IMG/VR virus record: IMGVR_UViG_3300045283_000397 | Coordinates: 1-64,000 of that record | Strand: one strand, 5' to 3' | Source of the DNA: a virus | Length of the DNA: 64,000 nucleotides | In this document: positions 1-64,000 of the stretch, piece after piece | How positions within the stretch are numbered: the stretch's first letter is position 1 | Layout of the letters: every line of letters begins with the position of its first letter | The notes under the pieces: generated by a model | What the model was told of the DNA's origin: nothing | Seen by the model: the letters and a program-made list of their open reading frames with translations, nothing else | Databases searched by the model: none | Translations under genes and position numbers: made by a program

Positions 1-779
1 CCCCGGCGCTGGCGGACCAGCTCGTTGCTGGGACTGGTGGCGTTTATCTGGGCGGTGGCGGCGTCGTAGGGCGCGGCGCGGCTGTGCTCCGGGCCCACCA
101 TGGCCGGGCCGCCGGGATGCTGCGGGCGCGCAGCCAGGCCCTGGACAGCGGCGATGATCATCTCGGGAGTCAGCGCGCCCGCGCCCGCGGGCTGGCTACG
201 CATGCGCTCGACCTCCGCGGTGAGGAGGTCGATCTTGTGGTTGAGGGTGCGAATTTGCGAGTCGCGATCCTCCAGCTCCTTGCGCATCTGGGCCAGGCCC
301 ACGCCCTTCTGGGCCACCTTGAGGAATTTCTCGGCCTCGTTGATCCAGCCCTGGCAGCCCATCCCGATGTTGTCGATCGCGGCGCCCGAGAGATCCACGA
401 GCTGCTCCATGGTATAGACGCCATGCGCCTTGAGAGTGCGCGCGATGCTGGGCTTCTCGGGGTAGATAAGGTCCACCGGGGTGCCGTCGGGGATATGCGT
501 CTTGTTCTGCTGGAAGGCGGCCCACTGGCGCGGCCACTGCCTCACCACATCGGCCGTCGCCGGCTTTACCACAATATTGTAGCGCTCCTCGCCCGGCTGG
601 TAGATCTTCACGAAGACCTGGTCCTCGTACACCGGGCGGTTGGCCTCGCGCGACTTGGCCGGGTTGGGCACCGAGTCGTTATAGAAGATGACCACGGGCT
701 CCTTGCCGTAGCGCGCGATGCCCACGTTGCCTTGCCAGTCGATGTTGGTGTGGCCGCTGAATTCAGTCATGTCTGCCAT
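1..779 (-). CDS. Phage protein with C-terminal helix-hairpin-helix-like part (partial, runs off window)
   Basis: This leftward ORF starts at the ATG at 777-779 and stays open to base 1, so its C-terminus is missing. The visible part is about 259 residues. It begins MADMTEF; the middle reads LKAHGVYTMEQLVDLSGAAI followed by DNIGMGCQGW, which looks like a helix-hairpin-helix segment, and then comes a heptad-like coiled stretch (MRKELEDRDSQIRTLNHKID). The tail is rich in Ala, Pro and Gly. Similar proteins are common downstream of podovirus capsid genes, but I cannot name a function. It lies 2 nt after the next upstream gene's stop, so it is probably co-transcribed with the capsid operon. Confidence 0.8.
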   Translation of the reverse strand, partial: MADMTEFSGHTNIDWQGNVGIARYGKEPVVIFYNDSVPNPAKSREANRPVYEDQVFVKIYQPGEERYNIVVKPATADVVRQWPRQWAAFQQNKTHIPDGTPVDLIYPEKPSIARTLKAHGVYTMEQLVDLSGAAIDNIGMGCQGWINEAEKFLKVAQKGVGLAQMRKELEDRDSQIRTLNHKIDLLTAEVERMRSQPAGAGALTPEMIIAAVQGLAARPQHPGGPAMVGPEHSRAAPYDAATAQINATSPSNELVRQRR

Positions 780-780
780 T

Positions 781-1137
781 TCAAGCTCCTGCCTTGTTAA
801 TGCGCACGCCGTTGGCGTCCGCGGCGCCCAGCGAGTCGCCGGGCGAGCCCTCCAAAGGGCTGTTGCCCATCTGGTTGATGTAGTCCTCGATCTGGGAGAT
901 GTTGCCTTCGATGGTGTCGAGCAGCGCGGACTTGTTGTCCAACGCCGCGCCGCCGCGTTTCTCTATGACGTCGAGGCGCGCATTGAGCTGCGCGGCGCGC
1001 GCGCCCAGCGCGGCCATAACCGCGGGCGAGCGCGCGGCCAGGCGCTTGATCTCATGGTGGTCTGCCATTCGTTGCCTCATCATGTATAGGTTGGCCTGCG
1101 CGTGGGCTATGCCCGCGAGCAAGAGATCGTGGCGCAT
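781..1137 (-). CDS. Hypothetical coiled-coil-prone protein, 118 aa
   Basis: The start was placed at the ATG at 1135-1137, 3 nt after the stop of the TPR glycosyltransferase gene; the frame is open further upstream, but that stretch overlaps the neighbour and is Arg-rich, unlike coding sequence here. The protein reads MRHDLLLAGIAHAQANLY and has a long helical segment with regular hydrophobic spacing (ALGARAAQLNARLDVIEKR, then TIEGNISQIEDYINQMG). It has no signal peptide or membrane segment. The position between a glycosyltransferase and a structural-type gene suggests virion morphogenesis or assembly, but that is inference. Confidence 0.7.
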   Translation of the reverse strand: MRHDLLLAGIAHAQANLYMMRQRMADHHEIKRLAARSPAVMAALGARAAQLNARLDVIEKRGGAALDNKSALLDTIEGNISQIEDYINQMGNSPLEGSPGDSLGAADANGVRINKAGA

Positions 1138-1139
1138 CG

Positions 1140-2570
1140 CTATTCGGCGGCTGCGAGCAACGCGGCGCCGTAGCGGCTGGCGCGCACCAGCTTTACCAGC
1201 TCGTCCTGAACTTGGTTCATCACCGAGCGCCAATCGCCCGGCTCGGGCTGGGCGAAGATGCGCATGGTGGGATACCAGGGGCTGGTCGGCGCGTTGCCCA
1301 GCCAGCGCCAGCAGCCATCGTAGCGCGAGAGCAGCCAGGTGGGCACTCCCAAGGCGCCGGCCACATGGGCCACTGCGGTGTCCACCGAGATCACGAGGTC
1401 GAGACCCGCGATCATGGCCGCGGTGTCATAGAAATCGTCCAAATCGTCGGTAGCATCGGCTATGGTCATACCCACGGGCGGGGAGCGCACCTGGGCGGCG
1501 GGCTCGCCGCCCTTCTGGAGGCTAACCCAGCTGACCGCGCGCACCTGGGCTAAGGGAGCCCAATCATTGAGATGCGTGGAGCGCCTCTGGTCGGTGGCCA
1601 CGCAGGCGGGCTGGCTCTTGCGGCTCATGCCCGCCCAGCAAGCGCCCACTCTCAGCCCCGGCGGCAGCGCCTTGATCATGTCCTGGCAGGATTCGATACG
1701 CTCCCTCGATGGAAAGACGTAGGGCACGCCCGCAGGGATGGTTTCAACGGTGGTGCCCAGTATGCGCGGACAGCTCATCACCGGCGCACAGGCAACGGTG
1801 CGCGGCGGGAGCGCCTCGCCATAGCAAACCACGCCGTCGATGCCCTTCATGGTCGCGGCCAAGCGCGCGAGCGGGGGGCGGACTTCTAAGTAAACCCGGC
1901 CGCGCCAGCGCTCCTTGGCCAGCGCGGCGTAGCGCATGAAATGGATAGCGTCGCCGTGGCCCTGCTCGGTGTAGAGCAGGAGGCCCTCGTCCGGGTCTTT
2001 GGCTTTTTCGCCCTCCCAGACGGGCAAGGGCAGGCCGCGCGGCACGAGCTGGGAGCTTTTCCAGCGCCACTCGAACTCGCGCCACCCGGCCGCGAAGTTG
2101 CCCAGCTCCAATTCCATGAAGGAGAGGTTGAGGTGGCCGTCCACGTATTCGGGATTGTGCTTTATGGCCTCGCGGTAGGCGGCGAGGGCCGGAGCCTTGC
2201 GGCCCTGGGCCTTGTGGATGTTGCCCATGTTGACGAGCGCCTCGCCGAAGCCCGGCTTGAGCTTAAGCGCAAGCCCATAGTCGCTGATGGCGTCGTCCCA
2301 CAATTGCAGGTCAGCGCGCGCCACGCCGCGATTGTTGTAGTATTCGGCGACGGGTTCCAGCGCGATGGCGCGATCGATATTAAGGACGGCGTCGAACGGG
2401 TGGCCGAGCTGGAGCAGGTAGAGCCCGCGATTGTTCCAAGCCCGCGCGTCGCGCGGGTCGGCTACCAGGCATTGGTGCAACTGGGTTATGGCAGTGGGCA
2501 AATTGCCCTGGTGGCCGTGCATCATGGCGGACTCGAAGAGCTCGGCCGAGTTATTCGCAGGCTTAGGCAT
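1140..2570 (-). CDS. TPR-glycosyltransferase fusion (GT9-like C-terminal domain)
   Basis: This 476-residue protein has two parts. Residues ~10-170 are tetratricopeptide repeats with typical spacing (AWNNRGLYLLQLG, YYNNRGVARADLQ, ALVNMGNIHKAQGR, DGHLNLSFMELELG). Residues ~190-470 resemble the glycosyltransferase domain usually attached to such TPRs, with the donor-site signature ISVDTAVAHVAGALG and then WRWLGNAPTSPWYP. Proteins of this design transfer sugars to proteins or glycans in bacteria. SD GGGAGG precedes the ATG by 3 nt. It sits downstream of a strong terminator hairpin and is one of at least three sugar transferases in the late operon, so I infer a role in glycosylating virion or host surface structures. 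The donor and acceptor are unknown. Confidence 0.88.
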   Translation of the reverse strand: MPKPANNSAELFESAMMHGHQGNLPTAITQLHQCLVADPRDARAWNNRGLYLLQLGHPFDAVLNIDRAIALEPVAEYYNNRGVARADLQLWDDAISDYGLALKLKPGFGEALVNMGNIHKAQGRKAPALAAYREAIKHNPEYVDGHLNLSFMELELGNFAAGWREFEWRWKSSQLVPRGLPLPVWEGEKAKDPDEGLLLYTEQGHGDAIHFMRYAALAKERWRGRVYLEVRPPLARLAATMKGIDGVVCYGEALPPRTVACAPVMSCPRILGTTVETIPAGVPYVFPSRERIESCQDMIKALPPGLRVGACWAGMSRKSQPACVATDQRRSTHLNDWAPLAQVRAVSWVSLQKGGEPAAQVRSPPVGMTIADATDDLDDFYDTAAMIAGLDLVISVDTAVAHVAGALGVPTWLLSRYDGCWRWLGNAPTSPWYPTMRIFAQPEPGDWRSVMNQVQDELVKLVRASRYGAALLAAAE

Positions 2571-2587
2571 GGTTCCTCCCTGTGGTG

Positions 2588-2617
2588 AAAAAGGGCGGCG
2601 GGCCTAGGGCCCGCCGC
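2588..2617 (-). terminator. Rho-independent terminator
   Basis: A perfect 10-bp GC stem (2595-2604 with 2608-2617) encloses a 3-nt loop. On the minus strand it is followed by CC and then five T residues (2592-2588). It lies between the end of the structural gene at 2635-3201 and the TPR-glycosyltransferase, so it would end or attenuate the leftward transcript. It is the clearest intrinsic terminator in the window. Confidence 0.85.
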
Positions 2618-2634
2618 TAAGTTGCGGGACTACG

Positions 2635-3201
2635 TTAGTCGAGCGCGCCCGCCAGGGGATAGTTGAGGATAGCATTGAATCGCGACCCAGCCGTGAAGGC
2701 GGACTGGGAGAACACGATGCCAGCCACGATGCCCGAGGTGCCCGCGCCGCCCGTGGCGCCCAGGCCGCCGGTGGTGGTGGACGAGTGCAACGTGGCATTG
2801 GCGGCCACCGAGAGGCCCACGAGTACCAGCGGCGCGTTGCCGGCGCGCTGGACCCAGAAGTAGGAGCCGGTCTGGGTGCCCGAGGGCGCCGGGACGAACA
2901 TCGAGCCGTTGGAGCCGCCCACCACGCCGAGCAGCTGGCCAAAGCCCGCGCGCACGAGGGTGTTGGTAATCGGCGCCACCGACCACGAGCCGGGCGTGCC
3001 CGCGATGATGACCACGTTACCGAAGCCGATGGTCACCGAGGCCGTGCAGTAGACCCACTCCGAGCCATCCGTGCCCCAGGCGAGCTCCCCAGCGAGAAAC
3101 GGAGGGGCAGGGTATTCGGGCGCGGACTTGACATCGAGCAGGAAGACCGAGTTGATGTCGATGCCTTCCTGCGAGGTAGTGCTGTAGATTGCGGCGGCCA
3201 T
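2635..3201 (-). CDS. Putative virion structural protein, 188 aa
   Basis: The start is firm: SD AAAGGAGG lies 8 nt before the ATG at 3199-3201. The protein (MAAAIYSTTSQEGIDINSVF) is rich in Gly, Ser, Thr, Val and Ala, with alternating hydrophobic residues typical of beta-structured head-decoration or tail proteins. It has no signal peptide. The C-terminus reads FNAILNYPLAGALD. It is the last gene before the terminator at 2588-2617. A function beyond a probable virion component cannot be read from the sequence. Confidence 0.75.
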   Translation of the reverse strand: MAAAIYSTTSQEGIDINSVFLLDVKSAPEYPAPPFLAGELAWGTDGSEWVYCTASVTIGFGNVVIIAGTPGSWSVAPITNTLVRAGFGQLLGVVGGSNGSMFVPAPSGTQTGSYFWVQRAGNAPLVLVGLSVAANATLHSSTTTGGLGATGGAGTSGIVAGIVFSQSAFTAGSRFNAILNYPLAGALD

Positions 3202-3348
3202 TGGCCACCTCCTTTATAGTCGGGTTAAGGGTAAGCGGTGCAGTGGAGGTGCCGCCGCCCATTGGTTTGGGCAGCCGCGCCTTACCGCCGCGCTATCGGC
3301 CGGGGGGATTGGTTTCCCCTAAGACCGGCCTGCGCGGCGAGAAGCTCT

Positions 3349-4065
3349 CTAGGTCAGCGCGAGTTGCTCGCCCAGTTGGGCCAGCAGTCGCTGGTCGTCC
3401 GGCGTGGCGGTGCGCCGCACGTGGTCGCTCTTAAGCGCGAGCTCGACGCGGCGCGCAAGCGGCGCGCCACGGTAAGCGCGCGGCCAATTGCGCATGGCGT
3501 GGAAGCCGAAGGTCGCGTGGCGCACGGGGATGCACTCGTAGGCGAAGCGCGCGGCTAGGGCCTCGGGAGCCCAGCGGAAACCGCTCGCTTCCAATGCTCT
3601 CCGGTAACCGCGGCAGAGCGTCTCGTCCTCCGGCGTTATGACCGGGAGGCGCTTCTCCCACAGATACTTCATGAGCCGCGCGGAGCGCAGGCTAAAGCCG
3701 CCGTTGCCCACGTTGCGCCCGTCGCCATACCACCAGGGCGCCCCGATGTAGTCGTAGGCGAGGAAGTCATCGGTCCATTGGCGCGGGTTGAGCACGCCCG
3801 CATCCCAATGGAGATTGAGCACATGGCTGGTCTCGATGTAAATGGGCGCCACGCGCCAGAGCAGCTCCTCGGGGCCCACCTTCTTGGCATCCATCCAGGG
3901 CACGTAGCGATGGCGCGCGCCCGAGCCGGCCAGCAAATCCTCGTTGGAGAACAGCAGCACCTGGCCGAATTCGATCTGCGCGAGGGCATCATCCAGTGCC
4001 AGGCGCATGAGGCCGGGGTTGATGTTGTCGGCCGCGAGCAGGGTGACTTGGGGCAGCCTAAGCAT
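3349..4065 (-). CDS. DUF5672-like glycosyltransferase
   Basis: The start was placed at the ATG at 4063-4065 (MLRLPQVTLLAADNIN), which overlaps the stop of the upstream gene by 8 nt; the longer frame adds nine poorly supported residues. The protein has the pattern of DUF5672 (putative glycosyltransferases): VLNLHWDAGVLNPRQW, then DDFLAYDYIGAPWW, then VGNGGFSLRSARLM. The DYIGAPW and NGGFSLR motifs are the family hallmarks. It is about 238 residues, near the family's usual size. It sits next to UDP-galactopyranose mutase, so galactofuranose transfer is an attractive but unproven role. Confidence 0.82.
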   Translation of the reverse strand: MLRLPQVTLLAADNINPGLMRLALDDALAQIEFGQVLLFSNEDLLAGSGARHRYVPWMDAKKVGPEELLWRVAPIYIETSHVLNLHWDAGVLNPRQWTDDFLAYDYIGAPWWYGDGRNVGNGGFSLRSARLMKYLWEKRLPVITPEDETLCRGYRRALEASGFRWAPEALAARFAYECIPVRHATFGFHAMRNWPRAYRGAPLARRVELALKSDHVRRTATPDDQRLLAQLGEQLALT

Positions 4066-4420
4066 CAGTACCACGCGGTTGCTGATTCTCAAAATCGTTA
4101 ATGTTTATTTCGCACAAAAACTTTTCAGCCGGCGGCGCCCCGTTTAACGAAAGCAGTCCATCCAGGCGCGTATAATTATCCCAATGCTCCCCCTCAGATG
4201 ATAATATGTATTGCTGGCCATGTAAGCCGTCTAAGGTTGCCGGCCCTCCGACAGCACTTGACCAATAGATGCCCCGGCGTGGGCTCAAATAAATATAATA
4301 GCAATCAACCGCCGTTTCGCCATACCCAATAAGCCGAACAGCGTCCCATCCGTCGAGCACAACCTTATTAAAGTAGCGCTGACAAAAGCCATATATCTGT
4401 GGGTGTCCTGGATTTATCAT
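4058..4420 (-). CDS. Hypothetical protein, 120 aa
   Basis: The start was chosen at the ATG at 4418-4420, which overlaps the UDP-galactopyranose mutase stop as ATGA. The protein (MINPGHPQIYGFCQRYFNKV) is aromatic-rich and soluble, with no recognised motif. Base composition is noticeably more AT-rich than its neighbours, hinting at separate acquisition. Its position between mutase and DUF5672 glycosyltransferase suggests it belongs to the sugar cluster. Confidence 0.68.
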   Translation of the reverse strand: MINPGHPQIYGFCQRYFNKVVLDGWDAVRLIGYGETAVDCYYIYLSPRRGIYWSSAVGGPATLDGLHGQQYILSSEGEHWDNYTRLDGLLSLNGAPPAEKFLCEININDFENQQPRGTDA

Positions 4421-5583
4421 ATGGTGCGCCACTTGGCGAGCGGCACCGCGTGGTCCTGGCCGCCCTGGGTGAGCTCCTCGCGCATCTGCATCGCTTGCTC
4501 GATGCAGTCGTCCATGTCGAGGCCGTAGCGATAGCTGCCGGCGCGCCCGATGCTATAGACGCCCGGCGGCATCATCGCGTGATAGGCGGCGGCGCGGTGC
4601 TGCTCGGACTTGAAGGGCATCGGATAGTGCTTACCGTTTCGGCTGGGTATTTCAAGGCCAAGCAAGGTGGTCGGGGACTGATGGCGCGTAAACTTCTTGT
4701 ATTCGACCACGCGCGTGAACTGCTCGCTATTGGCGTAGTAGAGCATAAAGGTATTGGCCGGGAGGGCATGCTCCACCGGCAATACGATGCGGTGGAAATC
4801 GCGGCCCATAAACGGTAACTCGCCTTGGATTTTACTAATGAAAAAGTCATCCGGGGCAATCGTATTTACAATTAAATCAAATATATGCCACCCTCCACCT
4901 ACGAAAAACTGCTTCTTTCTTAAATCCATGGATCCGATTTTAGTTTTGAGCAGCACCTTGGCCGATTGCGTAGCGATGGCGAAGTAGTCGTCGTAGCCGT
5001 TGGCGGCATAGGGGTAGCCAGAGAGTGCGTTGTCCCAGGCTCGGCGCGGACCGGACTTGAGCGCCACGCCCTTCGGGCTCCAGCCGAAGTCGTCTATCTC
5101 GCGGTTGTCCGCGACGGCCCACATCTTCTTGTTGTAGCCATCGACCATCTTGGAATAGAGCGTACGCCCCACGTATCTAATCCAATATTCCTCCAGATTT
5201 TGGGGCGAACATATAACCTGAGAACCTGCCTCAAATAATTCCTGTTCAATTTTCATCGCATCAGGCATCCGCTCGATGTCGGCGGTATTGATGGGGTAGG
5301 AGTAGAAGGCGTTGTCGCGCTCGACGTAGGTGTAGAATTCATGCTCCGGGATTGGCCGAAGAGGGATGAGGCCATCCATGTAGGCCCAGACGGCCGCGTT
5401 CTGAGTGAGAAAGTGGCGCGGGCCGAAGGTGTGCGGGTGGCCGCCCCACCACATGGTGCGCACCCCGGCGCCCAGGACCGGGGTGGATTCGACGATCGTG
5501 ACGTCCCAGCCCTGCATGAGGTGCAGCTGGTGGGCCGCGGCGCAGCCCGCGAAGCCGCCGCCGATTATGAGCGCGCGCTTCAC
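4417..5583 (-). CDS. glf: UDP-galactopyranose mutase-like flavoprotein
   Basis: UDP-galactopyranose mutase converts UDP-galactopyranose to UDP-galactofuranose using reduced FAD. This 388-residue protein starts with a dinucleotide-binding fold, ALIIGGGFAGCAAAHQL, and continues with family-like GPRHFLTQNAAVWAYM, YNKKMWAV and a C-terminal FAD-contact segment YSIGRAGSYRYGLDMDDCI. The length matches bacterial Glf (about 370-400). It overlaps the upstream ORF by 4 nt and the downstream one by 4 nt. Phage-encoded Glf beside glycosyltransferases implies that the phage makes its own galactofuranose donor, presumably for glycan decoration. Confidence 0.88.
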   Translation of the reverse strand: MKRALIIGGGFAGCAAAHQLHLMQGWDVTIVESTPVLGAGVRTMWWGGHPHTFGPRHFLTQNAAVWAYMDGLIPLRPIPEHEFYTYVERDNAFYSYPINTADIERMPDAMKIEQELFEAGSQVICSPQNLEEYWIRYVGRTLYSKMVDGYNKKMWAVADNREIDDFGWSPKGVALKSGPRRAWDNALSGYPYAANGYDDYFAIATQSAKVLLKTKIGSMDLRKKQFFVGGGWHIFDLIVNTIAPDDFFISKIQGELPFMGRDFHRIVLPVEHALPANTFMLYYANSEQFTRVVEYKKFTRHQSPTTLLGLEIPSRNGKHYPMPFKSEQHRAAAYHAMMPPGVYSIGRAGSYRYGLDMDDCIEQAMQMREELTQGGQDHAVPLAKWRTI

Positions 5584-5879
5584 GATATCGCCCTTGGATA
5601 AAAGGGAGAATCTTTATGGCGCAAGATATGCGGCTTCAATTCCAGAAACAATTCATCTGAAAGATGAATTGGAGAATGATATCGCGCGCGATTAGCGCTA
5701 ATGCTCTCCGTCTGGCGCACGACTTGATTGGACCACCACCAATTTTCCTTAGTCTCACACTGCCAGCAACCCCAATTTATAGGCACCTCGAATGACTCCC
5801 GCACCCAAAGGTAATGGGCTTCCGCAAGACCAAGCGGGGTTTGCAAATAAATAAAAGGTTCTAAAACAGTAATACTCAT
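5580..5879 (-). CDS. Hypothetical protein, 99 aa
   Basis: The start is the ATG at 5877-5879 (MSITVLEPFIYLQTPLGLAE), overlapping the methyltransferase stop as ATGA. The protein carries WGCWQCETKENWWW, then IHLSDELFLELKPHIL and RHKDSPFYPRAIS. No catalytic motif was recognised. It is embedded in the sugar gene cluster. Confidence 0.72.
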   Translation of the reverse strand: MSITVLEPFIYLQTPLGLAEAHYLWVRESFEVPINWGCWQCETKENWWWSNQVVRQTESISANRARYHSPIHLSDELFLELKPHILRHKDSPFYPRAIS

Positions 5880-6808
5880 CCGTAGTGGCCCTTCCCGTAC
5901 AGCATCTGCCACCAGCGCTCGTCGGCGCTGGCCGGGGGGTCGAGCTGGGCGGCTTGCCAGGCCTGGACCTCGGCCAGGGTGACGGTTAGGTCCGGGGGGC
6001 GGGCGGAGCCGTCGATAGCCTGGGGCGTTACGGCGTAGCGGCGCAAAGTGGCTTGAACGGTGTCAGAGCCGTTTAGGGCCTCGGAGCCCCAGCCCTCGAT
6101 AAGCAGCGGGGCGCCCCAGATAGAGGCCAGGCGCATGAGATAGGCGGCGGCGTCGCGGTGCATCTCGCAGATGACGTGGTTGGCGGCCACCAACTCCACC
6201 GGGAGCGCTTCGAGTGGTGCGGTGTCGATGCGGTAGAAGTGCCACCAGGGCACATGGACCACCCGGCCGGTGTGGTCGGCGCCATTAGCGCCGGGCTGGG
6301 CCATCTCGACAAAGCGCTCGCCAAGCAAGGCCTCGTAGAGGCGGTTCTGCCACAGATAGAAGGCCTGGGCGTTCTCCACCGCATAGACCACGTAGCCGGC
6401 GAGGCCGAGTAGCGCGGTTAGGTAGCCGGAGCCCGGGCCGATCTCCACGATAAGGGCCGGGGGCGCGGCGCGCGCGCGTATGGCGCGGAAGGCGATGGTG
6501 GCGCGGGCCAGCGCGCCGCGCGGCGTAACCGGGTGGCCATTGGTTAGGCTGCGGGCAGCGCGCGATATCTGGCGCCACCAATCCCACTCCTCCTGGGTGA
6601 GACCGCCGAGCTTCTCGTTGAAGTCGTCATCGAAGCGGCCCTCATGCATCGCATCGGCCCAGCGCCATAAAGCGCCCGAGCTAGCGGCTCGAGCGGGGTA
6701 GCCAATGGCGTTGAACAGCGCCGGGCGGCAGGCCTGGATAAGCCGGTTGGGCAATCCCTGCTCGGCCAGCAACTCGGCACGGTCGTAGGCGGCGGGGGTA
6801 AGCGTCAT
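5876..6808 (-). CDS. Putative SAM-dependent methyltransferase (sugar O-methyltransferase-like)
   Basis: The start is the ATG at 6806-6808 (MTLTPAAYDRAELLAEQGLP), overlapping the upstream stop as ATGA. Of 310 residues, motif I of class I methyltransferases is clear at about residue 120, ALIVEIGPGSGYLTALLGLA, followed by the acidic VYAVENAQAFYLW and a central VAANHVICEMHRDAAAY. The C-terminus reads WWQMLYGKGHYG. Context among glycosyltransferases, mutase and epimerase points to a sugar or glycan substrate rather than DNA, but the substrate is inference. Confidence 0.72.
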   Translation of the reverse strand: MTLTPAAYDRAELLAEQGLPNRLIQACRPALFNAIGYPARAASSGALWRWADAMHEGRFDDDFNEKLGGLTQEEWDWWRQISRAARSLTNGHPVTPRGALARATIAFRAIRARAAPPALIVEIGPGSGYLTALLGLAGYVVYAVENAQAFYLWQNRLYEALLGERFVEMAQPGANGADHTGRVVHVPWWHFYRIDTAPLEALPVELVAANHVICEMHRDAAAYLMRLASIWGAPLLIEGWGSEALNGSDTVQATLRRYAVTPQAIDGSARPPDLTVTLAEVQAWQAAQLDPPASADERWWQMLYGKGHYG

Positions 6809-7344
6809 AGCGGCGGTATCCAAATAATTTGGGTCCCAGCATATTTACCCACCTCCCAGATAAACCAGGAATAGGACGTGGTACCGCTGCCAGCGTCGCC
6901 TTGATTGCCGTTCTTATAGATCGAAAGGCGCTGGGCGAATACCAGCACCCTAGCCGGGGGGCGGTCGCAGTAGAATTTGTTGTAGCGCCGTTTGCTCTCC
7001 AAAAAGGCCGTGCGTAATAGCAAGCAGACCTTGCCAGAAGCTAACGAAAGAGCGTGCTCCAGGATATCTTCGGCGATCCCGAACGGGGGGTTAGTGACAA
7101 TGTTGTCCTGGGGCGCGGTGATGTCGAAGAAATCGCGCCGTTCGCCGAAGCCTCGATCATATTTATCCGAAGCTTCCACCCAATAGCCATATTCTCTCAG
7201 CACCTTAACCATGCTGCCATCGCCACAGCAAGGTTCTAAAATAGACCCCTCAAATTTTTCATGGACCAGTAGTGCCTGAGTACCCCAACGCGGCGTTGGA
7301 TAAAAATCTGGGCCCGATTCGGCCAAGCGCCTATACGTGGCCAT
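6805..7344 (-). CDS. N6-adenine-type DNA methyltransferase-like protein
   Basis: The start is the ATG at 7342-7344 (MATYRRLAESG). The 179-residue protein has the arrangement of small phage DNA methylases: DFYPTPRWGTQALL, then SAM-binding ILEPCCGDGSMVKVLREYG, then catalytic NPPF in VTNPPFGIAEDILEHAL. NPPF/Y is motif IV of amino-methyltransferases acting on adenine or cytosine in DNA. It could protect phage DNA from restriction. An RNA or protein substrate cannot be excluded. It lies between the WbuC cupin and the sugar methyltransferase. Confidence 0.78.
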   Translation of the reverse strand: MATYRRLAESGPDFYPTPRWGTQALLVHEKFEGSILEPCCGDGSMVKVLREYGYWVEASDKYDRGFGERRDFFDITAPQDNIVTNPPFGIAEDILEHALSLASGKVCLLLRTAFLESKRRYNKFYCDRPPARVLVFAQRLSIYKNGNQGDAGSGTTSYSWFIWEVGKYAGTQIIWIPPL

Positions 7345-7348
7345 ACGT

Positions 7349-7819
7349 TCAATTCCCCAACTGAGCGGCAAGAAGCCTAATGTATTCCTGCTGGACCGCC
7401 GGGGCGTCATCCCGGCATGGCGCCCATGGCGCGAATTCGCGGTCGGCCTCGCCCAGGAAGGGCCCGGGCTTGCTTTCGTGGTAGACCACCAGCTTGGAAA
7501 CCGGCGTGGTCAGATGCCAGGCGCCCGCGGGGATGAGGGTAAGGAACGGGTCGGCGTGGTGGGCAAGCACCATCTGGTCGATGACCTGGCCGCTATCGTC
7601 AAAGACGAAGACCGCGAGGTCGCCCCTTATGATGTGGAGGCCTTCCGCCTTTGCCGGGGTGTTGTGGCGGTGCGGTGGAAAATAGGATCCGCGGTGCTCG
7701 CACACCACCATGGAATGGTAGAGGGCCTCGGGCCCAGAGTGCAGGCAGATGCGCTGGTTCTGCCTGGTCTTCTGGGCGGCGAAGACCAGCTTGTTAACGG
7801 CGGCTTTGTCGACGTTCAC
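7349..7819 (-). CDS. WbuC-family cupin
   Basis: The protein starts with GTG at 7817-7819, which overlaps the stop of the 56-aa gene as GTGA. The 156-residue product has a cupin core: FPPHRHNTPAKAEGLHIIRG, FVFDDSG, and IPAGAWHLTTP. The His residues of PHRH and AWH are candidate metal ligands. The PHRH...E...G pattern and the N-terminal region resemble the WbuC cupins encoded in O-antigen clusters. Their exact reaction is not well defined; a role in nucleotide-sugar processing is likely. It is co-located with Glf, epimerase and transferases. Confidence 0.8.
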   Translation of the reverse strand: MNVDKAAVNKLVFAAQKTRQNQRICLHSGPEALYHSMVVCEHRGSYFPPHRHNTPAKAEGLHIIRGDLAVFVFDDSGQVIDQMVLAHHADPFLTLIPAGAWHLTTPVSKLVVYHESKPGPFLGEADREFAPWAPCRDDAPAVQQEYIRLLAAQLGN

Positions 7820-7986
7820 TTTTCGTCTTCCTTATACACCGCATAGACATATTTCCAGGCTTCATGTGCTGCGCACATATTATAATACGCCACGTCCTCA
7901 TTGTCGTCATCTTTAAGAAATAAATTAACTGCCTTACTGAAATCGTAAGAATATTTAACTAATAAACCTTCAAGATCAGCTTTCAT
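7816..7986 (-). CDS. Small hypothetical acidic protein, 56 aa
   Basis: ATG at 7984-7986, TGA at 7816-7818. The product begins MKADLEGLLVKYSYDF and ends VYAVYKEDEK; it is acidic and helical. It is linked by overlap to the WbuC gene downstream. The stretch 7,816-8,130 is clearly more AT-rich than the surroundings. Confidence 0.6.
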   Translation of the reverse strand: MKADLEGLLVKYSYDFSKAVNLFLKDDDNEDVAYYNMCAAHEAWKYVYAVYKEDEK

Positions 7987-8072
7987 GGATGCCCACCATG
8001 GCTATCGTCTAGAAAGATACCGTAAAAACAATAGCCCATACAAATCAAGCCCATTGTAGTTAATAAACCCAT
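7983..8072 (-). CDS. Tiny membrane peptide candidate, 29 aa
   Basis: ATG at 8070-8072; its TGA overlaps the start of the 56-aa gene as ATGA. The peptide MGLLTTMGLICMGYCFYGIF is strongly hydrophobic, a single possible membrane span. GTAGGA lies just upstream as a weak SD. It overlaps the alternative 42-aa ORF at 8002-8130 in another frame, and only one may be real. Confidence 0.35.
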   Translation of the reverse strand: MGLLTTMGLICMGYCFYGIFLDDSHGGHP

Positions 8073-8130
8073 TCCTACGTAACCAATGATTGAAAAAGTT
8101 TGTCCACACATCTTCAATAACCTTTAGCAT
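8002..8130 (-). CDS. Alternative small ORF, 42 aa
   Basis: ATG at 8128-8130, TAG at 8002-8004; the product begins MLKVIEDVWTNFFNHWLRRN. It starts 5 nt after the epimerase stop, which fits the packing of this operon. It overlaps the 29-aa frame at 7983-8072. No function can be assigned. Confidence 0.4.
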   Translation of the reverse strand: MLKVIEDVWTNFFNHWLRRNGFINYNGLDLYGLLFLRYLSRR

Positions 8131-8135
8131 AGGTA

Positions 8136-9041
8136 TTAGTGCTCATAGTTGACCACCTCGGCGGCGTAGCGGTCGATCATCGAGCCGATCTCCTGCGGCG
8201 CGTAGCCCCAGCGTTGGATGGCGCGCGCGGAGGAGATAAGGAAGGGCGGCTTTACCGGGGGAGCCTCGGTAAGTTCGACCTGCTGGCCTAAGCCGGCGGC
8301 GAGGCGCGTAATGGCCTCACGCACCGTTACTTGGCCAGCGGCGGCGCAGGTGACAGCGTTCAGGCCGCGCGGCATTTGATCACGCGCTAAAACGCGCGTA
8401 ATCAACGCGCAGAGGTCCGCGATGTGCACCGCGTTATTGAAAGGAGCGTCGAGGTTGTAAGCCTTTATCTGCACGGGCGCGGCGTGATGGTTACGGTGCA
8501 ACTTGGCAGCGAGGGCTGGCAGCCAGTTGCGCGCGCTGGCGCGCAAACCGATTATGCCGGGTAGGCGCAGCGCGAGCGCGGGTATGTCGAGGCCGGCCAG
8601 GATGCGCTCGCCCATATACTTGCTGGTGCCGTAGGGGTCGGGGTTGAGCCGACGGGAATGCTCATTCAGCACATATATGCCGTTCCCAATGTCGCCGTGG
8701 ACGCAGATGGACGAGAAGAAGATGACGATGCGCGGCTGCCATCTTACGAGGGCATCGGCCAGGCAGAGCATGTCGGCCACATTGTACTCGGCGATTACGT
8801 CAGCCGTGCACCAGGGCCCGGCCGCGGCGCAATGAATGACTGCCTCGGGCGCGGGGCCGGGGAGGCTGCCAACCTCGGCCAAGTCCCAATCGTATAGGCG
8901 CACGCCCAGCGCGTGCAAGGACTGGTTCTCGGGCGAGCGCGCGCGGGCCAGCGCGACCACGTGGGTGCCGGGCAGCGCGGCCAGGGCGCGCGCTACGTGG
9001 CTGCCCGCAAAGCCCCCGGCGCCGGTGATGAGCACCCTCAT
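8136..9041 (-). CDS. NAD-dependent nucleotide-sugar epimerase/dehydratase (extended SDR)
   Basis: The start is the ATG at 9039-9041, which shares a base with the upstream stop (TAATG). The 301-residue protein opens with the Rossmann motif VLITGAGGFAGSH, has VIHCAAAGPW, the substrate-binding FFSSICVHGD and the catalytic YGTSK (Y-x-x-x-K), the order seen in extended short-chain dehydrogenases such as UDP-glucose 4-epimerase and 4-ketohexose reductases. The exact sugar cannot be read. With Glf, WbuC and C-methyltransferase it forms a route to unusual nucleotide sugars. Confidence 0.86.
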   Translation of the reverse strand: MRVLITGAGGFAGSHVARALAALPGTHVVALARARSPENQSLHALGVRLYDWDLAEVGSLPGPAPEAVIHCAAAGPWCTADVIAEYNVADMLCLADALVRWQPRIVIFFSSICVHGDIGNGIYVLNEHSRRLNPDPYGTSKYMGERILAGLDIPALALRLPGIIGLRASARNWLPALAAKLHRNHHAAPVQIKAYNLDAPFNNAVHIADLCALITRVLARDQMPRGLNAVTCAAAGQVTVREAITRLAAGLGQQVELTEAPPVKPPFLISSARAIQRWGYAPQEIGSMIDRYAAEVVNYEH

Positions 9042-9376
9042 TAGTAGATCGTCTCGTAGCGCTCGCTTACCTTGGGCGTTTCCTTCTCGCCCAGGGCGAC
9101 TTCCACGTCGATTACCCCGGCGTCGGCGATCTCGTCCCAGTGTTCCTCGATATACAAATGGGCAACATGCCAGGTGCGATCGCCCCAATCGTAGGGGTCA
9201 TGGTGGGCTGGCCGGCGGCCGTGGAGACTGGTGAGCAAGATACAGCGCTTCTCGCCATAGCCCGCGCGGCGCAGCAGATAATCATCGTAGCTATTGCCGA
9301 AGAGCGAGCAGTCGATGGCCACGGCCGGGATGAATGTGCCCTTGTCGCGGATTTCCAGGAACTTCACGCGCGTCAT
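9041..9376 (-). CDS. Hypothetical protein, 111 aa
   Basis: ATG at 9374-9376 with an SD-like GGGAGG 5 nt upstream. The protein begins MTRVKFLEIRDKGTFIPAVA and contains LRRAGYGEKRCILLTSL and HVAHLYIEEHWDEI. It has no membrane segment. It is the first gene after a 143-bp gene-free stretch that holds a three-way-junction-like fold. Confidence 0.75.
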   Translation of the reverse strand: MTRVKFLEIRDKGTFIPAVAIDCSLFGNSYDDYLLRRAGYGEKRCILLTSLHGRRPAHHDPYDWGDRTWHVAHLYIEEHWDEIADAGVIDVEVALGEKETPKVSERYETIY

Positions 9377-9399
9377 GTAAGCCCTCCCTAAGCATAGGC

Positions 9400-9482
9400 G
9401 TCCCGCAAGGCAACTTTCTCCGATATTCCTGGATCGCTGTTGCCGCTACGTGGGCCGGCTAGGGGGCTAGCCGCTGCGGGAC
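9400..9482. other. Three-way-junction-like folded element in an intergenic gap
   Basis: Within the gap 9377-9519, an 8-bp perfect stem (9400-9407 with 9475-9482) closes two inner perfect stems: 6 bp (9409-9414 with 9439-9444) and 7 bp with a GGGG tetraloop on the + strand (9456-9462 with 9467-9473). All three coexist without conflict. On the minus strand it would lie in the leader of the gene at 9041-9376. It is not a tRNA, since no T-arm is present. Its function is unknown: RNA processing site, attenuator or structured leader. Confidence 0.5.
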
Positions 9483-9519
9483 AAAGGGTAGGTTAGCGCC
9501 GCGCGCGGGCGCGGCAAAG

Positions 9520-9651
9520 CTAAAAGCGCCCAGCCAGTACTTCACGCGCGGCTAGGTACATGCACATGAGCGCGAGGCCGAGCACGAAGGCCATCGCGCC
9601 GCGCAAGTAGCGCGCGGGGATATAGGCGCCGAGGAGTTCCAATAGGTTCAT
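9520..9651 (-). CDS. Single-pass membrane microprotein, 43 aa
   Basis: ATG at 9649-9651, overlapping the stop of the glycosyltransferase as ATGA. The sequence MNLLELLGAYIPARYLRGAM is followed by AFVLGLALMCMYLAA, one clear membrane span, and ends REVLAGRF. The short size and overlap fit the other tiny membrane ORFs of this phage. Function unknown. Confidence 0.6.
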   Translation of the reverse strand: MNLLELLGAYIPARYLRGAMAFVLGLALMCMYLAAREVLAGRF

Positions 9652-10514
9652 TCGGCGGCTATCGATGCGGCGCGGCGCGAGCGGGCCAGGGTTAGGGCGA
9701 GCTCGGCGATGGCCGGGGGGCTGAAGGAGCGCACGCAGTTGCCGTGGCCGAGGGGGCAATCCCAATAGGTGGTGGGCGCCGTGAAGCGCGACTCGCACCC
9801 GCCGCAGCCCAGCGGGGTGGGGATTATATGGGTGGGCACGTCGTTAGGGCGCTCGTGGACGACGTGCTCGGGGTGGGCCATGGTCGTCATGGCGATTACC
9901 GGGGTGCTCGTTGTTTGCGCCAGGATCATGGGGCCGGACTCGGAGCAGATGAAGCAGTCGGCGGAGGCGATAAGGGCGGCTTGGCCCGCGAGCGGAAGCT
10001 TGGAGCGCATGTCGCGCACATTGGTAAGCCCATCGTGGTCTTGGTAGGTGCCCGTGACCACGACATTGAGGTTTTGGGCCGTGAGTAAATCGACCAATTG
10101 CTGCCAAAACTCCAGCGGCAGAGTGCGGATGGGCCAGTTGCGGCAAGGATGGATGACGATCGTGCCGGGGGCCGGGGGGGCTTCGGGGTATTTGAAGTGG
10201 AGGTGGTGCGGAGTGTCTTGATCACCGAAGGCGACCTCGGAATAGGCGTCGATGGGATGTAGCTGGCGCAGCCGGTTCTCGAAGGCCATGTTGAGATCGA
10301 TTTCGCGCGAGTAAGTCAGGTTAGATGAAGGCGAGGCGCCGGCAACGTCGGGGTTGGCCCAGAAGACCTGGGGGTAGGCGGTCTCGACCCATATTTCGTG
10401 GCGCGGGTTCTCCTGGCGCAGGCGGCGGATGATCGGGGTAGTCTCCAGTACGTCGCCCAGCGCGCCGGTGCGCCGGACGAGGATAGATGGGGGTGAAGAA
10501 TGGATGATGGTCAC
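9648..10514 (-). CDS. GT9-family (heptosyltransferase-like) glycosyltransferase
   Basis: This 288-residue protein has the GT-B pattern of ADP-heptose/LPS heptosyltransferases: N-terminal ILVRRTGALGDVLETTPIIR (the G-A-L-G-D motif) and C-terminal ALIASADCFICSESGPMILAQTTSTPVIA. The segment TIVIHPCRNWPIRTL matches the IHP..WP acceptor or donor region. A late Cys cluster (CGGCES, CPLGHGNC) is typical of a subgroup. It overlaps the next ORFs by 4 nt on each side. It probably adds a sugar to a phage or host glycan. Confidence 0.85.
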   Translation of the reverse strand: MTIIHSSPPSILVRRTGALGDVLETTPIIRRLRQENPRHEIWVETAYPQVFWANPDVAGASPSSNLTYSREIDLNMAFENRLRQLHPIDAYSEVAFGDQDTPHHLHFKYPEAPPAPGTIVIHPCRNWPIRTLPLEFWQQLVDLLTAQNLNVVVTGTYQDHDGLTNVRDMRSKLPLAGQAALIASADCFICSESGPMILAQTTSTPVIAMTTMAHPEHVVHERPNDVPTHIIPTPLGCGGCESRFTAPTTYWDCPLGHGNCVRSFSPPAIAELALTLARSRRAASIAAE

Positions 10515-10714
10515 TCCTGCACCTCCAGCAAATCCATAGCCTTGCGGCGCGCGTGGTGCTCATCGGCCATGCCCAGCGCGTAACCGGCCCAGAGCAGAAA
10601 GCGCGGGTCCATGCCAGCTACATCGTCTGGCGGATTAGGTGCGCGCTTGCGGCCCTTGATGAAGTCGTCGTAGCCGCGCTTGAGCGCAAAGGGCCAGTCG
10701 GAGTGGTCGGCCAT
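10511..10714 (-). CDS. Hypothetical protein, 67 aa
   Basis: ATG at 10712-10714, overlapping the upstream stop by one base. The product reads MADHSDWPFALKRGYDDFIK and ends AMDLLEVQE. It is soluble, helical and of unknown function, translationally coupled to the GT9 gene. Confidence 0.68.
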   Translation of the reverse strand: MADHSDWPFALKRGYDDFIKGRKRAPNPPDDVAGMDPRFLLWAGYALGMADEHHARRKAMDLLEVQE

Positions 10715-11214
10715 TACTTCTTGGGCTTGTTGCTGGGGCCGAAAATGCTCTCCATGAGACCCGGCTTGGCTGGCTCGGGGGCCGGGAGGATGGTGGGCGC
10801 GGAGCGGTGCCCCATGGCGCGGTCGGTGGCGGCCTTGTCCTCGGCTGCGCGCGCGGCGGTAGTCTTGTCGCGCGCGGCGCGGTCCTCGTCCATGCGCTTA
10901 TTGATGCGCGCGGTCTCGGCCTGGCTGGCTTCAGCGCGCGCGGTGGCGGCCTTCTGCTCTTCCGCCCTTACGGCGGGGTCTTCCAACTTCATGGCCTCAT
11001 GCAATCTTGCGCCGGTTTCGGCCAGGCGCGCGAGGTGGTCGGTCAGGATGACCGCGCCGTTGGAATAGACCGAGTGGGCCTCGGCCGTGACGCGCGCGAG
11101 GTTGTCGCGCGCGGGGCCGGGGGGCGTCTTACCAGGGACCAGCAGGGCGTCGGCCTGGGCGAGCAAGTCGCGCATGCCGGCGTCGGCATTGGCGTAGTCG
11201 GCGGGGCTGGACAT
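10714..11214 (-). CDS. Hypothetical coiled-coil protein, 166 aa
   Basis: The product starts MSSPADYANADAGMRDLLAQ. Residues ~85-135 are a long Ala/Glu/Arg/Lys-rich helix (EEQKAATARAEASQAETARI), strongly coiled-coil-like, and the tail is Pro-rich, ending IFGPSNKPKK. It lies directly downstream of the GIY-YIG gene, hence in the original capsid operon before endonuclease insertion. A role in virion assembly is plausible but not shown. Confidence 0.72.
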   Translation of the reverse strand: MSSPADYANADAGMRDLLAQADALLVPGKTPPGPARDNLARVTAEAHSVYSNGAVILTDHLARLAETGARLHEAMKLEDPAVRAEEQKAATARAEASQAETARINKRMDEDRAARDKTTAARAAEDKAATDRAMGHRSAPTILPAPEPAKPGLMESIFGPSNKPKK

Positions 11215-11219
11215 GGTCT

Positions 11220-12245
11220 TTATTCCTCTCCTAGGGGTCCATTCTTACCTTGTGCCTTACGCGCGGCCCATTGGGCCTTGGCGCGTTGGCGAGCCGCTTC
11301 TACATATTCTGGAGTGCGACAGGCAGCGCGGATGTTCTGATTTTTCTCTGGAACTGGTTCCAGTTTCCTTATTCTTCTCTCTTCTGCCCGGCGCGCGGAT
11401 ATCTCGGCACTTTGACGCCGCAAACGGGCCAGAAATCTCTCCCGATACTCCGGGTCATTTTCCATTTTCTCAGCCGCCTTAAGGGAAGCGGCCTTGGCTT
11501 GACGGCCCAAGCGCTCGTCACGCACGGCCCTTTTCTCGGGGTCATCTATACAAATCTGGCGCGCCTTATCGGAGGCAGCTTTCAACCAGCCGCGCTTACG
11601 TTCCTGGTATTCCATGTCCTCGTGCCAGCGCCGATGAGCCTTGGATACGTTATTCAACACAATGGCTCTTAACTCTGCCGCCCGCACCGGGTCATTCCAC
11701 TGCTCATGCGCAATAGCTATGGCGGTTAAGGCTTGGGCTACCCCGGCTGCGCGCTTAACCGGATCGTTCCAGCGTGCTTCGCGTTTGCGCTGCAAGTTAG
11801 CTCGATATTCGGGATCTTCTTTCCATTTACGGCGCGTAGACGCATGTGCCAACGGTAGCAAGAAAGCAATACGCTCAGCGCGCTCTTGTTCAGACAGATC
11901 GGCCCAGCGCGCCTTCATAACCGCCGACATATACGGGCTCGTGATCGCAAGAGACTTATGCGGAAGCAAAAGATTATAGCCGAATTCCCTAAGGTGAGAT
12001 TGCTTTTCTTCTATCCAATACAGTTCTCTAATCCATCGCAACTTAGCATCGCATTCTTCGATAAAGTCCCAAAGGAAATTTTCCTGACCGTATTTGTTCC
12101 ACGCATTTTGAAAATGTCGATTGCCATGCACTCCGCGTTCTAAACTCAATATGTGAGATTTTATACGGCCCAGTTTATTTAATGTAGAACCAATGTAGTG
12201 CTTATTGTTGATGGCGTTCCGCGCGGAATAAATGAAGGCTCGCAT
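11220..12245 (-). CDS. GIY-YIG homing endonuclease (free-standing)
   Basis: The 341-residue protein begins MRAFIYSARNAINNKHYIGS; FIY...HYIGS is the GIY-YIG catalytic pair, and IKSHILSLERGVHGNRHFQN supplies the expected Arg/His helix, with the catalytic Glu region near EECDAKLRWIRELYWIEEKQ. The rest is a repetitive Arg/Lys/Glu helical DNA-binding tail (KAHRRWHEDMEYQ, KMENDPEYRERFLARLRRQS). It lies just downstream of the last capsid exon and not inside an intron. A phage-type promoter (12270-12298) and SD GGGAGG precede it. Confidence 0.92.
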   Translation of the reverse strand: MRAFIYSARNAINNKHYIGSTLNKLGRIKSHILSLERGVHGNRHFQNAWNKYGQENFLWDFIEECDAKLRWIRELYWIEEKQSHLREFGYNLLLPHKSLAITSPYMSAVMKARWADLSEQERAERIAFLLPLAHASTRRKWKEDPEYRANLQRKREARWNDPVKRAAGVAQALTAIAIAHEQWNDPVRAAELRAIVLNNVSKAHRRWHEDMEYQERKRGWLKAASDKARQICIDDPEKRAVRDERLGRQAKAASLKAAEKMENDPEYRERFLARLRRQSAEISARRAEERRIRKLEPVPEKNQNIRAACRTPEYVEAARQRAKAQWAARKAQGKNGPLGEE

Positions 12246-12254
12246 TTGGGTTCC

Positions 12255-12292
12255 TCCCCCGAGGAAAAGAGCATAACTCCTTCCTCGGGGGA
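12255..12292. repeat. 12-bp perfect inverted repeat (hairpin) after capsid gene
   Basis: Bases 12255-12266 and 12281-12292 are perfect reverse complements with a 14-nt loop. The stem overlaps the spacer and -10 box of the promoter for the GIY-YIG gene, and its minus-strand 3' arm abuts that gene's SD. It could act as a processing or attenuating hairpin on capsid read-through RNA and also occlude the endonuclease SD. No T-run follows, so a classic terminator is unlikely. Confidence 0.6.
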
Positions 12293-12298
12293 AGTAAA
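12270..12298 (-). promoter_or_regulatory. Sigma70-like phage promoter for the GIY-YIG gene
   Basis: On the minus strand, TTTACT (12293-12298) is followed by a 17-nt spacer and TATGCT (12270-12275). The start CTTTACTTCCCCC is identical to that of the promoter at 38607. It would fire about 18 nt before the endonuclease ATG, giving the homing gene its own transcription. Confidence 0.6.
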
Positions 12299-12311
12299 GG
12301 CTGGGCTGGTC

Positions 12312-15300
12312 TTAAGCTGTTAAGACACCTTGCAGAAAGGCGTTGCTTAACGTCATATTTCCTGCCCACCCAATAAGCCTGCAATTTGTTTAACTACCAG
12401 AGTTTTAAATCTGGCTTCTCCCTGTCACCAGGGAGTTCGGACTATATCTTCACCCCTTGCGGGGGCCGGGCACTCGTGGGTGCATTATTGTTGGGACTCA
12501 GCACCTAGTCTCTACGCCTTCTGCCGAACCTTGTGGCCCTCGGCAGCTTGGCACGGGATTGTCTCTTGCGAGAGGTTCCCCGTTTAACCCGGTTTAGCTA
12601 TGTGTTTGTTACCAAACACCCATGACCAAGCTAATTAAACGATCATGGCGTCTTGATTGACTGAAAATCTGTCAGGGTCAAGCGGACGATTTGTTATTTG
12701 TCCCTGGCTCTTTATCCAAGGCGCCTGCGCGTTGCCGCGCAGATCGGACTATATCTTCAGGCTTGCCAACCGTATGGAGCAACTCGCTGCTTTCCAGCAT
12801 TAAGTTGAACCATTGATCAAACCAAGTCTGTCGGGCGCTCGTGGGCCGATTATCGTTGGAACTCACGGCCTAGTCTCTACGCCTTCCGCCGAACCCTTGT
12901 GGTCCTCGGCGGCTTGGCACGGTATTGTCTCTTGCGAGGGTTTCACCGTATTCACCCAATTGTCTAATGCAGCGTTGCCACTGCACGAGGCTCTGCTCGA
13001 ACCATGTTGCGCCTGGAGTGAGGTCTCCAGTGCAAGTAACGAGTGTTAAGCATATACATAGTGGTGCTGGGTGCACCGCCCACCGCCGACGTAGACGAAG
13101 ACAGCTGGGGCGGCAGCGGGTCGGCGGCGAAGCCCTGGAAGCCGCCGTCGAGCACCACGTCGGCGTTGAGGTACTTGAGGGATTGGAATCCGGCCTCGGC
13201 CATGTCCGGGGCCGCATTCTCGGTCTGGATGCGCTGGATCGCTTGCAGCGCATTCAGGTAATACTTGTACATCACGTTGTCAGCGATGATCAAGTCCGGG
13301 TAGTCGCGCCCGCGGATGAGCGTGACCCAGAGCGAGTCCATCTGCTGGAGGATGGTCGAGCTGGAAAGCACTGCCCCGCCGTTGGTGGCGGCGGACCAGG
13401 ACTGGTTCTGCCAGAAGGACCACTGCGAGCGATCGATGCCGCCGACAGTGCCGCTAGTCGGCGTGGCGGCGACGAGGAGTTGCAGTCCGCCGACGGAGTT
13501 GGTCACGGTTCCGTCGCCGTAGATGCCCTGGGAGAGGCCGTTCATGAAGGTATCCTCTGCGTTCATGATTCGGCTCTCAAGGAGATCTATGATTGCCTCC
13601 TCTCCGCTATTTTGCAACTCTTCCAATCCGCTGATGCTAACGGCGACTGCCGCTTGGCGAATTGGATATTCGGCTGCGGTAAATACCTGAGAGGGAGCGA
13701 TGTTCAACGTCTGGTAGCCGCTGTCAATTATTTGTTAGTGCGCTGGCTTTTTATCCGGCGCTCCTGCACGTTGCCGCGCAGATCAGCACATATCTTCGGT
13801 TTATTAGCTACCGTCGGGCGCTCGTGGGCGGATTATCGTTGGGTCTCACCGCCTGTGCGTTACACCTTCCGCAGCACCTAACGCCCGCTACGGCTCGGCT
13901 CGGTATTGTCCCCGTTTATTGGGGAGATTCACCGAATTCACCCGATTAAGTGGCACAGCAAATATTTGCTAACCACTGGAAGGTTTGATTGTCCGCATAA
14001 TTAAGCTCCTGGACGATCGTCCTTCCGCCTCCGAATGTTTTGCAGTTTTGTTACCCCTGCGCATTAGCCGGGGGACTAACTTATCAGTTAGCCTCTGCGC
14101 GTTGCCGCGCAGCTCGGAGCACATCTTCCCTTCCGGGGCTGGTCCATGCTCTCTACACGCGCCAGGGCCTGTAAGCCCAGCTTGGCTCGGTATTGCCCGC
14201 GTGGGGCTTCCACCGAATTCACCAGCATCCCACCACGCCCTTGTACTGCGCGGCGGCCCCCTAATTAGAGGTTGCCCTTGCGGGTCAGTCGGAGTAGTGC
14301 AGCGTTGTTGCGCTTTTGTTATCGCGCGGGCTTTTTATCCCGCGCATCAATGACTTCATTTTCGCCATTGCTCAGACTATCTTATTAAGCCGACGTAATT
14401 CACGGGCTCTGCGCTTACCTTCGCTTATCTTTCTACCATGGTCTGCGGGCACGCCATTGCGCCAACGACCTGCGGTGCGCGAAGCTTCTATGCCAGCTCG
14501 GGTGGCTTCTTTGGTGAAATCGAAGGAAATCTTGTACGTGTTATAGAGCAAGCCCTTTTCCTCGTACACCTTCATCCACCTTAATTCAGCCGCGCGTTTT
14601 TGAGGCGCCGTTGGGTATAACTCCCCCAGATCCTCCAAGAGGATCATTTTAAACGCCTGCTCGCCATAGCGAACCCAATCTTTCTGAAGTTCCGGTTCAG
14701 CGTGCCCGCCAGCTCTTAGCGTGCACCTATGTTCACGAAACCTCTTCGCGATCAAGCTAGCTATTGTTTTATTATATTTACGCTGGGCTGTTTTTCTGCC
14801 ACCAGTGCAACCAACATAGACTTTATTCGTGATCGTATTCAAAAGTCCGTAAACTACTGCCATTCGGGATCCCCCTCTCTGGCTAGACGACTTACTGGGC
14901 GCTCGTGGCGGGGTTATTCTTTCGTCACCCGCTAGTCGTTACACCCACCATAGCCCTGAAGCTTACCTCGCCTCGTAGGCGAAATAAAGGCTTTACGTCT
15001 ATGGCTCGGCTCGGTGTTGGCGTCTCAGCGTCCACCGAATTCACCCAGTTTTACATGAGCCGCATTCAACTCATGTTGTCAGCCAACTCGCCCGTGCGAT
15101 TTCTGAGCGTGGTGGTGACAATTTCGGAGCAGTCTTTGTTACACCCCCAGTCAGGGGCGGCCCGCTAGGGGCTCTGCATGTCCCCATGCAGCTCGGAGCA
15201 CCTCACGCCTTCCGGCGACGGCCCATGCTCTCTACACGCGCCAGAGCCCTTGTGGAGCTCAGCTTGGCTCGGGATTGCCCGTTCTGGGCTTCCCCCGACT

Positions 15301-15370
15301 TCGCCGTCATCCCGGCGCACCCTTTTAGCTGCGCGCCGGCCCTCTCCGCAAGAAGGTTCGGGAAAGCCAT
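12312..15370 (-). CDS. Major capsid protein, split into seven exons by six group I introns
   Basis: Minus-strand exons are 15370-15351, 15129-15069, 14312-14269, 14042-13972, 13724-13001, 12686-12639 and 12381-12312. Joined, they give 1038 nt and 345 residues with no frame break. The start ATG (15368-15370) has SD AAAGGAGG. Junction residues restore the pattern of podovirus HK97-fold capsid proteins: MAFPNLL+SEIVTTTLRNR, ADNMS+RNNAALL, KGNL+KTFGGG, FQW-Y-SGYQTLNIAPS, RRNMV+PLDPDRF, AMIV+RLIGWAGN. The C-terminus is LSNAFLQGVLTA. Scaffold and portal genes lie upstream, as usual. Expression of capsid therefore depends on six splicing events. Without joining, only the 247-residue main-exon fragment would be seen. 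Confidence 0.94.
12382..12638 (-). ncRNA. Group I intron 6 of the capsid gene (257 nt, no ORF)
   Basis: The intron follows ATCGT of exon 6 and ends with G before CAGGCTTATT of exon 7. Core landmarks on the minus strand are CAATCCCGTGCCAAGC (P4 region), GTAGAGACTAGG (P7 5' strand) and GAAGATATAGTCC (P3/P7 3' strand), so P7 is GACTA/TAGTC. P1 is supported by CCAUGA of the exon pairing with UCAUGG inside the intron, with a terminal U.G pair possible. It closely resembles intron 5. Confidence 0.93.
12687..13000 (-). ncRNA. Group I intron 5 of the capsid gene (314 nt, no ORF)
   Basis: It starts after ATGGT of exon 5 and ends in G before TCCGCTTGAC. Core elements are CAATACCGTGCCAAGC, GTAGAGACTAGG and GAAGATATAGTCCG, the P7 pair again being GACTA/TAGTC, followed by a GC hairpin (CTGCGCGGCAACGCGCAG). 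Splicing restores N-M-V-P-L-D. The extra length lies in peripheral sequence with no ORF of note. Confidence 0.93.
13725..13971 (-). ncRNA. Group I intron 4 of the capsid gene (247 nt, no ORF)
   Basis: It interrupts the codon for Tyr in W-Y-S-G-Y: the 5' exon ends TGGT, the intron ends in G, and the 3' exon starts ACAGC. P1 is a clear 6-bp helix, AGUGGU of the exon with GCCACU in the intron, placing a U.G wobble at the splice site as required. P7 is GCACA/TGTGC, different from introns 5 and 6 but still paired, which is covariation. Confidence 0.94.
14043..14268 (-). ncRNA. Group I intron 3 of the capsid gene (226 nt, no ORF)
   Basis: It begins after GGCAACCT of exon 3 and ends in G before CAAAACATTC. 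P7 is GAGCA (plus-strand positions 14147-14151) with TGCTC (14117-14121). P4-type CAATACCGAGCCAAGC is present. Splicing restores G-N-L-K-T-F. It is strikingly similar to intron 1 over its whole length, including the 5' GGGCCG..GCGCGCAG segment, which suggests intron duplication. Confidence 0.92.
14313..15068 (-). ncRNA. Group I intron 2 of the capsid gene (756 nt, carries GIY-YIG ORF)
   Basis: It starts after ATGAGT of exon 2 and ends in G before CGCAACAACG. P1 is a perfect 8-bp helix, ACAUGAGU of the exon with GCUCAUGU in the intron, with U.G at the splice site. P7 is CGACT/AGTCG. The ribozyme core lies at about 14,880-15,060 and the endonuclease ORF (14372-14863) occupies the 3' half. Splicing gives M-S-R-N-N-A. 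It is the only capsid intron with a homing gene. Confidence 0.94.
14372..14863 (-). CDS. Intron-encoded GIY-YIG homing endonuclease
   Basis: This 163-residue ORF lies inside capsid intron 2. It starts MAVVYGLLNTITNKVYVGCT: VYG...VYVG is the GIY-YIG pair. RFREHRCTLRAGG gives the conserved Arg/His helix. LLEDLGE with AAELRWMKVYEEKGLLYNTY gives the downstream catalytic Glu region. The C-terminal RKISEGKRRARELRRLNKIV is a basic NUMOD-like tail. GAGAGGGGG precedes the ATG as an SD. It would mobilise intron 2 into intron-less capsid alleles. Confidence 0.92.
   Translation of the reverse strand: MAVVYGLLNTITNKVYVGCTGGRKTAQRKYNKTIASLIAKRFREHRCTLRAGGHAEPELQKDWVRYGEQAFKMILLEDLGELYPTAPQKRAAELRWMKVYEEKGLLYNTYKISFDFTKEATRAGIEASRTAGRWRNGVPADHGRKISEGKRRARELRRLNKIV
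15130..15350 (-). ncRNA. Group I intron 1 of the capsid gene (221 nt, no ORF)
   Basis: It lies after only 20 nt of coding sequence (exon 1 ends CCTTCT) and ends in G before CTCCGAAATT. P7 is GAGCA (plus-strand 15226-15230) with TGCTC (15196-15200). CAATCCCGAGCCAAGC marks P4. At 221 nt it is close to the minimal size of natural group I ribozymes. Splicing restores L-L-S-E-I-V. The exact 5' splice base is inferred from phase and the following capsid consensus. Confidence 0.9.
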
Positions 15371-15552
15371 CCGGCTTCCTCCTTTTTGCTAGTCCATCCA
15401 ACCCAGCCCCACCCCGGCCAACGCCCGCCCACCCCCTCTGTCGAGGGAGACATCGCGGGCCAAGCACTCGGGATCTTTAGCTGGGCTTCTGCGGCTACGC
15501 CCTTGTGGGGCCGCCCGCCGCGAGGCTCTTGTCTCTCTTGTAAAGGGACAAA

Positions 15553-15819
15553 TCAAACCGGCTCTCGGTTAAAATGGAAAATAACTCCAGGCTTCCAATC
15601 GAACAGATCGCCCTTATTACGAGGCACCCCGGCAAACTGCGCCATCTTCCTATTATAACCACTCTCGGTCATTTGTTGATGGCCAGCGCGCCGCGACAAA
15701 TGACCATCAGCCTTAACCCAGAAGGCAAAATCCTTAAAATCAGACATATGCCAACGCGGACGCAACCTAACGACTTCTAGCTTTTGCGCCGCCGTCAATT
15801 TCTTCCATTCAACAAACAT
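15553..15819 (-). CDS. Hypothetical protein, 88 aa
   Basis: ATG at 15817-15819. The product begins MFVEWKKLTAAQKLEVVRLR and contains FWVKADGHLSRRAGHQQMTE. It is basic and soluble, with no recognised domain. The SD is weak (GGATAGG at distance). It is the gene just upstream of the capsid gene, where scaffold or protease genes often lie, but nothing in it supports those roles. Bases 15,371-15,552 between it and the capsid ATG hold only the capsid SD and no clear promoter. Confidence 0.6.
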   Translation of the reverse strand: MFVEWKKLTAAQKLEVVRLRPRWHMSDFKDFAFWVKADGHLSRRAGHQQMTESGYNRKMAQFAGVPRNKGDLFDWKPGVIFHFNREPV

Positions 15820-15837
15820 TGTATGCCTATCCAGTTG

Positions 15838-16173
15838 TTACCCACTGACGCTACCCGTCGTACCGTATTTGATCCGTGCGTACCTCTCTGAACGCTTAGC
15901 TAAGCAATCCTCAAATCCCTGCCGGTACGCAAGGTCTATCGGTTCTGTGAGGTCGATTAGGTCACGTTGGGGCATCCTCACCTTATCGTGCATTGCTCTT
16001 ACGTCAGCTTCGGCCGTCAACAACGCACCGCAACGGGCATTTGCCTCTCGTTTCCCTACTTCGTCGCCAGCAACAATGTCTTTGAGGCAAGCTGCTCCCT
16101 CTTTTGAAAGCAGGCTCGCCGCCGCCAAGACGCACGCTCGCCATCCTCTGACCCAAGCATCGTCCAGCGTCAT
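15838..16173 (-). CDS. Hypothetical protein, 111 aa
   Basis: ATG at 16171-16173 with GGGGGGAT upstream as SD. Begins MTLDDAWVRGWRACVLAAAS; later VRMPQRDLIDLTEPIDLAYR. The pattern 'AW.RGWRACVLAAAS' resembles small phage helical proteins of unknown function. No membrane segment or catalytic motif. Confidence 0.68.
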   Translation of the reverse strand: MTLDDAWVRGWRACVLAAASLLSKEGAACLKDIVAGDEVGKREANARCGALLTAEADVRAMHDKVRMPQRDLIDLTEPIDLAYRQGFEDCLAKRSERYARIKYGTTGSVSG

Positions 16174-16234
16174 GATGTACTATCCCCCCGGTTCAACACC
16201 AACACCGATAGATCGAATTCATGCCACGCGCCGA

Positions 16235-16576
16235 CTATAGCTTATCATGCTCCCCCAGCACCTCCAACGGTGCGGGCTTCCTTAGCCGCTCAACTACCGT
16301 ATAGCTCTCACGGTCCAAATACCCGCCCCACTCGCCCACTACCCAACGTACCAGCGCCGCCTTAAACCCCTCATCCTCCGGCCCATATGCGGCATTCTCC
16401 AGCAACGCCTGGGCGGTCAAAAGCGATTGCATTAGCTGCGCATCGCGCTCATCATATGTGCTTGGGGGCACGTATTTACCAGAACCCTCATATTGCTTGC
16501 GGTAAGCTACCAACTTAGCCTGGCCGCCCCAGACATGCTCATTGATAATCTCGCGCGCCGACCTAGCCATCGCCAT
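16235..16576 (-). CDS. Hypothetical protein, 113 aa
   Basis: Start at the ATG 16574-16576 (or the next ATG two codons on), SD GGGGGGA, overlapping the upstream stop by 14 nt. Product MAMARSAREIINEHVWGGQA, with VRWVVGEWGGYLDRESYTVV. Soluble, unknown function. Confidence 0.68.
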   Translation of the reverse strand: MAMARSAREIINEHVWGGQAKLVAYRKQYEGSGKYVPPSTYDERDAQLMQSLLTAQALLENAAYGPEDEGFKAALVRWVVGEWGGYLDRESYTVVERLRKPAPLEVLGEHDKL

Positions 16577-16754
16577 TCCCCCCGGTCACATCGTCGGGGT
16601 CAAAGTCCGGCGCGTACCATGGCCGGGGGTGTGGCATCTCCCCCCGCTCACGTTGAGCGCGACGCAGCGCCGCCAAGCGGCGACGCGCTTCGGCCCGCAC
16701 ATCGATCGGCTTAAAACGCGGGCGACGGCCATCGCCCAAGGCGTTGTGCTTCAC
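16563..16754 (-). CDS. Hypothetical basic protein, 63 aa (GTG start)
   Basis: I chose the GTG at 16752-16754 because it overlaps the upstream stop as GTGA, the common arrangement here, while the ATG at 16802 would create a 52-nt overlap. The product reads VKHNALGDGRRPRFKPIDVR then RRRLAALRRAQRERGEMPHP and ends DFDPDDVTGGNGDG. It is highly charged, possibly nucleic-acid binding. Confidence 0.55.
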   Translation of the reverse strand: MKHNALGDGRRPRFKPIDVRAEARRRLAALRRAQRERGEMPHPRPWYAPDFDPDDVTGGNGDG

Positions 16755-17047
16755 TGCAACTGCCTCCCCGGCTCGCGCTCCTCGCCCGCCCCGCAATCGC
16801 ACTCACTCAATTCCCTATACCAAGCATCGCGTAACTCGGCGCTGCGGAAGAACATGAAGCCTTCCAGGCACCCGCGCGAGGCCAGCGCCTTGACGGACAC
16901 AACCGTTATCTCGCTGATGCCCTCTCCCGACCAGGGCACCGTTTCCATGAGGTAGTGCTCCGCGCCCACGCGCGCGAGCACCGCGCCCTTATAGGCGCCC
17001 TCCTCGTCCAGATGCAAAAAGCTCATACCCACCAGATCCTCGGCCAT
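16751..17047 (-). CDS. Hypothetical protein, 98 aa
   Basis: ATG at 17045-17047 with SD AGGAGA. Product MAEDLVGMSFLHLDEEGAYK, containing VLARVGAEHYLMETVPWS and CLEGFMFFRSAELRDAWYRE, ending with a Cys-Asp-Cys/Glu-rich tail. The pattern looks like a small beta-rich domain; function unknown. It is the first gene after a 165-bp gap. Confidence 0.72.
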   Translation of the reverse strand: MAEDLVGMSFLHLDEEGAYKGAVLARVGAEHYLMETVPWSGEGISEITVVSVKALASRGCLEGFMFFRSAELRDAWYRELSECDCGAGEEREPGRQLQ

Positions 17048-17107
17048 CGCTCATCTCCTAAATTACGTGCGGGTCGATCGAATTGACGGCCAATGAGCAA
17101 ATCTAAT

Positions 17108-17179
17108 CATGGAGGAAGCCGATCCGATCTTTCGTTGACCCGAGGCCCGCACTCCCCGGGCGAGGTACCCTCCTCCATG
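17108..17179. repeat. 9-bp inverted repeat in a 165-bp intergenic gap
   Basis: CATGGAGGA (17108-17116) and TCCTCCATG (17171-17179) are perfect inverted copies 54 nt apart, each flanked on its outer side by an AAATCTAA direct repeat. The gap 17,048-17,212 has no ORF. It may form an RNA fold or mark a regulatory site upstream of the 98-aa gene; no promoter of the recurrent type is present. Confidence 0.4.
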
Positions 17180-17212
17180 TAAAATCTAACCCCGCGCGCG
17201 GGCGCGCGCTAC

Positions 17213-17641
17213 CTAGCTGCTGGGCATCGGCGCAAAGAAGCAACGCCGCGAGCCATCCGGGCGCTTGCAGCGCCAATAAGCACCGTCGGGTGAAGGCTGC
17301 GTCTCGGCGAAGGGCACGGTTTCTACGCGCAGCCCCGGGTCCTCGGCTGGTGCGCGCGAAAAGGGTACCGCTGACACGACCGGCGCAAATGGCCGAAATG
17401 GATCAAGGGGCTTACCGGATTTCGACAGCAACAACCGGTAGCCGTTGCGTGTTTCTTTCACATGACGTTTCGGGATTTCAAAGCAATCGCCCTCGCCGCA
17501 GCACCATTCCCCGGCCACATTCCTCAGCTCCCCCCGGCTAATCCAGCTATCGTGCGAGTGCGTTTGGCGCGAAATGGCCAGCAGCGCGAGAGTGGCCAGC
17601 AACACCGCCAATATCAATGGCCCGATGCGCCAGCCATCCAC
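17213..17641 (-). CDS. Membrane-anchored or secreted Cys-containing protein, 142 aa
   Basis: The N-terminus MDGWRIGPLILAVLLATLAL is a membrane anchor or signal peptide. The body has HDSWISRGELRNVAG, then EWCCGEGDCFEIP, and later YWRCKRPDGSRRCFFAP. The WCCGEGDC signature is shared with small exported proteins I associate with Rhizobiales and relatives, which supports an alphaproteobacterial host. Role unknown; two Cys pairs could form disulfides in the periplasm. It sits between scaffold and capsid genes. Confidence 0.72.
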   Translation of the reverse strand: MDGWRIGPLILAVLLATLALLAISRQTHSHDSWISRGELRNVAGEWCCGEGDCFEIPKRHVKETRNGYRLLLSKSGKPLDPFRPFAPVVSAVPFSRAPAEDPGLRVETVPFAETQPSPDGAYWRCKRPDGSRRCFFAPMPSS

Positions 17642-17642
17642 G

Positions 17643-18917
17643 TCACCGGCCCTCGACCTCCGCGCGCGCTTCCATAAGGCTTTCGCGCACGCTTTTGCCC
17701 TTGCCCTTGGGCTGGGCTACCGCCGGCCCGGCCGCGCCCGGCGCGCCCCCGGTCACCGAGACCCCCGCCTTGCGCGCCTTGTCGGCCTCGGCCTGAACAG
17801 CGGCCTGGCGCGCCTTGGCATCGGCCAGACGCTTAGCCTCAGCGGCCTTGGCCTGGTCGGCCAGCACCTTCTCGCGCACCCCCGGCACAGCCCAGATAGC
17901 CGTCTCGTAGGCGCCGTCGAGGTCCACTCTACCCTCCTTGAGCGGCACCTCGCCCGAGGCGATGAGGCGCGACATGGTCTGGCGCACCTCCTCGAAGTGC
18001 GGCTTGTCCTTGGCCCAGGCCGCCAGCACCTCGTGCGTCTTGGCCTCGTTCTGCTGGGCGAAGGTCTGCTCCAGAGTGCCGAAGCGCTGCTCCACCTGCT
18101 GCTGCATCGCGCGCATCTGCGCATTGATGCCGTCGATATACTGCTGCATCGCGGGAGAAGCAGCCTCAGGCTGGCCAGCCGCAGGAGCAGCTGCCCCATT
18201 AGCACCAGCAGCAGGCGCCACAGCCGGAGCCGCTGACGCACCAAACTGCGCCAGATCGAGATTGAAGCTCTTGGCCAGCGCCGGGAAGGCCTGGGTCGGG
18301 TTGCTGGCCAGCGCGCGGAACCAGCCGAAGAGCTGGTCTATGGCCTGGGCGCGAGTGTGGCCGTGCTGCCTAATGGCAGCGTCGTGCGGGGCTATGGCGC
18401 GGTCGATGTCGGCGTAGCCGGCCTTGAGCTGGTCCACGCCCTTCTGCACGTCGGCCTCGCGCTTGGCCACCGCCGCGCGCACCGGCTCGGGCAGCTCACC
18501 CCAGGCCGCCTTGGCCTCCTTGGACCAGCCCGCGGGCGCCGCAGGAGCGCCCGTAGCCGGGGGGGCCTCGGGGGTAATAGCGGCCTCGCCCGGCTGGGCC
18601 TCTGGCGCGGCCTCCCCGGCCGCGGCGGCGGCTCCCGGCTCGGCTCCCGGCTCGGCTCCCGCTTCGCCCTCCCCGCGCTTTTTGAAACGGCCCTTCTCGC
18701 CGCGCTCGACCGCCGGTTTCTCGGGCTCGCGCGCGGCGTCGAAGTTGGCCTGGAGCTCCTCGCGGATGCTACGGCGCTCAGCGCCGGGGCTCCGGCCTTC
18801 GCCAGCGGGAGTTTCGGGCGGCGGCGCGCCGCCGCCAGCCTCCGGGGGCTCAGCGGCGCCGGTCTCGGTCTCGGGCGCAAAGAGCGGGGTGAGCATGGTC
18901 GTATTAAACCACTTCAT
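17643..18917 (-). CDS. Putative capsid scaffolding protein
   Basis: A 424-residue, Ala/Pro/Glu-rich protein between portal and capsid genes, where scaffold is expected. SD AAAGGAG precedes the ATG. It starts MKWFNTTMLTPLFAPETETG, followed by a low-complexity acidic-Pro region (to about residue 140), then a helical domain (ATGWSK-like WSKEAKAAWGELPEPVRAAV, and YADIDRAIAPHDAAIRQHGH, FGWFRALASNPTQAFPALAK), then a long charged coiled coil (AKAAEAKRLADAKARQAAVQ). The EAWG.LP..VR.AV and I.P...A...G...A segments are common in podovirus scaffold proteins. No protease motif was seen. Confidence 0.8.
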   Translation of the reverse strand: MKWFNTTMLTPLFAPETETGAAEPPEAGGGAPPPETPAGEGRSPGAERRSIREELQANFDAAREPEKPAVERGEKGRFKKRGEGEAGAEPGAEPGAAAAAGEAAPEAQPGEAAITPEAPPATGAPAAPAGWSKEAKAAWGELPEPVRAAVAKREADVQKGVDQLKAGYADIDRAIAPHDAAIRQHGHTRAQAIDQLFGWFRALASNPTQAFPALAKSFNLDLAQFGASAAPAVAPAAGANGAAAPAAGQPEAASPAMQQYIDGINAQMRAMQQQVEQRFGTLEQTFAQQNEAKTHEVLAAWAKDKPHFEEVRQTMSRLIASGEVPLKEGRVDLDGAYETAIWAVPGVREKVLADQAKAAEAKRLADAKARQAAVQAEADKARKAGVSVTGGAPGAAGPAVAQPKGKGKSVRESLMEARAEVEGR

Positions 18918-18953
18918 TTCTTATTCTCCTTTGGGCGGCTTGTGCGGCCCGTT

Positions 18954-19502
18954 TCAACCTAAAGGCCAGCGAGACTGAACAATCGCCCCGAGCGGGAGTG
19001 CAGAATAGTACGCCGCGACTTGCTCCCGTTCCAATATCAATTCGGCCAGGAAACCCGGCGCAGCGTAGCGGCCATTGGCCCAGCGCTGCGGCTCAGTCGC
19101 CATAAGCGAAAGCCTCACCCGGTTATCCATCTCAGAGCAAATCACCTGAGTTAAATGGTCCATGTAGCCGTAGCGTTCGATATCTCGGCGCGCTTCGGGC
19201 CAATTAATCTCATAGGGTAGCTGAGCGACAAATTTGCCCTTGTAGCGCGCCACGAAGTGCCGGCCATTGGGCATCACCGAATCATAAAACAAACGCGGGA
19301 ACTGCTTGTGGTTGACCTCCTGGCCAGCGCAAGGCACCCAGCCCGCGGGACACCACTCCGGCAACACAACCTTAGCCGAGAGGCCCTCGGGTTCTGTCAG
19401 AACAGGGCGCGCAATAGCCGGAGCCGCACTGGGTGCGACCAGCGCGCCGAAAAACGCCGCAACGCCCTTTAGAAAGCTGCGCCGCAACATAAGCAAAGTC
19501 AT
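18954..19502 (-). CDS. Tat-signal exported protein with tail-collar-like motif
   Basis: The start was placed at the ATG at 19500-19502, with GGGAGG 6 nt upstream. The N-terminus MTLLMLRRSFLKGVAAFFGA then LVAPSAAPAIA is a textbook twin-arginine signal (R-R-S-F-L-K). Then CPAGWVPCAGQEVNHKQFPR recalls the P.GW..CDGQ.....P.L motif of phage tail-collar domains. Of 182 residues, the rest is unrecognised. A Tat export signal on a phage virion-module protein is unusual; it may be a moron or a host-envelope modifying factor. Confidence 0.7.
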   Translation of the reverse strand: MTLLMLRRSFLKGVAAFFGALVAPSAAPAIARPVLTEPEGLSAKVVLPEWCPAGWVPCAGQEVNHKQFPRLFYDSVMPNGRHFVARYKGKFVAQLPYEINWPEARRDIERYGYMDHLTQVICSEMDNRVRLSLMATEPQRWANGRYAAPGFLAELILEREQVAAYYSALPLGAIVQSRWPLG

Positions 19503-19514
19503 AAGCACCTCCCG

Positions 19515-19688
19515 TTAAGCTATCCTCTTGCGATCCACTATCACCTTCTCGCTACGCTCGCGCTCGGCTTCCGCCTCGCGGGCGCGCGCCACGCGCTTCA
19601 GGTGCTGAGCGTATTCTTCGTCCAGCCCCAGCGCCTTGACTTCGCCCGGGGCGAGATAGCAGCGGTTGGAGTTGGGCACGCGGTCCAT
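19515..19688 (-). CDS. Small hypothetical protein, 57 aa
   Basis: ATG at 19686-19688 overlaps the upstream stop as ATGA; TAA at 19515-19517. Product MDRVPNSNRCYLAPGEVKAL, then a charged helix AHLKRVARAREAEAERERSE-like segment. No known domain. Placed by coupling with the 91-aa gene. Confidence 0.62.
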   Translation of the reverse strand: MDRVPNSNRCYLAPGEVKALGLDEEYAQHLKRVARAREAEAERERSEKVIVDRKRIA

Positions 19689-19963
19689 CAAGCCATCTCT
19701 TTATCCTGAGCCATAGCTTCGCGCATAGCAATACATGCATTCTCAACGCGAGATTCAAACAAATCCACAATATCCCTGGCATCCTGCAATCGCTCTTTCC
19801 CCGAAAAAGTCACGGCTATCGCTCTGCGCTTCATGGGCATTTTCCGATTGACCACCAGAAAAGCTTCATCGTCGGGCACCCAATATCCCTCGCAAGTTTC
19901 ACCAAATTTTGCGCGGATATAGCGCAAAGCCATTTCACGGCCCAAATCTTCCAATATACTCAT
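19688..19963 (-). CDS. Hypothetical protein, 91 aa
   Basis: ATG at 19961-19963 with SD GGGAGGAAG. Product MSILEDLGREMALRYIRAKF, with EGYWVPDDEAFLVVNRKMPM and a helical C-terminus. Soluble; unknown function. Confidence 0.68.
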   Translation of the reverse strand: MSILEDLGREMALRYIRAKFGETCEGYWVPDDEAFLVVNRKMPMKRRAIAVTFSGKERLQDARDIVDLFESRVENACIAMREAMAQDKEMA

Positions 19964-20259
19964 CTTCCTCCCAACTCCCTAATAGCATTGCGAATGGCCT
20001 GGCGCCGCGCGTCGCGGCTGAGCACCACCGGCTTGCGCGGGCGCAATAGCGTCTCGGTCTCAGTTCCCACTTCAATACAACCCACGTCGCGCGTGCGCTG
20101 CCTAAATTTCCGCTTGGACGTGAAATATTCCCCGGTCGCCATATGACGCGTAGCGTCCATCTCGTCGCGGATCACCCGCACCGCCTCGCGGGCCACGTGC
20201 AGCGGTACGACGCGCGCGCGGTCCACCAACTTGCCCTTGCGCATCACGAATACGGTCAC
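19960..20259 (-). CDS. Hypothetical protein, 99 aa (GTG start)
   Basis: The GTG at 20257-20259 overlaps the exonuclease stop as GTGA and was preferred over the ATG at 20283. Product VTVFVMRKGKLVDRARVVPL, with TGEYFTSKRKFRQRTRDVGC, and a basic C-terminus ending IRELGGR. Possibly nucleic-acid binding, but nothing specific was recognised. Confidence 0.62.
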   Translation of the reverse strand: MTVFVMRKGKLVDRARVVPLHVAREAVRVIRDEMDATRHMATGEYFTSKRKFRQRTRDVGCIEVGTETETLLRPRKPVVLSRDARRQAIRNAIRELGGR

Positions 20260-20699
20260 GCGGCAAGCCTCATCTCGTTCCACTCCATCAGCGCGCGGGC
20301 ATCGGCCAGGGCATTGTGCGGCTGGGCCGAGACCGGCTGGCCGGGGGGAGTCTTTAAAATCGTGATGCGGCAGGCGAAGTCGAGACTGCTACCGAAATCT
20401 GGTCCACTGAGCAAGCGGAGAAAATGTTCAGCGTCAGTATGCCAGTCGCAAATAATCTCAGGATTATCAAATTGTTGAATAAAACACTGGAACTCGCTAC
20501 GAAATATCAAGGGTCTCATGTACTCCACGCCCAACTTTGGGATAACATTTTGAGCTACCCAAGGATCATAAGCCTCAGGCTCAATAGTTACGTTGCGCGC
20601 CTGCGCGGCGTACCATTCCGGACCATGGGGCGATACCAACGCCAGCGAGATGAGCTCGCCGCCATGGCCGTTGAACTCAGTGTCCAGGTAGAAGCGCAC
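20256..20699 (-). CDS. DEDDh 3'-5' exonuclease (DnaQ-like fold)
   Basis: A 147-residue protein with exonuclease motifs in order: Exo I FYLDTEFNGHGGELISLAL (D-x-E), Exo II region ICDWHTDAEHFLRLL, and Exo III HNALADARAL (H-x(4)-D). The spacing matches short RNase T/DnaQ-like 3'-5' exonucleases such as the phage-type exoribonuclease family. It could trim RNA or DNA ends. It starts one base before the portal stop, inside the head-gene cluster, an unusual place for a nuclease. It is one of three DEDDh proteins in this window. Confidence 0.85.
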   Translation of the reverse strand: MRFYLDTEFNGHGGELISLALVSPHGPEWYAAQARNVTIEPEAYDPWVAQNVIPKLGVEYMRPLIFRSEFQCFIQQFDNPEIICDWHTDAEHFLRLLSGPDFGSSLDFACRITILKTPPGQPVSAQPHNALADARALMEWNEMRLAA

Positions 20700-23236
20700 T
20701 AGAGCCCCCCGGCCGCGGCTTGCTGTGGCACGGGCGGCGCCATGACCTGCTTGGCGATCTCGGCGGCGCGCTCGGCCGCGCCCTGGCGCGCATCGTGCTG
20801 GCGCTGGGCGTGGGATTCCTGCAACTCCAGCTGGCGGTTCTGGAGCTCCAGCACCTTTATCTGCATCTCCATACGGCGCAGCTCCAAATCCGTAGCATCA
20901 GACTGCGCCTGAGCTTGAGCTTGCTGCTGCTCGCGCGCGGTCTTCATCTGCTCGGCCTGGGCATCGGCTGCGGCCTGCTGCTGATCGGATTGGGCATTTA
21001 TTTTGGCCACCTCAACGGCGGATTGCGCCCGCGCGGCATCGGCCTGGGCCTTTATCTGGAGCGGATTGGGCTGCTGGCCTTGCTGCTGGGCGCGCTTCTT
21101 GGCCAGTTGGACGGCCTCGTCGCCGAATTCCTCGATGGCCGCCTCCAGGTCGCGCCCGGCCTTGAAGCCGCGCACCGCGAATTGGAGCAGCTTGACCAGC
21201 AGCGGCACCGACTCGGGCATCTGCGCGCCCATGGCCATGGCGGTCTGCATGAACTTAGTCACCGCGCCCACGAATTCGGTGCGGTCGGCCTTCTCCTGGG
21301 CCTGATCGCCATAGACCGAGGAGTCCACCTCGATGTCCACCCTAAAGCCGCGCAGCTTCTCATTGCGCAACAGCGCGATGGCCGCGGCGATGCGCTGGAG
21401 CCCTTCCAGCTTGGCCATCAGCTCGGGCGATAGAGGCGGCGGTGCCAGGGCGCCCGGCATAGCCGGGGGGGCGCCCGGGAAAGGCACGACGTTCTGGCCC
21501 GGGGGCGGCATGACAGGTGCGGGGCCGGCGCCTTGAGCAGGGAGGGCGCTGGGTGCCGGCCCCTGCAACGCAGCGGGCCCGGCCATGGGAGGTACGGCCG
21601 GGGGCGTCCCTGGCTGCGGCACATCGCTGGTGCCCGGGGTTGCGGCGCCGGGCGGCAGCAAGTCGATGTCGGGCGCGCCCAGGCCCTCCTCATAGAGCGC
21701 GCCGGAAACCTCGATGAGGCTCTTGGGCGAGAAATGCATGGACATGATCTCGGCCATGATGCGCAGGGTATCGCGGCAGAGCCTAGCGACCTCGCCCTGG
21801 CGGCGCTGGAGCCGGGTGCCCGAATTGTTGGACTTAAGGCGCTGGCCGCCCATCGTCTCGCGCGCGTCGGTGGTGCCGCGCAGCACATCGGTTATGCCGG
21901 TGAGGCGGTCCATCTCGGCGACGATCTTCTCCTTGAGCGCCATGAGCTCGTTGAGTACGCCGATGATTTCCTTGAGCGGCAGCAGACTCATGACCCCGGC
22001 CACGCCGCCCTTCTCGGCGAAGGCGGCCCATTGATCCACCGGGATGAGCTCATTCTCCACCGATTCATCCAGCAGGCGCTGCATGTCCTTCTGGGAGGCG
22101 TCGTAGAGGCCGGCCACCTTGCAAGCCTTGCTGAGCATGTGGATGCGCTGCGTCAGCTCGTCCACCTGGATGGCCTGGTCCTGATATTGGATGTAGTCGG
22201 GCACCGGGGTGAGCGTATTGTTGGTGGCGTTAGCGTAGAGCGGGCGCGGCACCGGGAAGAAGTTCTCCAGCTGGAGGGGATCGTCCTTGCGATTGCAGAG
22301 CCACTCGTAGCCCTCGGCTATCCAATAGACCTTCTCGTCCGCGCGGTTCCAGATCTCGACGACCTCGCCCTTCTTGCTGGCCTCCATCTCGGGCACCACC
22401 GTCTCGGCCTGGCGCCTGCGCTCGCGGTCGTCCTTCTCGAGCGGGATGGCCTTGCCGATCTTCTTGCCGAAATTCTTAATGAGTTCGTCGCGCGTGAGAT
22501 AGACTCTCTTGCCCACCGCGATGACTTCCGCCCAGATGCGCGCGCGCGCCGGGAAGGTAAAGAAATCGGTCCAGGGGATGTAGTCAACCGGGGTGCTTTC
22601 GCGCGCGATGCGATCGCCGGTCTGCTCCAGTTTCTCCTCGGCCAGGGAGTCGTCCTCGGGCTCAATCGGACCCTGGGCATCCCTTAAGTCGAGCCCGGAT
22701 TCCACTGGAAGTGAAATCCCGGGCTCGACTTCGGGCTCATAGCGCACCCAGGGCACGCCCCGGCCCGCGAGCAAATAGTCCATCACGCATTGGTTAATGG
22801 CCTCGTCGATGCCGCAGAATTCAATCTCATTGCGCAAGGCGCGCTCGAGCATCTGCGCCGCGCCGCGCCCGGCGGGGTCCTTATCCTTAAAGCGGCGCTC
22901 GACCACCGGGGTGGGCAAGCGGCCATAGAGGGCGGGATGCAGTATCTGGACATTGGACCACAGCGCATTGTAGCGGCGCTGGCCCTCCTCGTCTATGCGC
23001 GAGCGCTCGTCGCGATAGCGCTTCTCGATCGTGTGGCCGCGCTTGACCCACCTGCGCATCTCGTCGTGCACATCGTCGAGCTGCTGCTTCCAATAGCTGG
23101 CAAGCCTACGGCCCTCCTCGCCGCCTTCCGGCCCTGCGAGCAGGTCGAGCTGCGGGCCGCGCGCGCCGTTAGCCAGGGGGACTCTGACTTCTACGTCACC
23201 GGCCTCGGTGTCTATTTCTTCCTGGTTATTGGCCAT
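20699..23236 (-). CDS. Portal protein
   Basis: At 845 residues this is in the range of large podovirus portals. The N-terminal ~500 residues have portal-like features: helical start YWKQQLDDVHDEMRRWVKRG, RRYNALWSNVQILHPALYGR, then MDYLLAGRGVPWVRYEPEV, WTDFFTFPARARIWAEVIAV, VYWIAEGYEWLCN, and DRLTGITDVLRGTTDARETM followed by GGQRLKSNNSGTRLQRRQGE, a signature of the P22-like/podovirus portal stem region. A Pro/Gly/Ala linker and a long Gln/Ala coiled coil form the C-terminus. It makes the dodecameric DNA channel at the capsid vertex. Confidence 0.9.
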   Translation of the reverse strand: MANNQEEIDTEAGDVEVRVPLANGARGPQLDLLAGPEGGEEGRRLASYWKQQLDDVHDEMRRWVKRGHTIEKRYRDERSRIDEEGQRRYNALWSNVQILHPALYGRLPTPVVERRFKDKDPAGRGAAQMLERALRNEIEFCGIDEAINQCVMDYLLAGRGVPWVRYEPEVEPGISLPVESGLDLRDAQGPIEPEDDSLAEEKLEQTGDRIARESTPVDYIPWTDFFTFPARARIWAEVIAVGKRVYLTRDELIKNFGKKIGKAIPLEKDDRERRRQAETVVPEMEASKKGEVVEIWNRADEKVYWIAEGYEWLCNRKDDPLQLENFFPVPRPLYANATNNTLTPVPDYIQYQDQAIQVDELTQRIHMLSKACKVAGLYDASQKDMQRLLDESVENELIPVDQWAAFAEKGGVAGVMSLLPLKEIIGVLNELMALKEKIVAEMDRLTGITDVLRGTTDARETMGGQRLKSNNSGTRLQRRQGEVARLCRDTLRIMAEIMSMHFSPKSLIEVSGALYEEGLGAPDIDLLPPGAATPGTSDVPQPGTPPAVPPMAGPAALQGPAPSALPAQGAGPAPVMPPPGQNVVPFPGAPPAMPGALAPPPLSPELMAKLEGLQRIAAAIALLRNEKLRGFRVDIEVDSSVYGDQAQEKADRTEFVGAVTKFMQTAMAMGAQMPESVPLLVKLLQFAVRGFKAGRDLEAAIEEFGDEAVQLAKKRAQQQGQQPNPLQIKAQADAARAQSAVEVAKINAQSDQQQAAADAQAEQMKTAREQQQAQAQAQSDATDLELRRMEMQIKVLELQNRQLELQESHAQRQHDARQGAAERAAEIAKQVMAPPVPQQAAAGGL

Positions 23237-23674
23237 TTACGAGAGGTCCAGGCCCTCGACGTAGATGTCGCAAGTGGCCGCGGAGCCCTGGGCGGCGGTG
23301 AGCGCGAAATAGACATTGGCCAGCGTGTAACGCGTGGTGGCGGCGGTGGCCGAGAGCGTCAGATCGAGGCGGATGGTGGCTGCGGTGAGTGCGGTATAGA
23401 CCTGGGTGTTGGCCACAATGGCCGTGCCGCCCTTGCTGGTGGTAGGATAGATGCCGCCCACCGCGAGCGTCAAGTTAGCGGTGCAATTGGTCACCACGAT
23501 GCGCTCGATGGTAAACGCGGTAATCTGCGCGGGTACCGCCATGGCCTGATCGGCCGTGGTGTTCATATTGGCGCCACGCAACGTGGCGATGACACCGTTG
23601 ACTCGGCCACTGAATTGCGCGCCGAATGCGGCGCTAAGCATCAGCCAAAGAACCAGCGCGATGCGCATGATCAT
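23237..23674 (-). CDS. Secreted or virion-associated beta-rich protein, 145 aa
   Basis: The ATG at 23672-23674 overlaps the upstream stop as ATGA; the longer frame upstream is Arg-rich and spurious. Product MIMRIALVLWLMLSAAFGAQ has a Sec signal peptide with likely cleavage after AFG-A. The body is Thr/Ala/Val rich: ITAFTIERIVVTNCTANLTL and AATCDIYVEGLDLS, consistent with a beta-sandwich. It is one of three consecutive proteins with export signals between portal and terminase. Confidence 0.65.
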   Translation of the reverse strand: MIMRIALVLWLMLSAAFGAQFSGRVNGVIATLRGANMNTTADQAMAVPAQITAFTIERIVVTNCTANLTLAVGGIYPTTSKGGTAIVANTQVYTALTAATIRLDLTLSATAATTRYTLANVYFALTAAQGSAATCDIYVEGLDLS

Positions 23675-24165
23675 ATGGTGCTCCAAGCCGCGCCGGTATA
23701 GACGCCGCGCCAGACGCCGTAATTGGAGTTGATGACGAAGGTACCGGAGCCATCGATATTGCCGGCTGCGGGCGTTACCGTGATGTTGTTGCTGGCGGCG
23801 TCGCCCTTGCAATCCTTGACCACCAGCAGCGAGCCGGTGGTCGGGGTGGCGAAGAGATTGACCGCGGTGGCCGCGCCGGAGGTCTTATTCACGCAGATAA
23901 CGATATCGCTCGTGGCCGCGGTTATGTCGCCCGCGGCGATGACGGTGCGCACCTTCAATATCGCGCCGGACTTGAAGGTAAATATGCCTGTGGCCTGGGC
24001 CACGGTGGGATTGGGGTAGGCGCCGCCTAAATCGCCGCCCGCGGCGCCCCCGGGCGCGGGATTACTGGTAGACGCCAATTCGCCCCAGGCTCCGGGCAAC
24101 GCAACAAACCAAGCCGCAGCGGCCAGCGCCGCGCAGGCAAAAATAATTGGGCGCGTCTTAAACAT
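23671..24165 (-). CDS. Tail-fibre-like secreted protein with GDLGGAYPNPTV motif, 164 aa
   Basis: Start at the ATG 24163-24165 (MFKTRPIIFACAALAAAAWF), sharing a base with the upstream stop. After a signal peptide comes GGAAGGDLGGAYPNPTVAQA, the 'GGDL.G.YPNPTV' motif found in many phage tail-fibre and structural proteins, then a Thr/Asn/Val-rich beta region ending GVYTGAAWSTI. The combination of signal peptide and fibre motif is unusual. It may be a virion decoration protein exported during infection, or the N-terminal hydrophobic part may serve as a membrane anchor. Confidence 0.68.
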   Translation of the reverse strand: MFKTRPIIFACAALAAAAWFVALPGAWGELASTSNPAPGGAAGGDLGGAYPNPTVAQATGIFTFKSGAILKVRTVIAAGDITAATSDIVICVNKTSGAATAVNLFATPTTGSLLVVKDCKGDAASNNITVTPAAGNIDGSGTFVINSNYGVWRGVYTGAAWSTI

Positions 24166-24623
24166 CAAGGCGCCATCGTCTCGAACGAAAACACGCAGTG
24201 CGCGGCATAGGTCAGCGTGAACGGCCCGGTGGACGAGCACACCACCACCAAGCCCGCGCTGGTGGGCAAGCGGCTAGCGGCGTTGAGCATGAAGAAGTCC
24301 GAGATGCCCAGCGTCGAGCTCGGCGCGATCTGGTACCACTTGAGCACGCAAGGCCGCGCGGCGGCGGCGGAAGTGCAACCCGTCACCGCGATGGTGCCCG
24401 CGCCCGCGTTGGGCGCGGCGGCGGCGTCGAGCAACATAATCCAAGCCGCGCCGGTACTGTCGGTATTGACCTGGCCGCCATAGACCTGGCACCCGCTGGC
24501 GCAGAACACATGGCTGGCCTCCACCGCGCCCGATGCCTTGGTCTGGGCTTGCGCGGGCGTGCAAGCCAGGCCCGCGGCCAGCGCGAGCGCGCCGCGCGCA
24601 GCGCCGCGATGGATGATGCTCAC
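24165..24623 (-). CDS. Secreted hypothetical protein, 152 aa
   Basis: Begins MSIIHRGAARGALALAAGLA followed by CTPAQAQ, a clear Sec signal peptide with an A-Q-A cleavage site. The mature part has ASHVFCASGCQVYGGQVNTD, CTSAAAARPCVLKWYQIAP and PFTLTYAAHCVFSF; the Cys residues could form disulfides. Beta-rich, consistent with virion or periplasmic location. It overlaps the next upstream ORF by 4 nt. Confidence 0.68.
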   Translation of the reverse strand: MSIIHRGAARGALALAAGLACTPAQAQTKASGAVEASHVFCASGCQVYGGQVNTDSTGAAWIMLLDAAAAPNAGAGTIAVTGCTSAAAARPCVLKWYQIAPSSTLGISDFFMLNAASRLPTSAGLVVVCSSTGPFTLTYAAHCVFSFETMAP

Positions 24624-24964
24624 TGCTTAATCTCCTGTTCGGGTTGCGACGCGGCGGTGCCCAGCATCTGGTCCACCATCTCCAACGCTGAGGTGAGCCA
24701 GGCGGTGATAACTACGGCGTTAACCTTCATGCGGTTGAAATGGGCGCGGCTGACCTGCGGGTCGCGCGCGGCGAGTGCGATCTGTTGGCGCGTGTCCTCG
24801 AGCGACATGATGAGGAACTTGCGGATGCCCAAGGTTTCAGTGAGGTTGGTCTCGAAGAGCGGAGCCAGGGTAGTAGGCGCGGCAACTGGGGTGGTCTCCA
24901 AAAACTGTATGCGCAGGCCCTCACGCACCTTGCGCGGGTCGTAGGGCTTAGGCTGCTTCAACAT
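24620..24964 (-). CDS. Hypothetical protein, 114 aa
   Basis: I chose the ATG at 24962-24964 (MLKQPKPYDPRKVREGLRIQ), which overlaps the upstream stop by 7 nt; an ATG at 25000 in the same frame would overlap more. The C-terminus is helical (AHFNRMKVNAVVITAWLTSA) with a Gln/Glu tail. No export signal, unlike its neighbours. Function unknown. Confidence 0.62.
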   Translation of the reverse strand: MLKQPKPYDPRKVREGLRIQFLETTPVAAPTTLAPLFETNLTETLGIRKFLIMSLEDTRQQIALAARDPQVSRAHFNRMKVNAVVITAWLTSALEMVDQMLGTAASQPEQEIKQ

Positions 24965-25146
24965 GCGTTGTAGCCACCCGGCCAATTCGTCTGATACCAT
25001 GGATTATATGGAAGTGGGTATTGTTGCTGCGCCAGCCCGCCCTGGTGGTGAACCTTTATGCCCATAAGATCGCGCGGCAATGCCTCAATGGCCGCTGCGA
25101 AGCGGTTCATGGCTTCAACCAATGCCTTTGCTGTCTCTTCGCTCAT
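24958..25146 (-). CDS. Small protein with Tyr/Pro/Asn-rich tail, 62 aa
   Basis: ATG at 25144-25146 overlaps the methyltransferase stop as ATGA. Product MSEETAKALVEAMNRFAAAI, then a tail QQYPLPYNPWYQTNWPGGYN. The N-terminal half is an amphipathic helix, the C-terminal half is disordered and aromatic. Similar helix-plus-tail small proteins occur in phage head modules; role unknown. Confidence 0.6.
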   Translation of the reverse strand: MSEETAKALVEAMNRFAAAIEALPRDLMGIKVHHQGGLAQQQYPLPYNPWYQTNWPGGYNAC

Positions 25147-26399
25147 GTTGCGGTCTCCCTTGCCGGCTCCAGTATTTCGACACTGGGCATCGCGGTGATG
25201 AAGCGCATGCCGCGCGCGATGAGGTCGCGCTCCTGGGCCAGGATGGCGACGTGGTGGTTCCAGGCCAAGAGCAGGGCGTAGTCGGGAGTGTCCTCCCGGA
25301 GGCATCCAGGGTCGCGGATAAGCAGACGCGACCCCGGGGCGTAGAGGCCCTGCTTGAGCGGGGTGGTGTCGGTCAGGTAGTCGAGCTGGTCGCGGCCGAT
25401 GCCGCAATAGTTGAGCAAAGTGTTGCCCTTGGCCGGGGCGCCATAGCCTACTATGCGCTTGCCCTGATCCTTGAGGTCGCGCAATAGGTCGCGCAAATCG
25501 ACGCGCATACATTGGGCATTAGTGGCGAAATCGTGCCAAGTGTGTTCTTCGCAGAGGCCATTCTTATAGACCCCGGTCTTGCGCTCCTGCTCTATCAAGC
25601 GCGCCACGGCAGTGGGCATGTCGCAGTAGAAATCTTGAATGGACTTGAGAGCAGAGCAAAACAGCCGGAGCGATTGGCCCTGGCTGGGTACCACCTGGGC
25701 ATGGTCGAGTTGCAAGCCGCATTCGAGCAGCATCGGGATGATGGCTTCCAGAGAATAATAACAAGCATGCTCGTGATAGATGTGGTCCCAGCAGCCGGCT
25801 GTCACCAGGTGATGGGCCCAGTGGACCTCGGCAATTAAGATACCCTCCTCGCCCAGCAGAATAGCGATGGCCTTGAGGAGAGAGCGCGGGTCGTCGGTGT
25901 GAGCGAGCACGTTATTGGCGCAGACGACGCGCGCGAGGCCAAAGTGCTCGACAATGTCCTCTGCCAGATCTTGGTCGAGCGCCTGCGGCGCGAACTCGAT
26001 GCCCCGGGCTTCATTTATCTCGGACAAATTAACGGCTGGGTCCACGTTGAGGCGCTGGAGGCTATCGGGGAGCCTGCACAACAGGGTGCCGTCGTTGCCG
26101 CCGATGTCAATAACGAGATCGCCCGGGCTGCAACGCGGCATGATAGCTTCGCACGCGTAATTCGCCCAATGCTCGCGTGCGGCGGCAGAGGCGCCGGTGA
26201 GGTAGCGGTAGTTGCGGTATAAGTTGGGCGGCTGCGCGTCGCGCAGCTGGGCGAGGCCGCAAGCGCGGCAGAAGGCCAGCGCGAGCGGATAGCGGACCTC
26301 GGGCTCGTCCAACGCGGCCAAGTAGGCATTGGCGGGCGGCTGGGTGCCGAGGTCGAGTATCGGGGCAAGTGCGGCCGAGGAGCAGGCGCGACAGTTCAT
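25143..26399 (-). CDS. Sugar C-methyltransferase (NovU/TylCIII-type)
   Basis: The 418-residue protein has the three-part layout of deoxysugar C-methyltransferases. Residues 1-60 form a Zn-binding domain with paired Cys (CRACSSA and FCRACGLAQL). Residues ~95-200 are a SAM-binding domain with DLVIDIGGNDGTLL and the VVCANNVLAHTDDP segment. The C-terminal part starts near KRIVGYGAPAKGNTLLNYCG. HEHACYYSLEAI carries the conserved H-E-H-x-x-Y-Y. These enzymes methylate C3 of dTDP-4-keto-6-deoxysugars. It extends the phage sugar pathway although it lies 16 kb from the main cluster. Confidence 0.87.
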   Translation of the reverse strand: MNCRACSSAALAPILDLGTQPPANAYLAALDEPEVRYPLALAFCRACGLAQLRDAQPPNLYRNYRYLTGASAAAREHWANYACEAIMPRCSPGDLVIDIGGNDGTLLCRLPDSLQRLNVDPAVNLSEINEARGIEFAPQALDQDLAEDIVEHFGLARVVCANNVLAHTDDPRSLLKAIAILLGEEGILIAEVHWAHHLVTAGCWDHIYHEHACYYSLEAIIPMLLECGLQLDHAQVVPSQGQSLRLFCSALKSIQDFYCDMPTAVARLIEQERKTGVYKNGLCEEHTWHDFATNAQCMRVDLRDLLRDLKDQGKRIVGYGAPAKGNTLLNYCGIGRDQLDYLTDTTPLKQGLYAPGSRLLIRDPGCLREDTPDYALLLAWNHHVAILAQERDLIARGMRFITAMPSVEILEPARETAT

Positions 26400-26728
26400 G
26401 CGCGCGACACCAATTGGTATTCATCCTCCATCACGCCGAGATATTCCTGGAGAGGCACCCACTTCCCAATGGCCGCCATGCCCGGACGCCAGCGCAAATA
26501 CGCAGGCTCCCTGGGTCCCATGGCCTCGAAATCAGGCAGCCATACATGCCAACTGGTCCTCTGCTTCGTGGAGAGCGGGTCATCCTCATAGGTAGTCATC
26601 CAAGCGATCTTGATATTGATACCGACCATCGAACTATCGATCTCGCCGCCCAACGGTGCAGCCAGACCCAGCGTGGGCGCGGCCACCGACATGGCGATAG
26701 CGTTACGGCGCGTGAACTTATTGGTCAT
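26396..26728 (-). CDS. Tat-signal-like small exported protein, 110 aa
   Basis: Starts MTNKFTRRNAIAMSVAAPTL: twin Arg followed by a hydrophobic stretch ending GLAAP, a probable Tat or Sec signal. The mature part contains NIKIAWMTTYEDDPLS, WHVWLPDFEAMGP and LQEYLGVMEDEYQ. It overlaps the C-methyltransferase start and the next stop by 4 nt. No family recognised. It is the second RR-signal protein of this late operon. Confidence 0.65.
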   Translation of the reverse strand: MTNKFTRRNAIAMSVAAPTLGLAAPLGGEIDSSMVGINIKIAWMTTYEDDPLSTKQRTSWHVWLPDFEAMGPREPAYLRWRPGMAAIGKWVPLQEYLGVMEDEYQLVSRA

Positions 26729-27060
26729 GCTGCGGCCTCGTGGGCGGCCTGACCCGCGCGTGCAAAGTCAGGGGCTTTATCGAAGATTTCAGTGGCCATG
26801 TCAGCATAGCCGCGTTCAGAAAGCAGATTCACTGTATATTTCTGACAATCACGAAATCCCTGCGCATAGGCATTGCGCGCGGCGGCCGGGGTGGCCTCCT
26901 GCTTGAGGGCTTCGATCTCGGCAGCCATGGCGCGGCGTTCGGTGGCAAGGGCTTCGATAAGGTCGGCTATCGCGGCCGGGGCATAGTCGGCGGTGATAAT
27001 GCCCGAGCGCAGGCGCGCGGCGATGGCGGCGAGGGCGTGGGGGGCAGTGCTAAGCGTCAT
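26725..27060 (-). CDS. Hypothetical helical protein, 111 aa
   Basis: ATG at 27058-27060, overlapping the upstream stop by 11 nt. Begins MTLSTAPHALAAIAARLRSG, with an alpha-helical middle (TERRAMAAEIEALKQEATPA) and YAQGFRDCQKYTVNLLSERG. The 'A.A.G..DC...' pattern recalls small phage proteins of unknown function. Confidence 0.65.
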   Translation of the reverse strand: MTLSTAPHALAAIAARLRSGIITADYAPAAIADLIEALATERRAMAAEIEALKQEATPAAARNAYAQGFRDCQKYTVNLLSERGYADMATEIFDKAPDFARAGQAAHEAAA

Positions 27061-27589
27061 TGGGCACCAGCAAACCGTTGCGCGCGATATAGTCGGGTTT
27101 GCGCGGCTCCCTGGACTTGTGCTCGAATTCGGCGATCTCGTTCTCGGTCATTTCCTCGGCGTCGCAGGGCAGTAAGATACCGCCCAAGCGAGGGTCGCAG
27201 CAATGCTTCAATCCCGCGCTGCGGCCATAAGGATAGCCAAGGCGTGCTGCTTCACGATGATGATGCTTGCACCACCAGCGTGTTGGCTGTCCGTAACGCG
27301 GATCGTCCGAGCCGTCCAAAACATCCTCGGCTAAACTATATTCAGTGCGCAAAATTTCTCTTTCCAGGTAATCCACCACGGCGCGTTCACCTGCTAGCTC
27401 TGGCTCTACCTGCGCTATCTCGCGCGCGAATTGCTGGGCACGGACCGCATATACCGGCGCGATTGCGGGCGCCGCGCCAAAACGATTGCGCATCGTCGTC
27501 AAGGCAATCTCATATAGATTTAGAGACGGCCCAGCCGCGGCCGGCTGCTGACCCTCAACGCCAAATCCAAAAGGTCCCCACCATCTCAT
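27050..27589 (-). CDS. Hypothetical protein, 179 aa
   Basis: The ATG at 27587-27589 overlaps the terminase stop as ATGA (the longer frame is shadow). Product MRWWGPFGFGVEGQQPAAAG; later DYLEREILRTEYSLAEDVLD, WWCKHHHREAARLGYP and KHCCDPRLGGILLPCDAEEM. The Cys/His-rich centre may bind metal. Position directly after TerL suggests a head-assembly role, but no family was recognised. Confidence 0.68.
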   Translation of the reverse strand: MRWWGPFGFGVEGQQPAAAGPSLNLYEIALTTMRNRFGAAPAIAPVYAVRAQQFAREIAQVEPELAGERAVVDYLEREILRTEYSLAEDVLDGSDDPRYGQPTRWWCKHHHREAARLGYPYGRSAGLKHCCDPRLGGILLPCDAEEMTENEIAEFEHKSREPRKPDYIARNGLLVPNDA

Positions 27590-29094
27590 CGTATGCGGGT
27601 CCCGGTCATGCGCTTGCCCCTGCGCTCGTGCGCGTCCCACATATCGCGAAGTGTCACGGTGCAAACCTCGGGATTGGTCGAGAGTATCTTATCGGGCTCG
27701 GTGGGTGCGGGCGGACGGCCGGGGATCATGCGGTCGATTACCTGGCCGATTAATCCGAGAGCATCAACCTGATCATCGTTTCTGCCCACCGGGAAGGCCA
27801 GGAGCTCCTGGCGGAAGTCGGGGTACCAAGCGGCTTGGGCAGGTACATAGAGGCCGCGCGTGGCCGCTCGCCCGCGAATGGATTGCGCGCGGATGGCCTT
27901 GTCGCTCCGCGTAGGGAATTGCGCGCGCACCACGTTGATACGGCGCTCGAGCAAGCGCTTATGCAGGAACGGGCCCACGCCCGACTTGATCTGGCCGCTT
28001 TCTTCCGCCCAGCCCGCGGGCTTCCATTTGTCCATCATGTCGCACTGGGTCTCCACCCAGATGTCAGAGCTCGTGCGCGCGCGCCAGAGGTCCAGCACGT
28101 AGATGCGCTCCTCCGGGTCCACGCCCACCACGATGTGGCAGGTGTAGTCGCCGCCGTCGGACGTGACGGCATAATCCGAGGCGCCGTAGACGTGGAGCGT
28201 GTCGCGTGCCGGGGGGTCCACGTAGGGGCGCAGCCAATCGGCCGAGAAGTAGATGCCCTGGTCGGGGGTGGGGTTCTGCTGGTAGAGCGCGGACCAATCG
28301 GCAGCTTGGGTATTGGCACGAATGCGCTCCAAGGCCCTGAGATCATACTTCTCGGGCCAGAGAGCGCGGCCATCATCATCGATGGCCTTGAGCTCGACAA
28401 CCTCCCAGCGGTCGCCGCCCGCGGCCTGCTGGTCCAGCAGCATTCCCGAGAGGTCCTGCTCGTGCATGCGGTGGTTGATGAGCACAATGGCGCCGCGCTC
28501 TTCGAGACGGTTGTAGGCGGTGCCCGAGAACCACGTCATTACCGCCTTGCGCTCAGCCTCGGACCGGGCGTCGGCCATGGACCCGAAGGGATCGTCGATG
28601 AGCAGCACGTGGGCGCCGCGGCCCATGATGTCGGAGCCTATGCCCACCGCGTAGTAGCTACCGCCTTGCTCGGTATTCCAGCGGCCCTTGGCCTGGCTGT
28701 CGCCGCTCAGACGTGTTTGAAAAAGTCGAGCGTACTCGGGTGAGCCCACGAGATTCCGCACATCGCGTCCAAAATCCTCCGCGAGCGGTCCGGAGGCAGA
28801 AGCGCTAATGAATTGTCTATGAGGGTAATGGCCGAGGTAGAAGGCCGGGAAGCGCCGGCTGGCGAGCTCGGACTTGCCATGCCGGGGGGGCACGAGGAGC
28901 ATGAGGCGGTCGGTCTGACCACGAAGGATCCTTTCGAGCTGGGCGGCGATTTGGCGGTGGAAAGACGCGGTTTGATAGCGAGGGTAAGTGTACTCGGTAA
29001 ATTCAATGAGTGAAACGCGTGCCGCGCGGCGGCGCAGCAGCTCGCTCGCTGCGCTCGGGGGCGGCACTGCGTACGATGGCTGCGAGCTCCTCAT
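27586..29094 (-). CDS. terL: Terminase large subunit
   Basis: This 502-residue packaging motor has Walker A PPRHGKSEL at about residue 71, Walker B VLLIDDPFGSMADAR, a coupling motif region NHRMHEQD, and a C-terminal RNase H-like nuclease with VYGASDYAVTSDGGDYTCHI (catalytic Asp) and NDDQVDALGLIGQ. This is the usual order for TerL, and the length is typical. The annotated ATG at 29092-29094 makes a 92-nt overlap with TerS; no closer ATG exists, so a GTG/TTG or this ATG must be used. It cleaves and pumps DNA through the portal. Confidence 0.95.
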   Translation of the reverse strand: MRSSQPSYAVPPPSAASELLRRRAARVSLIEFTEYTYPRYQTASFHRQIAAQLERILRGQTDRLMLLVPPRHGKSELASRRFPAFYLGHYPHRQFISASASGPLAEDFGRDVRNLVGSPEYARLFQTRLSGDSQAKGRWNTEQGGSYYAVGIGSDIMGRGAHVLLIDDPFGSMADARSEAERKAVMTWFSGTAYNRLEERGAIVLINHRMHEQDLSGMLLDQQAAGGDRWEVVELKAIDDDGRALWPEKYDLRALERIRANTQAADWSALYQQNPTPDQGIYFSADWLRPYVDPPARDTLHVYGASDYAVTSDGGDYTCHIVVGVDPEERIYVLDLWRARTSSDIWVETQCDMMDKWKPAGWAEESGQIKSGVGPFLHKRLLERRINVVRAQFPTRSDKAIRAQSIRGRAATRGLYVPAQAAWYPDFRQELLAFPVGRNDDQVDALGLIGQVIDRMIPGRPPAPTEPDKILSTNPEVCTVTLRDMWDAHERRGKRMTGTRIR

Positions 29095-29509
29095 CCGTCA
29101 ATTCCCTGGCGTCGGCGCGCCGTATGGTGTGGTCTACCTCGGTGCGGCTACGCCACAACTCGGGCTGGCGGTTCTCCAGCCAATACTGCGCGGCAGAAGG
29201 CTCTGCCGGCACGTGGCGCGTCTTGGTGGCCTGGACCAGTGTGCCATCCTTGCGGGTGTAGGAGTAGGGCTCCTCCACGTCGTAGCCGGTGGCGCGCCGG
29301 TAGAGCGCCATGGTCACGCGCTGGTCGGCCATCTGGCCGCCGACTTGGATTGCTCGGCGGAAATCGTCGTGGCAGCAAGCCCAGAGCTGGATCTGGGCGA
29401 GGCTCACGGCGAAGTGCTTGGCGAGCTCGACCTCGCTGGCGCCGTTGGCGCAGAGCTGCTCGGCTGCGGCCGCGTAGGCGGGGTCGTACGGCTTGCAGGC
29501 GTCACTCAT
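29003..29509 (-). CDS. terS: Terminase small subunit
   Basis: 168 residues. An N-terminal HTH-like part (ASEVELAKHFAVSLAQIQLW) is followed by FRRAIQVGGQMADQRVTMAL, YRRATGYDVEEPYSY and VPAEPSAAQYWLENRQPELW, a combination typical of phage small terminases of this family. It recognises phage DNA for packaging. Its ATG overlaps the HAD gene stop as ATGA. Confidence 0.9.
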   Translation of the reverse strand: MSDACKPYDPAYAAAAEQLCANGASEVELAKHFAVSLAQIQLWACCHDDFRRAIQVGGQMADQRVTMALYRRATGYDVEEPYSYTRKDGTLVQATKTRHVPAEPSAAQYWLENRQPELWRSRTEVDHTIRRADARELTDEELAAIVRSAAPERSERAAAPPRGTRFTH

Positions 29510-30027
29510 AGGAACCCATCAATCCCTTGGCGGCGCGCCTCGGCGCCCAGTTCCAGCGCGTTCAGCTCGCGCCCAGCTGGTTGTAGGCCCTCTCCGCTTA
29601 CGACACCACCAATGAGCGAACCACTCAACGCCTGCGGCTTAGGGCGCTTGTTCCAGGGCTTGAACTTCTTGATAGTGTCAATTGTCGGCCATGTTCCGTC
29701 AAAGGTCAAGGCGCGGTCGTCAATTGTGACAAAAGCACTGGGCTTGTGTAGCGGCCACAATATCGAAGAAAGCTTGTCATCCGATACGGTATCGTGGTCA
29801 AATACGCGGTAGAAATGCTGCTCTAACCACCAGCGCATTGCGCTGCGCCCGAACCAATGGTTCGAACGGGAAGATAAGATGGCTACGGTGAAATGCTCAG
29901 TGGCATCCCAAAGAAATTGCATAGCACCCGGCACAGGTGGATCGGGAATGTTGCGCGCGCCCTTCCACCCGCTCGTATAGCTATGTAGCACGCCATCAAA
30001 ATCGAGGCACAAAATGGGCTTATTCAT
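29506..30027 (-). CDS. HAD-superfamily hydrolase
   Basis: 173 residues. HAD motif I is PILCLDFDGVLHSYTSGW (D-x-D), motif II ILSSRS, and motif IV-like FVTIDDRALTFDG. The short cap resembles small phage nucleotide or polynucleotide phosphatases. Substrate unknown; its position before TerS suggests a DNA-end or nucleotide role. The C-terminal ~45 residues are not part of the HAD core. Confidence 0.83.
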   Translation of the reverse strand: MNKPILCLDFDGVLHSYTSGWKGARNIPDPPVPGAMQFLWDATEHFTVAILSSRSNHWFGRSAMRWWLEQHFYRVFDHDTVSDDKLSSILWPLHKPSAFVTIDDRALTFDGTWPTIDTIKKFKPWNKRPKPQALSGSLIGGVVSGEGLQPAGRELNALELGAEARRQGIDGFL

Positions 30028-30028
30028 G

Positions 30029-30289
30029 CTAGTACATCCTGAACCCCCGGGCGATCGGCCCGGGCTTGCTAAACTTGCGCGGGGCTACCGGCACGAGGTC
30101 CTTGCCATCGCGCAAGTCTTCCCACAGCTTCTGCATGGCTCCCTGGCGCGCGCGGCGGCGCTCGCGCCAGAGCGCCCCGATTACCGCGTTGCGCGTCATG
30201 CCGAAGCGCGCGGCTAACGCGGCGATGGGCGTGCCGTTGTCGGCGAGGTCGAGCAGCGCGGCGTCGCGCGCCTCGTTAGGGCGCTTCAC
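30029..30289 (-). CDS. GcrA-like HTH protein, 86 aa (GTG start)
   Basis: The GTG at 30287-30289 overlaps the upstream stop as GTGA and was preferred to an upstream ATG. The product has IAALAARFGMTRNAVIGALW; the R-N-A-V-I-G-x-x-x-R signature is that of GcrA, the methylation-sensing cell-cycle regulator restricted to Alphaproteobacteria. The rest, ending GPIARGFRMY, is phage-specific. I infer a sequence-specific DNA-binding protein, possibly a TerS-like or regulatory factor. Likeness is limited to the HTH. Confidence 0.65.
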   Translation of the reverse strand: MKRPNEARDAALLDLADNGTPIAALAARFGMTRNAVIGALWRERRRARQGAMQKLWEDLRDGKDLVPVAPRKFSKPGPIARGFRMY

Positions 30290-30582
30290 AGGCCACGCTC
30301 GATGCGCGCGAGATGATCTTCGCAAATGGAAAGAAGACTCTTCATCCGCTCATGGCGGCGCGTCAAATCCTGAATCAACCCAGCCGAGGTGCCCGGCGCC
30401 GAGGCCCCGGGAGAGCCTTCAGTCGGGCGCGGCTCGGACCCATGAACGCGGTCCGAAATGAGAAGCAGCGCGCTGGCTACCTTGCCCAAGCGGTCCAACT
30501 GGCCATCTAAATCGCTCAAGAGCGACGTCAGCGTAGCGGGCGAAGAACCTGTTCCACTTTGGCTGTTTGCAAACTTATCCAT
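30286..30582 (-). CDS. Hypothetical protein, 98 aa
   Basis: Begins MDKFANSQSGTGSSPATLTS; two helical blocks (LSDLDGQLDRLGKVASALLL and RRHERMKSLLSICEDHLARI) flank a Pro/Gly/Ser-rich linker. Coiled-coil-prone. Overlaps the upstream ORF by 8 nt. Unknown function. Confidence 0.62.
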   Translation of the reverse strand: MDKFANSQSGTGSSPATLTSLLSDLDGQLDRLGKVASALLLISDRVHGSEPRPTEGSPGASAPGTSAGLIQDLTRRHERMKSLLSICEDHLARIERGL

Positions 30583-30916
30583 AGCCGCTCTCCCTTAGTT
30601 GTTCCTTGCGCTCGCCCCGGCCGACGTCATCCTCGCCCGTCCTTTGCTTCCAATACCAGCACCATGCGGTGGGCGCGATGTCGCCCGCGACCTCGGTGCA
30701 GCTGCGCGGGCGGCGGTAGTGCGCGCAAATGCCCGGGCGCCCGGAAGGCCCGCAATGGCGCAGCGGGTTGCGCGCGGGGTTCTCATAGCCGGCCTCGGCC
30801 TTGCTCCGCTTGCCGCGATGCTCGTCGGCTGCGGCGCTAATGGTCGCGCGGAGCGCGACGTTGGGCGGGGGTTTTGCCCGACTACGCACGCCTTCACCAC
30901 CGCGATAAAGCGCCAT
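30575..30916 (-). CDS. Hypothetical basic Cys-containing protein, 113 aa
   Basis: Starts MALYRGGEGVRSRAKPPPNV; the middle has LRHCGPSGRPGICAHYRRPR then SCTEVAGDIAPTAWCWYW, four Cys that may bind zinc. A basic C-terminus follows. The family was not recognised. It lies 2 nt after the FN3-like gene. Confidence 0.55.
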   Translation of the reverse strand: MALYRGGEGVRSRAKPPPNVALRATISAAADEHRGKRSKAEAGYENPARNPLRHCGPSGRPGICAHYRRPRSCTEVAGDIAPTAWCWYWKQRTGEDDVGRGERKEQLRESGYG

Positions 30917-30918
30917 GG

Positions 30919-31215
30919 CTAGGTGTTGACGGTGGCCTTGAGGTCGCTCACCGCGGCCGGCGCGGCGGCAGCGATGGTCGCCGTAGCGGTGTTGCTGGGC
31001 GCGCTTACGGCTCCGGTCTTGTCTTGCACGATCACGGTGAAGGAATGCTCCCCCGGCGTCAAATCGCCGGTGGTAAAGGAGCCCCCGGCACCATCCACCA
31101 CGCCGATCTCGCGGTCGCCGTTGAAGACCTTGGTGCCCGCGATCTGGTCCGCGGGGAGCGGGGAGCCATCAGCGCGGGTGGTGGGGGGAGTCCAAGTCAG
31201 CGTTGCGGTGGCCAT
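30919..31215 (-). CDS. Fibronectin type III/Ig-like domain protein, 98 aa
   Basis: The start is the ATG at 31213-31215 with TAGGAG 9 nt upstream; the long in-frame extension to 31578 overlaps another gene and is not Ig-like. The product MATATLTWTPPTTRADGSPL followed by AGTKVFNGDREIGVV, HSFTVIVQDKTGAVSAPSN and TATATIAAAAPAAVSDLKAT matches a single FN3-type beta-sandwich. Such domains decorate phage virions and may bind host glycans. The gap 31,216-31,339 upstream has only weak ORFs. Confidence 0.78.
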   Translation of the reverse strand: MATATLTWTPPTTRADGSPLPADQIAGTKVFNGDREIGVVDGAGGSFTTGDLTPGEHSFTVIVQDKTGAVSAPSNTATATIAAAAPAAVSDLKATVNT

Positions 31216-31339
31216 GGTGCGGCTCCTATGGTGGCGGACGCGATAGCGGATGCGCAGATCGAGCAGATAGATGAAGGCGGACGCGGGCGGCGCGCGATGA
31301 TGGCGATGGGGCCAGAGCCTGATGAACATCGCATCAGGA

Positions 31340-31708
31340 CTATTTGCCACGCTTTCCGACACGGTGGGCCGATGGGTGCCCCGAGTTCCTAAGCATACCC
31401 GAGCGCTGATGCACCCCATAGGAAAATCCGTGGGCATTTTGCGCAGCCGGTGGGCGGAAACTGTGCGCGCCACCCTCTCCCGATCTTTGGTGATGGGCAG
31501 CAAGCCCGAAATTCGGCGTGGCGTGCTGCTGCCCGGCCACCAGCTCGGTATTCTTGCCCTCGCTGTGGCCCTCGCCATGGGCCATGAGCTCGGGCACCGC
31601 GACGCGGTGCGGCGCGGCGATGCCGGTCTTGACGGAACCGCGGCTGGACTTCGGCTGCCGCGCGTGGCCGGCGCCCTCGCGCGGCTTGGGCTGGGATTTC
31701 ATGCTCAT
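31340..31708 (-). CDS. Hypothetical basic protein, 122 aa
   Basis: ATG at 31706-31708 overlaps the DUF6496-like stop as ATGA. Starts MSMKSQPKPREGAGHARQPK; ends QRSGMLRNSGHPSAHRVGKR. The closing S-G-x-x-x-AHR.GKR pattern occurs in small phage proteins. Basic, probably nucleic-acid-binding or a minor head protein. Confidence 0.6.
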   Translation of the reverse strand: MSMKSQPKPREGAGHARQPKSSRGSVKTGIAAPHRVAVPELMAHGEGHSEGKNTELVAGQQHATPNFGLAAHHQRSGEGGAHSFRPPAAQNAHGFSYGVHQRSGMLRNSGHPSAHRVGKRGK

Positions 31709-31890
31709 CGGCGTTTGCCTTTCGGTTTGATGTTGGCCTCGCGCATTGCAATCGCAATCGCCTGGGGCCGCGAGGTCACCACGGGCCCGCGCTTGCTGCC
31801 GCTGTGCAGCTTTCCCTGCTTAAACGAATGAAGCTCCCGCTTCACGACCGCGCGCTTCTGGGCCTTGGTCTTGGTCGGTCCTACCGGCAT
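31705..31890 (-). CDS. DUF6496-like small basic protein, 61 aa
   Basis: Start at the ATG 31888-31890 (MPVGPTKTKAQKRAVVKREL), 10 nt inside the end of the HNH gene. The body HSFKQGKLHSGSKRGPVVTS then RPQAIAIAMREANIKPKGKR matches the H.FK.G.L.SGSK.GP.V.SR.QAIAIA pattern of DUF6496, a small family in phages and bacteria of unknown role. Confidence 0.75.
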   Translation of the reverse strand: MPVGPTKTKAQKRAVVKRELHSFKQGKLHSGSKRGPVVTSRPQAIAIAMREANIKPKGKRR

Positions 31891-32732
31891 GCTGCAACCT
31901 CGTAAGTCCCCGGGCCGTAAAGTATCATCTCGATTTGCTGTAGGACGCGCCCCTCCCACATTTTCTCATGTATCCAGGCCGGGCGCGACTTGCCCCGGCG
32001 CGCGGCAGCGCATGCCAACCTGTGCGCCTCGCTCTGGCGCTTGCCTGTCTTGGCCAAGCTTATCTTGGCGCGCGACTCGGGCCGGTGTTTGCGCCCAGTC
32101 CAATGCGAGCCGTCCCTCTCGAAGCGCCGCTTGGCCGAGGCGCTCATCTTGAGCCGAGCCTCCGGGGTATGTCCCCAGCCGGTGCGGATACGGCTCATCT
32201 TGGCGCGGGTCTCGGTGGACTGGCCCCGGCGCGCGCTGGCCTCGCCGATCGCGGCGCGGTGCTCCTCACTCAATTTGCGCCCGAGCGAATATTTGTTGCC
32301 CCTGCGCTGCTCTGACATGAGCGCGCGGGTCTCGGGGCTATGCCGCATTCCCTCCGCGAACTTATTACCAGTCATCAGCTCGCGCATCATCGCGATCCAT
32401 TCGGGAGTCTGCTTGGTGCCCTTCCGGCTGGAAGCCAAACCCGACTCCCTGAAAGCCACCTGGGCGCGCGCGTATTGCCAACCGCTGATCACGCGCCTCT
32501 TATGCAAATGGCGCTGCCCCATGCGCACCATGGCGTAGTTCATGCGGCGCCTGGCGTCACCCTCGGTAAATTTGATAAGCAGCCAGTGGACCAGGAAGTG
32601 CTCGCGAAAAGTCAAATCAACCAAATTCTCCCGCTTATTGCTGCCGCCCAAGCAGCGCGGGATCACGTGATGGCGCTCGGTATACTCGCCCACCGGACCG
32701 CGCGCCCTGGCCCTCGCAATCAGGGGTATCAT
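31881..32732 (-). CDS. HNH homing endonuclease with NUMOD3-type repeats
   Basis: The start is the ATG at 32730-32732; the long upstream frame is shadow of other genes. The 283-residue protein begins MIPLIARARARGPVGEYTER and has the HNH core ERHHVIPRCLGGSNKRENLV with DLTFREHFLVHWLL. Downstream are repeated R/K-S-x-E-x-R-A-x-x-S modules (HSPETRALMSEQRRG, KLSEEHRAAIGEASAR, STETRAKMSRI, RPESRAKISLAKTG), which are NUMOD3 DNA-binding repeats. It is free-standing, inserted between small virion-module genes, overlapping the DUF6496-like gene by 10 nt. Confidence 0.9.
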   Translation of the reverse strand: MIPLIARARARGPVGEYTERHHVIPRCLGGSNKRENLVDLTFREHFLVHWLLIKFTEGDARRRMNYAMVRMGQRHLHKRRVISGWQYARAQVAFRESGLASSRKGTKQTPEWIAMMRELMTGNKFAEGMRHSPETRALMSEQRRGNKYSLGRKLSEEHRAAIGEASARRGQSTETRAKMSRIRTGWGHTPEARLKMSASAKRRFERDGSHWTGRKHRPESRAKISLAKTGKRQSEAHRLACAAARRGKSRPAWIHEKMWEGRVLQQIEMILYGPGTYEVAACR

Positions 32733-32805
32733 ACCAGCGCCGATATTTATTTTCCAAAAACATGCGCGCCTATTTGCTCCTACGCAGCACCTTGCGCGCC
32801 GGCTT

Positions 32806-32910
32806 TTACGGCGCACGATAGCCGCCCACAGGACGGCGCTTGGGGGCCCGCGCCGCACGGTTGCGCGCGGTGGTCGTGATGATCTCGGGCAGGCCGGGCG
32901 CGCCGGGCAT
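32806..32910 (-). CDS. Tiny basic ORF, 34 aa
   Basis: ATG at 32908-32910, directly after the stop of the next upstream gene; TAA at 32806-32808. Product MPGAPGLPEIITTTARNRAA, then RAPKRRPVGGYRAP. Arg/Pro-rich. Only position supports it. Confidence 0.35.
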   Translation of the reverse strand: MPGAPGLPEIITTTARNRAARAPKRRPVGGYRAP

Positions 32911-33210
32911 CTAGGCCACCGCCGCCGCTTCCGCGGCCACCGCCGCGCGGGCGCGCGCCAGCGCCTGGCCAAACGTCCAATCGAATGGAAATAGGGACCC
33001 CCGCCCGCGCGCGATGACGCCGGGGTCGCGCCCAGCGTAGATGGCCATAATCTCGGGCGGCCAGCCCATGCGGTCGTGGTCGCCCATCCACTGCGCGATG
33101 AGACATCTCCCGCAGTCATGGAAATTGTAGGTCTTGCCCGGGTCGCGCGTCTCCAGCCACGCGATGAGGTCATGCACGTCGCGCTTGCGCCATTGCGGAT
33201 TGTAGAGCAT
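32911..33210 (-). CDS. Hypothetical protein, 99 aa
   Basis: Start placed at the ATG 33208-33210 (MLYNPQWRKRDVHDLIAWLE); the longer frame reads through the neighbouring membrane ORF. Contains DPGKTYNFHDCGRCLIAQWM. This 'L..WLE..DP...Y...DC..CL.AQ' pattern is frequent in small phage proteins of unknown function. The C-terminus is Ala-rich helical. Confidence 0.65.
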   Translation of the reverse strand: MLYNPQWRKRDVHDLIAWLETRDPGKTYNFHDCGRCLIAQWMGDHDRMGWPPEIMAIYAGRDPGVIARGRGSLFPFDWTFGQALARARAAVAAEAAAVA

Positions 33211-33214
33211 CGTT

Positions 33215-33325
33215 TCAGCTCCCTGTCCAGTAGTGCCAAACGTAGGCGAGCAGCGGCCATCCAAATAAAACGAATAAAGTGGCCGCCGCGATGAAGGCCA
33301 GCACACCCAGCAGAAGCTCACGCAA
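33215..33325 (-). CDS. Membrane microprotein candidate, 36 aa (TTG start)
   Basis: TTG at 33323-33325, TGA at 33215-33217. Product LRELLLGVLAFIAAATLFVL then FGWPLLAYVWHYWTGS: one strong membrane span. The start codon is uncertain because an in-frame stop lies just upstream and no ATG is present. It fits the set of tiny membrane ORFs in this phage. Confidence 0.4.
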   Translation of the reverse strand: MRELLLGVLAFIAAATLFVLFGWPLLAYVWHYWTGS

Positions 33326-33360
33326 CGCGAACTTACCCGGCGGCTAGGTGCGATAGACGC

Positions 33361-33624
33361 TCACGCGCCGATCACAAGTTCGATGTCGCAAGCCTGCTGG
33401 CCGCGCTTGGTGGTCTCCACGCGGAAGCGCACCGGGTCGCCCTCCTTGATCTCGGGCAGCCCGGCCTTCTTGAGCGCGCTGACGTGCATGAACACGTCGG
33501 GCTCGCCCTCGCGCCCGATGAAACCGAAGCCCCTACTCTCGTTATACCATTTAACCTTCCCCTCCAATTTTGCGCCATTAGCACTAACCGGGGGGGATTG
33601 CGCAACTATCGTTCCGTCGCTCAT
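33361..33624 (-). CDS. Cold-shock-domain protein
   Basis: Start placed at the ATG 33622-33624 (MSDGTIVAQSPPVSANG), because the longer frame runs through the TnpB right end. The 87-residue protein has the CSD core KVKWYNESRGFGFIGREGEP and DVFMHVSALKKAGLPEIKEG. KWYN..RGFGFI carries RNP1 and VFMHVSAL carries RNP2. It binds single-stranded RNA or DNA and may act as an RNA chaperone, which is of interest given six self-splicing introns in the same transcript unit. Confidence 0.87.
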   Translation of the reverse strand: MSDGTIVAQSPPVSANGAKLEGKVKWYNESRGFGFIGREGEPDVFMHVSALKKAGLPEIKEGDPVRFRVETTKRGQQACDIELVIGA

Positions 33625-33773
33625 TTCTCGTCGTCTCCTACGTCTGATCTCGATCCGAACGTTTAACATCCGGTTCCGATACTTCTCAAGATTCACAGTC
33701 CAGACCTCAAGTGGTACAACGAAGGGGATTTGCATAGCCGGGGGCCACCCCAGGTGCGTTTCTGGGTGCACGC
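33625..33773 (-). ncRNA. Candidate omegaRNA/right end of the TnpB element
   Basis: Directly 3' of tnpB on the same strand, non-coding for the cold-shock gene if the inner start is used. It includes hairpin-forming GGGTGCA..TGCACCC straddling the tnpB stop, ACCTGGGGTGGCCCCCGGCT, and a 3' segment CTTGAGAAGTATCGGAACCG just before ATGTTAAACG, the kind of sequence found at IS605-type right ends. In this family the reRNA overlaps the tnpB 3' end and uses downstream sequence as guide. The exact boundary is inference. Confidence 0.55.
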
Positions 33774-34892
33774 TCATCCTACCTGGATCACGTTATGCAC
33801 CCCCAGACCAATCCCGGCCTGGAGAATGTTTCTAGCAGCGTTCCAGTCCCTGTCAATAACTAGCCCGCACTCAGTGCATGCATGCGTTCGCATAGCTAAG
33901 GACTTAAAGACCAGCGCCCCGCAGCCAGAACATTTTTGCGACGTATTCCTCGGATCTACCCTAACAAAGTGAACACCGGCCCTTTCAGCCTTGTATTCCA
34001 GGTAGCCAAGGAACTTAGCCCATGAAGCATCGGCGATTGAACGCGCTACCGTCGAACAGCGCATCATACCATTTATTCTTAAATCTTCAACAGCGACTAA
34101 ATCTGTGCGCTTAATCAAAGCCGCTGCTTGCTGGTGCAGCCAAGTGGCGCGTGTATTAGATATCTTACGATATATTCGCGCCACTCTAGCTCGCGCCTTA
34201 CGGCGGCGATTACTATGACGTCGGCAACGCGCCAAGGCTCGCTGCGCCACACGCATCTTACGTTCTGCCTTTCGCGCAACACGCGGGTTAGGCAGAACTA
34301 CCCCATCAGAACAATAAGCAAAGACCTTCAACCCTAAATCAATTCCTAACGCATCAGCCACGGCGCGCTTAGCTTCGGCATCAATCTCCAACCCAAAACA
34401 TACAACCCATCCCCGTTCTTCGCGCCTAAGAATACAAGAATATATCCGATGTTTCTTAGGTAACGGGCGATGGAAATGAACCCGCAAACCAGTCGCCATT
34501 CCCTTAAATCTAATTCTCTTACCAACAAACTGAACTGTAGAGGCCAGCCCAAAGCTATTCCAACCGTCTCTTCCTTTAAATCTGGGGAATCCAGCTTTAC
34601 CCCGTCGAGCCTTTACGCGCCTATAGAAACCTGCAAATGCTTCATCCAAACGCTTCAACGTCCAGCGCTGTAGCGCAACTGAGAAATTCGCCATTTCAGG
34701 CAATTCGCGACGACAAATCGTCAAAGATAAAGTTTGATCAACAAATGTAAGACCCTTCCCAGTCTTCCGGTAGCAATCAATCCGCTCCTCTAACGCAGCA
34801 TTGTACAACTGACGCTGAGATTCAAGAATACCCTCTAGCTGCCTATGCTGGCGCTTAGTCGGTAAGAGGCGATAACGATAAGTAAGAAACAA
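33774..34892 (-). CDS. tnpB: TnpB RNA-guided nuclease (IS200/IS605 family), no TnpA
   Basis: A 372-residue full-length TnpB with a TTG start (34890-34892) and SD GGAGGGG. N-terminal YRYRLLPTKRQHRQLEGILE; RuvC-like catalytic triad visible: Asp in ALGIDLGLKVFAYCSDG, Glu in DLVAVEDLRINGM, Asp in IDRDWNAARNILQAG. Zinc ribbon CSGCGALVFKSLAMRTHACT with ECG supplies four Cys. All key residues are present, so it may be active. No tnpA lies nearby. In a phage it could act as a homing or anti-competitor nuclease, or be domesticated. Confidence 0.92.
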   Translation of the reverse strand: MFLTYRYRLLPTKRQHRQLEGILESQRQLYNAALEERIDCYRKTGKGLTFVDQTLSLTICRRELPEMANFSVALQRWTLKRLDEAFAGFYRRVKARRGKAGFPRFKGRDGWNSFGLASTVQFVGKRIRFKGMATGLRVHFHRPLPKKHRIYSCILRREERGWVVCFGLEIDAEAKRAVADALGIDLGLKVFAYCSDGVVLPNPRVARKAERKMRVAQRALARCRRHSNRRRKARARVARIYRKISNTRATWLHQQAAALIKRTDLVAVEDLRINGMMRCSTVARSIADASWAKFLGYLEYKAERAGVHFVRVDPRNTSQKCSGCGALVFKSLAMRTHACTECGLVIDRDWNAARNILQAGIGLGVHNVIQVG

Positions 34893-34969
34893 CCGTTACC
34901 CCTCCCATTTCCATCGATGCCTATTATAGCACCGAATCCGCGCGTGCGCTAGTCTCCGCGAGAGGCGAA

Positions 34970-35536
34970 CTAGGCCGCAGGTAAGCTCAACTCCTGCCGC
35001 GCCTTGCGCGGCCTCCAGTAGGGTCGCTTGGCCTTCTTCTCGCGCGGCTGGGCCGCCTCCAGCCACTCGTCGTCCATGTCGATGGGCACCTGGCGCCCCA
35101 TCATGCCCAGCAGCACGCGGCAACGCGCCTCGCCCGTGCGCGCATGCCAGATGGCTTCGAAGCCCTGGTAGGGGCCGCCGGCCACGCGCACTCTCTCGCC
35201 GGGGAGGAAGCGCTCCGCGCGCGGCGGGCGCGGGAAATCAATGATGGATTGGCGGTCGGCGCGGGCCAGCAGATCATCCATTATGGGCTGCGGCACAGTG
35301 CCTTGCACCATCGCCACGATGCCGTAGGTCTCGCGCACCTCGCGCCTAGCCGAACCCAACGGGCACCACGCGAACACATAGCGCGGGAATGAGGGGACTA
35401 GGCGCTCCTGCTTGCGGCCGCGCCGGACGCGGACCTCGAGATGGCGGAAGATGTGGAATGGCAACTGCTGGCGCGCAAGGCGCGCCGCGACCTGCGTCTC
35501 GGCGCCGGGGGCGGAGACCGCGAGCTTCCAGGTCAT
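34970..35536 (-). CDS. NusG-like transcription elongation/antitermination factor
   Basis: Start chosen at the ATG 35534-35536 (MTWKLAVSAPGAETQVAARL); another ATG lies 11 codons upstream. The N-terminal part has NGN features (ETQVAARLARQQLPFHIFRH, then VPSFPRYVFAWCP, ETYGIVAMVQG) and the C-terminal part a KOW motif FLPGERVRVAGGPYQGFEAI followed by RVLLGMMGRQVPIDMDDEWL. This is the NusG/RfaH two-domain layout, 188 residues. It is the first gene of the ~35-kb leftward late operon and lies behind a promoter and hairpins, so I infer it promotes read-through of that operon. Confidence 0.87.
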   Translation of the reverse strand: MTWKLAVSAPGAETQVAARLARQQLPFHIFRHLEVRVRRGRKQERLVPSFPRYVFAWCPLGSARREVRETYGIVAMVQGTVPQPIMDDLLARADRQSIIDFPRPPRAERFLPGERVRVAGGPYQGFEAIWHARTGEARCRVLLGMMGRQVPIDMDDEWLEAAQPREKKAKRPYWRPRKARQELSLPAA

Positions 35537-35641
35537 GCGCTTTGGCCGGGGCGGTACATGCCCTAGCACCCCTAACGGGTAGCCCAGTCCGTACGCAGGC
35601 AGCTTAGCGCGTTTGCGCGGGCGGGTAAAGGGCTAAGACAG

Positions 35642-35675
35642 GGCGACCCCGGCCCGATGCGGAACCGGGGTCGCC
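35642..35675. terminator. Strong hairpin (attenuator candidate) upstream of the NusG-like gene
   Basis: An 11-bp perfect stem, 35642-35652 with 35665-35675, with a 12-nt loop, lies between the promoter at 35713-35741 and the NusG-like gene. A second weaker stem (35688-35693 with 35704-35709) precedes it. There is no T-run on the minus strand, so it may be a pause or attenuation site rather than a full terminator. Confidence 0.55.
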
Positions 35676-35712
35676 TGCGTTGATCTCACCTTCCGACAGG
35701 TGCGAAGGTAAA

Positions 35713-35741
35713 ATCTTAGCCTAACCGGGGAGCGCAGTAAA
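35713..35741 (-). promoter_or_regulatory. Sigma70-like phage promoter for the leftward late operon
   Basis: Minus strand TTTACT (35736-35741), 17-nt spacer, TAAGAT (35713-35718). It matches the recurrent promoter of this phage and points into the NusG-like gene, giving a leader of about 170 nt with two hairpins. Confidence 0.6.
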
Positions 35742-36227
35742 GGCCTGGCCAGGGGTATTGACGGTATTGGTCCAACGCGCCTGCGCCTACGTGATCGCAC
35801 GAGCGCGCGGGTGAGGTTAATACTTCAATACTCAGGGCGTGCGGGCAAGGTTACGTGGGTGTGTTCAAGGGCTTACCCCCGGTCGTTTAGGTATTGGTTA
35901 GGTATTGAATATTGATTATCCCTATTAGTAGTAATCCTATAGCTATATGTAGTAGGGTTTTTGCTAATAATTCTACGCAGGAAAAACGTAAATCATAAAT
36001 ACCATAGTACCTTCACCCTATAGGTAGTGCCCCACAAAGCTACCTATAGGGCTAGCGCACACCCGTTTTATAGGCTAGCCTACCCGTACTACCCTCCGAC
36101 AAGGACGATCAATGCCATGCCCTCCCACACCCATCTAAGGGAATACCGCCTTCCGCGCGCCACCGACGCGCCGGGAACTTCTCCCAACACCCCCGCGGAG
36201 GAGGTCCACCCAGCGCGCTGATGCGTC
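35742..36227. other. AT-rich divergent intergenic region (possible origin/control region)
   Basis: About 490 bp with no convincing gene, between the leftward operon and the rightward primase operon. From about 35,880 to 36,100 the sequence is strongly AT-rich in an otherwise GC-rich genome, with repeats of GGTATTG (TTAGGTATTGGTTAGGTATT) and several CTATAG/TATAGG motifs. A short ORF at 36117-36221 (34 aa, MPSHTHLREYRL) has little support. Composition, divergent genes and an adjacent primase suggest promoters and possibly a replication origin. Confidence 0.55.
36016..36051. repeat. 12-bp perfect inverted repeat in the AT-rich control region
   Basis: CCCTATAGGTAG (36016-36027) and CTACCTATAGGG (36040-36051) are exact reverse complements, 12 nt apart. 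Each half contains CCTATAGG, itself a palindrome, giving a nested symmetry. Half-matches CCTATAG (about 35,937) and TTTTATAGGCTAG (about 36,066) flank it. It is a good candidate for a dimeric regulator or initiator binding site. Confidence 0.7.
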
Positions 36228-37790
36228 ATGCCCCTTACCCCCGCCCAGCGCCTCGCGGCCCTATTCACTGGCAACGACACGGCCCACGGCACCCACGGCG
36301 AGCCCGAGCACAACCCCACCAAGGCCAAGTGGGAGATCAAGGCCACCGCGCGCACTAAGCGGGGGGCCCCCACCATCGAACTCTGGGAGCAGCACCTCGC
36401 TGGCGACTACCCGCTCGGCATCGTTGCCATCCAGACCAACTCCACCGCGCAATGGGGCTGCATCGACATCGACGAATACCAAGACGACTTGCTGCGCCTC
36501 ATCCAACAAATAAACGTAAACCACTACCCCCTCGTCCCTTGCCGCTCCAAATCCGGCGGCCTTCACTTATTCCTCTTCCTCACCTCCCCGGCCCCGGCCA
36601 TTGCCATCATCACCCTACTGCGCGACATCGCGGCGCGCATTGGCCACGCCACGGCCGAGATCTTCCCCAAGCAAGCCCAGGTCCAGACCGAGCGCGGCGA
36701 TGTGGGCAACTGGATGATAATGCCCTACTTCGGCTCGACCTACAATAACAAGCTACGCGAGCAGGTCGGCCTCAAGCAAACCGGTGCTGAGCAAACCCTA
36801 ACCGAATTCCTCGACGTAGCCGAAGCCGCGCGCATAACCCCCGACCAGCTGCGCGCATTCTCTACCCCCGCCAACGGCCACGGGCGCGCGCGCCCGCCCA
36901 GCGGTCCATTTAGCGACGGGCCCCCCTGCCTCCAGATACTCACAGAGATCGGCTGGTCCACCAATCGCAATGAAACCCTCATGCACGCCGGGCGCTACGC
37001 TAAGCTCTCTCACCCCGATTGGAAGTCCGAGATCGCGCGCTATAATTCCGAATATTGCCGCCCCCCGCTGCCCCCCGAGGAAGTCACCACGATTGTGCGC
37101 TCGCTAGAAAAGAAAGACTATGAGTATTTTTGTAAGAAACAGCCCATGGCCAGCCATTGCAATTCCTCGCAGTGCCATGCGCGCAAATTCGGCGTAGGAC
37201 CCAGCGACGATTTCCCGCGCATAACCGCGCTGCGCAAGATAGAGGGAGCATCCCCGGTATGGTTTATGAATGTAGACGACATGGCCCTGGAGCTCTCCAC
37301 CGAGCAGATGCAGCGCTTTGACCTTTTCCAGCGAGTTGCACTGGCCGTAGGGAATCACTTCTATCCCCCGATGAAGCAGGCCGCATGGGGCCAATTACTT
37401 AATGCTGCGCTGGCCAACGTCATTATCATCGAGGCCTCGTCCGATCTCACAGCGGCCGGCATTTTTCTCGCCCATTTAGAGGACTTTCTCACCAATAAGC
37501 GCCGCGGCAAACTACGCGACGAGCTACTTTCTGGCCTCCCCTGGGAGGACGAGGACGAGCATCGCTACTACTTTTCCATGAAAGGTCTTACCACTAGCCT
37601 CAAACGCGCAGGCGTGCGCGATCACGAATTGGGCGAAACCTGGATCAGCAAGCGCATCCGCGATCTCGGCGGAGATCGCAAATTCCTCAAAATCAAGGAA
37701 AAGGGCATCAACGTATGGTGGGTACCTTCCGCCTGCGTTTCGCCCACCCCGACCCCCGATATACGCCCGCTGCCCTCAACCCCCATCTGA
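36228..37790 (+). CDS. Archaeo-eukaryotic-type primase (AEP, TOTE-like)
   Basis: 520 residues. The catalytic AEP core is visible: WGCIDIDEYQDDLLRL (D-x-D), then PLVPCRSKSGGLHLFLFLTS (S-x-H with Gly-Gly) and AEIFPKQAQVQTERGDVGNW. This order and the FPKQ motif fit phage/TOTE-associated AEP primases. After about residue 230 comes a PriCT-like helical region (ILTEIGWSTNRNETLMHAGR, then LPPEEVTTIVRSLEKKDYEY) and a C-terminal domain LTTSLKRAGVRDHELGETWI. A Cys cluster (CKKQPMASHCNSSQCHARKF) may bind zinc. It is the first rightward gene. It should prime replication; no DnaG was seen. Confidence 0.88.
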   Translation: MPLTPAQRLAALFTGNDTAHGTHGEPEHNPTKAKWEIKATARTKRGAPTIELWEQHLAGDYPLGIVAIQTNSTAQWGCIDIDEYQDDLLRLIQQINVNHYPLVPCRSKSGGLHLFLFLTSPAPAIAIITLLRDIAARIGHATAEIFPKQAQVQTERGDVGNWMIMPYFGSTYNNKLREQVGLKQTGAEQTLTEFLDVAEAARITPDQLRAFSTPANGHGRARPPSGPFSDGPPCLQILTEIGWSTNRNETLMHAGRYAKLSHPDWKSEIARYNSEYCRPPLPPEEVTTIVRSLEKKDYEYFCKKQPMASHCNSSQCHARKFGVGPSDDFPRITALRKIEGASPVWFMNVDDMALELSTEQMQRFDLFQRVALAVGNHFYPPMKQAAWGQLLNAALANVIIIEASSDLTAAGIFLAHLEDFLTNKRRGKLRDELLSGLPWEDEDEHRYYFSMKGLTTSLKRAGVRDHELGETWISKRIRDLGGDRKFLKIKEKGINVWWVPSACVSPTPTPDIRPLPSTPI

Positions 37791-37803
37791 GGAGACCTCG
37801 AAT

Positions 37804-37983
37804 ATGGACAAAGACGACTTATCCAATCTAGTTGAAGAACGCACACTACAACTGCGCTGGTACCAAGGTCCTGGCACCGCTCTTCCGCGTCTACAACAAC
37901 TCTGGCTAATTACCGGAGGATATCCCCCAAGTAACGACATACGCTATGAATGGCGCGACGTGCCCACTGAGCATACTCCATGA
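37804..37983 (+). CDS. Hypothetical protein, 59 aa
   Basis: ATG at 37804 with SD GAGGAG; TGA 37981-37983. Product MDKDDLSNLVEERTLQLRWY and ends WRDVPTEHTP. Soluble; unknown early-region protein. Confidence 0.65.
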   Translation: MDKDDLSNLVEERTLQLRWYQGPGTALPRLQQLWLITGGYPPSNDIRYEWRDVPTEHTP

Positions 37984-38156
37984 CTACCCCCGAAGATCTC
38001 GCCGGCCCCTACATCCTCTGGCTCGACTACGGTACCGAGGGCTGGCAGCCGCGCTCCTACCCTTCCATCCGCGCCGCGCTGGAGGCCGAGCGCTACCAAT
38101 CGCGCTACATCCTCACGCGCACCGTTTCCTACAAAATCAAGGACACCACGCCATGA
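37980..38156 (+). CDS. Hypothetical protein, 58 aa
   Basis: ATG at 37980 overlaps the previous stop as ATGA. Product MTTPEDLAGPYILWLDYGTE, then WQPRSYPSIRAALEAERYQS. The compact alpha/beta pattern resembles small phage proteins of unknown function. Confidence 0.65.
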   Translation: MTTPEDLAGPYILWLDYGTEGWQPRSYPSIRAALEAERYQSRYILTRTVSYKIKDTTP

Positions 38157-38341
38157 AGCAAGCCAAGCTCGAAGCGCAAATAGAGACAGACGATTTCCAG
38201 CCGCAGCCGGCCGGCATAGCGCCCGCCGCGCCGCATCGGTTTGTCCCCTTTCTTGGCCGGCCGGGTGTGGATGACATGTGTGCAGCCGCCACAGAAATTG
38301 AATCACTCCATCGTGTTATTAACTCCGGGAGGGCAAAATGA
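38153..38341 (+). CDS. Hypothetical protein, 62 aa
   Basis: ATG at 38153 overlaps the previous stop as ATGA. Product MKQAKLEAQIETDDFQPQPA; ends LHRVINSGRAK. No recognised domain. Confidence 0.6.
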   Translation: MKQAKLEAQIETDDFQPQPAGIAPAAPHRFVPFLGRPGVDDMCAAATEIESLHRVINSGRAK

Positions 38342-38592
38342 GCCTCCGCAACACCCGCCCAGGCATATGGCTGACTTTTCGTTGTTACCGCTGCCAACAA
38401 CTCAAATTTATAGCGAATGCTGGCCATTACAAAAACCTGAATGATATGATCGGCGTCGCGCGCGACCGCGGCTGGTTCATCCCCGCCACTAATCTCTGCT
38501 ATTGCCCTGCTTGCTCCCCGGCCGCGCGCAGCGCCTACGCGCGCCGCAAGATCGTCCTCAAATTCGAAGGTGAAACGCTGCGCCTAAAATAA
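38338..38592 (+). CDS. Zinc-ribbon-like protein, 84 aa
   Basis: ATG at 38338 overlaps the previous stop as ATGA. Contains LTFRCYRCQQLKFI and NLCYCPACSPAARS: C-x2-C twice, about 38 residues apart, a plausible zinc ribbon. The last gene before the promoter at 38607. Confidence 0.68.
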   Translation: MSLRNTRPGIWLTFRCYRCQQLKFIANAGHYKNLNDMIGVARDRGWFIPATNLCYCPACSPAARSAYARRKIVLKFEGETLRLK

Positions 38593-38606
38593 TTTTCCCC
38601 ACCCCC

Positions 38607-38635
38607 TTTACTTCCCCCCAAACCTCCTTTATACC
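38607..38635 (+). promoter_or_regulatory. Sigma70-like phage promoter
   Basis: TTTACT (38607-38612), 17-nt spacer, TATACC (38630-38635), followed by the palindrome CCTAGCCCTAGG-like element and then a GGAACTGGG leader before the ATG at 38669. The layout is shared with the promoter at 44960-44988 on the other strand, including CTAGGTGAA just downstream. Confidence 0.65.
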
Positions 38636-38668
38636 TAGCCCTAGGTGAACCGAGAAAGGAACTGGGAA

Positions 38669-38887
38669 ATGTCAAAGCGAACCAAATATACCGTTCACTG
38701 CCCTGACGGGCACATCGCGCGCTTCTCCGAGCAATGGCACGCGCGCGTTTTCGCCATTGCACTTTCTGAACGCATGCCGATGTACTGCATCGAAATGTCA
38801 GCGCCCGACGGCCTAATAGGCCAATACCGCGGCGGCGACACCACCCCCGAGTTCAAGCAGCACCACATCAGTGGCCTTTTCCGCTAG
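38669..38887 (+). CDS. Hypothetical protein, 72 aa
   Basis: ATG at 38669 was chosen over 38645 because of the SD AAAGGA and the shared GGAACTGGGAAATG leader. Product MSKRTKYTVHCPDGHIARFS; ends HHISGLFR. First gene after the promoter; unknown function. Confidence 0.7.
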   Translation: MSKRTKYTVHCPDGHIARFSEQWHARVFAIALSERMPMYCIEMSAPDGLIGQYRGGDTTPEFKQHHISGLFR

Positions 38888-38941
38888 CCCTAGCCCACCC
38901 CGCGCGCTATGCTAGCCCCGCAACCAAGGACACCCACGCCG

Positions 38942-39127
38942 ATGCCCACCTACACTTTCACCGGCCCCGCCGTGCCCGCCATAGCCACGCGCGTAAGCGC
39001 GCCCAGCGAACCCGCAGCGCGCGACTTAGCCATGGCCGCGCGCCACACAGCCCAGCAGATGGCCAAGATCCAAGCGCGCCGGCCTTACCTTGGCGCTGGC
39101 CTAACCCTCATCAAGCAAGAGGATTAG
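38942..39127 (+). CDS. Hypothetical protein, 61 aa
   Basis: ATG at 38942 with AAGGA upstream. Product MPTYTFTGPAVPAIATRVSA, then ARDLAMAARHTAQQMAKIQA. A TATGCT -10-like box lies at about 38,910, but no good -35 box pairs with it. Function unknown. Confidence 0.6.
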   Translation: MPTYTFTGPAVPAIATRVSAPSEPAARDLAMAARHTAQQMAKIQARRPYLGAGLTLIKQED

Positions 39128-39211
39128 CCGATGCTCTACGACAAGAAGTGGGATACCCCGCCACCACCTTCCACCCCGACTGGACCACCACCTAACAGAA
39201 GGAACTGGGCA

Positions 39212-39721
39212 ATGCTACCACGCTACCGCACCGCTTGCGAGCAACTAAACACCCAAGCCTTAGAGCTCTTGGCCGAGCGCTTCGACCTCCAGGCCACGTC
39301 GGACTCCAGCTACGATCTGCTCCGACCGATCAGCCACGCCGCCGCCACCGTAACCCTCCTGCGCGCCGGCTACACCCAAGACGCCGAGCTCCTGCTCGGA
39401 CGCCCCATAACCCACTGCGCGCCCGCCCCCAACTCCCCGCTCCTCGTCTGCGGCACGGCCACCCTCCTCGCGCGCCTGGCGGCGCAACTACCCGCCGAGC
39501 GCGGGCCCACCCCCGGCACCAACAATACGCGCCTCTACGACCGGCTGCGCGTCCAATCGGTCGGGCCAGATGCCCGGCGGATTGGAATGCGATCTCTCGG
39601 CCGCGCGCGCTTACGCCCTGGCGTCACCGTCGGCCAGCTCCTGCGCCGCGGCATGTCGCGCCGCCGCCTTAGCGAGGCCGCGCGCCAGGGTTGGATCACC
39701 CTGGCCGAGCCCACAGCGTAA
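39212..39721 (+). CDS. Hypothetical protein, 169 aa
   Basis: The frame is open from an ATG at 39131, but the ATG at 39212 is preceded by the leader AGAAGGAACTGGGCA seen at other operon starts, so I prefer it (MLPRYRTACEQLNTQALELL). Contains ISHAAATVTLLRAGYTQDAE and a basic C-terminus LRRGMSRRRLSEAARQGWIT. Soluble, Leu/Ala/Arg-rich. Unknown function; the upstream 27 codons are Pro-rich and may be untranslated. Confidence 0.6.
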   Translation: MLPRYRTACEQLNTQALELLAERFDLQATSDSSYDLLRPISHAAATVTLLRAGYTQDAELLLGRPITHCAPAPNSPLLVCGTATLLARLAAQLPAERGPTPGTNNTRLYDRLRVQSVGPDARRIGMRSLGRARLRPGVTVGQLLRRGMSRRRLSEAARQGWITLAEPTA

Positions 39722-39747
39722 ACGGTGAGTGTACAACGGAGGAAGTA

Positions 39748-40005
39748 ATGAACGACCTCACATCCGCCGAGCGAGAGTTGTTATCTTGGCTCTCTGAGGA
39801 AGATTTTAACCAATACGGCGAATGCCACGGGAAAACTCTTGACTCGCTCCTTGCGAAGGGGTTGGCGCGAATTCACGGCCCCGGAGAACATCAGCGGTTC
39901 ATCGCCAACGACTTTTCCGGCACCAAAGGAATGATGTACCGGGCCGTTTCTTTAACTGAGGCCGGCTGGGAAGAAGTTAAGGCGATGCGAGTCGTAAATA
40001 CCTGA
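39748..40005 (+). CDS. Hypothetical protein, 85 aa
   Basis: ATG at 39748 with SD GGAGGAAG. Product MNDLTSAERELLSWLSEEDF, with GKTLDSLLAKGLARIHGPGE and AVSLTEAGWEEVKAM. The helix-turn-helix-like arrangement 'L.WL...G......L...GLA' followed by a 'LT.AG' wing suggests a winged-helix fold. DNA binding is possible but not shown. Confidence 0.65.
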   Translation: MNDLTSAERELLSWLSEEDFNQYGECHGKTLDSLLAKGLARIHGPGEHQRFIANDFSGTKGMMYRAVSLTEAGWEEVKAMRVVNT

Positions 40006-40026
40006 TTAACGACGGGACCCAGAGCG

Positions 40027-40833
40027 ATGGTCATCGTTTTAGATTGCGAAACCACCGGCCTCCGCCCCGAGGCCGGCCACACCGTGGTCGAGCTCGCCGC
40101 GGTGGCCTTAACCCCCGACCCTTACCCATTCACCGAGCTCTCGGTAGACCTGGCACAGGGCACCGGCCTAAAGTACCGCACCCAGCAAACCTACTCGCTC
40201 GCCCCCCATCCATTCTCCACTCTCGTCGCCCCGGGCCGGCGCCTCTCCCCCGAGGCCCAAGCCGTGCACCACCTGCGCGATATCGACTTGCGCCAGGCCC
40301 CTAAGCTGCCACTAGCCCTAGACCAGATGCTGCACCACTTCGGCGCCTCGCGCGGCACGCGGCTGGTAGTTGCGGCTCATAACGCCGCGTTTGACCGGGC
40401 TTTCCTGGAGACCTTCCACGACCACTTCGGCGCGGCCCAATGGCTGTGTACCTATCGCCTAGCCTGCCACCTCTACCCCAATGCCCCGGGCCACTCCAAT
40501 CAAGTCCTCCGATATTTCCTCGGGTTGGACAACGAAGTGCGCGCGAGCCTCCCCGGCCAATCGCTTTCTGCGCACCGCGCCCTCTACGATGCCATCACCA
40601 CCGCCTGCCTACTCAAGCACATGCTTAGCAACCGCACGCTAGAAGACTTGTTGATCCTACAGGATCAACCCGTCCTCCAGCGTGTGGTACGTTTCGGCAA
40701 ATATCGCGGCCAGGAGTGGGCGGCCGTGCCGCGCGACTACCTCGCCTACGTCATGCGCCAGACCGGTCCCGGCGGCTTCGACGCAGACGTGATGCACACG
40801 GCCGCCTTCCACATGAACAGGAGTCCGATATGA
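40027..40833 (+). CDS. DnaQ-like 3'-5' exonuclease with C-terminal DUF3820-like domain
   Basis: 268 residues. Exo I MVIVLDCETTGLRPEAGHTV (D-x-E), Exo II LVVAAHNAAFDRAFLE (H-N-x-x-F-D), Exo III LSAHRALYDAITTACLLKHM (H-R-A-x-x-D). The C-terminal segment VVRFGKYRGQEWAAVPRDYL matches the FGKYRG..W..VP..YL pattern of DUF3820. Such proteins are proofreading or repair exonucleases. It may partner the phage polymerase. Confidence 0.87.
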   Translation: MVIVLDCETTGLRPEAGHTVVELAAVALTPDPYPFTELSVDLAQGTGLKYRTQQTYSLAPHPFSTLVAPGRRLSPEAQAVHHLRDIDLRQAPKLPLALDQMLHHFGASRGTRLVVAAHNAAFDRAFLETFHDHFGAAQWLCTYRLACHLYPNAPGHSNQVLRYFLGLDNEVRASLPGQSLSAHRALYDAITTACLLKHMLSNRTLEDLLILQDQPVLQRVVRFGKYRGQEWAAVPRDYLAYVMRQTGPGGFDADVMHTAAFHMNRSPI

Positions 40834-41258
40834 AAATCAACGGCAAGCGCGTAGTGGATGCCACCCGCCCCCTCAAGATCGAGATAAGCGCGAAGGACGC
40901 CGCGGCGGGTAAGCGCAACGATCCCGGTGGATGCGCTGCCGCGCGCGCCATCGTGCGCGGCTATCGCGACACCGGCGCTAAGCAAGCCAGAGTACACCTC
41001 GGGCGCACCTATATCGAATACGAGGACAAGTGGGTGCGCTACAACACTCCCACCTCGCTCAAGACCGAAATCGTCTCCTTCGACCGCGGCGCCGAGGCCC
41101 AATATTCGGCCGGCACCTACAACCTCCAGGCCATCCAGCCCACCGCGCGCCTGGGCGTCAAGCGCTCCGGGCCCTCCGGCCCGCGCGGCAAGCGCCCGCA
41201 CATCGCGCGCGTCCACCACCAGATCGAAGGCGTCCGCGCCCGCGGAGCCAACCGCTAA
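40830..41258 (+). CDS. Hypothetical protein with KINGKRVVDAT N-terminal motif, 142 aa
   Basis: ATG at 40830 overlaps the exonuclease stop as ATGA; the earlier in-frame start is shadow. Starts MKINGKRVVDATRPLKIEIS. The same opening occurs in the 86-residue protein at 62523-62783. The middle GAKQARVHLGRTYIEYEDKW and basic C-terminus suggest a small DNA- or RNA-associated domain. Function unknown. Confidence 0.72.
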   Translation: MKINGKRVVDATRPLKIEISAKDAAAGKRNDPGGCAAARAIVRGYRDTGAKQARVHLGRTYIEYEDKWVRYNTPTSLKTEIVSFDRGAEAQYSAGTYNLQAIQPTARLGVKRSGPSGPRGKRPHIARVHHQIEGVRARGANR

Positions 41259-41440
41259 TGGCCCGCCGCAAGCCGATACCGCGCACCGGGGGCGCCACGC
41301 TACCTTGTCCCGGCTGCGGCGGGATAACGCGCGCCATAGAAACTCGCCGGCCCCCGGCTAAGCACCACCCGGTGGTGCTACGCCAGCGGCGTTGCGTGGA
41401 TTGCGGCCTCATCACCCGTACGCGCGAGCAGCGCGCATGA
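41258..41440 (+). CDS. Zinc-ribbon protein, 60 aa
   Basis: ATG at 41258 shares a base with the previous stop (TAATG). Product MARRKPIPRTGGATLPCPGC; the pairs CPGCGG and CVDCGL, 28 residues apart, form a zinc ribbon similar to NrdR or transcription-factor-like ribbons. Basic; likely nucleic-acid binding. Confidence 0.72.
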   Translation: MARRKPIPRTGGATLPCPGCGGITRAIETRRPPAKHHPVVLRQRRCVDCGLITRTREQRA

Positions 41441-41673
41441 TCGTTGCGGGCGAGAGCGGGACCGTGAAGGCGCGCCCAGCCGTACCGGAGCTTCTGGACG
41501 AACTATTCTCAGCCGTCCAAGAAGCGCAAGGCCATGGCTTCATCTCAGATGGTGAAGCCTACGGCCTTACCCACCAGCAATTCTTCGATCAAATCCGCTC
41601 CCGCTTGGACTGGAACAAAGAGGCGATAAAGATTATCAAGAAGTTTCTCCGCAAATATGGGGAAAGGGCATGA
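41437..41673 (+). CDS. Hypothetical protein, 78 aa
   Basis: ATG at 41437 overlaps the previous stop as ATGA. Product MIVAGESGTVKARPAVPELL; the rest is helical and ends KKFLRKYGERA. Unknown function. Confidence 0.65.
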   Translation: MIVAGESGTVKARPAVPELLDELFSAVQEAQGHGFISDGEAYGLTHQQFFDQIRSRLDWNKEAIKIIKKFLRKYGERA

Positions 41674-42092
41674 TTGATGGCGGCTTGCGCGCGCTCTTCC
41701 GCGCCCACCTGCCCGCCTTCATGTGGACCAGCATCGAAACCGGACAAACGGGAAGGGGTATCCCTGATAGCGAGTATTGTTATCAAGGCCAAACCGGATG
41801 GATTGAATTTAAGGTGGTTTCGGGTTGGGCAGTGCCACTGCGCCCCGAGCAAGTCGCCTGGCTTAGCCGGCGCGCGCGCTATAGGGGGCGCTGCTGGGTG
41901 GCCGTGCGCCGCAAGCACTCGGGCGGCCCGCGCAAGGGCGCCGCGGTGGATGAGATTTACATCTGGCCCGGCGCGCGCGCGGCCGACCTCAAGCGCCTCG
42001 GCCTTGAGCATGGCCTGCTGGGCGATTGCTACGGCGCCAACGGCCCGGCGCGGTGGTCCTGGGACGCCATCGCGCGACTGCTGACCACCTAA
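41670..42092 (+). CDS. VRR-NUC-like nuclease
   Basis: 140 residues. GRGIPDSEYCYQGQTGWIEF with KVVSGWAVPLRPEQVAWLSR gives the G.PD...(x~10)..E.K.....L...Q pattern of the VRR-NUC/Holliday-junction-resolvase-like nucleases. Asp, Glu and Lys of the PD-(D/E)xK core are visible. It may resolve branched replication intermediates. Its stop overlaps the stop of the convergent zinc-ribbon gene. Confidence 0.78.
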   Translation: MIDGGLRALFRAHLPAFMWTSIETGQTGRGIPDSEYCYQGQTGWIEFKVVSGWAVPLRPEQVAWLSRRARYRGRCWVAVRRKHSGGPRKGAAVDEIYIWPGARAADLKRLGLEHGLLGDCYGANGPARWSWDAIARLLTT

Positions 42093-42310
42093 GAATTATA
42101 GGTGCGGTGCGGCAACACTCGGCCATACATGACGCGCCCCGAATACGGCTCGCTGCTGGTCACCCCGGTCATGGCCGGGTGCTCGGGGTGCTGGTCGCCG
42201 GGCTTGTGGCCGCATCCCCGGCACACCATGAAGCCGCTCTTGCGCTCGTAGGACGCGCCGCAGCGCGGACACCCCACAACCCTGCTCCGTTTCTTATCGC
42301 GCATCAGCAT
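42089..42310 (-). CDS. Zinc-ribbon protein, 73 aa
   Basis: Product MLMRDKKRSRVVGCPRCGAS; CPRCG and CRGCG are two Cys pairs 15 residues apart, a zinc ribbon. The C-terminus SGRVMYGRVLPHRTYNS is aromatic. It is the terminal gene of the leftward replication operon and meets the rightward operon with a 4-nt stop overlap. Confidence 0.7.
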   Translation of the reverse strand: MLMRDKKRSRVVGCPRCGASYERKSGFMVCRGCGHKPGDQHPEHPAMTGVTSSEPYSGRVMYGRVLPHRTYNS

Positions 42311-42494
42311 TGTCCCTAATGTAGTTGACCTCTCTCCTCAGCGCCGCGCCACGGTAGCCTAGCCCCGCTATCCGCGCGCCGAGCACATCCACATCGCCCT
42401 CGTACATCCCCCCGGCCTCGCGGAACTCCGCGATGGCGCGCTCGCGCCGCCACTGCCACAACTCGGTGGCTTGCACCCCCGGCCCGGGCCCCAT
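42294..42494 (-). CDS. Hypothetical protein, 66 aa
   Basis: Start placed at the ATG 42492-42494 (MGPGPGVQATELWQWRRERA), overlapping the upstream stop as TGATG. Helical; ends VNYIRDNADAR. Unknown. Confidence 0.6.
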   Translation of the reverse strand: MGPGPGVQATELWQWRRERAIAEFREAGGMYEGDVDVLGARIAGLGYRGAALRREVNYIRDNADAR

Positions 42495-42634
42495 CACACC
42501 CTCCCTATCAGGCTGAACACCACCATCAGCACCAGAACCGCCGCCGCTAGCCAAAGCGGCGCGGCCCAGGCCACCTTATACGCTAGCCCGCGCGCCAGCG
42601 CGCGCACGATGTGCTCCGCGAGCGACTGACGCAT
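42494..42634 (-). CDS. Single-pass membrane microprotein, 46 aa
   Basis: ATG at 42632-42634. MRQSLAEHIVRALARGLAYK is followed by a membrane span WAAPLWLAAAVLVLMVVFSL and IGRV. Amphipathic basic helix plus one transmembrane helix. One of several such tiny ORFs; holin-like roles are possible but unsupported. Confidence 0.6.
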   Translation of the reverse strand: MRQSLAEHIVRALARGLAYKVAWAAPLWLAAAVLVLMVVFSLIGRV

Positions 42635-42831
42635 CAGTGGTTCGGCGCGAAGCCGCCCTCCCACCCGGGTGGGTCGGGCGGCTCGGCATGTGCCCGCTCG
42701 TATTCGATGAAGCTCTCGATTCGGTCCTGAATCAATTGGGCGAGCTCCTTGCACCTGGCGTCGCTAAACAATAACGGCTCATCCTCCAGGAACACCGAGG
42801 CGAGGTCGTAGCAGCGCGGGTCGTAGCTCAT
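42634..42831 (-). CDS. Hypothetical protein, 65 aa
   Basis: Product MSYDPRCYDLASVFLEDEPL, then RCKELAQLIQDRIESFIEYE; ends EGGFAPNH. The 'YDP.CYDLA..FL.DEP' pattern is frequent in small phage and alphaproteobacterial proteins of unknown role. Confidence 0.7.
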   Translation of the reverse strand: MSYDPRCYDLASVFLEDEPLLFSDARCKELAQLIQDRIESFIEYERAHAEPPDPPGWEGGFAPNH

Positions 42832-42832
42832 C

Positions 42833-42940
42833 TCATGCCCCCGCCACCAGCGCGCCGAACACGGCCACGCAGGCCAGGAACAGGCCGAGCGAGGCCAGCG
42901 CCCCGAGCTCGACCAGGATGTCGTACAGCGTCCAGTTCAT
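42833..42940 (-). CDS. Single-pass membrane microprotein, 35 aa
   Basis: ATG at 42938-42940, overlapping the upstream stop as ATGA. MNWTLYDILVELGALASLGL and FLACVAVFGALVAGA are almost entirely hydrophobic. Placement supports reality; function unknown. Confidence 0.5.
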   Translation of the reverse strand: MNWTLYDILVELGALASLGLFLACVAVFGALVAGA

Positions 42941-43227
42941 AACCCCGTCCTCCTCAGTAGGCGCCGCGCCTCGGCGACCCTGTCCATGATGCACTGGTAG
43001 TTTGTGTTGCCGAATTCGCGCCGGCACAGCGGCTCCATGAGGCTTATCGAGGCATCCACCTCATTGGCCAATTTGGCAAGGGCCTCATGTAGCGGCCCGA
43101 CTTCAGTTGCCGCCGCGAACAGCTTTTCGCACTCGACCGGGGTGAGTTCCCGATCACCATCGCTTTCGCGGACGATGAGGTAAGTTTCAAGCGGCTTCTT
43201 GATGACCATTAATCCGGGGATGATCAT
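42937..43227 (-). CDS. Hypothetical protein, 96 aa
   Basis: Start at the ATG 43225-43227 (MIIPGLMVIKKPLETYLIVR), coupled to the upstream stop. Contains ELTPVECEKLFAAATEVGPL and ISLMEPLCRREFGNTNYQCI. Soluble; unknown. Confidence 0.65.
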   Translation of the reverse strand: MIIPGLMVIKKPLETYLIVRESDGDRELTPVECEKLFAAATEVGPLHEALAKLANEVDASISLMEPLCRREFGNTNYQCIMDRVAEARRLLRRTGL

Positions 43228-43418
43228 TGGTCCTCCTCCAGCTCTACCTGGCGCGCCACCACCACGGCCAGGGCGGAGCTCACGGTGCCCTCCATCTGCC
43301 AGCCGTGCAGATCGTGGCGGTTGACCATGAGCTTGAAGAGCGAGCGCCGCCCGCCCGAGCGCCGGCTCTCCCATATCTCGTAGGAGGGCCGCACCCGCGT
43401 CATCATGTATGTCGTCAT
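43224..43418 (-). CDS. Hypothetical protein, 64 aa
   Basis: ATG at 43416-43418 with SD GAGGAAAGG and a GGAACTAGGAC leader close to the shared GGAACTGGG element. Product MTTYMMTRVRPSYEIWESRR; ends ARQVELEEDQ. Unknown. Confidence 0.65.
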   Translation of the reverse strand: MTTYMMTRVRPSYEIWESRRSGGRRSLFKLMVNRHDLHGWQMEGTVSSALAVVVARQVELEEDQ

Positions 43419-43434
43419 GTCCTAGTTCCTTTCC

Positions 43435-44931
43435 TCAGTTGACATAAGCCAGCAGCTGCTGCGCCCGGGTGATGGCTACGTAGGCCAGGTTCTCTTCCTG
43501 GCGCTTCTGCCAGTCCTGCTTGGCCCAGGGGCTGGGGCACAAGCCCGACCGGTAGAGGTACACCCGGCCCCACTCGCGCCCCTTGGAGCGGTGGTAGGTG
43601 GCACAGGTGATGATGCGCTGGCCTTCGGCCGCGTCGGTGTCCGCGAACATAGTGTTAATGAAGGCCTGGACGTCGCAGACGTCCTTTTGGCCTTTATTAA
43701 GGACCGCCTGGCAGATCTCCACCAGCGTCTCGCACTTGTCCGCGACGGCTTCGGCCTTGACATCCTGGCCACGCGCCAGGTGCTTCTGCATCTCGCGCTC
43801 CCTGTAGATGTCCAGGCGATTGAGCAGCGCGTCGATGGTCTTGACCTTCCACCGCCCCGCCAGCTTTGCCAGGCCCTCGCCGATCGCGCGGCCTTCCACC
43901 TTGCAAGCCTTGCCCTGGCGGATCATCGAATAAGCTACCTGGATGAGCGGCGCGGTGTTGCGGCAGAGCACCGCGTCGCCGGCCCCGAGGTCCTCGGGCA
44001 GCGCCGGCAGCATAGCTACCTCGCCCTTGGCGGCGCCTTCGGCCGCCTCAATGTCCGGCACCAAGCGCTGGGCCTCGGCCACCACCGCGCGCGGGCAACG
44101 CCACGTCATGGTCAGCGGCATGGCCTGGGCCTGTAAGTCTTTGATCAGGTCGGTCAGCGCGTCGGCACCGGCGCCGGCAAAGCCCATGATGGCCTGGCGG
44201 TCGTCGCCCACCACCACCATGCGCCCGCTCCTCTTGAGAAACTTGCGCATCAGCGCCTGGCGCGTGCGGTTGGTGTCCTGGGCCTCGTCGAGGAAGATGA
44301 GGTCCTTACCGAATTTGACGCGGATGTTCTTGATGAGCGGGAACAGCACCATGTCGTCGAAGTCTACCACGTCGGTCTGCTCTAGCGAGGCCCGATAGAT
44401 ATACTGGGCGGCCTCCACGATCGCGTCCATGGCCGAAGTATCATCCAGCCCGTTCACGTCGTAGTGGTCGGCCAGCGCGTGCCAAGTCATGGCGTCGCCT
44501 ATGGGGGAGTCGGTAAAGAAACCGACTCCCGCAACTTTGGCCAGGTGCACCAGTTGGCAAATCTGGGCCTCGTATTCGCGGTAGACGGCCTCGTTGCGCC
44601 CGCGCACTAGCAAGCGCACCTTGTTGTCGTCCACCTTGGGCTTGAACATGAACTTGACGAGCCCGAATCCTATGCTGTGCGTGGTGGCGGCCTGGGCCTG
44701 GCGCCAGTCCAACCCCATCTTGGCCAGCTTGCCCTTGATCTCCTCGGCGATGGCCTTGCCGAAGGCGCAGACCAGCACCTCGTGCCCGGGGAACTTCGCC
44801 AGATACGCGGCCACCCCGAGCAGGATTGTGTGCGTCTTGCCCGTGCCCGCGCGCGCCACCAGCGCCAGGTGGCTCACGCCTTCCACCAGTGCCCTTACGA
44901 AGTCCGCCTGCTGCTTGGTAGGGGTAGTCAT
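43435..44931 (-). CDS. UvrD/Rep-type superfamily 1 helicase
   Basis: 498 residues. Motif I LALVARAGTGKTHTILLGVA (Walker A), Q-motif-like PTKQQADFVRALVEG, motif II KDLIFLDEAQDTNRTRQALM (DEAQ), motif III VVVGDDRQAIMGFAGAGADA, motif IV-like TMTWRCPRAVVAEAQRLV, and C-terminal motifs ATYHRSKGREWGRVYLYRSG and EENLAYVAITRAQQLL. All are in proper order, giving a complete 3'-5' DNA helicase. It has its own promoter at 44960-44988. It is one of two SF1A helicases and no DnaB-like helicase was found, so it may act at the fork. Confidence 0.92.
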   Translation of the reverse strand: MTTPTKQQADFVRALVEGVSHLALVARAGTGKTHTILLGVAAYLAKFPGHEVLVCAFGKAIAEEIKGKLAKMGLDWRQAQAATTHSIGFGLVKFMFKPKVDDNKVRLLVRGRNEAVYREYEAQICQLVHLAKVAGVGFFTDSPIGDAMTWHALADHYDVNGLDDTSAMDAIVEAAQYIYRASLEQTDVVDFDDMVLFPLIKNIRVKFGKDLIFLDEAQDTNRTRQALMRKFLKRSGRMVVVGDDRQAIMGFAGAGADALTDLIKDLQAQAMPLTMTWRCPRAVVAEAQRLVPDIEAAEGAAKGEVAMLPALPEDLGAGDAVLCRNTAPLIQVAYSMIRQGKACKVEGRAIGEGLAKLAGRWKVKTIDALLNRLDIYREREMQKHLARGQDVKAEAVADKCETLVEICQAVLNKGQKDVCDVQAFINTMFADTDAAEGQRIITCATYHRSKGREWGRVYLYRSGLCPSPWAKQDWQKRQEENLAYVAITRAQQLLAYVN

Positions 44932-44959
44932 GGCCCAGTTCTCCTCTTCACCTAGCCCT

Positions 44960-44988
44960 AGTATGCCCCTTCCAATCCCAGAAGTAAA
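44960..44988 (-). promoter_or_regulatory. Sigma70-like phage promoter for the helicase operon
   Basis: Minus strand TTTACT (44983-44988), 17-nt spacer, CATACT (44960-44965), followed by AGGGCTAGGTGAA and then the leader GAGAACTGGGCCATG. It is nearly a mirror of the promoter at 38607 on the other strand, in both boxes and downstream elements. Confidence 0.68.
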
Positions 44989-45002
44989 GCCCCTTGCTTC
45001 AT

Positions 45003-45101
45003 TTATTTTGCCCTATACGCGCGCCAAGCCATCACCGCCCACGCCCCCGCCAGCACCACCCCCGCGCCCGCGTAGAGCCACCAGCCGGCTAGGTCCTTCA
45101 T
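45003..45101 (-). CDS. Single-pass membrane microprotein, 32 aa
   Basis: ATG at 45099-45101, TAA 45003-45005. MKDLAGWWLYAGAGVVLAGA then WAVMAWRAYRAK: one membrane span with a basic tail. It follows the GIY-YIG gene. Only composition and placement support it. Confidence 0.45.
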   Translation of the reverse strand: MKDLAGWWLYAGAGVVLAGAWAVMAWRAYRAK

Positions 45102-45114
45102 CCTACAGACCTTT

Positions 45115-45837
45115 TCAAAATCCTTGGTACGAATTCTTTTGCCACCAGAGTTTATCGGGGACAAATCCCCCATCATCAGCCCATCGAAAATAATCGTTTC
45201 TCATAGCTAAACGCTGCATGGCTGCTTTTCGATTTGCTACCGTTTTAGCTGACTGCTTTTTGCCTTTTCGAGCTGCGCTTAGTTTTTTCAAATGTTCTTC
45301 AGACTGCTTCTTGCCTATGAAATGTAGTCTAGTTTTCTCAATCGCTTCTTGGGAACGCTTTCGGCCCTTTAAAGAAACCCCTTGCTTTTGTCTAGATTCC
45401 AAGGTTCTTTTGGTACCTATTTTGGCTTTTCTCATTTTCTCCCGAGTTTCAGGCCCAGGTCTAATCCCTTCATGAGCTATACTAATAAGGCGCCGAGTTT
45501 CCATCGAGAGATAACGGCCAGATTTGCTGCCGCGATAGACATTGGTGGTGCGATTATAATAGCGAACGCAAAGCTCATCGCGAGTAATCATGCTGACCCA
45601 GCGCTGCTCAATTTCCAAAAGCGCCTGGACATTCCTAATGGCTATCCGATATATTATGCGGCGCTTGAAATCTTGGGACCGTTCCCGGTACTCCTTAAGC
45701 ATGGTCCGAGAAGAACAAATATAGCCATCGTCCTCTTCACCCATGTGAGAACCGACATAGAACATTTTGCGAGAACGATCGCGCCAGATGTACACAAAAC
45801 CATAAAATTTAGGCAGTGTTCCATGCATTTTTGGCAC
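45115..45837 (-). CDS. GIY-YIG homing endonuclease beside the DNA polymerase gene
   Basis: 240 residues. FYGFVYIWRDRSRKMFYVGS contains the GFVYI...FYVGS catalytic pair; LKEYRERSQDFKRRIIYRIA and LEIEQRWVSMITRDELCVRY supply the Arg and Glu parts. The C-terminus has NUMOD3-like repeats (ISIAHEGIRPGPETREKMRK, TRLHFIGKKQSEEHLKKLSA). The gene is AT-rich and starts 29 nt inside the polymerase 3' end. It probably targets intron-less or endonuclease-less polymerase alleles of related phages. Confidence 0.9.
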   Translation of the reverse strand: MPKMHGTLPKFYGFVYIWRDRSRKMFYVGSHMGEEDDGYICSSRTMLKEYRERSQDFKRRIIYRIAIRNVQALLEIEQRWVSMITRDELCVRYYNRTTNVYRGSKSGRYLSMETRRLISIAHEGIRPGPETREKMRKAKIGTKRTLESRQKQGVSLKGRKRSQEAIEKTRLHFIGKKQSEEHLKKLSAARKGKKQSAKTVANRKAAMQRLAMRNDYFRWADDGGFVPDKLWWQKNSYQGF

Positions 45838-47779
45838 TCCCCCAATCCTTACCGAATTCAGCGTCCACCTTCATCGGCACGCGCAATTGTACTACGTCAC
45901 GCATGATCTCGGCTACTCTCAGGGCCGTTTTTTCATCGCCCACCGACACATCTATCTCGTCGTGCATCATGAGCAGCGGCGTAATTCCCTCATGCCAACA
46001 TTGGCGAAGCGCCAACTTTGCCTGAATGGCCGCGCTACCCTGGATGAGGCGATTGAGGGCCTTCTGGCAGAAAGCCCGGCGCAAGCGCTTATCGGGCCAC
46101 AACGCGCGCGCGGCGGCCAGCGGACGAGGATAAGCGTAACCGGGTTCCCCGTCGCGCCAGGCCAACTCCCACAAATCGAAGTGAGAGCGCGCCCCGTTGA
46201 GCAAACGCACCCAGCCACGGCTTTCGGCCAGCTGCTGGCAGCGCTTTGCCAATTCCTTAACGAAGGGTAATTCGCGATTGTACTGATCCAAAATGGCGCG
46301 CGCAGCTTCCTCGCTCTGGCCAATCATCATCGCGAATTTCTTCACCCCGGCCCCATAGCTGACGCCGAAGTTTGCATCCTTAGCAGGTTTGCGATCCAGC
46401 CCCGTGATCTCGGCCACATATTGATGGAAGTCGGTCTCGGGGTCCTCGCGGTAGCGCTGTGCCGCTGCGCCCGCGCCAGGGAGATCTAGTAGCTCGGCGA
46501 AGTGCACGATCAATCTGTATTCCTGCTGGCTCCAATCGAACGAGCCCCACACTTCCCCCGGCTCCGGCAGGAACGCACCGCGGAACACCGCGGCTATCTC
46601 CTCATCGCGACTGGGCGCTTGCTGCAAGGCGGGGTCGGAATAGCTGAAACGATAGGAGCGCGTGCCATCCCCTGGTTCCCCTCGGTAAGAATTCACACTG
46701 GCGTGGAGCCGTCCTCTATGGGCGTAATCTAAGATAAATCCTTTAAGAAATTTGTCGGCTGCCTCGGTCAGCTGGTCCGCTCTCGACACCAGCCGCGGCA
46801 ACCAGTGTTCATGCCCCCTCATCCAATCCTTGGTAAATGACCCCTGGCCCGTTTTGGCCGTGCGCGGGTAGCCTATGCGCTGGGAGTCATGCGCCTTCTC
46901 CAGCCAGCGCGGCGAGCGCACCTGCTCCATCCCCAGCGCCGTCACTCCCAGCTGCTCGGTCAGCTCCTTCAGCACCCCATCGCGCTTTTCCAGCAGCGCC
47001 CCCCGGCTCCGCGCCACGCCCTCCAGGTCCACCCTAATGCCGCGGCGCCGCATCTCCAGGCACATGGGCACCAAATCCATCTCCAGCCTATACGCTGCCC
47101 AGGTGCCCTCGGCCTCCAGCGTCGGCACCAGCGCGTTATAGAGCGCCAGCGTGGCCCTGGCGTCCGCCTCCGCGTACAAGCCCACGTAGCGCGCCGGCAG
47201 CCTCCACAGCGCGCCCTTTACCGCGTCGCCATGGTACCCGTAGGCAGCCGCGGCCTCCCTAAGCGCGCGCTCGTCCTTCCCCGGCAGATCGCGCCACCGG
47301 CAGAGATCGTCCAGCTGGTAGTTGAGCCGATTCTCATCGACCATCACCGCGGCGGCCAAGCTATCCTCTATGATCGAGGGAGGTTCCAGGCCCCATTGGG
47401 CGCGCTGCCACCCGAGATCGTAGTTGGCAGAATGGTACAGCCAGCGCAGCCCCCCGGCCGCGGCGTGGTGGTCGCCCAGCCAGCGCCTCACCGCGCCTTC
47501 ATCAAAATTCGCCCCCTCAGGGTGGCGCAGCGGCACGTAGATGGCCTGATCGTCCCAGGCCCAAGCTATTCCGGCTATGTGCCCGCTACGGTACGGCCAG
47601 CCCGACCCGCGCCCGGCGGCGAGCGAGTCGTCGCGCGTCTCGATGTCTTCCGCGATAATCAACTCTCCCCGGTCGCGCAGATCGGGCAATTCCGCCGGCG
47701 CCACCCACGCGGAAGGCGGCGTTATCAAGGGGAGTTGCTCTCCTCCAATGTGGACGCTTTTGGCCCGGGCGCGCGCCAT
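45809..47779 (-). CDS. Family A (Pol I-type) DNA polymerase
   Basis: 656 residues. The N-terminal 3'-5' exonuclease region has IIAEDIETRDDSLAAG (D-x-E), HSANYDLGW and YAEADARATLALYNAL. Polymerase motif A is WGSFDWSQQEYRLIVHFAEL, motif B KDANFGVSYGAGVKKFAMMI, and motif C LLMMHDEIDVSVGDE (HDE). All catalytic residues are present, so proofreading and synthesis should both work. It lies with primase, SF1 helicases and exonuclease in the replication set. No intron was seen in it, although a homing endonuclease flanks it. Confidence 0.95.
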   Translation of the reverse strand: MARARAKSVHIGGEQLPLITPPSAWVAPAELPDLRDRGELIIAEDIETRDDSLAAGRGSGWPYRSGHIAGIAWAWDDQAIYVPLRHPEGANFDEGAVRRWLGDHHAAAGGLRWLYHSANYDLGWQRAQWGLEPPSIIEDSLAAAVMVDENRLNYQLDDLCRWRDLPGKDERALREAAAAYGYHGDAVKGALWRLPARYVGLYAEADARATLALYNALVPTLEAEGTWAAYRLEMDLVPMCLEMRRRGIRVDLEGVARSRGALLEKRDGVLKELTEQLGVTALGMEQVRSPRWLEKAHDSQRIGYPRTAKTGQGSFTKDWMRGHEHWLPRLVSRADQLTEAADKFLKGFILDYAHRGRLHASVNSYRGEPGDGTRSYRFSYSDPALQQAPSRDEEIAAVFRGAFLPEPGEVWGSFDWSQQEYRLIVHFAELLDLPGAGAAAQRYREDPETDFHQYVAEITGLDRKPAKDANFGVSYGAGVKKFAMMIGQSEEAARAILDQYNRELPFVKELAKRCQQLAESRGWVRLLNGARSHFDLWELAWRDGEPGYAYPRPLAAARALWPDKRLRRAFCQKALNRLIQGSAAIQAKLALRQCWHEGITPLLMMHDEIDVSVGDEKTALRVAEIMRDVVQLRVPMKVDAEFGKDWGSAKNAWNTA

Positions 47780-47783
47780 GGGG

Positions 47784-48059
47784 CTAGTGGGCCCGCAGCT
47801 TGGTCTCAGCCTTCAAGGCCAACCAGCCACGTTGGGTGGTATAGATAACCCTCTGTGCTTCATTCACGTAATAGGGCGGGGGTTTTTCGATTTGTTTATA
47901 TTTCTTCCAGGGTCTCCAAGGACGGGCGAAAAGCCGCTCCTTCCAGGTACGGCGCACCAAATCGAAATCAGTCAAATAGTCGCTGACCAAGACGCGCATG
48001 CCCCCAATCACCATTCCGGTGTCCAGATTCTGGCCTTCAAAGAGGTTCCCCCCGGTCAT
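47784..48059 (-). CDS. Hypothetical protein, 91 aa
   Basis: ATG at 48057-48059. Product MTGGNLFEGQNLDTGMVIGG, with VSDYLTDFDLVRRTWKERLF and ARPWRPWKKYKQIEKPPPYY. Basic C-terminus. The second half resembles small phage proteins that contain W..RW..L.P..P unit; no function known. Confidence 0.65.
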   Translation of the reverse strand: MTGGNLFEGQNLDTGMVIGGMRVLVSDYLTDFDLVRRTWKERLFARPWRPWKKYKQIEKPPPYYVNEAQRVIYTTQRGWLALKAETKLRAH

Positions 48060-48190
48060 CGCAACAGCACCCCCAGCAGCAGACCCGCGGGCATGGCCGC
48101 CGCTAGCGCCAGCGCTATGTTCTGCACCTGCTCGCCCACACTAGTGACCAGCAGCACGGGCTCGCGCCAGTCGGCCAGCAGCCTACGCAT
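48056..48190 (-). CDS. Small hydrophobic protein, 44 aa
   Basis: ATG at 48188-48190; its TGA overlaps the next start as ATGA. MRRLLADWREPVLLVTSVGE then QNIALALAAAMPAGLLLGVL: one likely membrane span. Placement and coupling support it. Confidence 0.5.
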   Translation of the reverse strand: MRRLLADWREPVLLVTSVGEQVQNIALALAAAMPAGLLLGVLLR

Positions 48191-48963
48191 CATGGGGCCT
48201 TGCTCAGGTGGTTCCATTTGATCATGGTGTGGCCGCTCTCGCCGTCAAGTTGCACATAGGCATCGCCATCTTGCAAGAACTCCTTGGCCACCCCGGTCCG
48301 GCCATAATAGGTATGGCCGGGGGTGGTGCACACCACCCGGTCGCCCACCTTCATATCGAAGGCACCGCCTCCGGGCACTATGTTCTGGCGCGCATGGTGG
48401 CCGCCATCTTCCGGTGTGCCCGGCCTGTTGGGCTCCTCGCGCCATTTGGCCCCGCGCCTTGCCAACTCCGCCCTTATATCGCGCGCCAGCGCGTCGCCCA
48501 CGCGCGAAAGCGGCGAGCGCCCGAGATCGATCAGTTGCGCGCGCAAGCCCGAGGTGGACCACTGATTTAGTGACTGTCTGTTGAGGGGAGGTTCCGTAGC
48601 CAGTGGCCCCGTCCTTATCACGCTGCGCGCAGCCATTTCCGCTTCCACTAAAAGCAAATAGCGCCTCAAGTCGCGCACCTCGGCCAACACGGTGCCATCC
48701 CCGCCTGTGGCGTCGGCTTCGACGGCGGCAAACACGTCGTAGCGCTCCACCGTCAAGTTGGGCTGGCCCGCGCGCGAGCGATTGAGAATGTGCGTCTCGC
48801 GCCCTAGCATATTCTCCAAGCGGTCCCACTTGCGCGCCAACATATGAAACGCGCCGCAACCACCACGCTTTTTCCAGGAACCTTGGTAAGTTTTTTCTTT
48901 TTCTTTTATATGTTCCACATCAGACTGGGCGATCGAAAATAAATAATCTAGATGGCTGGACAT
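48190..48963 (-). CDS. Hypothetical protein, 257 aa
   Basis: Starts MSSHLDYLFSIAQSDVEHIK. Contains YQGSWKKRGGCGAFHMLARK and WDRLENMLGRETHI, a pattern seen in phage proteins near replication genes. The C-terminal ~60 residues (DMKVGDRVVCTTPGHTYYGR, HTMIKWNHLSKAP) look like a small beta-barrel. It overlaps the HNH gene by 16 nt. Function unknown; nucleotide or DNA metabolism is possible. Confidence 0.68.
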   Translation of the reverse strand: MSSHLDYLFSIAQSDVEHIKEKEKTYQGSWKKRGGCGAFHMLARKWDRLENMLGRETHILNRSRAGQPNLTVERYDVFAAVEADATGGDGTVLAEVRDLRRYLLLVEAEMAARSVIRTGPLATEPPLNRQSLNQWSTSGLRAQLIDLGRSPLSRVGDALARDIRAELARRGAKWREEPNRPGTPEDGGHHARQNIVPGGGAFDMKVGDRVVCTTPGHTYYGRTGVAKEFLQDGDAYVQLDGESGHTMIKWNHLSKAP

Positions 48964-49454
48964 TTAGCCCTCCTTTTCTCCCAACCTCTTTTAGCAGACT
49001 TGGACATTCTTTCTTTCACTCCTGGTAAAGCCCACCATGCAAGAATAGAAGCTTTCATCTTAGGGCGGGGGCCGGGGGGCCTCTTGATTAAACCGTCTCT
49101 TTCAGCTTTTTGTTGGTTTTGAGATCGAGTGAGGAGTTGAAGATTTCTTAGTCTACAATCTAATTTCTTATTATTTATATGATCTACCTCCATTTTAAGG
49201 GAGATAGGACCATTAAACCAAAACCAAACTAACCGATGAGTATAAACCATTTTGCCGTGATGGCGAACTTGTCCTCTACCATTAGGACCGGGGGTGTGTC
49301 CCACTCTTCTCCAGGGGCCTTTAATATGGGTAGGGCCACCCATTTGCTTACAAGTTAAAATATGACCTGATTTATTTACTCTATAAAGACCACTGGTCTT
49401 CATAATAGGAAATAAATAATCGTTTTTACCTGTGTATCTATAATTAGGCACCAT
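48948..49454 (-). CDS. HNH homing endonuclease
   Basis: Start chosen at the ATG 49452-49454 (MVPNYRYTGKNDYLFPIMKT), inside the end of the HD gene. A NUMOD4-like N-terminus (SGLYRVNKSGHILTCKQMGG) is followed by THRLVWFWFNGPISLKMEVD with HINNKKLDCRLRNLQLLT, the HNH core D-H-I-N...N. AT-rich compared with flanking genes, so likely recently acquired. Free-standing, inserted between the HD nucleotidase and the 257-aa gene. Confidence 0.9.
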   Translation of the reverse strand: MVPNYRYTGKNDYLFPIMKTSGLYRVNKSGHILTCKQMGGPTHIKGPWRRVGHTPGPNGRGQVRHHGKMVYTHRLVWFWFNGPISLKMEVDHINNKKLDCRLRNLQLLTRSQNQQKAERDGLIKRPPGPRPKMKASILAWWALPGVKERMSKSAKRGWEKRRAKCPAI

Positions 49455-49989
49455 CGGCCACCGCCTCCTCCAGCCTCTCGCGCTTGATTTGATAGGCAAG
49501 CAGGTTGGTGCGGATAAATTCGGGCAGCTTCATCTCCAGCAGTGTCGCGCGGCACCGCTGGGCGACCAGCGCCGCATACCTATTGCCCATGTTGATCTCA
49601 TGCAGCGCCCATTCCAGCATCTCGAGCGTCTCGGCCGCTTTGAATACCGCGCGATCCATCTCGCTCAGCACCTGCACCCCCGGCAGCTGCCAGCGCTTGG
49701 CCATCGCGCGGTGCGCCTCGTCCTCGCTCACATCCAGCGCGGCCTTGAGCAGCTTGTTGCTGCGCTTGGCGTGCCAGCTACAATCCCCTGCCCAAAGTTC
49801 TCCCACATCATGGACTAGTCCATGGACTAGCACGTGGCGCGGGCAGTCAGGCCAGATCGCCAGCAGCAGCCGCATCACCTGCCAGCTGTGTTCCCCGGTA
49901 GTCTGGCGGCTAACGTGCGGGAACACCCCGTAGCGCGGTATCTGACCAGCGCGCCGGGCGTCTAGCACGTGCTCTTCGCGCATGGTCAT
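49444..49989 (-). CDS. HD-domain 5'-deoxynucleotidase-like hydrolase (YfbR-like)
   Basis: 181 residues. TTGEHSWQVMRLLLAIWP gives the first His, VLVHGLVHDVGELWAGDCSW gives the H-D pair, and EMDRAVFKAAETLEMLEWAL gives the later Asp. This is the E-H-S/T...H-D-x-x-E layout of YfbR-type 5'-deoxynucleotidases that dephosphorylate dNMPs. Phages with modified DNA often carry such enzymes to remove normal dNMPs. It lies in the same operon as the TS homologue. Confidence 0.83.
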   Translation of the reverse strand: MTMREEHVLDARRAGQIPRYGVFPHVSRQTTGEHSWQVMRLLLAIWPDCPRHVLVHGLVHDVGELWAGDCSWHAKRSNKLLKAALDVSEDEAHRAMAKRWQLPGVQVLSEMDRAVFKAAETLEMLEWALHEINMGNRYAALVAQRCRATLLEMKLPEFIRTNLLAYQIKRERLEEAVADGA

Positions 49990-50531
49990 GCGGGCGCCTT
50001 CGTCCTGATATTTTGCATGGCGAATTGCACGCAGCGCGCTTGATGCTTGGCATCGTCAAGGGCGTTGTGATGCATACCCTGGCGCAGAATGGATCGTGGA
50101 TCGAATTGAACGATTTCGAAAAGGGTGCGTGTGCAGCGCACATTCCAAAATTTCCAAGGCACCATGGTACCGACCGCGTGTGCCGCTGCCAGCCACAGCG
50201 GCTCATCAAAGTTGGCGCCGTGCGACCATATCTGCTCGGCCCTGGCTTCCCAGAGGAACCATTGGTGGAATTCCTTTACGACTTCGCTAAGCGCGCGCGG
50301 ATCGATTAGAAGCGCGGCTTCCGCTTCGCGCGATTGGCGTGACCACCATTCTTTGGTTGCTGTATCGACGATGAGGCCGGCTTCAAGGCAGGAAACATAG
50401 TCGATATTGCGATAGAATTCAGCACCCGTAATCTTCCCCAATGGATCGAATGCAACCGCCCCGATGGAGCGTAGCACGCACCCTGGCCGAGTGCCGTATG
50501 TTTCGAGATCGAGCATTACGTTGAGCATCAT
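49986..50531 (-). CDS. DEDDh 3'-5' exonuclease (RNase T/exo VIII-like)
   Basis: Start at the tandem ATGs 50526-50531 with SD GGAGG. 181 residues: MMLNVMLDLETYGTRPGCVL (D-x-E), later IWSHGANFDEPLWLAAA (H-G-x-x-F-D), C-terminal MHHNALDDAKHQARCVQFAM (H-N-x-x-D-D). This matches the phage family of short DEDDh exonucleases near recombination or replication genes. It overlaps its neighbours by 4 nt. Confidence 0.86.
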   Translation of the reverse strand: MMLNVMLDLETYGTRPGCVLRSIGAVAFDPLGKITGAEFYRNIDYVSCLEAGLIVDTATKEWWSRQSREAEAALLIDPRALSEVVKEFHQWFLWEARAEQIWSHGANFDEPLWLAAAHAVGTMVPWKFWNVRCTRTLFEIVQFDPRSILRQGMHHNALDDAKHQARCVQFAMQNIRTKAPA

Positions 50532-50629
50532 ATCCTCCGCCCCGCCCACACCAGCGCCGCGACAATCGCCAGCGCTAGCGCGCCCTGGGCCGCCTGGCCC
50601 AGGTCCATATACATCGGCCCCGTCATCAT
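50528..50629 (-). CDS. Single-pass membrane microprotein, 33 aa
   Basis: ATG at 50627-50629 overlaps the TS-homologue stop as ATGA. MMTGPMYMDLGQAAQGALAL then AIVAALVWAGRRI: one membrane span. Stop-start coupling on both sides supports translation. Confidence 0.5.
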   Translation of the reverse strand: MMTGPMYMDLGQAAQGALALAIVAALVWAGRRI

Positions 50630-51744
50630 GACGCCACCATCTCCGGCTTGCGCATCCGGCGCTCGAACCACTCGCGGCATGCAAGGCGCCAATCCGTCGC
50701 TGCTATTTCTGTGGTAAGCGCCAAGGCTTCATTGCGGTGGCCCAACCTCCACAGCCGCATGCAGACGGCCATGGGCCAGACCGTGCGCGAGAGGAACATA
50801 TTGCGGAACCCCCAATTTGGCGCGCAAGGCTCTGGGTCAATAACGTGTAGGTCGTCCAACATTTCCATCAAGCGCATCAGCTCCCGGTCAAAGCTCTCGG
50901 GCTCGTCCACCAGCGCCATCGGCGCCACCCCGGCCGTGGCGTAGCCGTTGCCCGCTAGCGCGAGAGGCAAGCCGAGGGCGCGCAGCGCGCTGACCGGGGT
51001 GCCCTTGGGTGCGCCCGCGCGTCGCGCCAAGCGCTCCAGTTCGATCACGTAGATATGTAGGTTCCAGCTAACCATGGTCAATGTGCCCACCTGCACTCCG
51101 ATCATGGCGGCTAGGTATTCGAGCAAAATTGCAAAATGAACGGAATTCGCGCCCGCAAGCCCAAACAAAAAATCATGGCTGCGGCTGGTGGTCATCATAT
51201 GCAGCGCATCGTCACGCACGCGCAAATTTATCATGAGATTACAGGGCCTATCGCGCCACTCGCCCTTGAGATCGTTGGCACCGATGGTATACCTATCGTA
51301 GACGTCGGCAGCGGCGATATCTGATGCATCCCACATCTGGATTACGGCCTGGCGATCCCCCCGGTTACGGCGCAGCTTCTCGATGCAGACGGCTAGCTGG
51401 TCGTAGCCGAAGTGCGTCCTCCACCTTTGTCCATAGCCGCCATGGATGTTGCCGTCGGGCTCGGCAAAGCGCGCGCCGAAGTCGCTGATGTAATTGTTGA
51501 GCAGAGCCGCGTCCGAGCGCCCCGCCAGCATGGCCGCCGCCTCTATGAGGTGGAATGCAGGATTGGCATCCCTCACCGCATTGAACAGCACGCACTCGCG
51601 CGGGCGCGCATATACGGTGGCCACCGGCCCCGGCGCCACCAGCACCGGCCCGTTGCGGGACGCCTCCTGGCTCCCGTGCTGGAGCAGATAGTCCACGCCC
51701 AGGGGCAGCGCCTCGGCGACATTGACCGCGTGTATTACGTGCAC
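50626..51744 (-). CDS. Thymidylate synthase homologue (TS or dUMP hydroxymethylase)
   Basis: 372 residues. The TS catalytic segment reads RPCNLMINLRVRDDALHMMT followed by TSRSHDFLFGLAGANSVHFA: active-site Cys, the R-S-x-D phosphate site and the Asn that reads uracil (Asp in dCMP enzymes). SWNLHIYVIELERLARR gives the H-x-Y. The N-terminal GGYGQRWR matches the Y.R.R region. The Asn indicates a dUMP substrate, but sequence alone cannot separate methylation from hydroxymethylation. Nearby TAGT-like and HMUDK-helical-like genes favour hydroxymethyl-dUMP synthesis. Confidence 0.85.
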   Translation of the reverse strand: MHVIHAVNVAEALPLGVDYLLQHGSQEASRNGPVLVAPGPVATVYARPRECVLFNAVRDANPAFHLIEAAAMLAGRSDAALLNNYISDFGARFAEPDGNIHGGYGQRWRTHFGYDQLAVCIEKLRRNRGDRQAVIQMWDASDIAAADVYDRYTIGANDLKGEWRDRPCNLMINLRVRDDALHMMTTSRSHDFLFGLAGANSVHFAILLEYLAAMIGVQVGTLTMVSWNLHIYVIELERLARRAGAPKGTPVSALRALGLPLALAGNGYATAGVAPMALVDEPESFDRELMRLMEMLDDLHVIDPEPCAPNWGFRNMFLSRTVWPMAVCMRLWRLGHRNEALALTTEIAATDWRLACREWFERRMRKPEMVAS

Positions 51745-51947
51745 TCGCGTGTCTCCGCGCTGGGATGGGCCGTGACAAAGGCGTCGCGCTCCTCCCGGAT
51801 GGCAAAGCCCCAGGTCCTAACGCGCGTGGAGAATACGACTGAGAGGTGCTTCCCCGGCACGCGCTCGGGCCGCACCTTGGTGCTGGATGTAGCGCAGAAG
51901 GGGTAGCGGTGTTTACGCTCTTCCCAAAATGTATGTGCTTTTCCCAT
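51735..51947 (-). CDS. Hypothetical protein, 70 aa
   Basis: Start placed at the ATG 51945-51947 (MGKAHTFWEERKHRYPFCAT); an ATG four codons earlier would fall in a candidate -10 box. Ends FVTAHPSAETRECT. Basic, unknown. Overlaps the TS-homologue start by 10 nt. Confidence 0.6.
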   Translation of the reverse strand: MGKAHTFWEERKHRYPFCATSSTKVRPERVPGKHLSVVFSTRVRTWGFAIREERDAFVTAHPSAETRECT

Positions 51948-51954
51948 GGGCACT

Positions 51955-51983
51955 ACCATGGGCCCGCGCGCAGGCGCAGTAAA
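51955..51983 (-). promoter_or_regulatory. Possible phage promoter (weak -10)
   Basis: Minus strand TTTACT (51978-51983), 17-nt spacer, CATGGT (51955-51960). The -35 box and spacer start (GCGCCTGCGC) match the promoter near 61,500, but the -10 is poor and the transcript would begin nearly at the next start codon. Confidence 0.35.
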
Positions 51984-52051
51984 GCGTGGAGGCCCGCCAG
52001 CGCTAGCTGGTCGGGCCCCCTACAGTCCAGCAACTCTGTGGGGGGACGGGG

Positions 52052-52687
52052 TTACTCGACCGCGACGTATCCCTTCTCCACGTCCCAGCGCAGGCAGCCC
52101 AGCGCCACCGAGCGCCCGAGCTTCTCGCACAGCGTGGCGACCTTTATGCCGGTGCGGTAGGCGGCGAACCATTCGTGCGCCTTGGTGCCCTCGCGCTTGG
52201 GGTTGCCCTCCGCCAGAACGGTGATCTTGGCCTCGTCGCCGTAGGCCGGCGCGCGTCCGCGCCGCCCGCTTCCATTGCCTTCCTTCTTCGCCTTCTTAGC
52301 CTTGGCCATCTGGCCCTCCTTGCTTTCTGCCGGGGCCGGATATGCCTGCGGCGGTTCCTGCGGTACAGTGGGTGGCTCGGCCGGGGTCACCCGCATGGCC
52401 TCGGCTTGGTCTTGTAACACCTCTTCGCAGAGGCGCTCGGCGCGCGGGTCGGCACGCAACCTAGCCAGGCCGGGGCTAATATCGTCCCCCCCGGCGCGGC
52501 GCTGGCCCTCCTTGTGGGCCTTCATGCTGCTGGCGATGGCCGCCAGCGACTTCTCGGCGTCGCTGCGGTCCTTGAAGCAGCGCCGCTCGCGATAGTGCGT
52601 CAATCCCGCGAGTTGCGCGTCGGCAACCAAAGTGTTGTAGGCGCGCAGCATCTGCTGGATGGTCATCTCGCTATAGTCGGTCTTCAT
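52052..52687 (-). CDS. Hypothetical DNA-associated phage protein, 211 aa
   Basis: The ATG at 52685-52687 has SD GGAGAG and the leader AACTGGGCA. N-terminal MKTDYSEMTIQQMLRAYNTL and THYRERRCFKDRSDAEKSLA; a middle Pro/Glu/Lys linker (MAKAKKAKKEGNGSGRRGRA); C-terminal ITVLAEGNPKREGTKAHEWF with AAYRTGIKVATLCEKLGRSV. The C-terminal unit resembles a small domain found in many phage and bacterial proteins, often next to DNA-binding parts. Function unknown. Confidence 0.7.
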   Translation of the reverse strand: MKTDYSEMTIQQMLRAYNTLVADAQLAGLTHYRERRCFKDRSDAEKSLAAIASSMKAHKEGQRRAGGDDISPGLARLRADPRAERLCEEVLQDQAEAMRVTPAEPPTVPQEPPQAYPAPAESKEGQMAKAKKAKKEGNGSGRRGRAPAYGDEAKITVLAEGNPKREGTKAHEWFAAYRTGIKVATLCEKLGRSVALGCLRWDVEKGYVAVE

Positions 52688-52726
52688 TGCCCAGTTCTCT
52701 CCTGATAGTGGTTTATTAGTATTCAA

Positions 52727-52755
52727 CCTCTAACCCATCTCTTGGAGAATGTAAA
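52727..52755 (-). promoter_or_regulatory. Possible phage promoter (weak -10)
   Basis: Minus strand TTTACA (52750-52755), 17-nt spacer, TAGAGG (52727-52732). The -35 fits the recurrent type, the -10 does not fit well. It is followed by the GAGAACTGGGCA leader of the 211-aa gene, as at stronger promoters. Confidence 0.4.
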
Positions 52756-52769
52756 GGGGGTCCGCGAAA

Positions 52770-53576
52770 TTATTTTCTTCCGTCTTCGGCTGCTTTTTTC
52801 CAGGCCACGGTGACTTCGGTGCGAGTGCCGAAGCCTTCGGCGTCTGTTTTATTGGCCTTTTGGCGTAATTTTACATAACCGGGGTGAAGTTCTACTAGGC
52901 GCTGAGCGCTGGCTTCGTGCAGCGCATGGGTGCGCCAGAGCGAGCATCCCCCCGGCGCATTGGTCTGTCCCTGATCGTTGGCCCAGTAGCAGAGATTGGC
53001 ATTGCCCAGACCCGCGCGCAATAGCTGGAGCTGTACGTCGAAGTCTTCCATGACCGGGAGGCGGTCATGTTCGCAGGCCAAGAATTCCTTGGTGCGATAG
53101 ACGAGCACACGCATCACGCGCGTGTCGCGCAGCACCAAGTCCTCCGGCGTGCCCACGCCGTGCCGATTGTTGCCTTCGCGGCTGCTCACCCCTGCCGAAG
53201 CCACCTCGGCCAAGCAATCCAGCAGCGCCGCCAGCATTTGTTCCATATCACCCCAGGCCACGGGGCGCAGGTGCCAGCTCTCGTTAGATTTCCTTACAAA
53301 AAAGCGCACGTCGTCGTCCATCATCAGGAAAGCATCCTGCCCCTGGCCGCTGGCCATTTCGCCAATGATGCGTCTCTTCTCACCGATAGACCTATATCCG
53401 ATTCCTTCTACCGTCACGCCTTTAATAGAGTTATTGGCCAATTTGTTCTTGTATCGGGCGACTTCGTCTCCCGGCACGACCAATATGGTGCGCGCGCGCA
53501 GCCCTGGTCCCATATCTGCGAGCGGGCCGTGTGGGATGAGCGCGGCGCGCCCCCGGCTGGGGATGTAGATCTTCAT
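52770..53576 (-). CDS. TAGT-like glycosyltransferase (DNA hypermodification candidate)
   Basis: 268 residues. Starts MKIYIPSRGRAALIPHGPLA, has IGYRSIGEKRRIIGEMASGQ and the acidic DAFLMMDDDVRFFVRK, then RHGVGTPEDLVLRDTRVMRV, VYRTKEFLACEHDRLPVMED and FDVQLQLLRAGLGNANLCYW. IPS.GRA, the DDD motif and the E.F...L acceptor segment are those of GT-A folds of the TET/JBP-associated glycosyltransferase group defined by Iyer, Aravind and colleagues. Members glycosylate modified bases in phage DNA. No TET/JBP gene is visible here. A surface-glycan role cannot be excluded. Confidence 0.66.
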   Translation of the reverse strand: MKIYIPSRGRAALIPHGPLADMGPGLRARTILVVPGDEVARYKNKLANNSIKGVTVEGIGYRSIGEKRRIIGEMASGQGQDAFLMMDDDVRFFVRKSNESWHLRPVAWGDMEQMLAALLDCLAEVASAGVSSREGNNRHGVGTPEDLVLRDTRVMRVLVYRTKEFLACEHDRLPVMEDFDVQLQLLRAGLGNANLCYWANDQGQTNAPGGCSLWRTHALHEASAQRLVELHPGYVKLRQKANKTDAEGFGTRTEVTVAWKKAAEDGRK

Positions 53577-54301
53577 GATTTTCTTCGAATACGTTTACCA
53601 AGCCCTTGTTTCTTAGCTCTTCGAGAAGCTGCGGCGCGCTTCTCCGGCGTCCAAGCACTCCGTTGTTTTTCACGCGTTTCCAAGCTGGCCTTGCGCCCAG
53701 TGTTTAATATGCGTATGCGCCTGCTTTGTTCTCGACGCCGCTTAGGTGTCCATGCTGCACGCTGCTTGGCACGTGTTTCTTTACTAAACTTGATACCGCG
53801 CCTTTTCTCTCCGGCTATGGCTGCTTTAATAAGGAAACTCGCCACAGATTCTGCCGACCAAGTTTTACGGCCGAATTTACCTTTGGCGTGTTGTTTCTTA
53901 ACTCGTCGTGATCGGCGTTTTATTTCTTCGGGATCTGCTGCAATTTGCAAAGCAGCTACGCTCATTTTAATTTTTGTTTCTTCAGTATGTTTAGACCCTT
54001 TGGGGGTACCAGCATTGGGTTGGACATTTAATAAAGGGCCATCATAATTATCCAACCACCATTGTTCCCTGATGTCCAATTCGGACTCAGGGCAAAGTTC
54101 CATTATTTTATATTGCCAGTCCTTTGGATTGGTGCTGTTCCAAGCGTCTAATAATTTCTTGCTATGGTGCCATGGCCGTTTGAGCATGGCCCGATGATAT
54201 GAAAATCTGTTCTCTATCCACACTGACCCACCAATATATGCCATTTTGGTCAGCACATGGATCAGGGCATATATGCCGCAACTCTTTTTAGGCCTGGCCA
54301 T
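53573..54301 (-). CDS. GIY-YIG homing endonuclease between hypermodification genes
   Basis: 242 residues. CGIYALIHVLTKMAYIGGSV gives GIY..AYIGG; RFSYHRAMLKRPWHHSKKLL and LDIREQWWLDNYDGPLLNVQ provide the Arg/His helix and catalytic Glu (E-Q-W). The C-terminus is a run of basic NUMOD-type repeats (KRRSRRVKKQHAKGKFGRKT; ETRAKQRAAWTPKRRREQSR). It overlaps the TAGT-like gene by 4 nt and the helical gene by 14 nt, so it was fitted precisely into a pre-existing gene junction. Confidence 0.91.
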   Translation of the reverse strand: MARPKKSCGIYALIHVLTKMAYIGGSVWIENRFSYHRAMLKRPWHHSKKLLDAWNSTNPKDWQYKIMELCPESELDIREQWWLDNYDGPLLNVQPNAGTPKGSKHTEETKIKMSVAALQIAADPEEIKRRSRRVKKQHAKGKFGRKTWSAESVASFLIKAAIAGEKRRGIKFSKETRAKQRAAWTPKRRREQSRRIRILNTGRKASLETREKQRSAWTPEKRAAASRRAKKQGLGKRIRRKS

Positions 54302-55169
54302 TCCCTTCGAAAAGGCGCTTGGGCCTCCCCTCCCCTAGTCGCACGCGCTCATATTTGTCGAATTCGCAATTTAGCGATTGACAGTCTTGACCATGAAATG
54401 GCTCGTGTAGCCATTTGCTATTTATCCAGTCTTGCAGCCTGCGCAGCTGCAAGCGCCATTCATCCTCGCGCCACGCGGCATCCTTTGGCCTATTCAAAAT
54501 CCTATTTAAGCCACGCCTGCTCCCTGGGCCACTGGCAGCGAACGTATACCAGTCCACGGCCTTGCGCAACGGCTCCACATATTTGCAGTCAGCAATTACT
54601 TGCGCGGCCATAAAGCTACCGAGCCCTTGCATCTGGCCCAGCAGCATGTGGTAACTGTTTAGACTGTCCCCCGGTTTGGGCCGCAACCTTTCTCGCCCCT
54701 GCCAGAGTGGTTGCAACACTTCCACTGTGACATACTCTGCCTTGCTCATCTTGCGCCCATTGGTGCTGACGATGTAAGCTGGCCCAAAGCACAGTTCACC
54801 ATACTCCTTGCGCCGCGCCATCACCCTCAAGAACCTCTCAGGCTCCCAAGGCACCGGCCAGCCGATCTCCGCCAGCGTCTCCGGCCAATTCACGAATCTT
54901 GCAACAACCATCCCGAACCACAAATCCTCATCCCCGGCGTAGGGCTCGCGCCAATTAACCCGGATCCATTGCGTCACAGCATCATCCTCGCGTCGAATGT
55001 TGCAAAATCTGTAAGAACGTAAGATGATGTCATCCGTCCAAGGCTTCGGCTGCCCCGCCGAGCGCCTAAGCCTGATGGCCTCGCGTTCAACGGCGAAGGC
55101 CAGGAGACGTTCGCGCGGATCGGCAATGGCGCCAATCTTAGTTTCAATCGCTGGCGCGGGCACTGCCAT
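54288..55169 (-). CDS. 5-hmdU kinase helical-domain/thymine-pyrophosphorylase-like protein
   Basis: Start at the ATG 55167-55169 with SD AGGAG. 293 residues. FAVEREAIRLRRSAGQPKPW followed by TDDIILRSYRFCNIRREDDA and VTQWIRVNWREPYAGDEDLW is, to my reading, the signature of the alpha-helical DNA-glycosylase-like domain found in 5-hmdU DNA kinases and alpha-glutamyl/putrescinyl-thymine pyrophosphorylases of hypermodified phages. Also LLGQMQGLGSFMAAQVIADC recalls the HhH-like part. No P-loop kinase domain is fused. Together with TS homologue and TAGT-like gene it suggests thymine hypermodification. Confidence 0.68.
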   Translation of the reverse strand: MAVPAPAIETKIGAIADPRERLLAFAVEREAIRLRRSAGQPKPWTDDIILRSYRFCNIRREDDAVTQWIRVNWREPYAGDEDLWFGMVVARFVNWPETLAEIGWPVPWEPERFLRVMARRKEYGELCFGPAYIVSTNGRKMSKAEYVTVEVLQPLWQGRERLRPKPGDSLNSYHMLLGQMQGLGSFMAAQVIADCKYVEPLRKAVDWYTFAASGPGSRRGLNRILNRPKDAAWREDEWRLQLRRLQDWINSKWLHEPFHGQDCQSLNCEFDKYERVRLGEGRPKRLFEGNGQA

Positions 55170-55371
55170 GCTCCTTGGCGGTCTCGATGGCCCAGCGCGG
55201 GGCGCAATAGCGCTTCTCGTTGCGCGCATAAATCACGGCCTTGCGCGGCAGCCAGAGCCGCCAGCCGTAGTAATCGAACTGGATGGCCCAGTCCGTGCGC
55301 TCGTGGGACTCGCCCAGGTAGCGGTATCCCGGCAAACGCTCAGCCACCCGTTTTATCCCCCGCATCACCAT
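55144..55371 (-). CDS. Hypothetical protein, 75 aa
   Basis: Start at the ATG 55369-55371 (MVMRGIKRVAERLPGYRYLG); overlaps both neighbours. Contains WAIQFDYYGWRLWLPRKAVI. Basic, aromatic. Unknown. Confidence 0.62.
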   Translation of the reverse strand: MVMRGIKRVAERLPGYRYLGESHERTDWAIQFDYYGWRLWLPRKAVIYARNEKRYCAPRWAIETAKEHGSARASD

Positions 55372-55582
55372 TGACCTTCTCCACCGTAATCTTAACCCGG
55401 TCCCCTGCATGTATTTCGGGTTTTTCAAACCCGAGATGCAAGCTCTCGTAGCTGCCTTCCAAGTGCATGTACCAGCCCAACGATTGCTCGCGGAACTTGG
55501 CCTCCTCGCCGAAGCCGCTTAGATATATCTTGCGCATCTCCTTGCGTACGCTAAGCACCCGGGTATGCGTCACCCATCGCAT
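55340..55582 (-). CDS. Hypothetical protein, 80 aa
   Basis: ATG at 55580-55582 (MRWVTHTRVLSVRKEMRKIY), 2 nt past the DUF6745-like stop. Has EQSLGWYMHLEGSYESLHLG and AGDRVKITVEKV. Small beta-rich protein of unknown function. Confidence 0.65.
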   Translation of the reverse strand: MRWVTHTRVLSVRKEMRKIYLSGFGEEAKFREQSLGWYMHLEGSYESLHLGFEKPEIHAGDRVKITVEKVNGDAGDKTGG

Positions 55583-55584
55583 GG

Positions 55585-56856
55585 CTAGGTTTCTACTACG
55601 GGAACATATTCCTTGGGAGTAAGACCAAAAGTCCAAGCCGCCGCCTCGTGCGCCTTGGTTATTTGGGGCGGGACACGTAAAAAATAATGTTTAAAACTGC
55701 CGTCGAGTTCGCGTGTCGAGTTAACTACCTCCAGCATTACAATGGGCTCGTCGAAGGGCAGCTCGCGCCGCCAGAGCGTGCCATAATTCTCATCATAGTC
55801 TAGCCGCTTGCCCCCGGCATCGCGGATATAGGCAGCGGCGCCTTTGATTTCGGCCTTGGGCCGATACTGATCAATCATTACCCGACGGACCTCGGCATTT
55901 CGCTCCTTGTCCACAGCTTCTATGGTGATGGTTTCGGGTTTCTCGATAATTTGCGCAGGCACCCTAACGCCGTGCACCGCATAAATGGCCCAGCCATCTG
56001 GGTAAACGCAAGCCGGCCCTGTGAGTGAGTGCAGGTGACCGCGCTCATCTCGCATTAGTATGTGGTGACGCTCCGAGACCCAACAGATGTTCTGATGCGG
56101 CAAAGCCCAACCGGTACTCTGGGAGAGTTCCCACAACCCTGCCAATTTTTGAGTTTCTGCAACAAGGCCCAAAGTCTCATAAAAATAGCTATAAAAGGCT
56201 AACCAAGAAGCATCATGGGCTCCGTACACGCTGTCCCCCACGCTGGCCCACACGCTGTCCCGCACGCTGGCCCACACGCTGTCCCGCACGCTGTCCCGCA
56301 CGCTGTCCCCCACGCTGGCCCACACGCTGGCCCACACGCTGGCCCACACGCTGTCCCCCACGCTGGCCCACACGCTGTCCCGCACGCTGGCCCGCACGCT
56401 GTCCCCCACGCTGTCCCGCACGCTGTCCCGCACGCTGTCCCGCACGCTGGCCCGCACGCTGGCCCACACGCTGTCCCGCACGCTGGCCCGCACGCTGGCC
56501 CACACGCTGTCCCACACGCTGGCCCCCACGCTGGTCCCCACGCTGGTCCCCACGCTGTCCCGCACGCTGGCCCACACGCTGGTCCCCACGCTGTCCCGCA
56601 CGCTGTCCCCCACGCTGTCCCATTCCCGGTCAAGGATGATGGCCCGGGTTAACCCCTGTGAAAGCGGCGACCCACACCAAATTATCTTGCGCGGGGGTTT
56701 AAGTCCCCCTTGTCGATAAGTCTCGTAAATAGCGGCCTCGGCCCTGGGACGATTGGCCACATCAGTACAGAGTCCAATTTTGGTCCAGTGCTCTACAAAC
56801 TCGGGGAAGCGCGCAATTTGTTTGGGCGTGAGGCGCTCGATCTTAGTCCGCGACAT
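55585..56856 (-). CDS. DUF6745-like protein with 33 tetrapeptide repeats
   Basis: 423 residues. An N-terminal part (MSRTKIERLTPKQIARFPEF, then GLTRAIILDREW) is followed at residues 80-211 by 33 copies of a [D/A/T]-S-V-[G/R/W] unit, and then by a conserved C-terminal domain (WLAFYSYFYETLGL, then WELSQSTGWALPHQNICWVS with ERHHILMRDERGHLHSLTGP, then YPDGWAIYAVHGVRVPAQII). The 'H...GPA..YPDGW.IYA.HGVRVP' part is typical of DUF6745. The repeat probably makes a regular solenoid and can change length by slippage. Role unknown. It is paired with the next gene, an arrangement I believe is common. Confidence 0.8.
   Translation of the reverse strand: MSRTKIERLTPKQIARFPEFVEHWTKIGLCTDVANRPRAEAAIYETYRQGGLKPPRKIIWCGSPLSQGLTRAIILDREWDSVGDSVRDSVGTSVWASVRDSVGTSVGTSVGASVWDSVWASVRASVRDSVWASVRASVRDSVRDSVRDSVGDSVRASVRDSVWASVGDSVWASVWASVWASVGDSVRDSVRDSVWASVRDSVWASVGDSVYGAHDASWLAFYSYFYETLGLVAETQKLAGLWELSQSTGWALPHQNICWVSERHHILMRDERGHLHSLTGPACVYPDGWAIYAVHGVRVPAQIIEKPETITIEAVDKERNAEVRRVMIDQYRPKAEIKGAAAYIRDAGGKRLDYDENYGTLWRRELPFDEPIVMLEVVNSTRELDGSFKHYFLRVPPQITKAHEAAAWTFGLTPKEYVPVVET
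56224..56619. repeat. 33 tandem 12-bp repeats inside the DUF6745-like gene
   Basis: The plus strand shows CACGCT followed by GTC, GGC or GGT and CCN every 12 bp from 56227 to 56619 with no break in phase. Variation is confined to codons 1 and 4 of the unit, while the S-V codons (AGC GTG) are invariant. Because the 12-bp unit lacks stops, all six frames stay open here and produce spurious long ORFs. Confidence 0.95.
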
Positions 56857-57157
56857 TGCGAATGGCCTCCGGCGAGTATTCGCGCTGACGGATCACCAGG
56901 TAATTACCCGGCGGCACCAGCACCGTGGAATGCTCATCATGCTCCAGCGCTACCGAGCTATCACCCGACACATACATAAAGATGGCCGCGAGCTTCGGAT
57001 CGCTGAACAGTGCAGCTCGATCATCCTTGATGGCATGGGCATGTCCGGTTGCTTCGCCATGGGCCAGTACTGCGCGGCCATTCTCACGTTCGACGGCCAC
57101 GAGGCCTTTGGGCAGAGCTTTTACCGGAATTACCAGAACGTCGCCTTGACGATACAT
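56843..57157 (-). CDS. Hypothetical protein, 104 aa
   Basis: SD AAAGGAG precedes the ATG at 57155-57157. Product MYRQGDVLVIPVKALPKGLV, with VLAHGEATGHAHAIKDDRAA and ALEHDEHSTVLVPPGNYLVI, then RQREYSPEAIRNVAD. The 'RQGDVL...GE.TGHAH...EH....P.G.Y.V.RQREY' pattern is a well-spread small family often encoded beside DUF6745 proteins. His-rich, possibly metal-binding. Function unknown. Confidence 0.78.
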   Translation of the reverse strand: MYRQGDVLVIPVKALPKGLVAVERENGRAVLAHGEATGHAHAIKDDRAALFSDPKLAAIFMYVSGDSSVALEHDEHSTVLVPPGNYLVIRQREYSPEAIRNVAD

Positions 57158-57184
57158 AGTCCATCTCCTTTATTGTAGATTAAC

Positions 57185-57198
57185 TTAGTTTAAACTAA
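57185..57198. promoter_or_regulatory. 14-bp perfect palindrome (operator candidate)
   Basis: TTAGTTTAAACTAA is an exact palindrome in the short gap between the helicase stop and the 104-aa gene. It is AT-rich in GC-rich surroundings and lies about 30 bp upstream of the SD of the leftward gene, a natural place for an operator or promoter element. Confidence 0.5.
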
Positions 57199-57212
57199 AA
57201 TGTAGGCGCAAG

Positions 57213-58718
57213 CTATACCCAAGGACACGCTAGCTGCCCGCCCGCGGCCACCAGCGTTAACCGTTCACGCGCTCGCGTTACCGCCACGTACCAAACACGG
57301 CGCTCAGGATCAGGATTGGTCTCCATTTCCTGATGCGTCCTTTTTGCCATATCCGATAAAACGATTACGTATTCTGCTTCACTGCCCTTGGACCCGTGTA
57401 TGGTGCTGATGCGCACCCTAGGCTTGGCGCGTAGCCGCTCGCCGCGCCTGCGCATCGCCAAGATGTAGCCCACGTCCTGCTGCGGGAGGCGATCGAGCGC
57501 GACGTGCCAGATCGCGTCGACAAGCAGGCCGCCCTTCTTCTTGAGATCATCCAGCGTGACCGGGGGGGCCTGCTCGTCGAATGCGCTGAGCGATTTGTAT
57601 CCGCGCGCTACCCCGCGCCCCACGCTCATGGCCTGGTACACTGCGCGCGCTGCTTCCACCGCCACCGCGCCCCCGGCCCTTAGCCTCTCCCAGTCAGATA
57701 TTACCTGCAAGACTTCGGTGCTTACCGAAGGCTTTTCATTGCGGTGATAGTACACGCCGGCTTCGCGCAGCGCGGGCGCCACCACATCGTTGAGCACATA
57801 GGCGTTGCGCGCCAGCACCAGCACGTCCGGCCCCTCGGTCAGCCCCACGTCGAAGGCGACCTCGTGCGCCACCGCGCCCTCCGCTGCGCGCGGCGCCCAC
57901 TGCTTAGGCCTGCGGTGCGCTACTGGGGAGATGAGTGTATTGGCGAGGATCTGTACAGCGCGCGGCACGCGGTAGGATTGGCCCAGCACGCGCACGTCCC
58001 CGGCCATGTCCACTAGATGGGACGAGTCTGCTCCGGCCCATTGGAAGATTGCCTGGTCGTCATCCCCGGCCACCACGCAACGCTTGGCGCCCTGCCTGAG
58101 GCGATCGAACACATCCCACTGTAATTTCGGGAGGTCTTGACATTCATCTCCTATTAATGTCTCCAGGCGCAGCTGGAGGCCCTCCCTGAGGAATTGCTGG
58201 AGCATGTCGGTGTAGTCCATCAGCCCCCGCGCACGCTTGAATTCGCGCAACGCGCGCGCCACTCGCTCCACCTCGTGCCACGGCAGGCCATCATCAAACT
58301 GATCGAACTGCTCTCGCAGTTTGACCATCTTGATTCTTGCCAAGTTTTCCATAAAGATGATGCGGTCGCCGGGCTCGAAGCCCGCCTGGAGCCCGTCTTC
58401 CGACCACCCCCCGGTCACCCTTATGCCGGCCCAGTCGGCGAATTCCCTGGTCGCCTTGCGGTCCATCACCTCGCCCGGGCGCAGGCCCAGCAGCCGGAAG
58501 CACAAGGAGTGCAGCGTGCGGAACCAGGGCAGCTGCGCGCGCGCCAGCCCGAACTTCTCGCTCGCGCGCGTCACGGCCTCCTCGGCCGCGCGCCGCGTGA
58601 ACGAGAGGTAGGCGATGCGCTCGGGTGCCACGCCGCGCGCCAGCTCTGCGTCTACGATGTCGAGTAGCGACGTAGTCTTGCCGCAGCCGGGGGGGCCAAG
58701 GATAATCTCGGGCATCAT
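57213..58718 (-). CDS. Second UvrD/Rep-type superfamily 1 helicase
   Basis: Start at the ATG 58716-58718, overlapping the upstream stop as ATGA; the 31-residue extension lacks support. 501 residues: motif I IILGPPGCGKTTSLLDIVDA, motif Ia YLSFTRRAAEEAVTRA, motif II LETLIGDECQDLPKLQWDVF (DECQ), motif III CVVAGDDDQAIFQWAGADSS, motif IV LGQSYRVPRAVQILAN, motif V STIHGSKGSEAEYVIVLSD, motif VI VWYVAVTRARERLTLV. Complete. It is closer to PcrA/UvrD-like phage helicases than to the first one and likely has a distinct role in repair, recombination or fork movement. Confidence 0.92.
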   Translation of the reverse strand: MMPEIILGPPGCGKTTSLLDIVDAELARGVAPERIAYLSFTRRAAEEAVTRASEKFGLARAQLPWFRTLHSLCFRLLGLRPGEVMDRKATREFADWAGIRVTGGWSEDGLQAGFEPGDRIIFMENLARIKMVKLREQFDQFDDGLPWHEVERVARALREFKRARGLMDYTDMLQQFLREGLQLRLETLIGDECQDLPKLQWDVFDRLRQGAKRCVVAGDDDQAIFQWAGADSSHLVDMAGDVRVLGQSYRVPRAVQILANTLISPVAHRRPKQWAPRAAEGAVAHEVAFDVGLTEGPDVLVLARNAYVLNDVVAPALREAGVYYHRNEKPSVSTEVLQVISDWERLRAGGAVAVEAARAVYQAMSVGRGVARGYKSLSAFDEQAPPVTLDDLKKKGGLLVDAIWHVALDRLPQQDVGYILAMRRRGERLRAKPRVRISTIHGSKGSEAEYVIVLSDMAKRTHQEMETNPDPERRVWYVAVTRARERLTLVAAGGQLACPWV

Positions 58719-59104
58719 GTGAATAGGCGCAAGATCATGGTTTTGGCATTTTCTAAGGTAGTGGCTTTGACGCAGGCTGGGTGGTGGCGCCAAGTGCCGA
58801 AACTGGAGCAATCGCCCGCGATAAAGACCGGGATGCCATTGGCGATGGCGATGCCTACCTCTACCAGGGCGCCACGCAACTCGTCTCCCGGTTCTGCGTA
58901 GACGATGAGCGCGCGCGAGGTTTCCACGTCGTGCTGATCTACCATCCAGAAAATATGAAAATCCTCGGGCGTAGCGGACTCTTCATGCGCGGCTTGATCG
59001 AACCAGCGCGCGTGTAGATCTATGCCATGTTGCTTCCATTCGTAGCGCAAATCACACAAGCGCGGCGCATATTTAATCTTACTGGCGATATAGACACGGA
59101 TCAT
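58715..59104 (-). CDS. Nucleoside 2-deoxyribosyltransferase-like protein
   Basis: Start chosen at the ATG 59102-59104 (MIRVYIASKIKYAPRLCDLR); the frame is open to a TTG at 59266 with low-complexity Ala/Gly sequence. 129 residues: VYIASKIKYAPRLCDLRYEW, FWMVDQHDVETSRALIVYAE and GDELRGALVEVGIAIANGIP match the Y.A....A....L...G.......D...........D.......G..VE.G.A...GIPV layout of nucleoside 2-deoxyribosyltransferases, with a catalytic Glu in VEVG. It may salvage or rework deoxynucleosides, consistent with base modification. Confidence 0.78.
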   Translation of the reverse strand: MIRVYIASKIKYAPRLCDLRYEWKQHGIDLHARWFDQAAHEESATPEDFHIFWMVDQHDVETSRALIVYAEPGDELRGALVEVGIAIANGIPVFIAGDCSSFGTWRHHPACVKATTLENAKTMILRLFT

Positions 59105-59258
59105 TGCATTTGCTCCAGCTGCTCCGCCACCGCCCTTAGCGCCGCGGCCCACTCCCCCGGCGCACCGCGCGCCAGCCGGCGCCCGAGCGAGCGCCCGGGC
59201 CATCTCTCCGGCTACGCGCGCCATCGCGTTATGGGCGCGCGCCAGCTGCTGCTCACGG

Positions 59259-59417
59259 TCAGTCAAGCACTTCGACGACTAGCGGGGGAAAGTGCCCGAA
59301 AATTTTGTCGAAGCCGTATTCGTACGGCTCCTCGCGCATTTGCTGTTGCAATGCGGCGATGGCGCGCTCATTGCGGCGCGGCGGCTTATATTCAGAAGTC
59401 TCGATGTCATTTTCCAT
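59259..59417 (-). CDS. Hypothetical protein, 52 aa
   Basis: ATG at 59415-59417. Product MENDIETSEYKPPRRNERAI then AALQQQMREEPYEYGFDKIF; ends FGHFPPLVVEVLD. Charged, soluble. SD GGAACC is weak. Unknown. Confidence 0.55.
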   Translation of the reverse strand: MENDIETSEYKPPRRNERAIAALQQQMREEPYEYGFDKIFGHFPPLVVEVLD

Positions 59418-59438
59418 AGCATGGTTCCTAGATAGAGT

Positions 59439-59515
59439 GCCTCCCCGGCACGCGTGGGTGAGACGGCGAGCGCGCAGCGGAACTGGGCGAACTACGGCGC
59501 GCTGGCCGGGGAGGC
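59439..59515. other. Long nested hairpin in an intergenic gap
   Basis: In the 279-bp gap 59,418-59,696, an 11-bp perfect stem (59439-59449 with 59505-59515) encloses a second 7-bp perfect stem (59469-59475 with 59497-59503). The inner loop contains GGAACTGGGCGAACTA on the + strand, recalling the shared leader element. Length is tRNA-like, but there is no T- or D-arm. It may be a structured RNA or a regulatory cruciform. Confidence 0.45.
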
Positions 59516-59519
59516 GCAT

Positions 59520-59541
59520 GAAAGCCCCCCTTGGGGCTTTC
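59520..59541 (-). terminator. Hairpin, probable terminator of the ssDNA-binding-protein gene
   Basis: Perfect 9-bp stem (59520-59528 with 59533-59541), 4-nt loop, with T-rich 3' arm (GGGGCTTTC) on the minus strand. It lies about 155 nt after the stop of the gene at 59697. No long U-tract follows, so efficiency is uncertain. The remaining sequence 59,542-59,696 shows no gene. Confidence 0.6.
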
Positions 59542-59696
59542 ATATCAGGTGTTGAGTGCCGGGCCTCGTGGGCTTCTGACTTCCCGGTTGTCGCGTTTTT
59601 GTCGCATCCCACTTGAAGCAAGTCCTTCCTTTGCCGCGTCGAACTTGCAAAGCCACAGCGTCCACCGAAGGACGGGGTCGACACGGCTTGAACCAA

Positions 59697-60551
59697 TTAG
59701 AACGGCGGATCGCTGGCCGCCGCGCCCGTGTCGGCCTCGGGCGCCGCCTGCTTTTCGCCCGACTCCACTGCGGCGCACAGCGCCCGGCCCAGCGCGATGT
59801 CCTCGGCCGTCTGGACCCAGCCCGCGCGCTGGGGGTCGAGCAGGTACCACTCGCCCAGCTTGTTGGTTCTGTATCGGGTTTTTAACCGATACAGATGGTG
59901 AAATGCGGCGGATTGCTTCCCGGGGGCCAGGGGGTGGTTGACGATGTCGCTATTCCAGCCCTTGGCCACCGTGTGGCCGGTGCCCGAGAATGGGATTACG
60001 TAGGGCAGCCGGCCGCCCGCGTCGGTGTGCACCAGGCCCGTCACTTGGCGCGTCTCGACCACTATGGTGCCCTTGGGCATCACCCAGGCCTGGCGCTGGT
60101 TGCCGCGGTCGTCCGTTATGGTGCCCAGCTTGGCCTCCGGCGGCCGGTGCGTGTGGCGCGCGACGAAACCGGAGCCGCGCTGCGCGCCCCATTCGATCCA
60201 GAGGCCATGGGCAAAGTGGCAGGGCTGGAAAATGACCCCGTCGTCTCCAGAGACGACTGGGTCATCGGCGTTGCGCAGCCAAATACACCCCGCCTCGGCG
60301 CCCTCGATATAGTTCTCGTTCTTTTTGAGCACCTGCGGGCTCTGGGCCTGGAGCACGTAGATGAGCGGCACCAGGTTATCGGCCTGGTCGGTGCTCACGC
60401 CGCGCCCGGCGTCCTTCTCCATCTCGGCCATCAACGCGGCGGGCAAGGCACCCTCGGCCTGGGGTACCACGGCGCCTTGGCCGGGGCCGGGGGGTTTATT
60501 GATCTCCTCGGTGGTCGGCACAGGATCTTTGGTACGACTTAGGATAGACAT
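59697..60551 (-). CDS. Putative single-stranded DNA-binding protein
   Basis: 284 residues, MSILSRTKDPVPTTEEINKP. The centre has LVPLIYVLQAQSPQVLKKNE, CIWLRNADDPVVSGDDGVIF, GTIVVETRQVTGLVHTDAGG and PYVIPFSGTGHTVAKGWNSD, beta-rich segments. The tail GEKQAAPEADTGAAASDPPF is acidic/flexible and ends D-P-P-F, like the D-x-P-F tip by which SSB proteins bind partners. That tail and its place beside replication genes support the call; an OB fold cannot be shown by eye. The SD is an AGGGAGCC-like element. Confidence 0.55.
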   Translation of the reverse strand: MSILSRTKDPVPTTEEINKPPGPGQGAVVPQAEGALPAALMAEMEKDAGRGVSTDQADNLVPLIYVLQAQSPQVLKKNENYIEGAEAGCIWLRNADDPVVSGDDGVIFQPCHFAHGLWIEWGAQRGSGFVARHTHRPPEAKLGTITDDRGNQRQAWVMPKGTIVVETRQVTGLVHTDAGGRLPYVIPFSGTGHTVAKGWNSDIVNHPLAPGKQSAAFHHLYRLKTRYRTNKLGEWYLLDPQRAGWVQTAEDIALGRALCAAVESGEKQAAPEADTGAAASDPPF

Positions 60552-60555
60552 AGGC

Positions 60556-60762
60556 TTAGGCTCCCTTCATTTGTTCGGAGATAACTTCGGCCGCCACCTT
60601 CTTGATGTAAGCCGACCAGCGATTGCGATCGTCCCAAGGCGTTAGGGCAAAGGGTGGGTAGCCGCTCTTCGCCATGTCCTGATAGCCGTCATTGGCGCGC
60701 TGAATGATGGCGTCGGCTATCTGCTCGGGTGTTTTGGTTTGGAGCTTGGGGCGCTTGGTCAT
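60556..60762 (-). CDS. Hypothetical protein, 68 aa
   Basis: ATG at 60760-60762, overlapping the upstream stop as ATGA. Product MTKRPKLQTKTPEQIADAII, with DGYQDMAKSGYPPFALTPWD and a helical end VAAEVISEQMKGA. Unknown; between two replication-type genes. Confidence 0.65.
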   Translation of the reverse strand: MTKRPKLQTKTPEQIADAIIQRANDGYQDMAKSGYPPFALTPWDDRNRWSAYIKKVAAEVISEQMKGA

Positions 60763-61361
60763 GTCTTGCGCTCCTTGATCTCCACCTGGTGGCCGTGGGT
60801 GGCGCCCAGCGCTTCCATCTCCGCGCCGCTAAGGCCGCGGTGAGCTTCCACCTGCTCGCGGAACCAGGCGGTGAGAGTGTTCCACTGCACGGTGCGCTTA
60901 AGGGAAGCGATGAGGCCCGCCTCGCCCAGCTTTTGGACCAGTGTACGGGCCTCGTCGATCTCTTCGCGGTTAAACTCTACCGAGACCACGCACTTGATGA
61001 TGTCGCCGCCTTGCTTGGCTTCGAGCAGGTCGAAGGCCGCCTCGCGCTTCTCGCTGGGCCACTCCGCCGCGATGTTGGCCCTATAGTAGGGCTTTAGGCG
61101 CGCGTCGTAGGCGGGCAGGTTGCCGGCCGCCGGCAGCCCGACTTGGTCGGTGCCCGCGGCCATCAGCAGCGCCGGCAGCGTATCGAACCTTCTTTTGTCG
61201 ATGCGCGCCTGGGTCTCCTTGCGGCGTGCTTCCAGGTCGGCGAGCACTTGCTGGTCGTCGCGCTGGGCGGCGAGCTCGGCGCGCACCGTTTCTAGGGTAG
61301 CCGGCGCAATGGCCAGGGGGCGCTCGGCGTCTACAAGTACGGCGGTGGGTATACCATTCAT
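60759..61361 (-). CDS. Hypothetical replication-region protein, 200 aa
   Basis: Start at the ATG 61359-61361 (MNGIPTAVLVDAERPLAIAP) after a GGAACTGGG leader. A coiled-coil stretch (LADLEARRKETQARIDKRRF) is followed by TLPALLMAAGTDQVGLPAAG, LKPYYRANIAAEWPSEKREA, DIIKCVVSVEFNREEIDEAR and KRTVQWNTLTAWFREQVEAH, ending THGHQVEIKERKT. The pattern recurs in phage replication regions, next to SSB-like genes, but no activity is known to me. It is the first gene of the leftward operon from the promoter at 61476-61504. Confidence 0.7.
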   Translation of the reverse strand: MNGIPTAVLVDAERPLAIAPATLETVRAELAAQRDDQQVLADLEARRKETQARIDKRRFDTLPALLMAAGTDQVGLPAAGNLPAYDARLKPYYRANIAAEWPSEKREAAFDLLEAKQGGDIIKCVVSVEFNREEIDEARTLVQKLGEAGLIASLKRTVQWNTLTAWFREQVEAHRGLSGAEMEALGATHGHQVEIKERKT

Positions 61362-61475
61362 AAGCTGTCTCCCAGTTCCATACACGGGGGCGAGGGGGCT
61401 GAGGCAGGAAATCCCCCGGCGCAGCCTGCCCAGGTACTTGGCCACATCTTGCGATGCCGCCCCCGTGCAAGGAGT

Positions 61476-61504
61476 ATAGTGGCGCTAGGCGCAGGCGCGG
61501 TAAA
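61476..61504 (-). promoter_or_regulatory. Leftward phage promoter
   Basis: Minus strand TTTACC (61499-61504), 17-nt spacer starting GCGCCTGCGC, then CACTAT (61476-61481); TATACT at 61473-61478 is an alternative -10 with a 20-nt spacer. It drives the SSB-like operon. Diverges from the rightward promoter at 61518-61546. Confidence 0.55.
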
Positions 61505-61517
61505 GTGCTATTTTTGC

Positions 61518-61546
61518 TTTGTCGCGCCGGCCGCGCGGGCTAAGCT
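61518..61546 (+). promoter_or_regulatory. Rightward phage promoter
   Basis: TTTGTC (61518-61523), 17-nt spacer, TAAGCT (61541-61546), close to the TTTACT/TAAGAT promoter at 35713-35741. It would drive the rightward small-gene operon starting at 61637. The two divergent promoters occupy the 275-bp gap 61,362-61,636. Confidence 0.5.
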
Positions 61547-61636
61547 ATTGGAGTAAACGGTGAGTTACCAACCATAGGAATCTCAGTTCATAGTTTCCCG
61601 GCGCCTCGCGGATTTTCAGGGGCTAGGAGAACGAAA

Positions 61637-62506
61637 ATGATCAGTCATCCGAATCGCGGCACGATCACCAAGGCCATCGTGACTAAGTTGCTCAAGATCG
61701 TGGACGCTGGTCTTGTGAAAGGCGTCGGTAACGCCAAGCCGGGCAAAATGTGTATCGAGGCGGCAGTCTGTTACGCGCTCGGCGAGCCGCATGGCGATAG
61801 GCCGTCCTGTGTCGCTCCGGTTCTCCGTGAACTCAAAATTCGTCTGAACGATAGCAATTGGTCCTCGGAAGAAGCCAGGGCCAAGGGCCTGCGCCGGCTC
61901 GGCGTGGCCCAATTGGGCAGCGCTGGCGCGCTGGACGAAAAAGAGTTCCGGCGCCGTGTTTTCGATTACGCCCTGCGGTCATCCGTTCCGGCCGCCCTGC
62001 GGTCTGCGGCTACAATCCAGAAGGGCCACAAGCACAAGGCAGCGCTGCTTGATGCAGCGGCGCGGTGCGAGAAGGAAGGAACAAGGGAAGCGGCTTTGCA
62101 GGCTAAGAACGCCGCCGCCGCCGCCGCCTACGCTGCCGCCGCCGACGCCGCCGCCGCCGCCCACTTTGCCGCCGCCGCCCACGCTGCCGCCGCCCACGCT
62201 GCCGCCAACGCCGCCTACGCTGCCGCCGCTGCCGCCGCCGCCCACGCTGCCGCCGCCTACGTTGCCGCCAACGCCGCCTACGCTGCCGCCGCTGCCGCCG
62301 CCGCCTACGCTGCCGCCGCTGCCGCCAACGCCGCCTACGCTGCCGCCGCCTACGTTGCCGCCCACGCTGCCGCCGCCTACGTTGCCGCCGCCCGAAAGGC
62401 CGCTCGCGACACGTCGCTCGCGGCCTATGCAGAGGCGGTCGTGCAAATCCTCGTCAGTATGGATGCGCCCGGTTGCAAATGGCTTGAACTAACGGAAGCG
62501 GCTTAA
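61637..62506 (+). CDS. Protein with long Ala/Tyr repeat helix, 289 aa
   Basis: ATG at 61637 with SD TAGGAG. The N-terminal domain (MISHPNRGTITKAIVTKLLK, then CIEAAVCYALGEPHGDRPSC and APVLRELKIRLNDSNWSSEE) is followed by AALRSAATIQKGHKHKAALL and by residues ~159-253, which are almost pure Ala interrupted by Tyr, His, Asn and Val (AAAYAAAAH-type units). The C-terminus VVQILVSMDAPGCKWLELTE is conserved in a family of phage and actinobacterial Ala-repeat proteins. The repeat should form a long helix. Function unknown. Confidence 0.75.
   Translation: MISHPNRGTITKAIVTKLLKIVDAGLVKGVGNAKPGKMCIEAAVCYALGEPHGDRPSCVAPVLRELKIRLNDSNWSSEEARAKGLRRLGVAQLGSAGALDEKEFRRRVFDYALRSSVPAALRSAATIQKGHKHKAALLDAAARCEKEGTREAALQAKNAAAAAAYAAAADAAAAAHFAAAAHAAAAHAAANAAYAAAAAAAAHAAAAYVAANAAYAAAAAAAAYAAAAAANAAYAAAAYVAAHAAAAYVAAARKAARDTSLAAYAEAVVQILVSMDAPGCKWLELTEAA
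62111..62394. repeat. GCC-rich low-complexity repeat coding Ala/Tyr
   Basis: About 280 bp of imperfect units such as GCCGCC(T/C)ACG(C/T)TGCC repeat, including near-identical longer blocks (GCCGCCAACGCCGCCTACGC occurs three times). Mixed 9-18-bp periodicity suggests growth by slippage and unequal exchange. Confidence 0.85.
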
Positions 62507-62522
62507 CCAACGAGAGACCAAA

Positions 62523-62783
62523 ATGCGAATCAACGGGAAGCGTGTCGTGGATGCCACGAAGCCCCTGCATATTTCAGTGTCAAAGCGTGACGCCGCGTTC
62601 GGAAAGACAATGGACCCGGCGAATAAGGCGCTCAACTGGCTGGCTCTTGAACTTGCCCGCCTCCGCCTCCGGCCGACTGAGGAGGAATTGACGCGGGTTG
62701 TAATTCAAGGTCGCGATGAATTATGGACGGATCGATCAATCGTCCGCGCCATCACTGCGCGATTCCCCAAGGTGCAACTATGA
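62523..62783 (+). CDS. Hypothetical protein sharing the INGKRVVDAT motif, 86 aa
   Basis: ATG at 62523, SD GAGAGA. Product MRINGKRVVDATKPLHISVS, whose first ~25 residues match the start of the protein at 40830-41258 (INGKRVVDAT-x-PL-x-I-x-(V/I)-S). The remainder (KALNWLALELARLRLRPTEE) differs. The shared module probably defines a small domain used in different proteins of this phage. Confidence 0.7.
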   Translation: MRINGKRVVDATKPLHISVSKRDAAFGKTMDPANKALNWLALELARLRLRPTEEELTRVVIQGRDELWTDRSIVRAITARFPKVQL

Positions 62784-63265
62784 CGGACGCGTGGGTTGAG
62801 TCTGCATGGCGGACTTATAACAATCAGCGGCCACGGGGTGACATCAGCGCAAAGCCAGCCTTTCAAGCGGGCTGGCGCGCCGCGCTCGCCGCAGCGCAGG
62901 CCGGGGCGCCGTACTTGCAGGGCGAGCTACGCTGGCTTGATGAGTTTGTCCACACGATCTTGCATGAGTTTGAGGGAGTGCTACCCGATCCTGAGCGCTA
63001 CCAGTTGACTCCATTGGAAAAAGGCCGCGAAGCATTTATTGCGGATGCTCGCGCGCAAATCAGGAGCAGAGTTGACCGCGCCCTACGGCCTCCCGCAGCG
63101 CCGGCAGAAAGTACAAGTTGCTTGGAGTGCGGTATGCCAACGCCGTGGCATAAAAGCAAATGCAGCCTCGCGCCGCCCCTGTCAGCTTCCGAGCAGGCAG
63201 GAGCACCAAGCAAAGTCCTTCTGACCGGCATTCACCCCTACGGCAAATCACTGAGGGACAAATGA
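62780..63265 (+). CDS. Hypothetical protein, 161 aa
   Basis: ATG at 62780 overlaps the previous stop as ATGA. Product MTDAWVESAWRTYNNQRPRG, with FQAGWRAALAAAQAGAPYLQ ('F..GW.AA' pattern of small phage proteins) and a Cys/His segment SCLECGMPTPWHKSKCSLAP that may bind zinc (CLEC...H..KC). Unknown. Confidence 0.7.
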   Translation: MTDAWVESAWRTYNNQRPRGDISAKPAFQAGWRAALAAAQAGAPYLQGELRWLDEFVHTILHEFEGVLPDPERYQLTPLEKGREAFIADARAQIRSRVDRALRPPAAPAESTSCLECGMPTPWHKSKCSLAPPLSASEQAGAPSKVLLTGIHPYGKSLRDK

Positions 63266-63444
63266 GCTACGACCGAAACCCAAGCTACGAGCGGCTTTTG
63301 GCCCATACGTTGCGCCACGGCATAAAGAAATGGTTGCTTCGTGGCACATATCGCGAGGACGCCCAGACGATCCGCGCCGCCATCAAGCGTATGTCCTCGC
63401 GCGAGATCGCCAAAAGACTGGCGCGCATCTTGGCACAGCGTTGA
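63262..63444 (+). CDS. Hypothetical basic protein, 60 aa
   Basis: ATG at 63262 overlaps the previous stop as ATGA. Product MSYDRNPSYERLLAHTLRHG, then AIKRMSSREIAKRLARILAQ. Basic; an HTH-like C-terminal half (S.REIAKRLA) suggests nucleic-acid binding. Confidence 0.65.
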   Translation: MSYDRNPSYERLLAHTLRHGIKKWLLRGTYREDAQTIRAAIKRMSSREIAKRLARILAQR

Positions 63445-63473
63445 TGGCCCTATTACAACGGAGGAAATGAAAG

Positions 63474-63710
63474 ATGGATCGCGCAGAACTGGGTGTTGAT
63501 GGTAATTGCGGTTTTGCCTTGCTTGGGGCCAATATCCAAGAAGGCGAAGCCGAGTTTGAACCCATCAAAGACTTTGGTCAACACTGGCACGCTGAACAGC
63601 ATCGGCAGGCAAAGCTTGCCATCAACAGGGCCTTTCGGCGTCTCAAGGAGAGATTAGGTAGGAATGACCTCTCCTACTTCCTTGGCCCTAGCCATCCCGA
63701 TAGTTGTTAA
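63474..63710 (+). CDS. Hypothetical protein, 78 aa
   Basis: SD GGAGGAAATG lies just before the ATG at 63474. Product MDRAELGVDGNCGFALLGAN, then EAEFEPIKDFGQHWHAEQHR. Ends LGPSHPDSC. Soluble; unknown. Confidence 0.68.
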   Translation: MDRAELGVDGNCGFALLGANIQEGEAEFEPIKDFGQHWHAEQHRQAKLAINRAFRRLKERLGRNDLSYFLGPSHPDSC

Positions 63711-63737
63711 CGACAGCTTAGCCACGGAGGGCAAGAA

Positions 63738-63977
63738 GTGAGTGATGTTTCTAAGGTGGTAGTTGACGCTAATGAGTTGGCCAAACTGCGCGCCGATCTT
63801 GCACGGACAACGGAAGCTCTAGAAGCCATTTTTAACTTAACCGATGGAGAAATCGAAGTGAGATTTAGAACGAGTAGCACTAAGACCGAGGAACAAATGG
63901 GTCGAAACTCGACGATCTATAGTTTGCTATCTCTGCCGCGCAATATGGCCCGAGATGCTCTTCGCGATCGGCAATGA
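63738..63977 (+). CDS. Hypothetical protein, 79 aa (GTG start)
   Basis: GTG at 63738 with SD GGAGG 10 nt upstream. Product VSDVSKVVVDANELAKLRAD, then RTTEALEAIFNLTDGEIEVR. Helical; ends MARDALRDRQ. Unknown small rightward-operon protein; composition is less GC-rich than the left half. Confidence 0.65.
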   Translation: MSDVSKVVVDANELAKLRADLARTTEALEAIFNLTDGEIEVRFRTSSTKTEEQMGRNSTIYSLLSLPRNMARDALRDRQ

Positions 63978-64000
63978 CATAATGACCGGATGAACGATAT

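Follow-up and report, generated by a model that had tools for sequence, protein, structure and literature searches.

The window analysed here is the 64,000-nucleotide stretch at positions 1-64,000 of virus contig IMGVR_UViG_3300045283_000397. The whole record comprises 90,564 bases and is possibly a fragment or incomplete, so a gene missing from it does not prove absence. An initial annotation, made from the letters alone, had placed a thymidylate synthase (TS) homologue, an HD-domain 5'-deoxynucleotidase and, with less certainty, a TAGT-like glycosyltransferase and an HMUDK_hel-like protein at 49444-55169. A check of the open reading frames in the window found all four there, on the minus strand. 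The genes of the locus were as follows:

45809-47779, minus strand: family A DNA polymerase in an M6-like neighbourhood, downstream of the gene set (Pfam, E = 4.7e-36)
49444-49989, minus strand: HD-domain YfbR-like 5'-deoxynucleotidase, a proposed nucleotide-pool enzyme (Pfam, E = 7.1e-9, 36 bits, cut-off 25.9)
49986-50534, minus strand: Rv2179c-like 3'-5' exonuclease, between the TS and HD genes (Pfam, E = 6.9e-45)
50626-51744, minus strand: thymidylate-synthase-family protein, proposed dUMP hydroxymethylase (Pfam, PHROG, Asn200, Cys168)
52052-52726, minus strand: ORF without assigned function, between the TAGT and TS genes (sub-cut-off Pfam HTH_23 only, E = 0.097; no PHROG family at E ≤ 0.1)
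52770-53576, minus strand: TAGT-family glycosyltransferase, PF20691 (Pfam, PHROG, DDD motif)
53573-54301, minus strand: GIY-YIG homing-endonuclease-like ORF between the HMUDK_hel and TAGT genes, probably an insertion outside the pathway (GIY-YIG 0.0011 and NUMOD3 0.0026, both sub-cut-off; PHROG 314, homing endonuclease, 3e-14)
54288-55229, minus strand: stand-alone HMUDK_hel-family protein, PF18723, also annotated aGPT-Pplase1 (Pfam, AF2 model, fold, conserved residues)

Profile searches supported the family assigned to each gene of the set. The HD call was upheld by the YfbR-like match listed above. The TS homologue matched Pfam Thymidylat_synt (E = 6.5e-19) and PHROG 5131 (E = 1.6e-81), with 36-38% identity over 98% to proteins of YuA-like phages. 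Its pyrimidine-specificity column held Asn200, the uracil-reading residue noticed initially, and Cys168 was the Cys of the PC motif. The Asn/Asp rule for pyrimidine choice is established and is applied here to a divergent TS subfamily, in which the column was Asn in 88 of 88 TS ORFs from loci with both HMUDK_hel and TAGT (each >200 aa, redundant contigs counted), including that of Brevibacterium phage LuckyBarnes. The column is able to vary, as Asp occurred in two near-copy kinase loci.

The two proteins that had been uncertain fell in the families first suggested for them, and not among cell-wall transferases or unrelated helical proteins. The glycosyltransferase matched PF20691 over its full length (positions 1-205 of 205; E = 1.6e-17, 64.6 bits, cut-off 27.5) and PHROG 842 (E = 2.8e-38). 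Its DDD motif, Asp87-89, which we take to be the GT-A metal site, was retained in all 59 aligned HMUDK_hel-linked TAGTs (63 clusters in all). The second protein matched PF18723 (E = 3.4e-37, 128.8 bits, cut-off 25, positions 7-277 of 281). Its longest ORF starts at 55229, and the end first given, 55169, is an internal ATG; the matched domain begins after both. The AF2 model (pLDDT 94.4) had as its best structural match the ADDT gp46 (8z2n; VIA Z 11.0, rmsd 4.0, 220 aligned), followed at ranks 2-40 by HhH DNA glycosylases (Z 6.1-10.3) and queuosine-salvage DUF2419 (Z 9.0-9.2), with the next value falling to 2.6; Z values below ~13, as all of these are, can reflect an arrangement common among helical proteins. 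Foldseek E-values were weak (best 0.047).

The initial annotation had seen neither a P-loop kinase nor a TET/JBP gene, and a search of all 90,564 bases sequenced for the record agreed. No match was found there to the 5-hmdU DNA kinase profiles PF18748, for which the positive control from Pseudomonas phage M6 matched, and PF18747 (no positive control), to ADDT (PF18724; M6 control matched at 2.3e-48) or to TET_JBP, for which the control from phage Tonitrus matched at 7.7e-10, slightly below the curated cut-off. Despite the TET/JBP association in the TAGT family name, TET_JBP also matched 0 of 50 records in a search with no positive control. AGT and BGT profiles, again with no positive control, matched none of the records checked, window included (PF11440, 0/22; PF09198, 0/28); PF09198 also missed the BGT-like family described below.

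To place the set among its relatives, HMUDK_hel sequences were grouped at 80% identity. TS and TAGT accompanied HMUDK_hel in 63 clusters, TS and kinase in 43, and both partners in one; the co-occurrence in 63 clusters indicates that the grouping is more than chance. Loci from HMUDK_hel queries alone held TS with TAGT in 22 cases, TS with kinase in 28, both partners in none and neither in 16 (one-sided Fisher p = 1.2e-7). An independent Pfam check over whole records found no PF18748 match among 64 TAGT-type records, against 34 among 39 of the kinase type; for part of the record set, ADDT gave 0/27 and 15/23, respectively. The 65 loci retrieved by the TAGT query contained HMUDK_hel in 60, TS in 63 and the HD profile in 35. 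TAGT and HMUDK_hel lay on the same strand in 91 of 91 loci, with a median gap of 4 bp (55 at ≤100 bp, 74 at ≤1 kb); these gaps are lower bounds because ORFs were drawn from the first start codon. The HMUDK_hel tree required 20 partner changes, at least 9 of them on well-supported (starred) branches, and the window's protein clustered with mostly kinase-type homologues. The exclusion between kinase and glycosyltransferase is not absolute, since one locus (L156) holds kinase-like and TAGT genes together, a P-loop APS-kinase-like gene adjoins HMUDK_hel in another (L008), and the BGT-like family is present in 5 kinase clusters too.

Known systems share parts of this arrangement. Phage M6, which carries 5-NedU, resembles the window in its TS homologue, in HMUDK_hel as its own ORF, in a YfbR-like HD gene after TS and in a nearby family A polymerase (by annotation in M6). 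It differs in encoding a 5-hmdU kinase (gp54), ADDT (gp51), a PLP-fold protein (gp52), Nmad5 (gp56) and gp53 (annotated as a photolyase, presumably a radical SAM protein), whereas the window has a TAGT instead, in a record with no kinase or ADDT match. In LuckyBarnes, TS, TAGT and HMUDK_hel are consecutive within gp38-gp41, and the whole record gave no kinase or ADDT match; unlike the window, it has two TAGT copies, and its HMUDK_hel has diverged from the window's (25% identity). Base J of kinetoplastids is glucosyl-5-hmU in DNA, made after thymine in DNA is oxidised by JBP enzymes. The product proposed below would be of the same kind, a sugar on 5-hmU in DNA, but here 5-hmdU would precede replication, and TET/JBP was unmatched in the record.

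TAGT is a GT-A enzyme that modifies a phage DNA base in T2 and T6 (PMC13216743). These TAGTs share PF20691 with the window's but add a second glucose to glucosyl-5hmC, after AGT, on cytosine, the one TAGT activity described there (PMC13216743); the window's TAGT lies instead beside a uracil-type TS and HMUDK_hel. T4 beta-glucosyltransferase is able to glucosylate 5-hmU in oligonucleotides (PMC4111573). The same gene mix has been noted descriptively in HTVC023P-type pelagiphages, as thymidine hypermodification partners, and the passages cited mention neither replacement of the kinase nor a glycosylated 5-hmdU product (PMC9599517).

We consider it probable that the set makes glycosylated 5-hydroxymethyl-deoxyuridine, with HMUDK_hel as the DNA-handling part shared with kinase systems. 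This keeps the variant route to modified thymine first suggested for the locus, which the gene families and the lack of kinase and TET matches support, but changes the likely chemistry to glycosylation. It is preferred over amine-type hypermodification because kinase and ADDT were not found and alternate with glycosyltransferases across relatives. The substrate, sugar and order of steps given here are our proposal. The TS homologue would convert dUMP to 5-hmdUMP ahead of replication, and host kinases would probably phosphorylate the product, which the phage polymerase would then incorporate, replacing some thymidine. In DNA, the 5-hydroxymethyl group is the proposed acceptor for a sugar added by the TAGT. 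HMUDK_hel, whose modelled fold may be of the DNA-glycosylase type, would probably bind DNA and flip or select 5-hmdU for the TAGT; in M6-type phages it would do so for the kinase. For the HD enzyme, trimming of competing deoxynucleotides is the suggested role. Such a route seems to share parts with amino-acid-based DNA modification while replacing its first enzyme.

A T-even-like cytosine route, in which the TS homologue yields 5-hydroxymethyl-dCMP and the TAGT glycosylates 5-hmC, would agree with the TAGT activity in T2 and T6, with the PHROG name of the TAGT match (beta-glucosyl-HMC-alpha-glucosyltransferase) and with the LuckyBarnes authors, who predicted a dCMP-hydroxymethylase and two glycosyltransferases. 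It is nevertheless quite unlikely: the specificity column was Asn in all TS ORFs from loci with HMUDK_hel and TAGT, even in LuckyBarnes, AGT and BGT profiles were unmatched (no positive control), and M6, with a related TS, has modified thymidine in its DNA (PMC6449724). A caution for the proposed hydroxymethylation step is that a TS relative in RB69-type phages can yield a 5-hydroxy, not a 5-hydroxymethyl, base (PMC13390438). Classic kinase and amino-acid hypermodification, its kinase or ADDT lying in an unsequenced part and the TAGT being an extra decoration, gains from the possibly incomplete record, from the HMUDK_hel and TS of M6, from L156 and from the kinase-type company of the window's HMUDK_hel in the tree. 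We judge it very unlikely, as TAGT-type records lacked PF18748 and ADDT matches, and in M6 the kinase adjoins HMUDK_hel, with ADDT a few genes off, in a neighbourhood whose equivalent is sequenced here. Still more improbable is a mere supply of 5-hmdU or TMP, with a cell-surface or virion glycosyltransferase nearby by chance. GLF, epimerase and GT9 genes do occur in the record, far from the set, but TAGT stays tied to HMUDK_hel across diverse contigs, at a median gap of 4 bp, and the protein matches a DNA-linked TAGT family.

HMUDK_hel is proposed as a partner that binds 5-hmdU-DNA and presents the base. Its retention in many records without a kinase match argues against two roles, that of a mere kinase part and that of a pyrophosphorylase with a phosphorylated base as its substrate. 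In phage ViI, the kinase was present and a search of 50 kb of its 157 kb gave no match to HMUDK_hel, indicating that HMUDK_hel is not required for kinase chemistry everywhere. HMUDK_hel might itself be the catalyst that alters 5-hmdU in all these systems, with kinase and glycosyltransferase acting on another step or base. Its conserved polar residues resemble an active site, no strongly conserved position differed in majority residue between the TAGT-type and kinase-type groups in the alignment, and its closest solved fold, gp46, is a 5-PmdU glycinyltransferase. We regard this as unlikely. As a reagent, a 5-hmU DNA kinase is used by itself to phosphorylate 5-hmU DNA, so the reaction there needs no HMUDK_hel catalyst, as far as the cited passages go (PMC6457204).

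More tentatively, and short of what we would call probable, HMUDK_hel could be a general adaptor for 5-hmdU in DNA. It would flip and present the base to swappable partners (kinase, GT-A TAGT, BGT-like GT-B or other glycosyltransferases), and repeated swaps by phages would give combinatorial amino-acid and sugar modifications of thymine. Solitary TAGT homologues, possibly novel transferases, were reported in 288 of 753 phage genomes in a 2026 study (PMC13216743), and for at least one subgroup the cassette points to a concrete candidate substrate, 5-hmdU. If the proposed pathway is true, glycosylated thymine derivatives would be common in environmental phage DNA, which would bear on how phages resist restriction and CRISPR, on type IV defence and on base calling from long reads. 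The loci would then also be a source of new DNA-glycosylating enzymes, the BGT-like family included.

Some HMUDK_hel loci without kinase or TAGT held other glycosyltransferase-like genes. One of these, an unannotated family beside HMUDK_hel, resembled T4 DNA beta-glucosyltransferase in fold (Foldseek E = 2.7e-9; VIA Z 20.6, versus 16.7 for the next non-phage row) and would form a third class of partner; the members tested lacked a convincing match in Pfam. A GT1/GT4-like family occurred in 6 kinase-less loci with HMUDK_hel and TS, two of them near-copies, with weak Pfam support. Neighbouring genes in relatives may point to uncommon sugars, of the ADP-heptose type in one locus (L062), and with UDP-galactopyranose mutase, APS kinase and sulfotransferase in L008. 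The window's own record carries its further sugar genes, GLF, epimerase and GT9, at a distance from the set, possibly for surface or virion glycans.

The gene set lies in a viral source record of 90,564 bases, which may be a fragment and of which the window covers positions 1-64,000, and all of its members are on the minus strand:

55229-54288, minus strand: HMUDK_hel, first in transcription order (Pfam 128.8 bits, cut-off 25, profile positions 7-277 of 281)
53573-54301, minus strand: GIY-YIG homing-endonuclease-like ORF between HMUDK_hel and TAGT, profile-checked
53576-52770, minus strand: TAGT (Pfam 64.6 bits, cut-off 27.5, profile positions 1-205 of 205)
between TAGT and the TS homologue, minus strand: unannotated ORF
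51744-50626, minus strand: TS homologue
between the TS homologue and the HD nucleotidase, minus strand: Rv2179c-like exonuclease
49989-49444, minus strand: HD nucleotidase
beyond the HD nucleotidase, minus strand: family A DNA polymerase

The initial annotation had described 52770-53576 as TAGT-like and 54288-55169 as HMUDK_hel-like, both with uncertainty. The Pfam profile search names them as TAGT and HMUDK_hel, ruling out a cell-wall transferase in the first case and an unrelated helical protein in the second. Neither protein had a relevant match among PDB sequences by phmmer, and megablast of 46000-58000 against phages returned no matches. Further homing-endonuclease-like ORFs were seen by eye at 45115-45837, 48948-49499, 11220-12245 and 14372-14863. 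Elsewhere in the window are a weak nucleoside 2-deoxyribosyltransferase-like match (58715-59266; 1.9e-4, below cut-off) and a protein in which DSV/ASV-type units recur over a long stretch that stays open in more than one frame of each strand (55585-56856). An AEP-TOTE primase-like protein is encoded at 36228-37790 (E = 6.1e-10), and visual inspection placed similar proteins upstream of the cassette at two surveyed loci, L028 and L228.

Across the whole record, neither the 5-hmdU kinase (PF18748) nor the amino acid:DNA transferase ADDT (PF18724) was matched, with Pseudomonas phage M6 as positive control, nor was TET_JBP, in a search that matched Tonitrus. The earlier observation that P-loop kinase and TET/JBP genes were not seen thus holds for PF18748 and TET_JBP over the available record, with positive controls. 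Searches of the record run without a positive control gave zero matches for a second kinase model (PF18747) and for the T4 glucosyltransferase models (PF11440, PF09198). A Pfam search of the record found no thymidylate kinase, and no phage 5-hmdUMP kinase was identified.

Phage M6, the DNA of which contains 5-(2-aminoethyl)deoxyuridine (PMC6449724), encodes in one run ADDT, a PLP-fold protein, the kinase, HMUDK_hel, Nmad5, TS and the HD gene, followed by the polymerase. The window and M6 are alike in TS, HMUDK_hel, the HD gene and the polymerase neighbourhood; they differ in that M6 carries the kinase and ADDT, whereas the window carries TAGT in their place. In Brevibacterium phage LuckyBarnes, a single row comprises TS, two copies of TAGT and HMUDK_hel. 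In ViI, the kinase matched at 2.6e-116 (1.6e-25 with the box profile, built from the surveyed loci) and the 50 kb analysed contained no HMUDK_hel match, so the kinase is not tied to HMUDK_hel in every phage.

Loci were surveyed by scanning viral and genome contigs with HMUDK_hel, TS and TAGT queries, to which named records and the window were added; one scan contributed the best 80 of at least 563 confirmed loci. Among the matches listed, at least 232 HMUDK_hel loci comprised 88 with TS and TAGT, 68 with TS and kinase, one with both, 22 with TS only, two with TAGT without TS, and 51 lacking all three genes. Clusters at 80% identity were formed from the 223 HMUDK_hel ORFs that reached 200 aa, nine loci with shorter pieces being left out, and each cluster was labelled by the union over the available DNA of all members. 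Among the matches listed, this gave 63 clusters with TS and TAGT, 43 with TS and kinase, one with both, 18 with TS only, one with TAGT without TS, and 41 with none. Many surveyed contigs were short; clusters with at least 4 kb either side of HMUDK_hel comprised 45 with TS and TAGT, 22 with TS and kinase, eight with TS alone, and smaller classes.

Because some loci had come via the TAGT query, the count was redone on those fetched by HMUDK_hel queries alone. Where TS was present, 22 had TAGT, 28 kinase, none both and 16 neither (one-sided Fisher p = 1.2e-7; the exclusion test was run on clusters and set aside the 41 lacking all three genes and the single TAGT cluster lacking TS). TAGT and HMUDK_hel were on the same strand in 91/91 loci, with a median gap of 4 bp and at most 1 kb in 74, counted per locus, with some contigs in more than one. 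A single-protein TAGT query found no matches in viral contigs; a three-row alignment query did find loci. Among the 65 TAGT-query loci, HMUDK_hel was matched in 60 and TS in 63, a result uninformative on T6-like TAGTs because the query was drawn from the TAGT subgroup to which the window protein belongs. A residue count on TAGT itself covered 59 of 63 TAGT clusters after a length and E-value filter, and the Asp motif at 87-89 was conserved in all 59.

The six box profiles did not overlap at E < 1e-5, every ORF matching at most one of them. Since these profiles derive from the same loci, Pfam models provided an independent test. On whole records, PF18748 matched none of 64 (50 plus 12 TAGT-type representatives, the 12 including the mixed locus L156, together with the window and LuckyBarnes). 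Kinase-type representatives gave 33 matches out of 38 at E ≤ 0.01, and M6 also matched, with 13 records above the curated cut-off; the set, from 43 kinase-type clusters, consisted of these 38 and M6, with L222, L009, L025 and L034 outside it. ADDT was matched in 0/27 TAGT-type versus 15/23 kinase-type representatives, the search having been run on 27 of 64 and 23 of 43. The PF18747 and TET searches each covered 50 records. In L156, a kinase-like ORF was identified by the box profile (3e-34) and weakly by PF18747.

The identity of the base was considered from the TS specificity column, in which Asn reads dUMP and Asp reads dCMP, as established for TS and T4 dCMP hydroxymethylase. In the window TS homologue this residue is Asn200, by TS alignment, and the PC motif still has its Cys. 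All 88 TS ORFs longer than 200 aa at HMUDK_hel-TAGT loci, LuckyBarnes among them, carried Asn in this column, counted per ORF rather than per cluster and with some contigs present at multiple loci. At HMUDK_hel-kinase loci the column was Asn in 63 and Asp in two near-copies (L010, L011). Carried over from TS and the T4 enzyme, the rule points to dUMP as the probable substrate of the Asn-bearing homologues. Against this reading, a TS relative in RB69-type phages yields a 5-hydroxy base (PMC13390438), the LuckyBarnes authors predicted its TS homologue to be a dCMP-hydroxymethylase (PMC6588365), and the TAGT activity described in the available text of PMC13216743 acts on glucosylated hydroxymethylcytosine.

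On sequence grounds, we rate the gene set as a putative thymine hypermodification ending in a sugar, a variant of the known thymine hypermodification. Among the literature matches listed, with subscription papers and preprints outside their scope, no statement was found that glycosyltransferases such as TAGT take the place of the kinase and ADDT, and the kinase-less, sugar-ended variant therefore appears new. The gene combination itself has been described in HTVC023P-type pelagiphages (PMC9599517), as partners in thymidine hypermodification. Solitary TAGTs were left without an assigned role in the available text of a 2026 T4 study (PMC13216743).

A quick maximum-likelihood analysis of 106 HMUDK_hel proteins, in which L004, L210 and L152 sat on long branches, gave a tree requiring 20 changes of partner label, at least nine on well-supported branches. 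The label was still clustered (shuffled mean 33.8 changes; 0/500 shuffles as low as 20). The rows nearest to the window protein were kinase-type, and the smallest well-supported set holding it comprised six kinase and two TAGT rows. No strongly conserved HMUDK_hel position had a differing majority residue between the kinase and TAGT groups. Because these positions are unchanged while the partner switches between kinase and glycosyltransferase, HMUDK_hel would most simply be a handler of their common substrate, 5-hmdU in DNA.

The AlphaFold2 model of HMUDK_hel (pLDDT 94.4) had weak Foldseek matches (best E 0.047). In a second structural alignment, the PaMx11 5-PmdU glycinyltransferase was top (Z 11.0, 220 residues aligned), ranks 2-40 were helix-hairpin-helix DNA glycosylases (Z 6.1-10.3) and queuosine-salvage DUF2419 proteins (Z 9.0-9.2), and Z then fell to 2.6; the aligner cautions that values of this size may arise from an arrangement widespread among helical proteins. 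The steep fall in Z, with one superfamily standing above it, argues for a real fold relation. Such a fold would suit DNA binding and base flipping; alternatively, HMUDK_hel may itself be catalytic.

Other glycosyltransferase candidates occur in HMUDK_hel loci, three of which contain:

L081:104-1054: BGT-like protein, the model of which resembles T4 beta-glucosyltransferase
L062:8096-13705: HMUDK_hel, TS, BGT-like transferase, PfkB, SIS, cytidylyltransferase, HAD
L008:7033-14516 (238-kb phage contig): GT4-like, TAGT, HMUDK_hel, APS-kinase-like, sulfotransferase, UDP-galactopyranose mutase, TS, in one run

The unannotated BGT-like family was present in 7 of 18 clusters with TS and without kinase and TAGT, and four members scanned had no convincing Pfam match. 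Its model (pLDDT 89.6) best matched T4 DNA beta-glucosyltransferase (Foldseek 2.7e-9; Z 20.6 over 293 residues, next non-phage row 16.7). Members also occur once with TAGT, in L156, in L006 (TS not seen) and in five kinase clusters, so the family is not a strict alternative to the kinase. A GT1/GT4-like family was found in the TS-only clusters L092, L125, L228 and L223, with L229 weakly related; Pfam support was below cut-off for L092, L228 and L223 and nil for L125. It spans six kinase-less loci, including L008 (with TAGT), its Pfam matches being below cut-off. L083 and L086 share an ORF family, glycosyltransferase-like by eye (no Pfam match), which also occurs in three TAGT loci. L084 had a sub-cut-off TAGT match (9.7e-6), L033 a candidate by eye (no Pfam match), and in the TS-only clusters L093 and L218 no candidate was seen. 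Radical SAM/SPASM proteins lie beside the candidates in the kinase-less loci L083, L084 and L092, and similar ORFs were seen by eye in L125 and L156.

The PfkB, SIS, cytidylyltransferase and HAD genes of L062 are ordered as for ADP-heptose synthesis. Between HMUDK_hel and TS, L008 carries APS-kinase-like, sulfotransferase and UDP-galactopyranose mutase genes, which hint at a possible sulfated sugar. The P-loop gene beside HMUDK_hel matched Pfam APS kinase (1.2e-7); it might conceivably encode a diverged form of the 5-hmdU kinase. These flanking genes and the diverse transferases point to the sugars as the varying part.

The window itself contains sugar genes at 1140-10514, including two GT9-like proteins, and one further sugar gene:

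3349-4092: DUF5672 protein
4417-5583: GLF/UDP-galactopyranose mutase
8136-9188: NAD epimerase
25143-26399: C-methyltransferase

The GLF, epimerase and GT9 genes are more than 40 kb from the gene set. A phmmer search of the available DNA of the surveyed loci for relatives of these (1-10.5 kb) and of the C-methyltransferase (25 kb) found none but weak epimerase matches in L092/L094; a role in DNA sugar supply is thus unsupported and the link, which may still exist, unproven.

Homologues of HMUDK_hel also occur in genome contigs, including those of haloarchaea, Nanoarchaeota and candidate phyla (L231-L256), with the TS, kinase and TAGT box profiles unmatched in the available DNA. In two kinase-type loci, myo-inositol-1-phosphate synthase lies between HMUDK_hel and TS: L016 (Pfam 6.8e-37) and, by eye, L071, where HMUDK_hel and the kinase are each represented by two ORFs.
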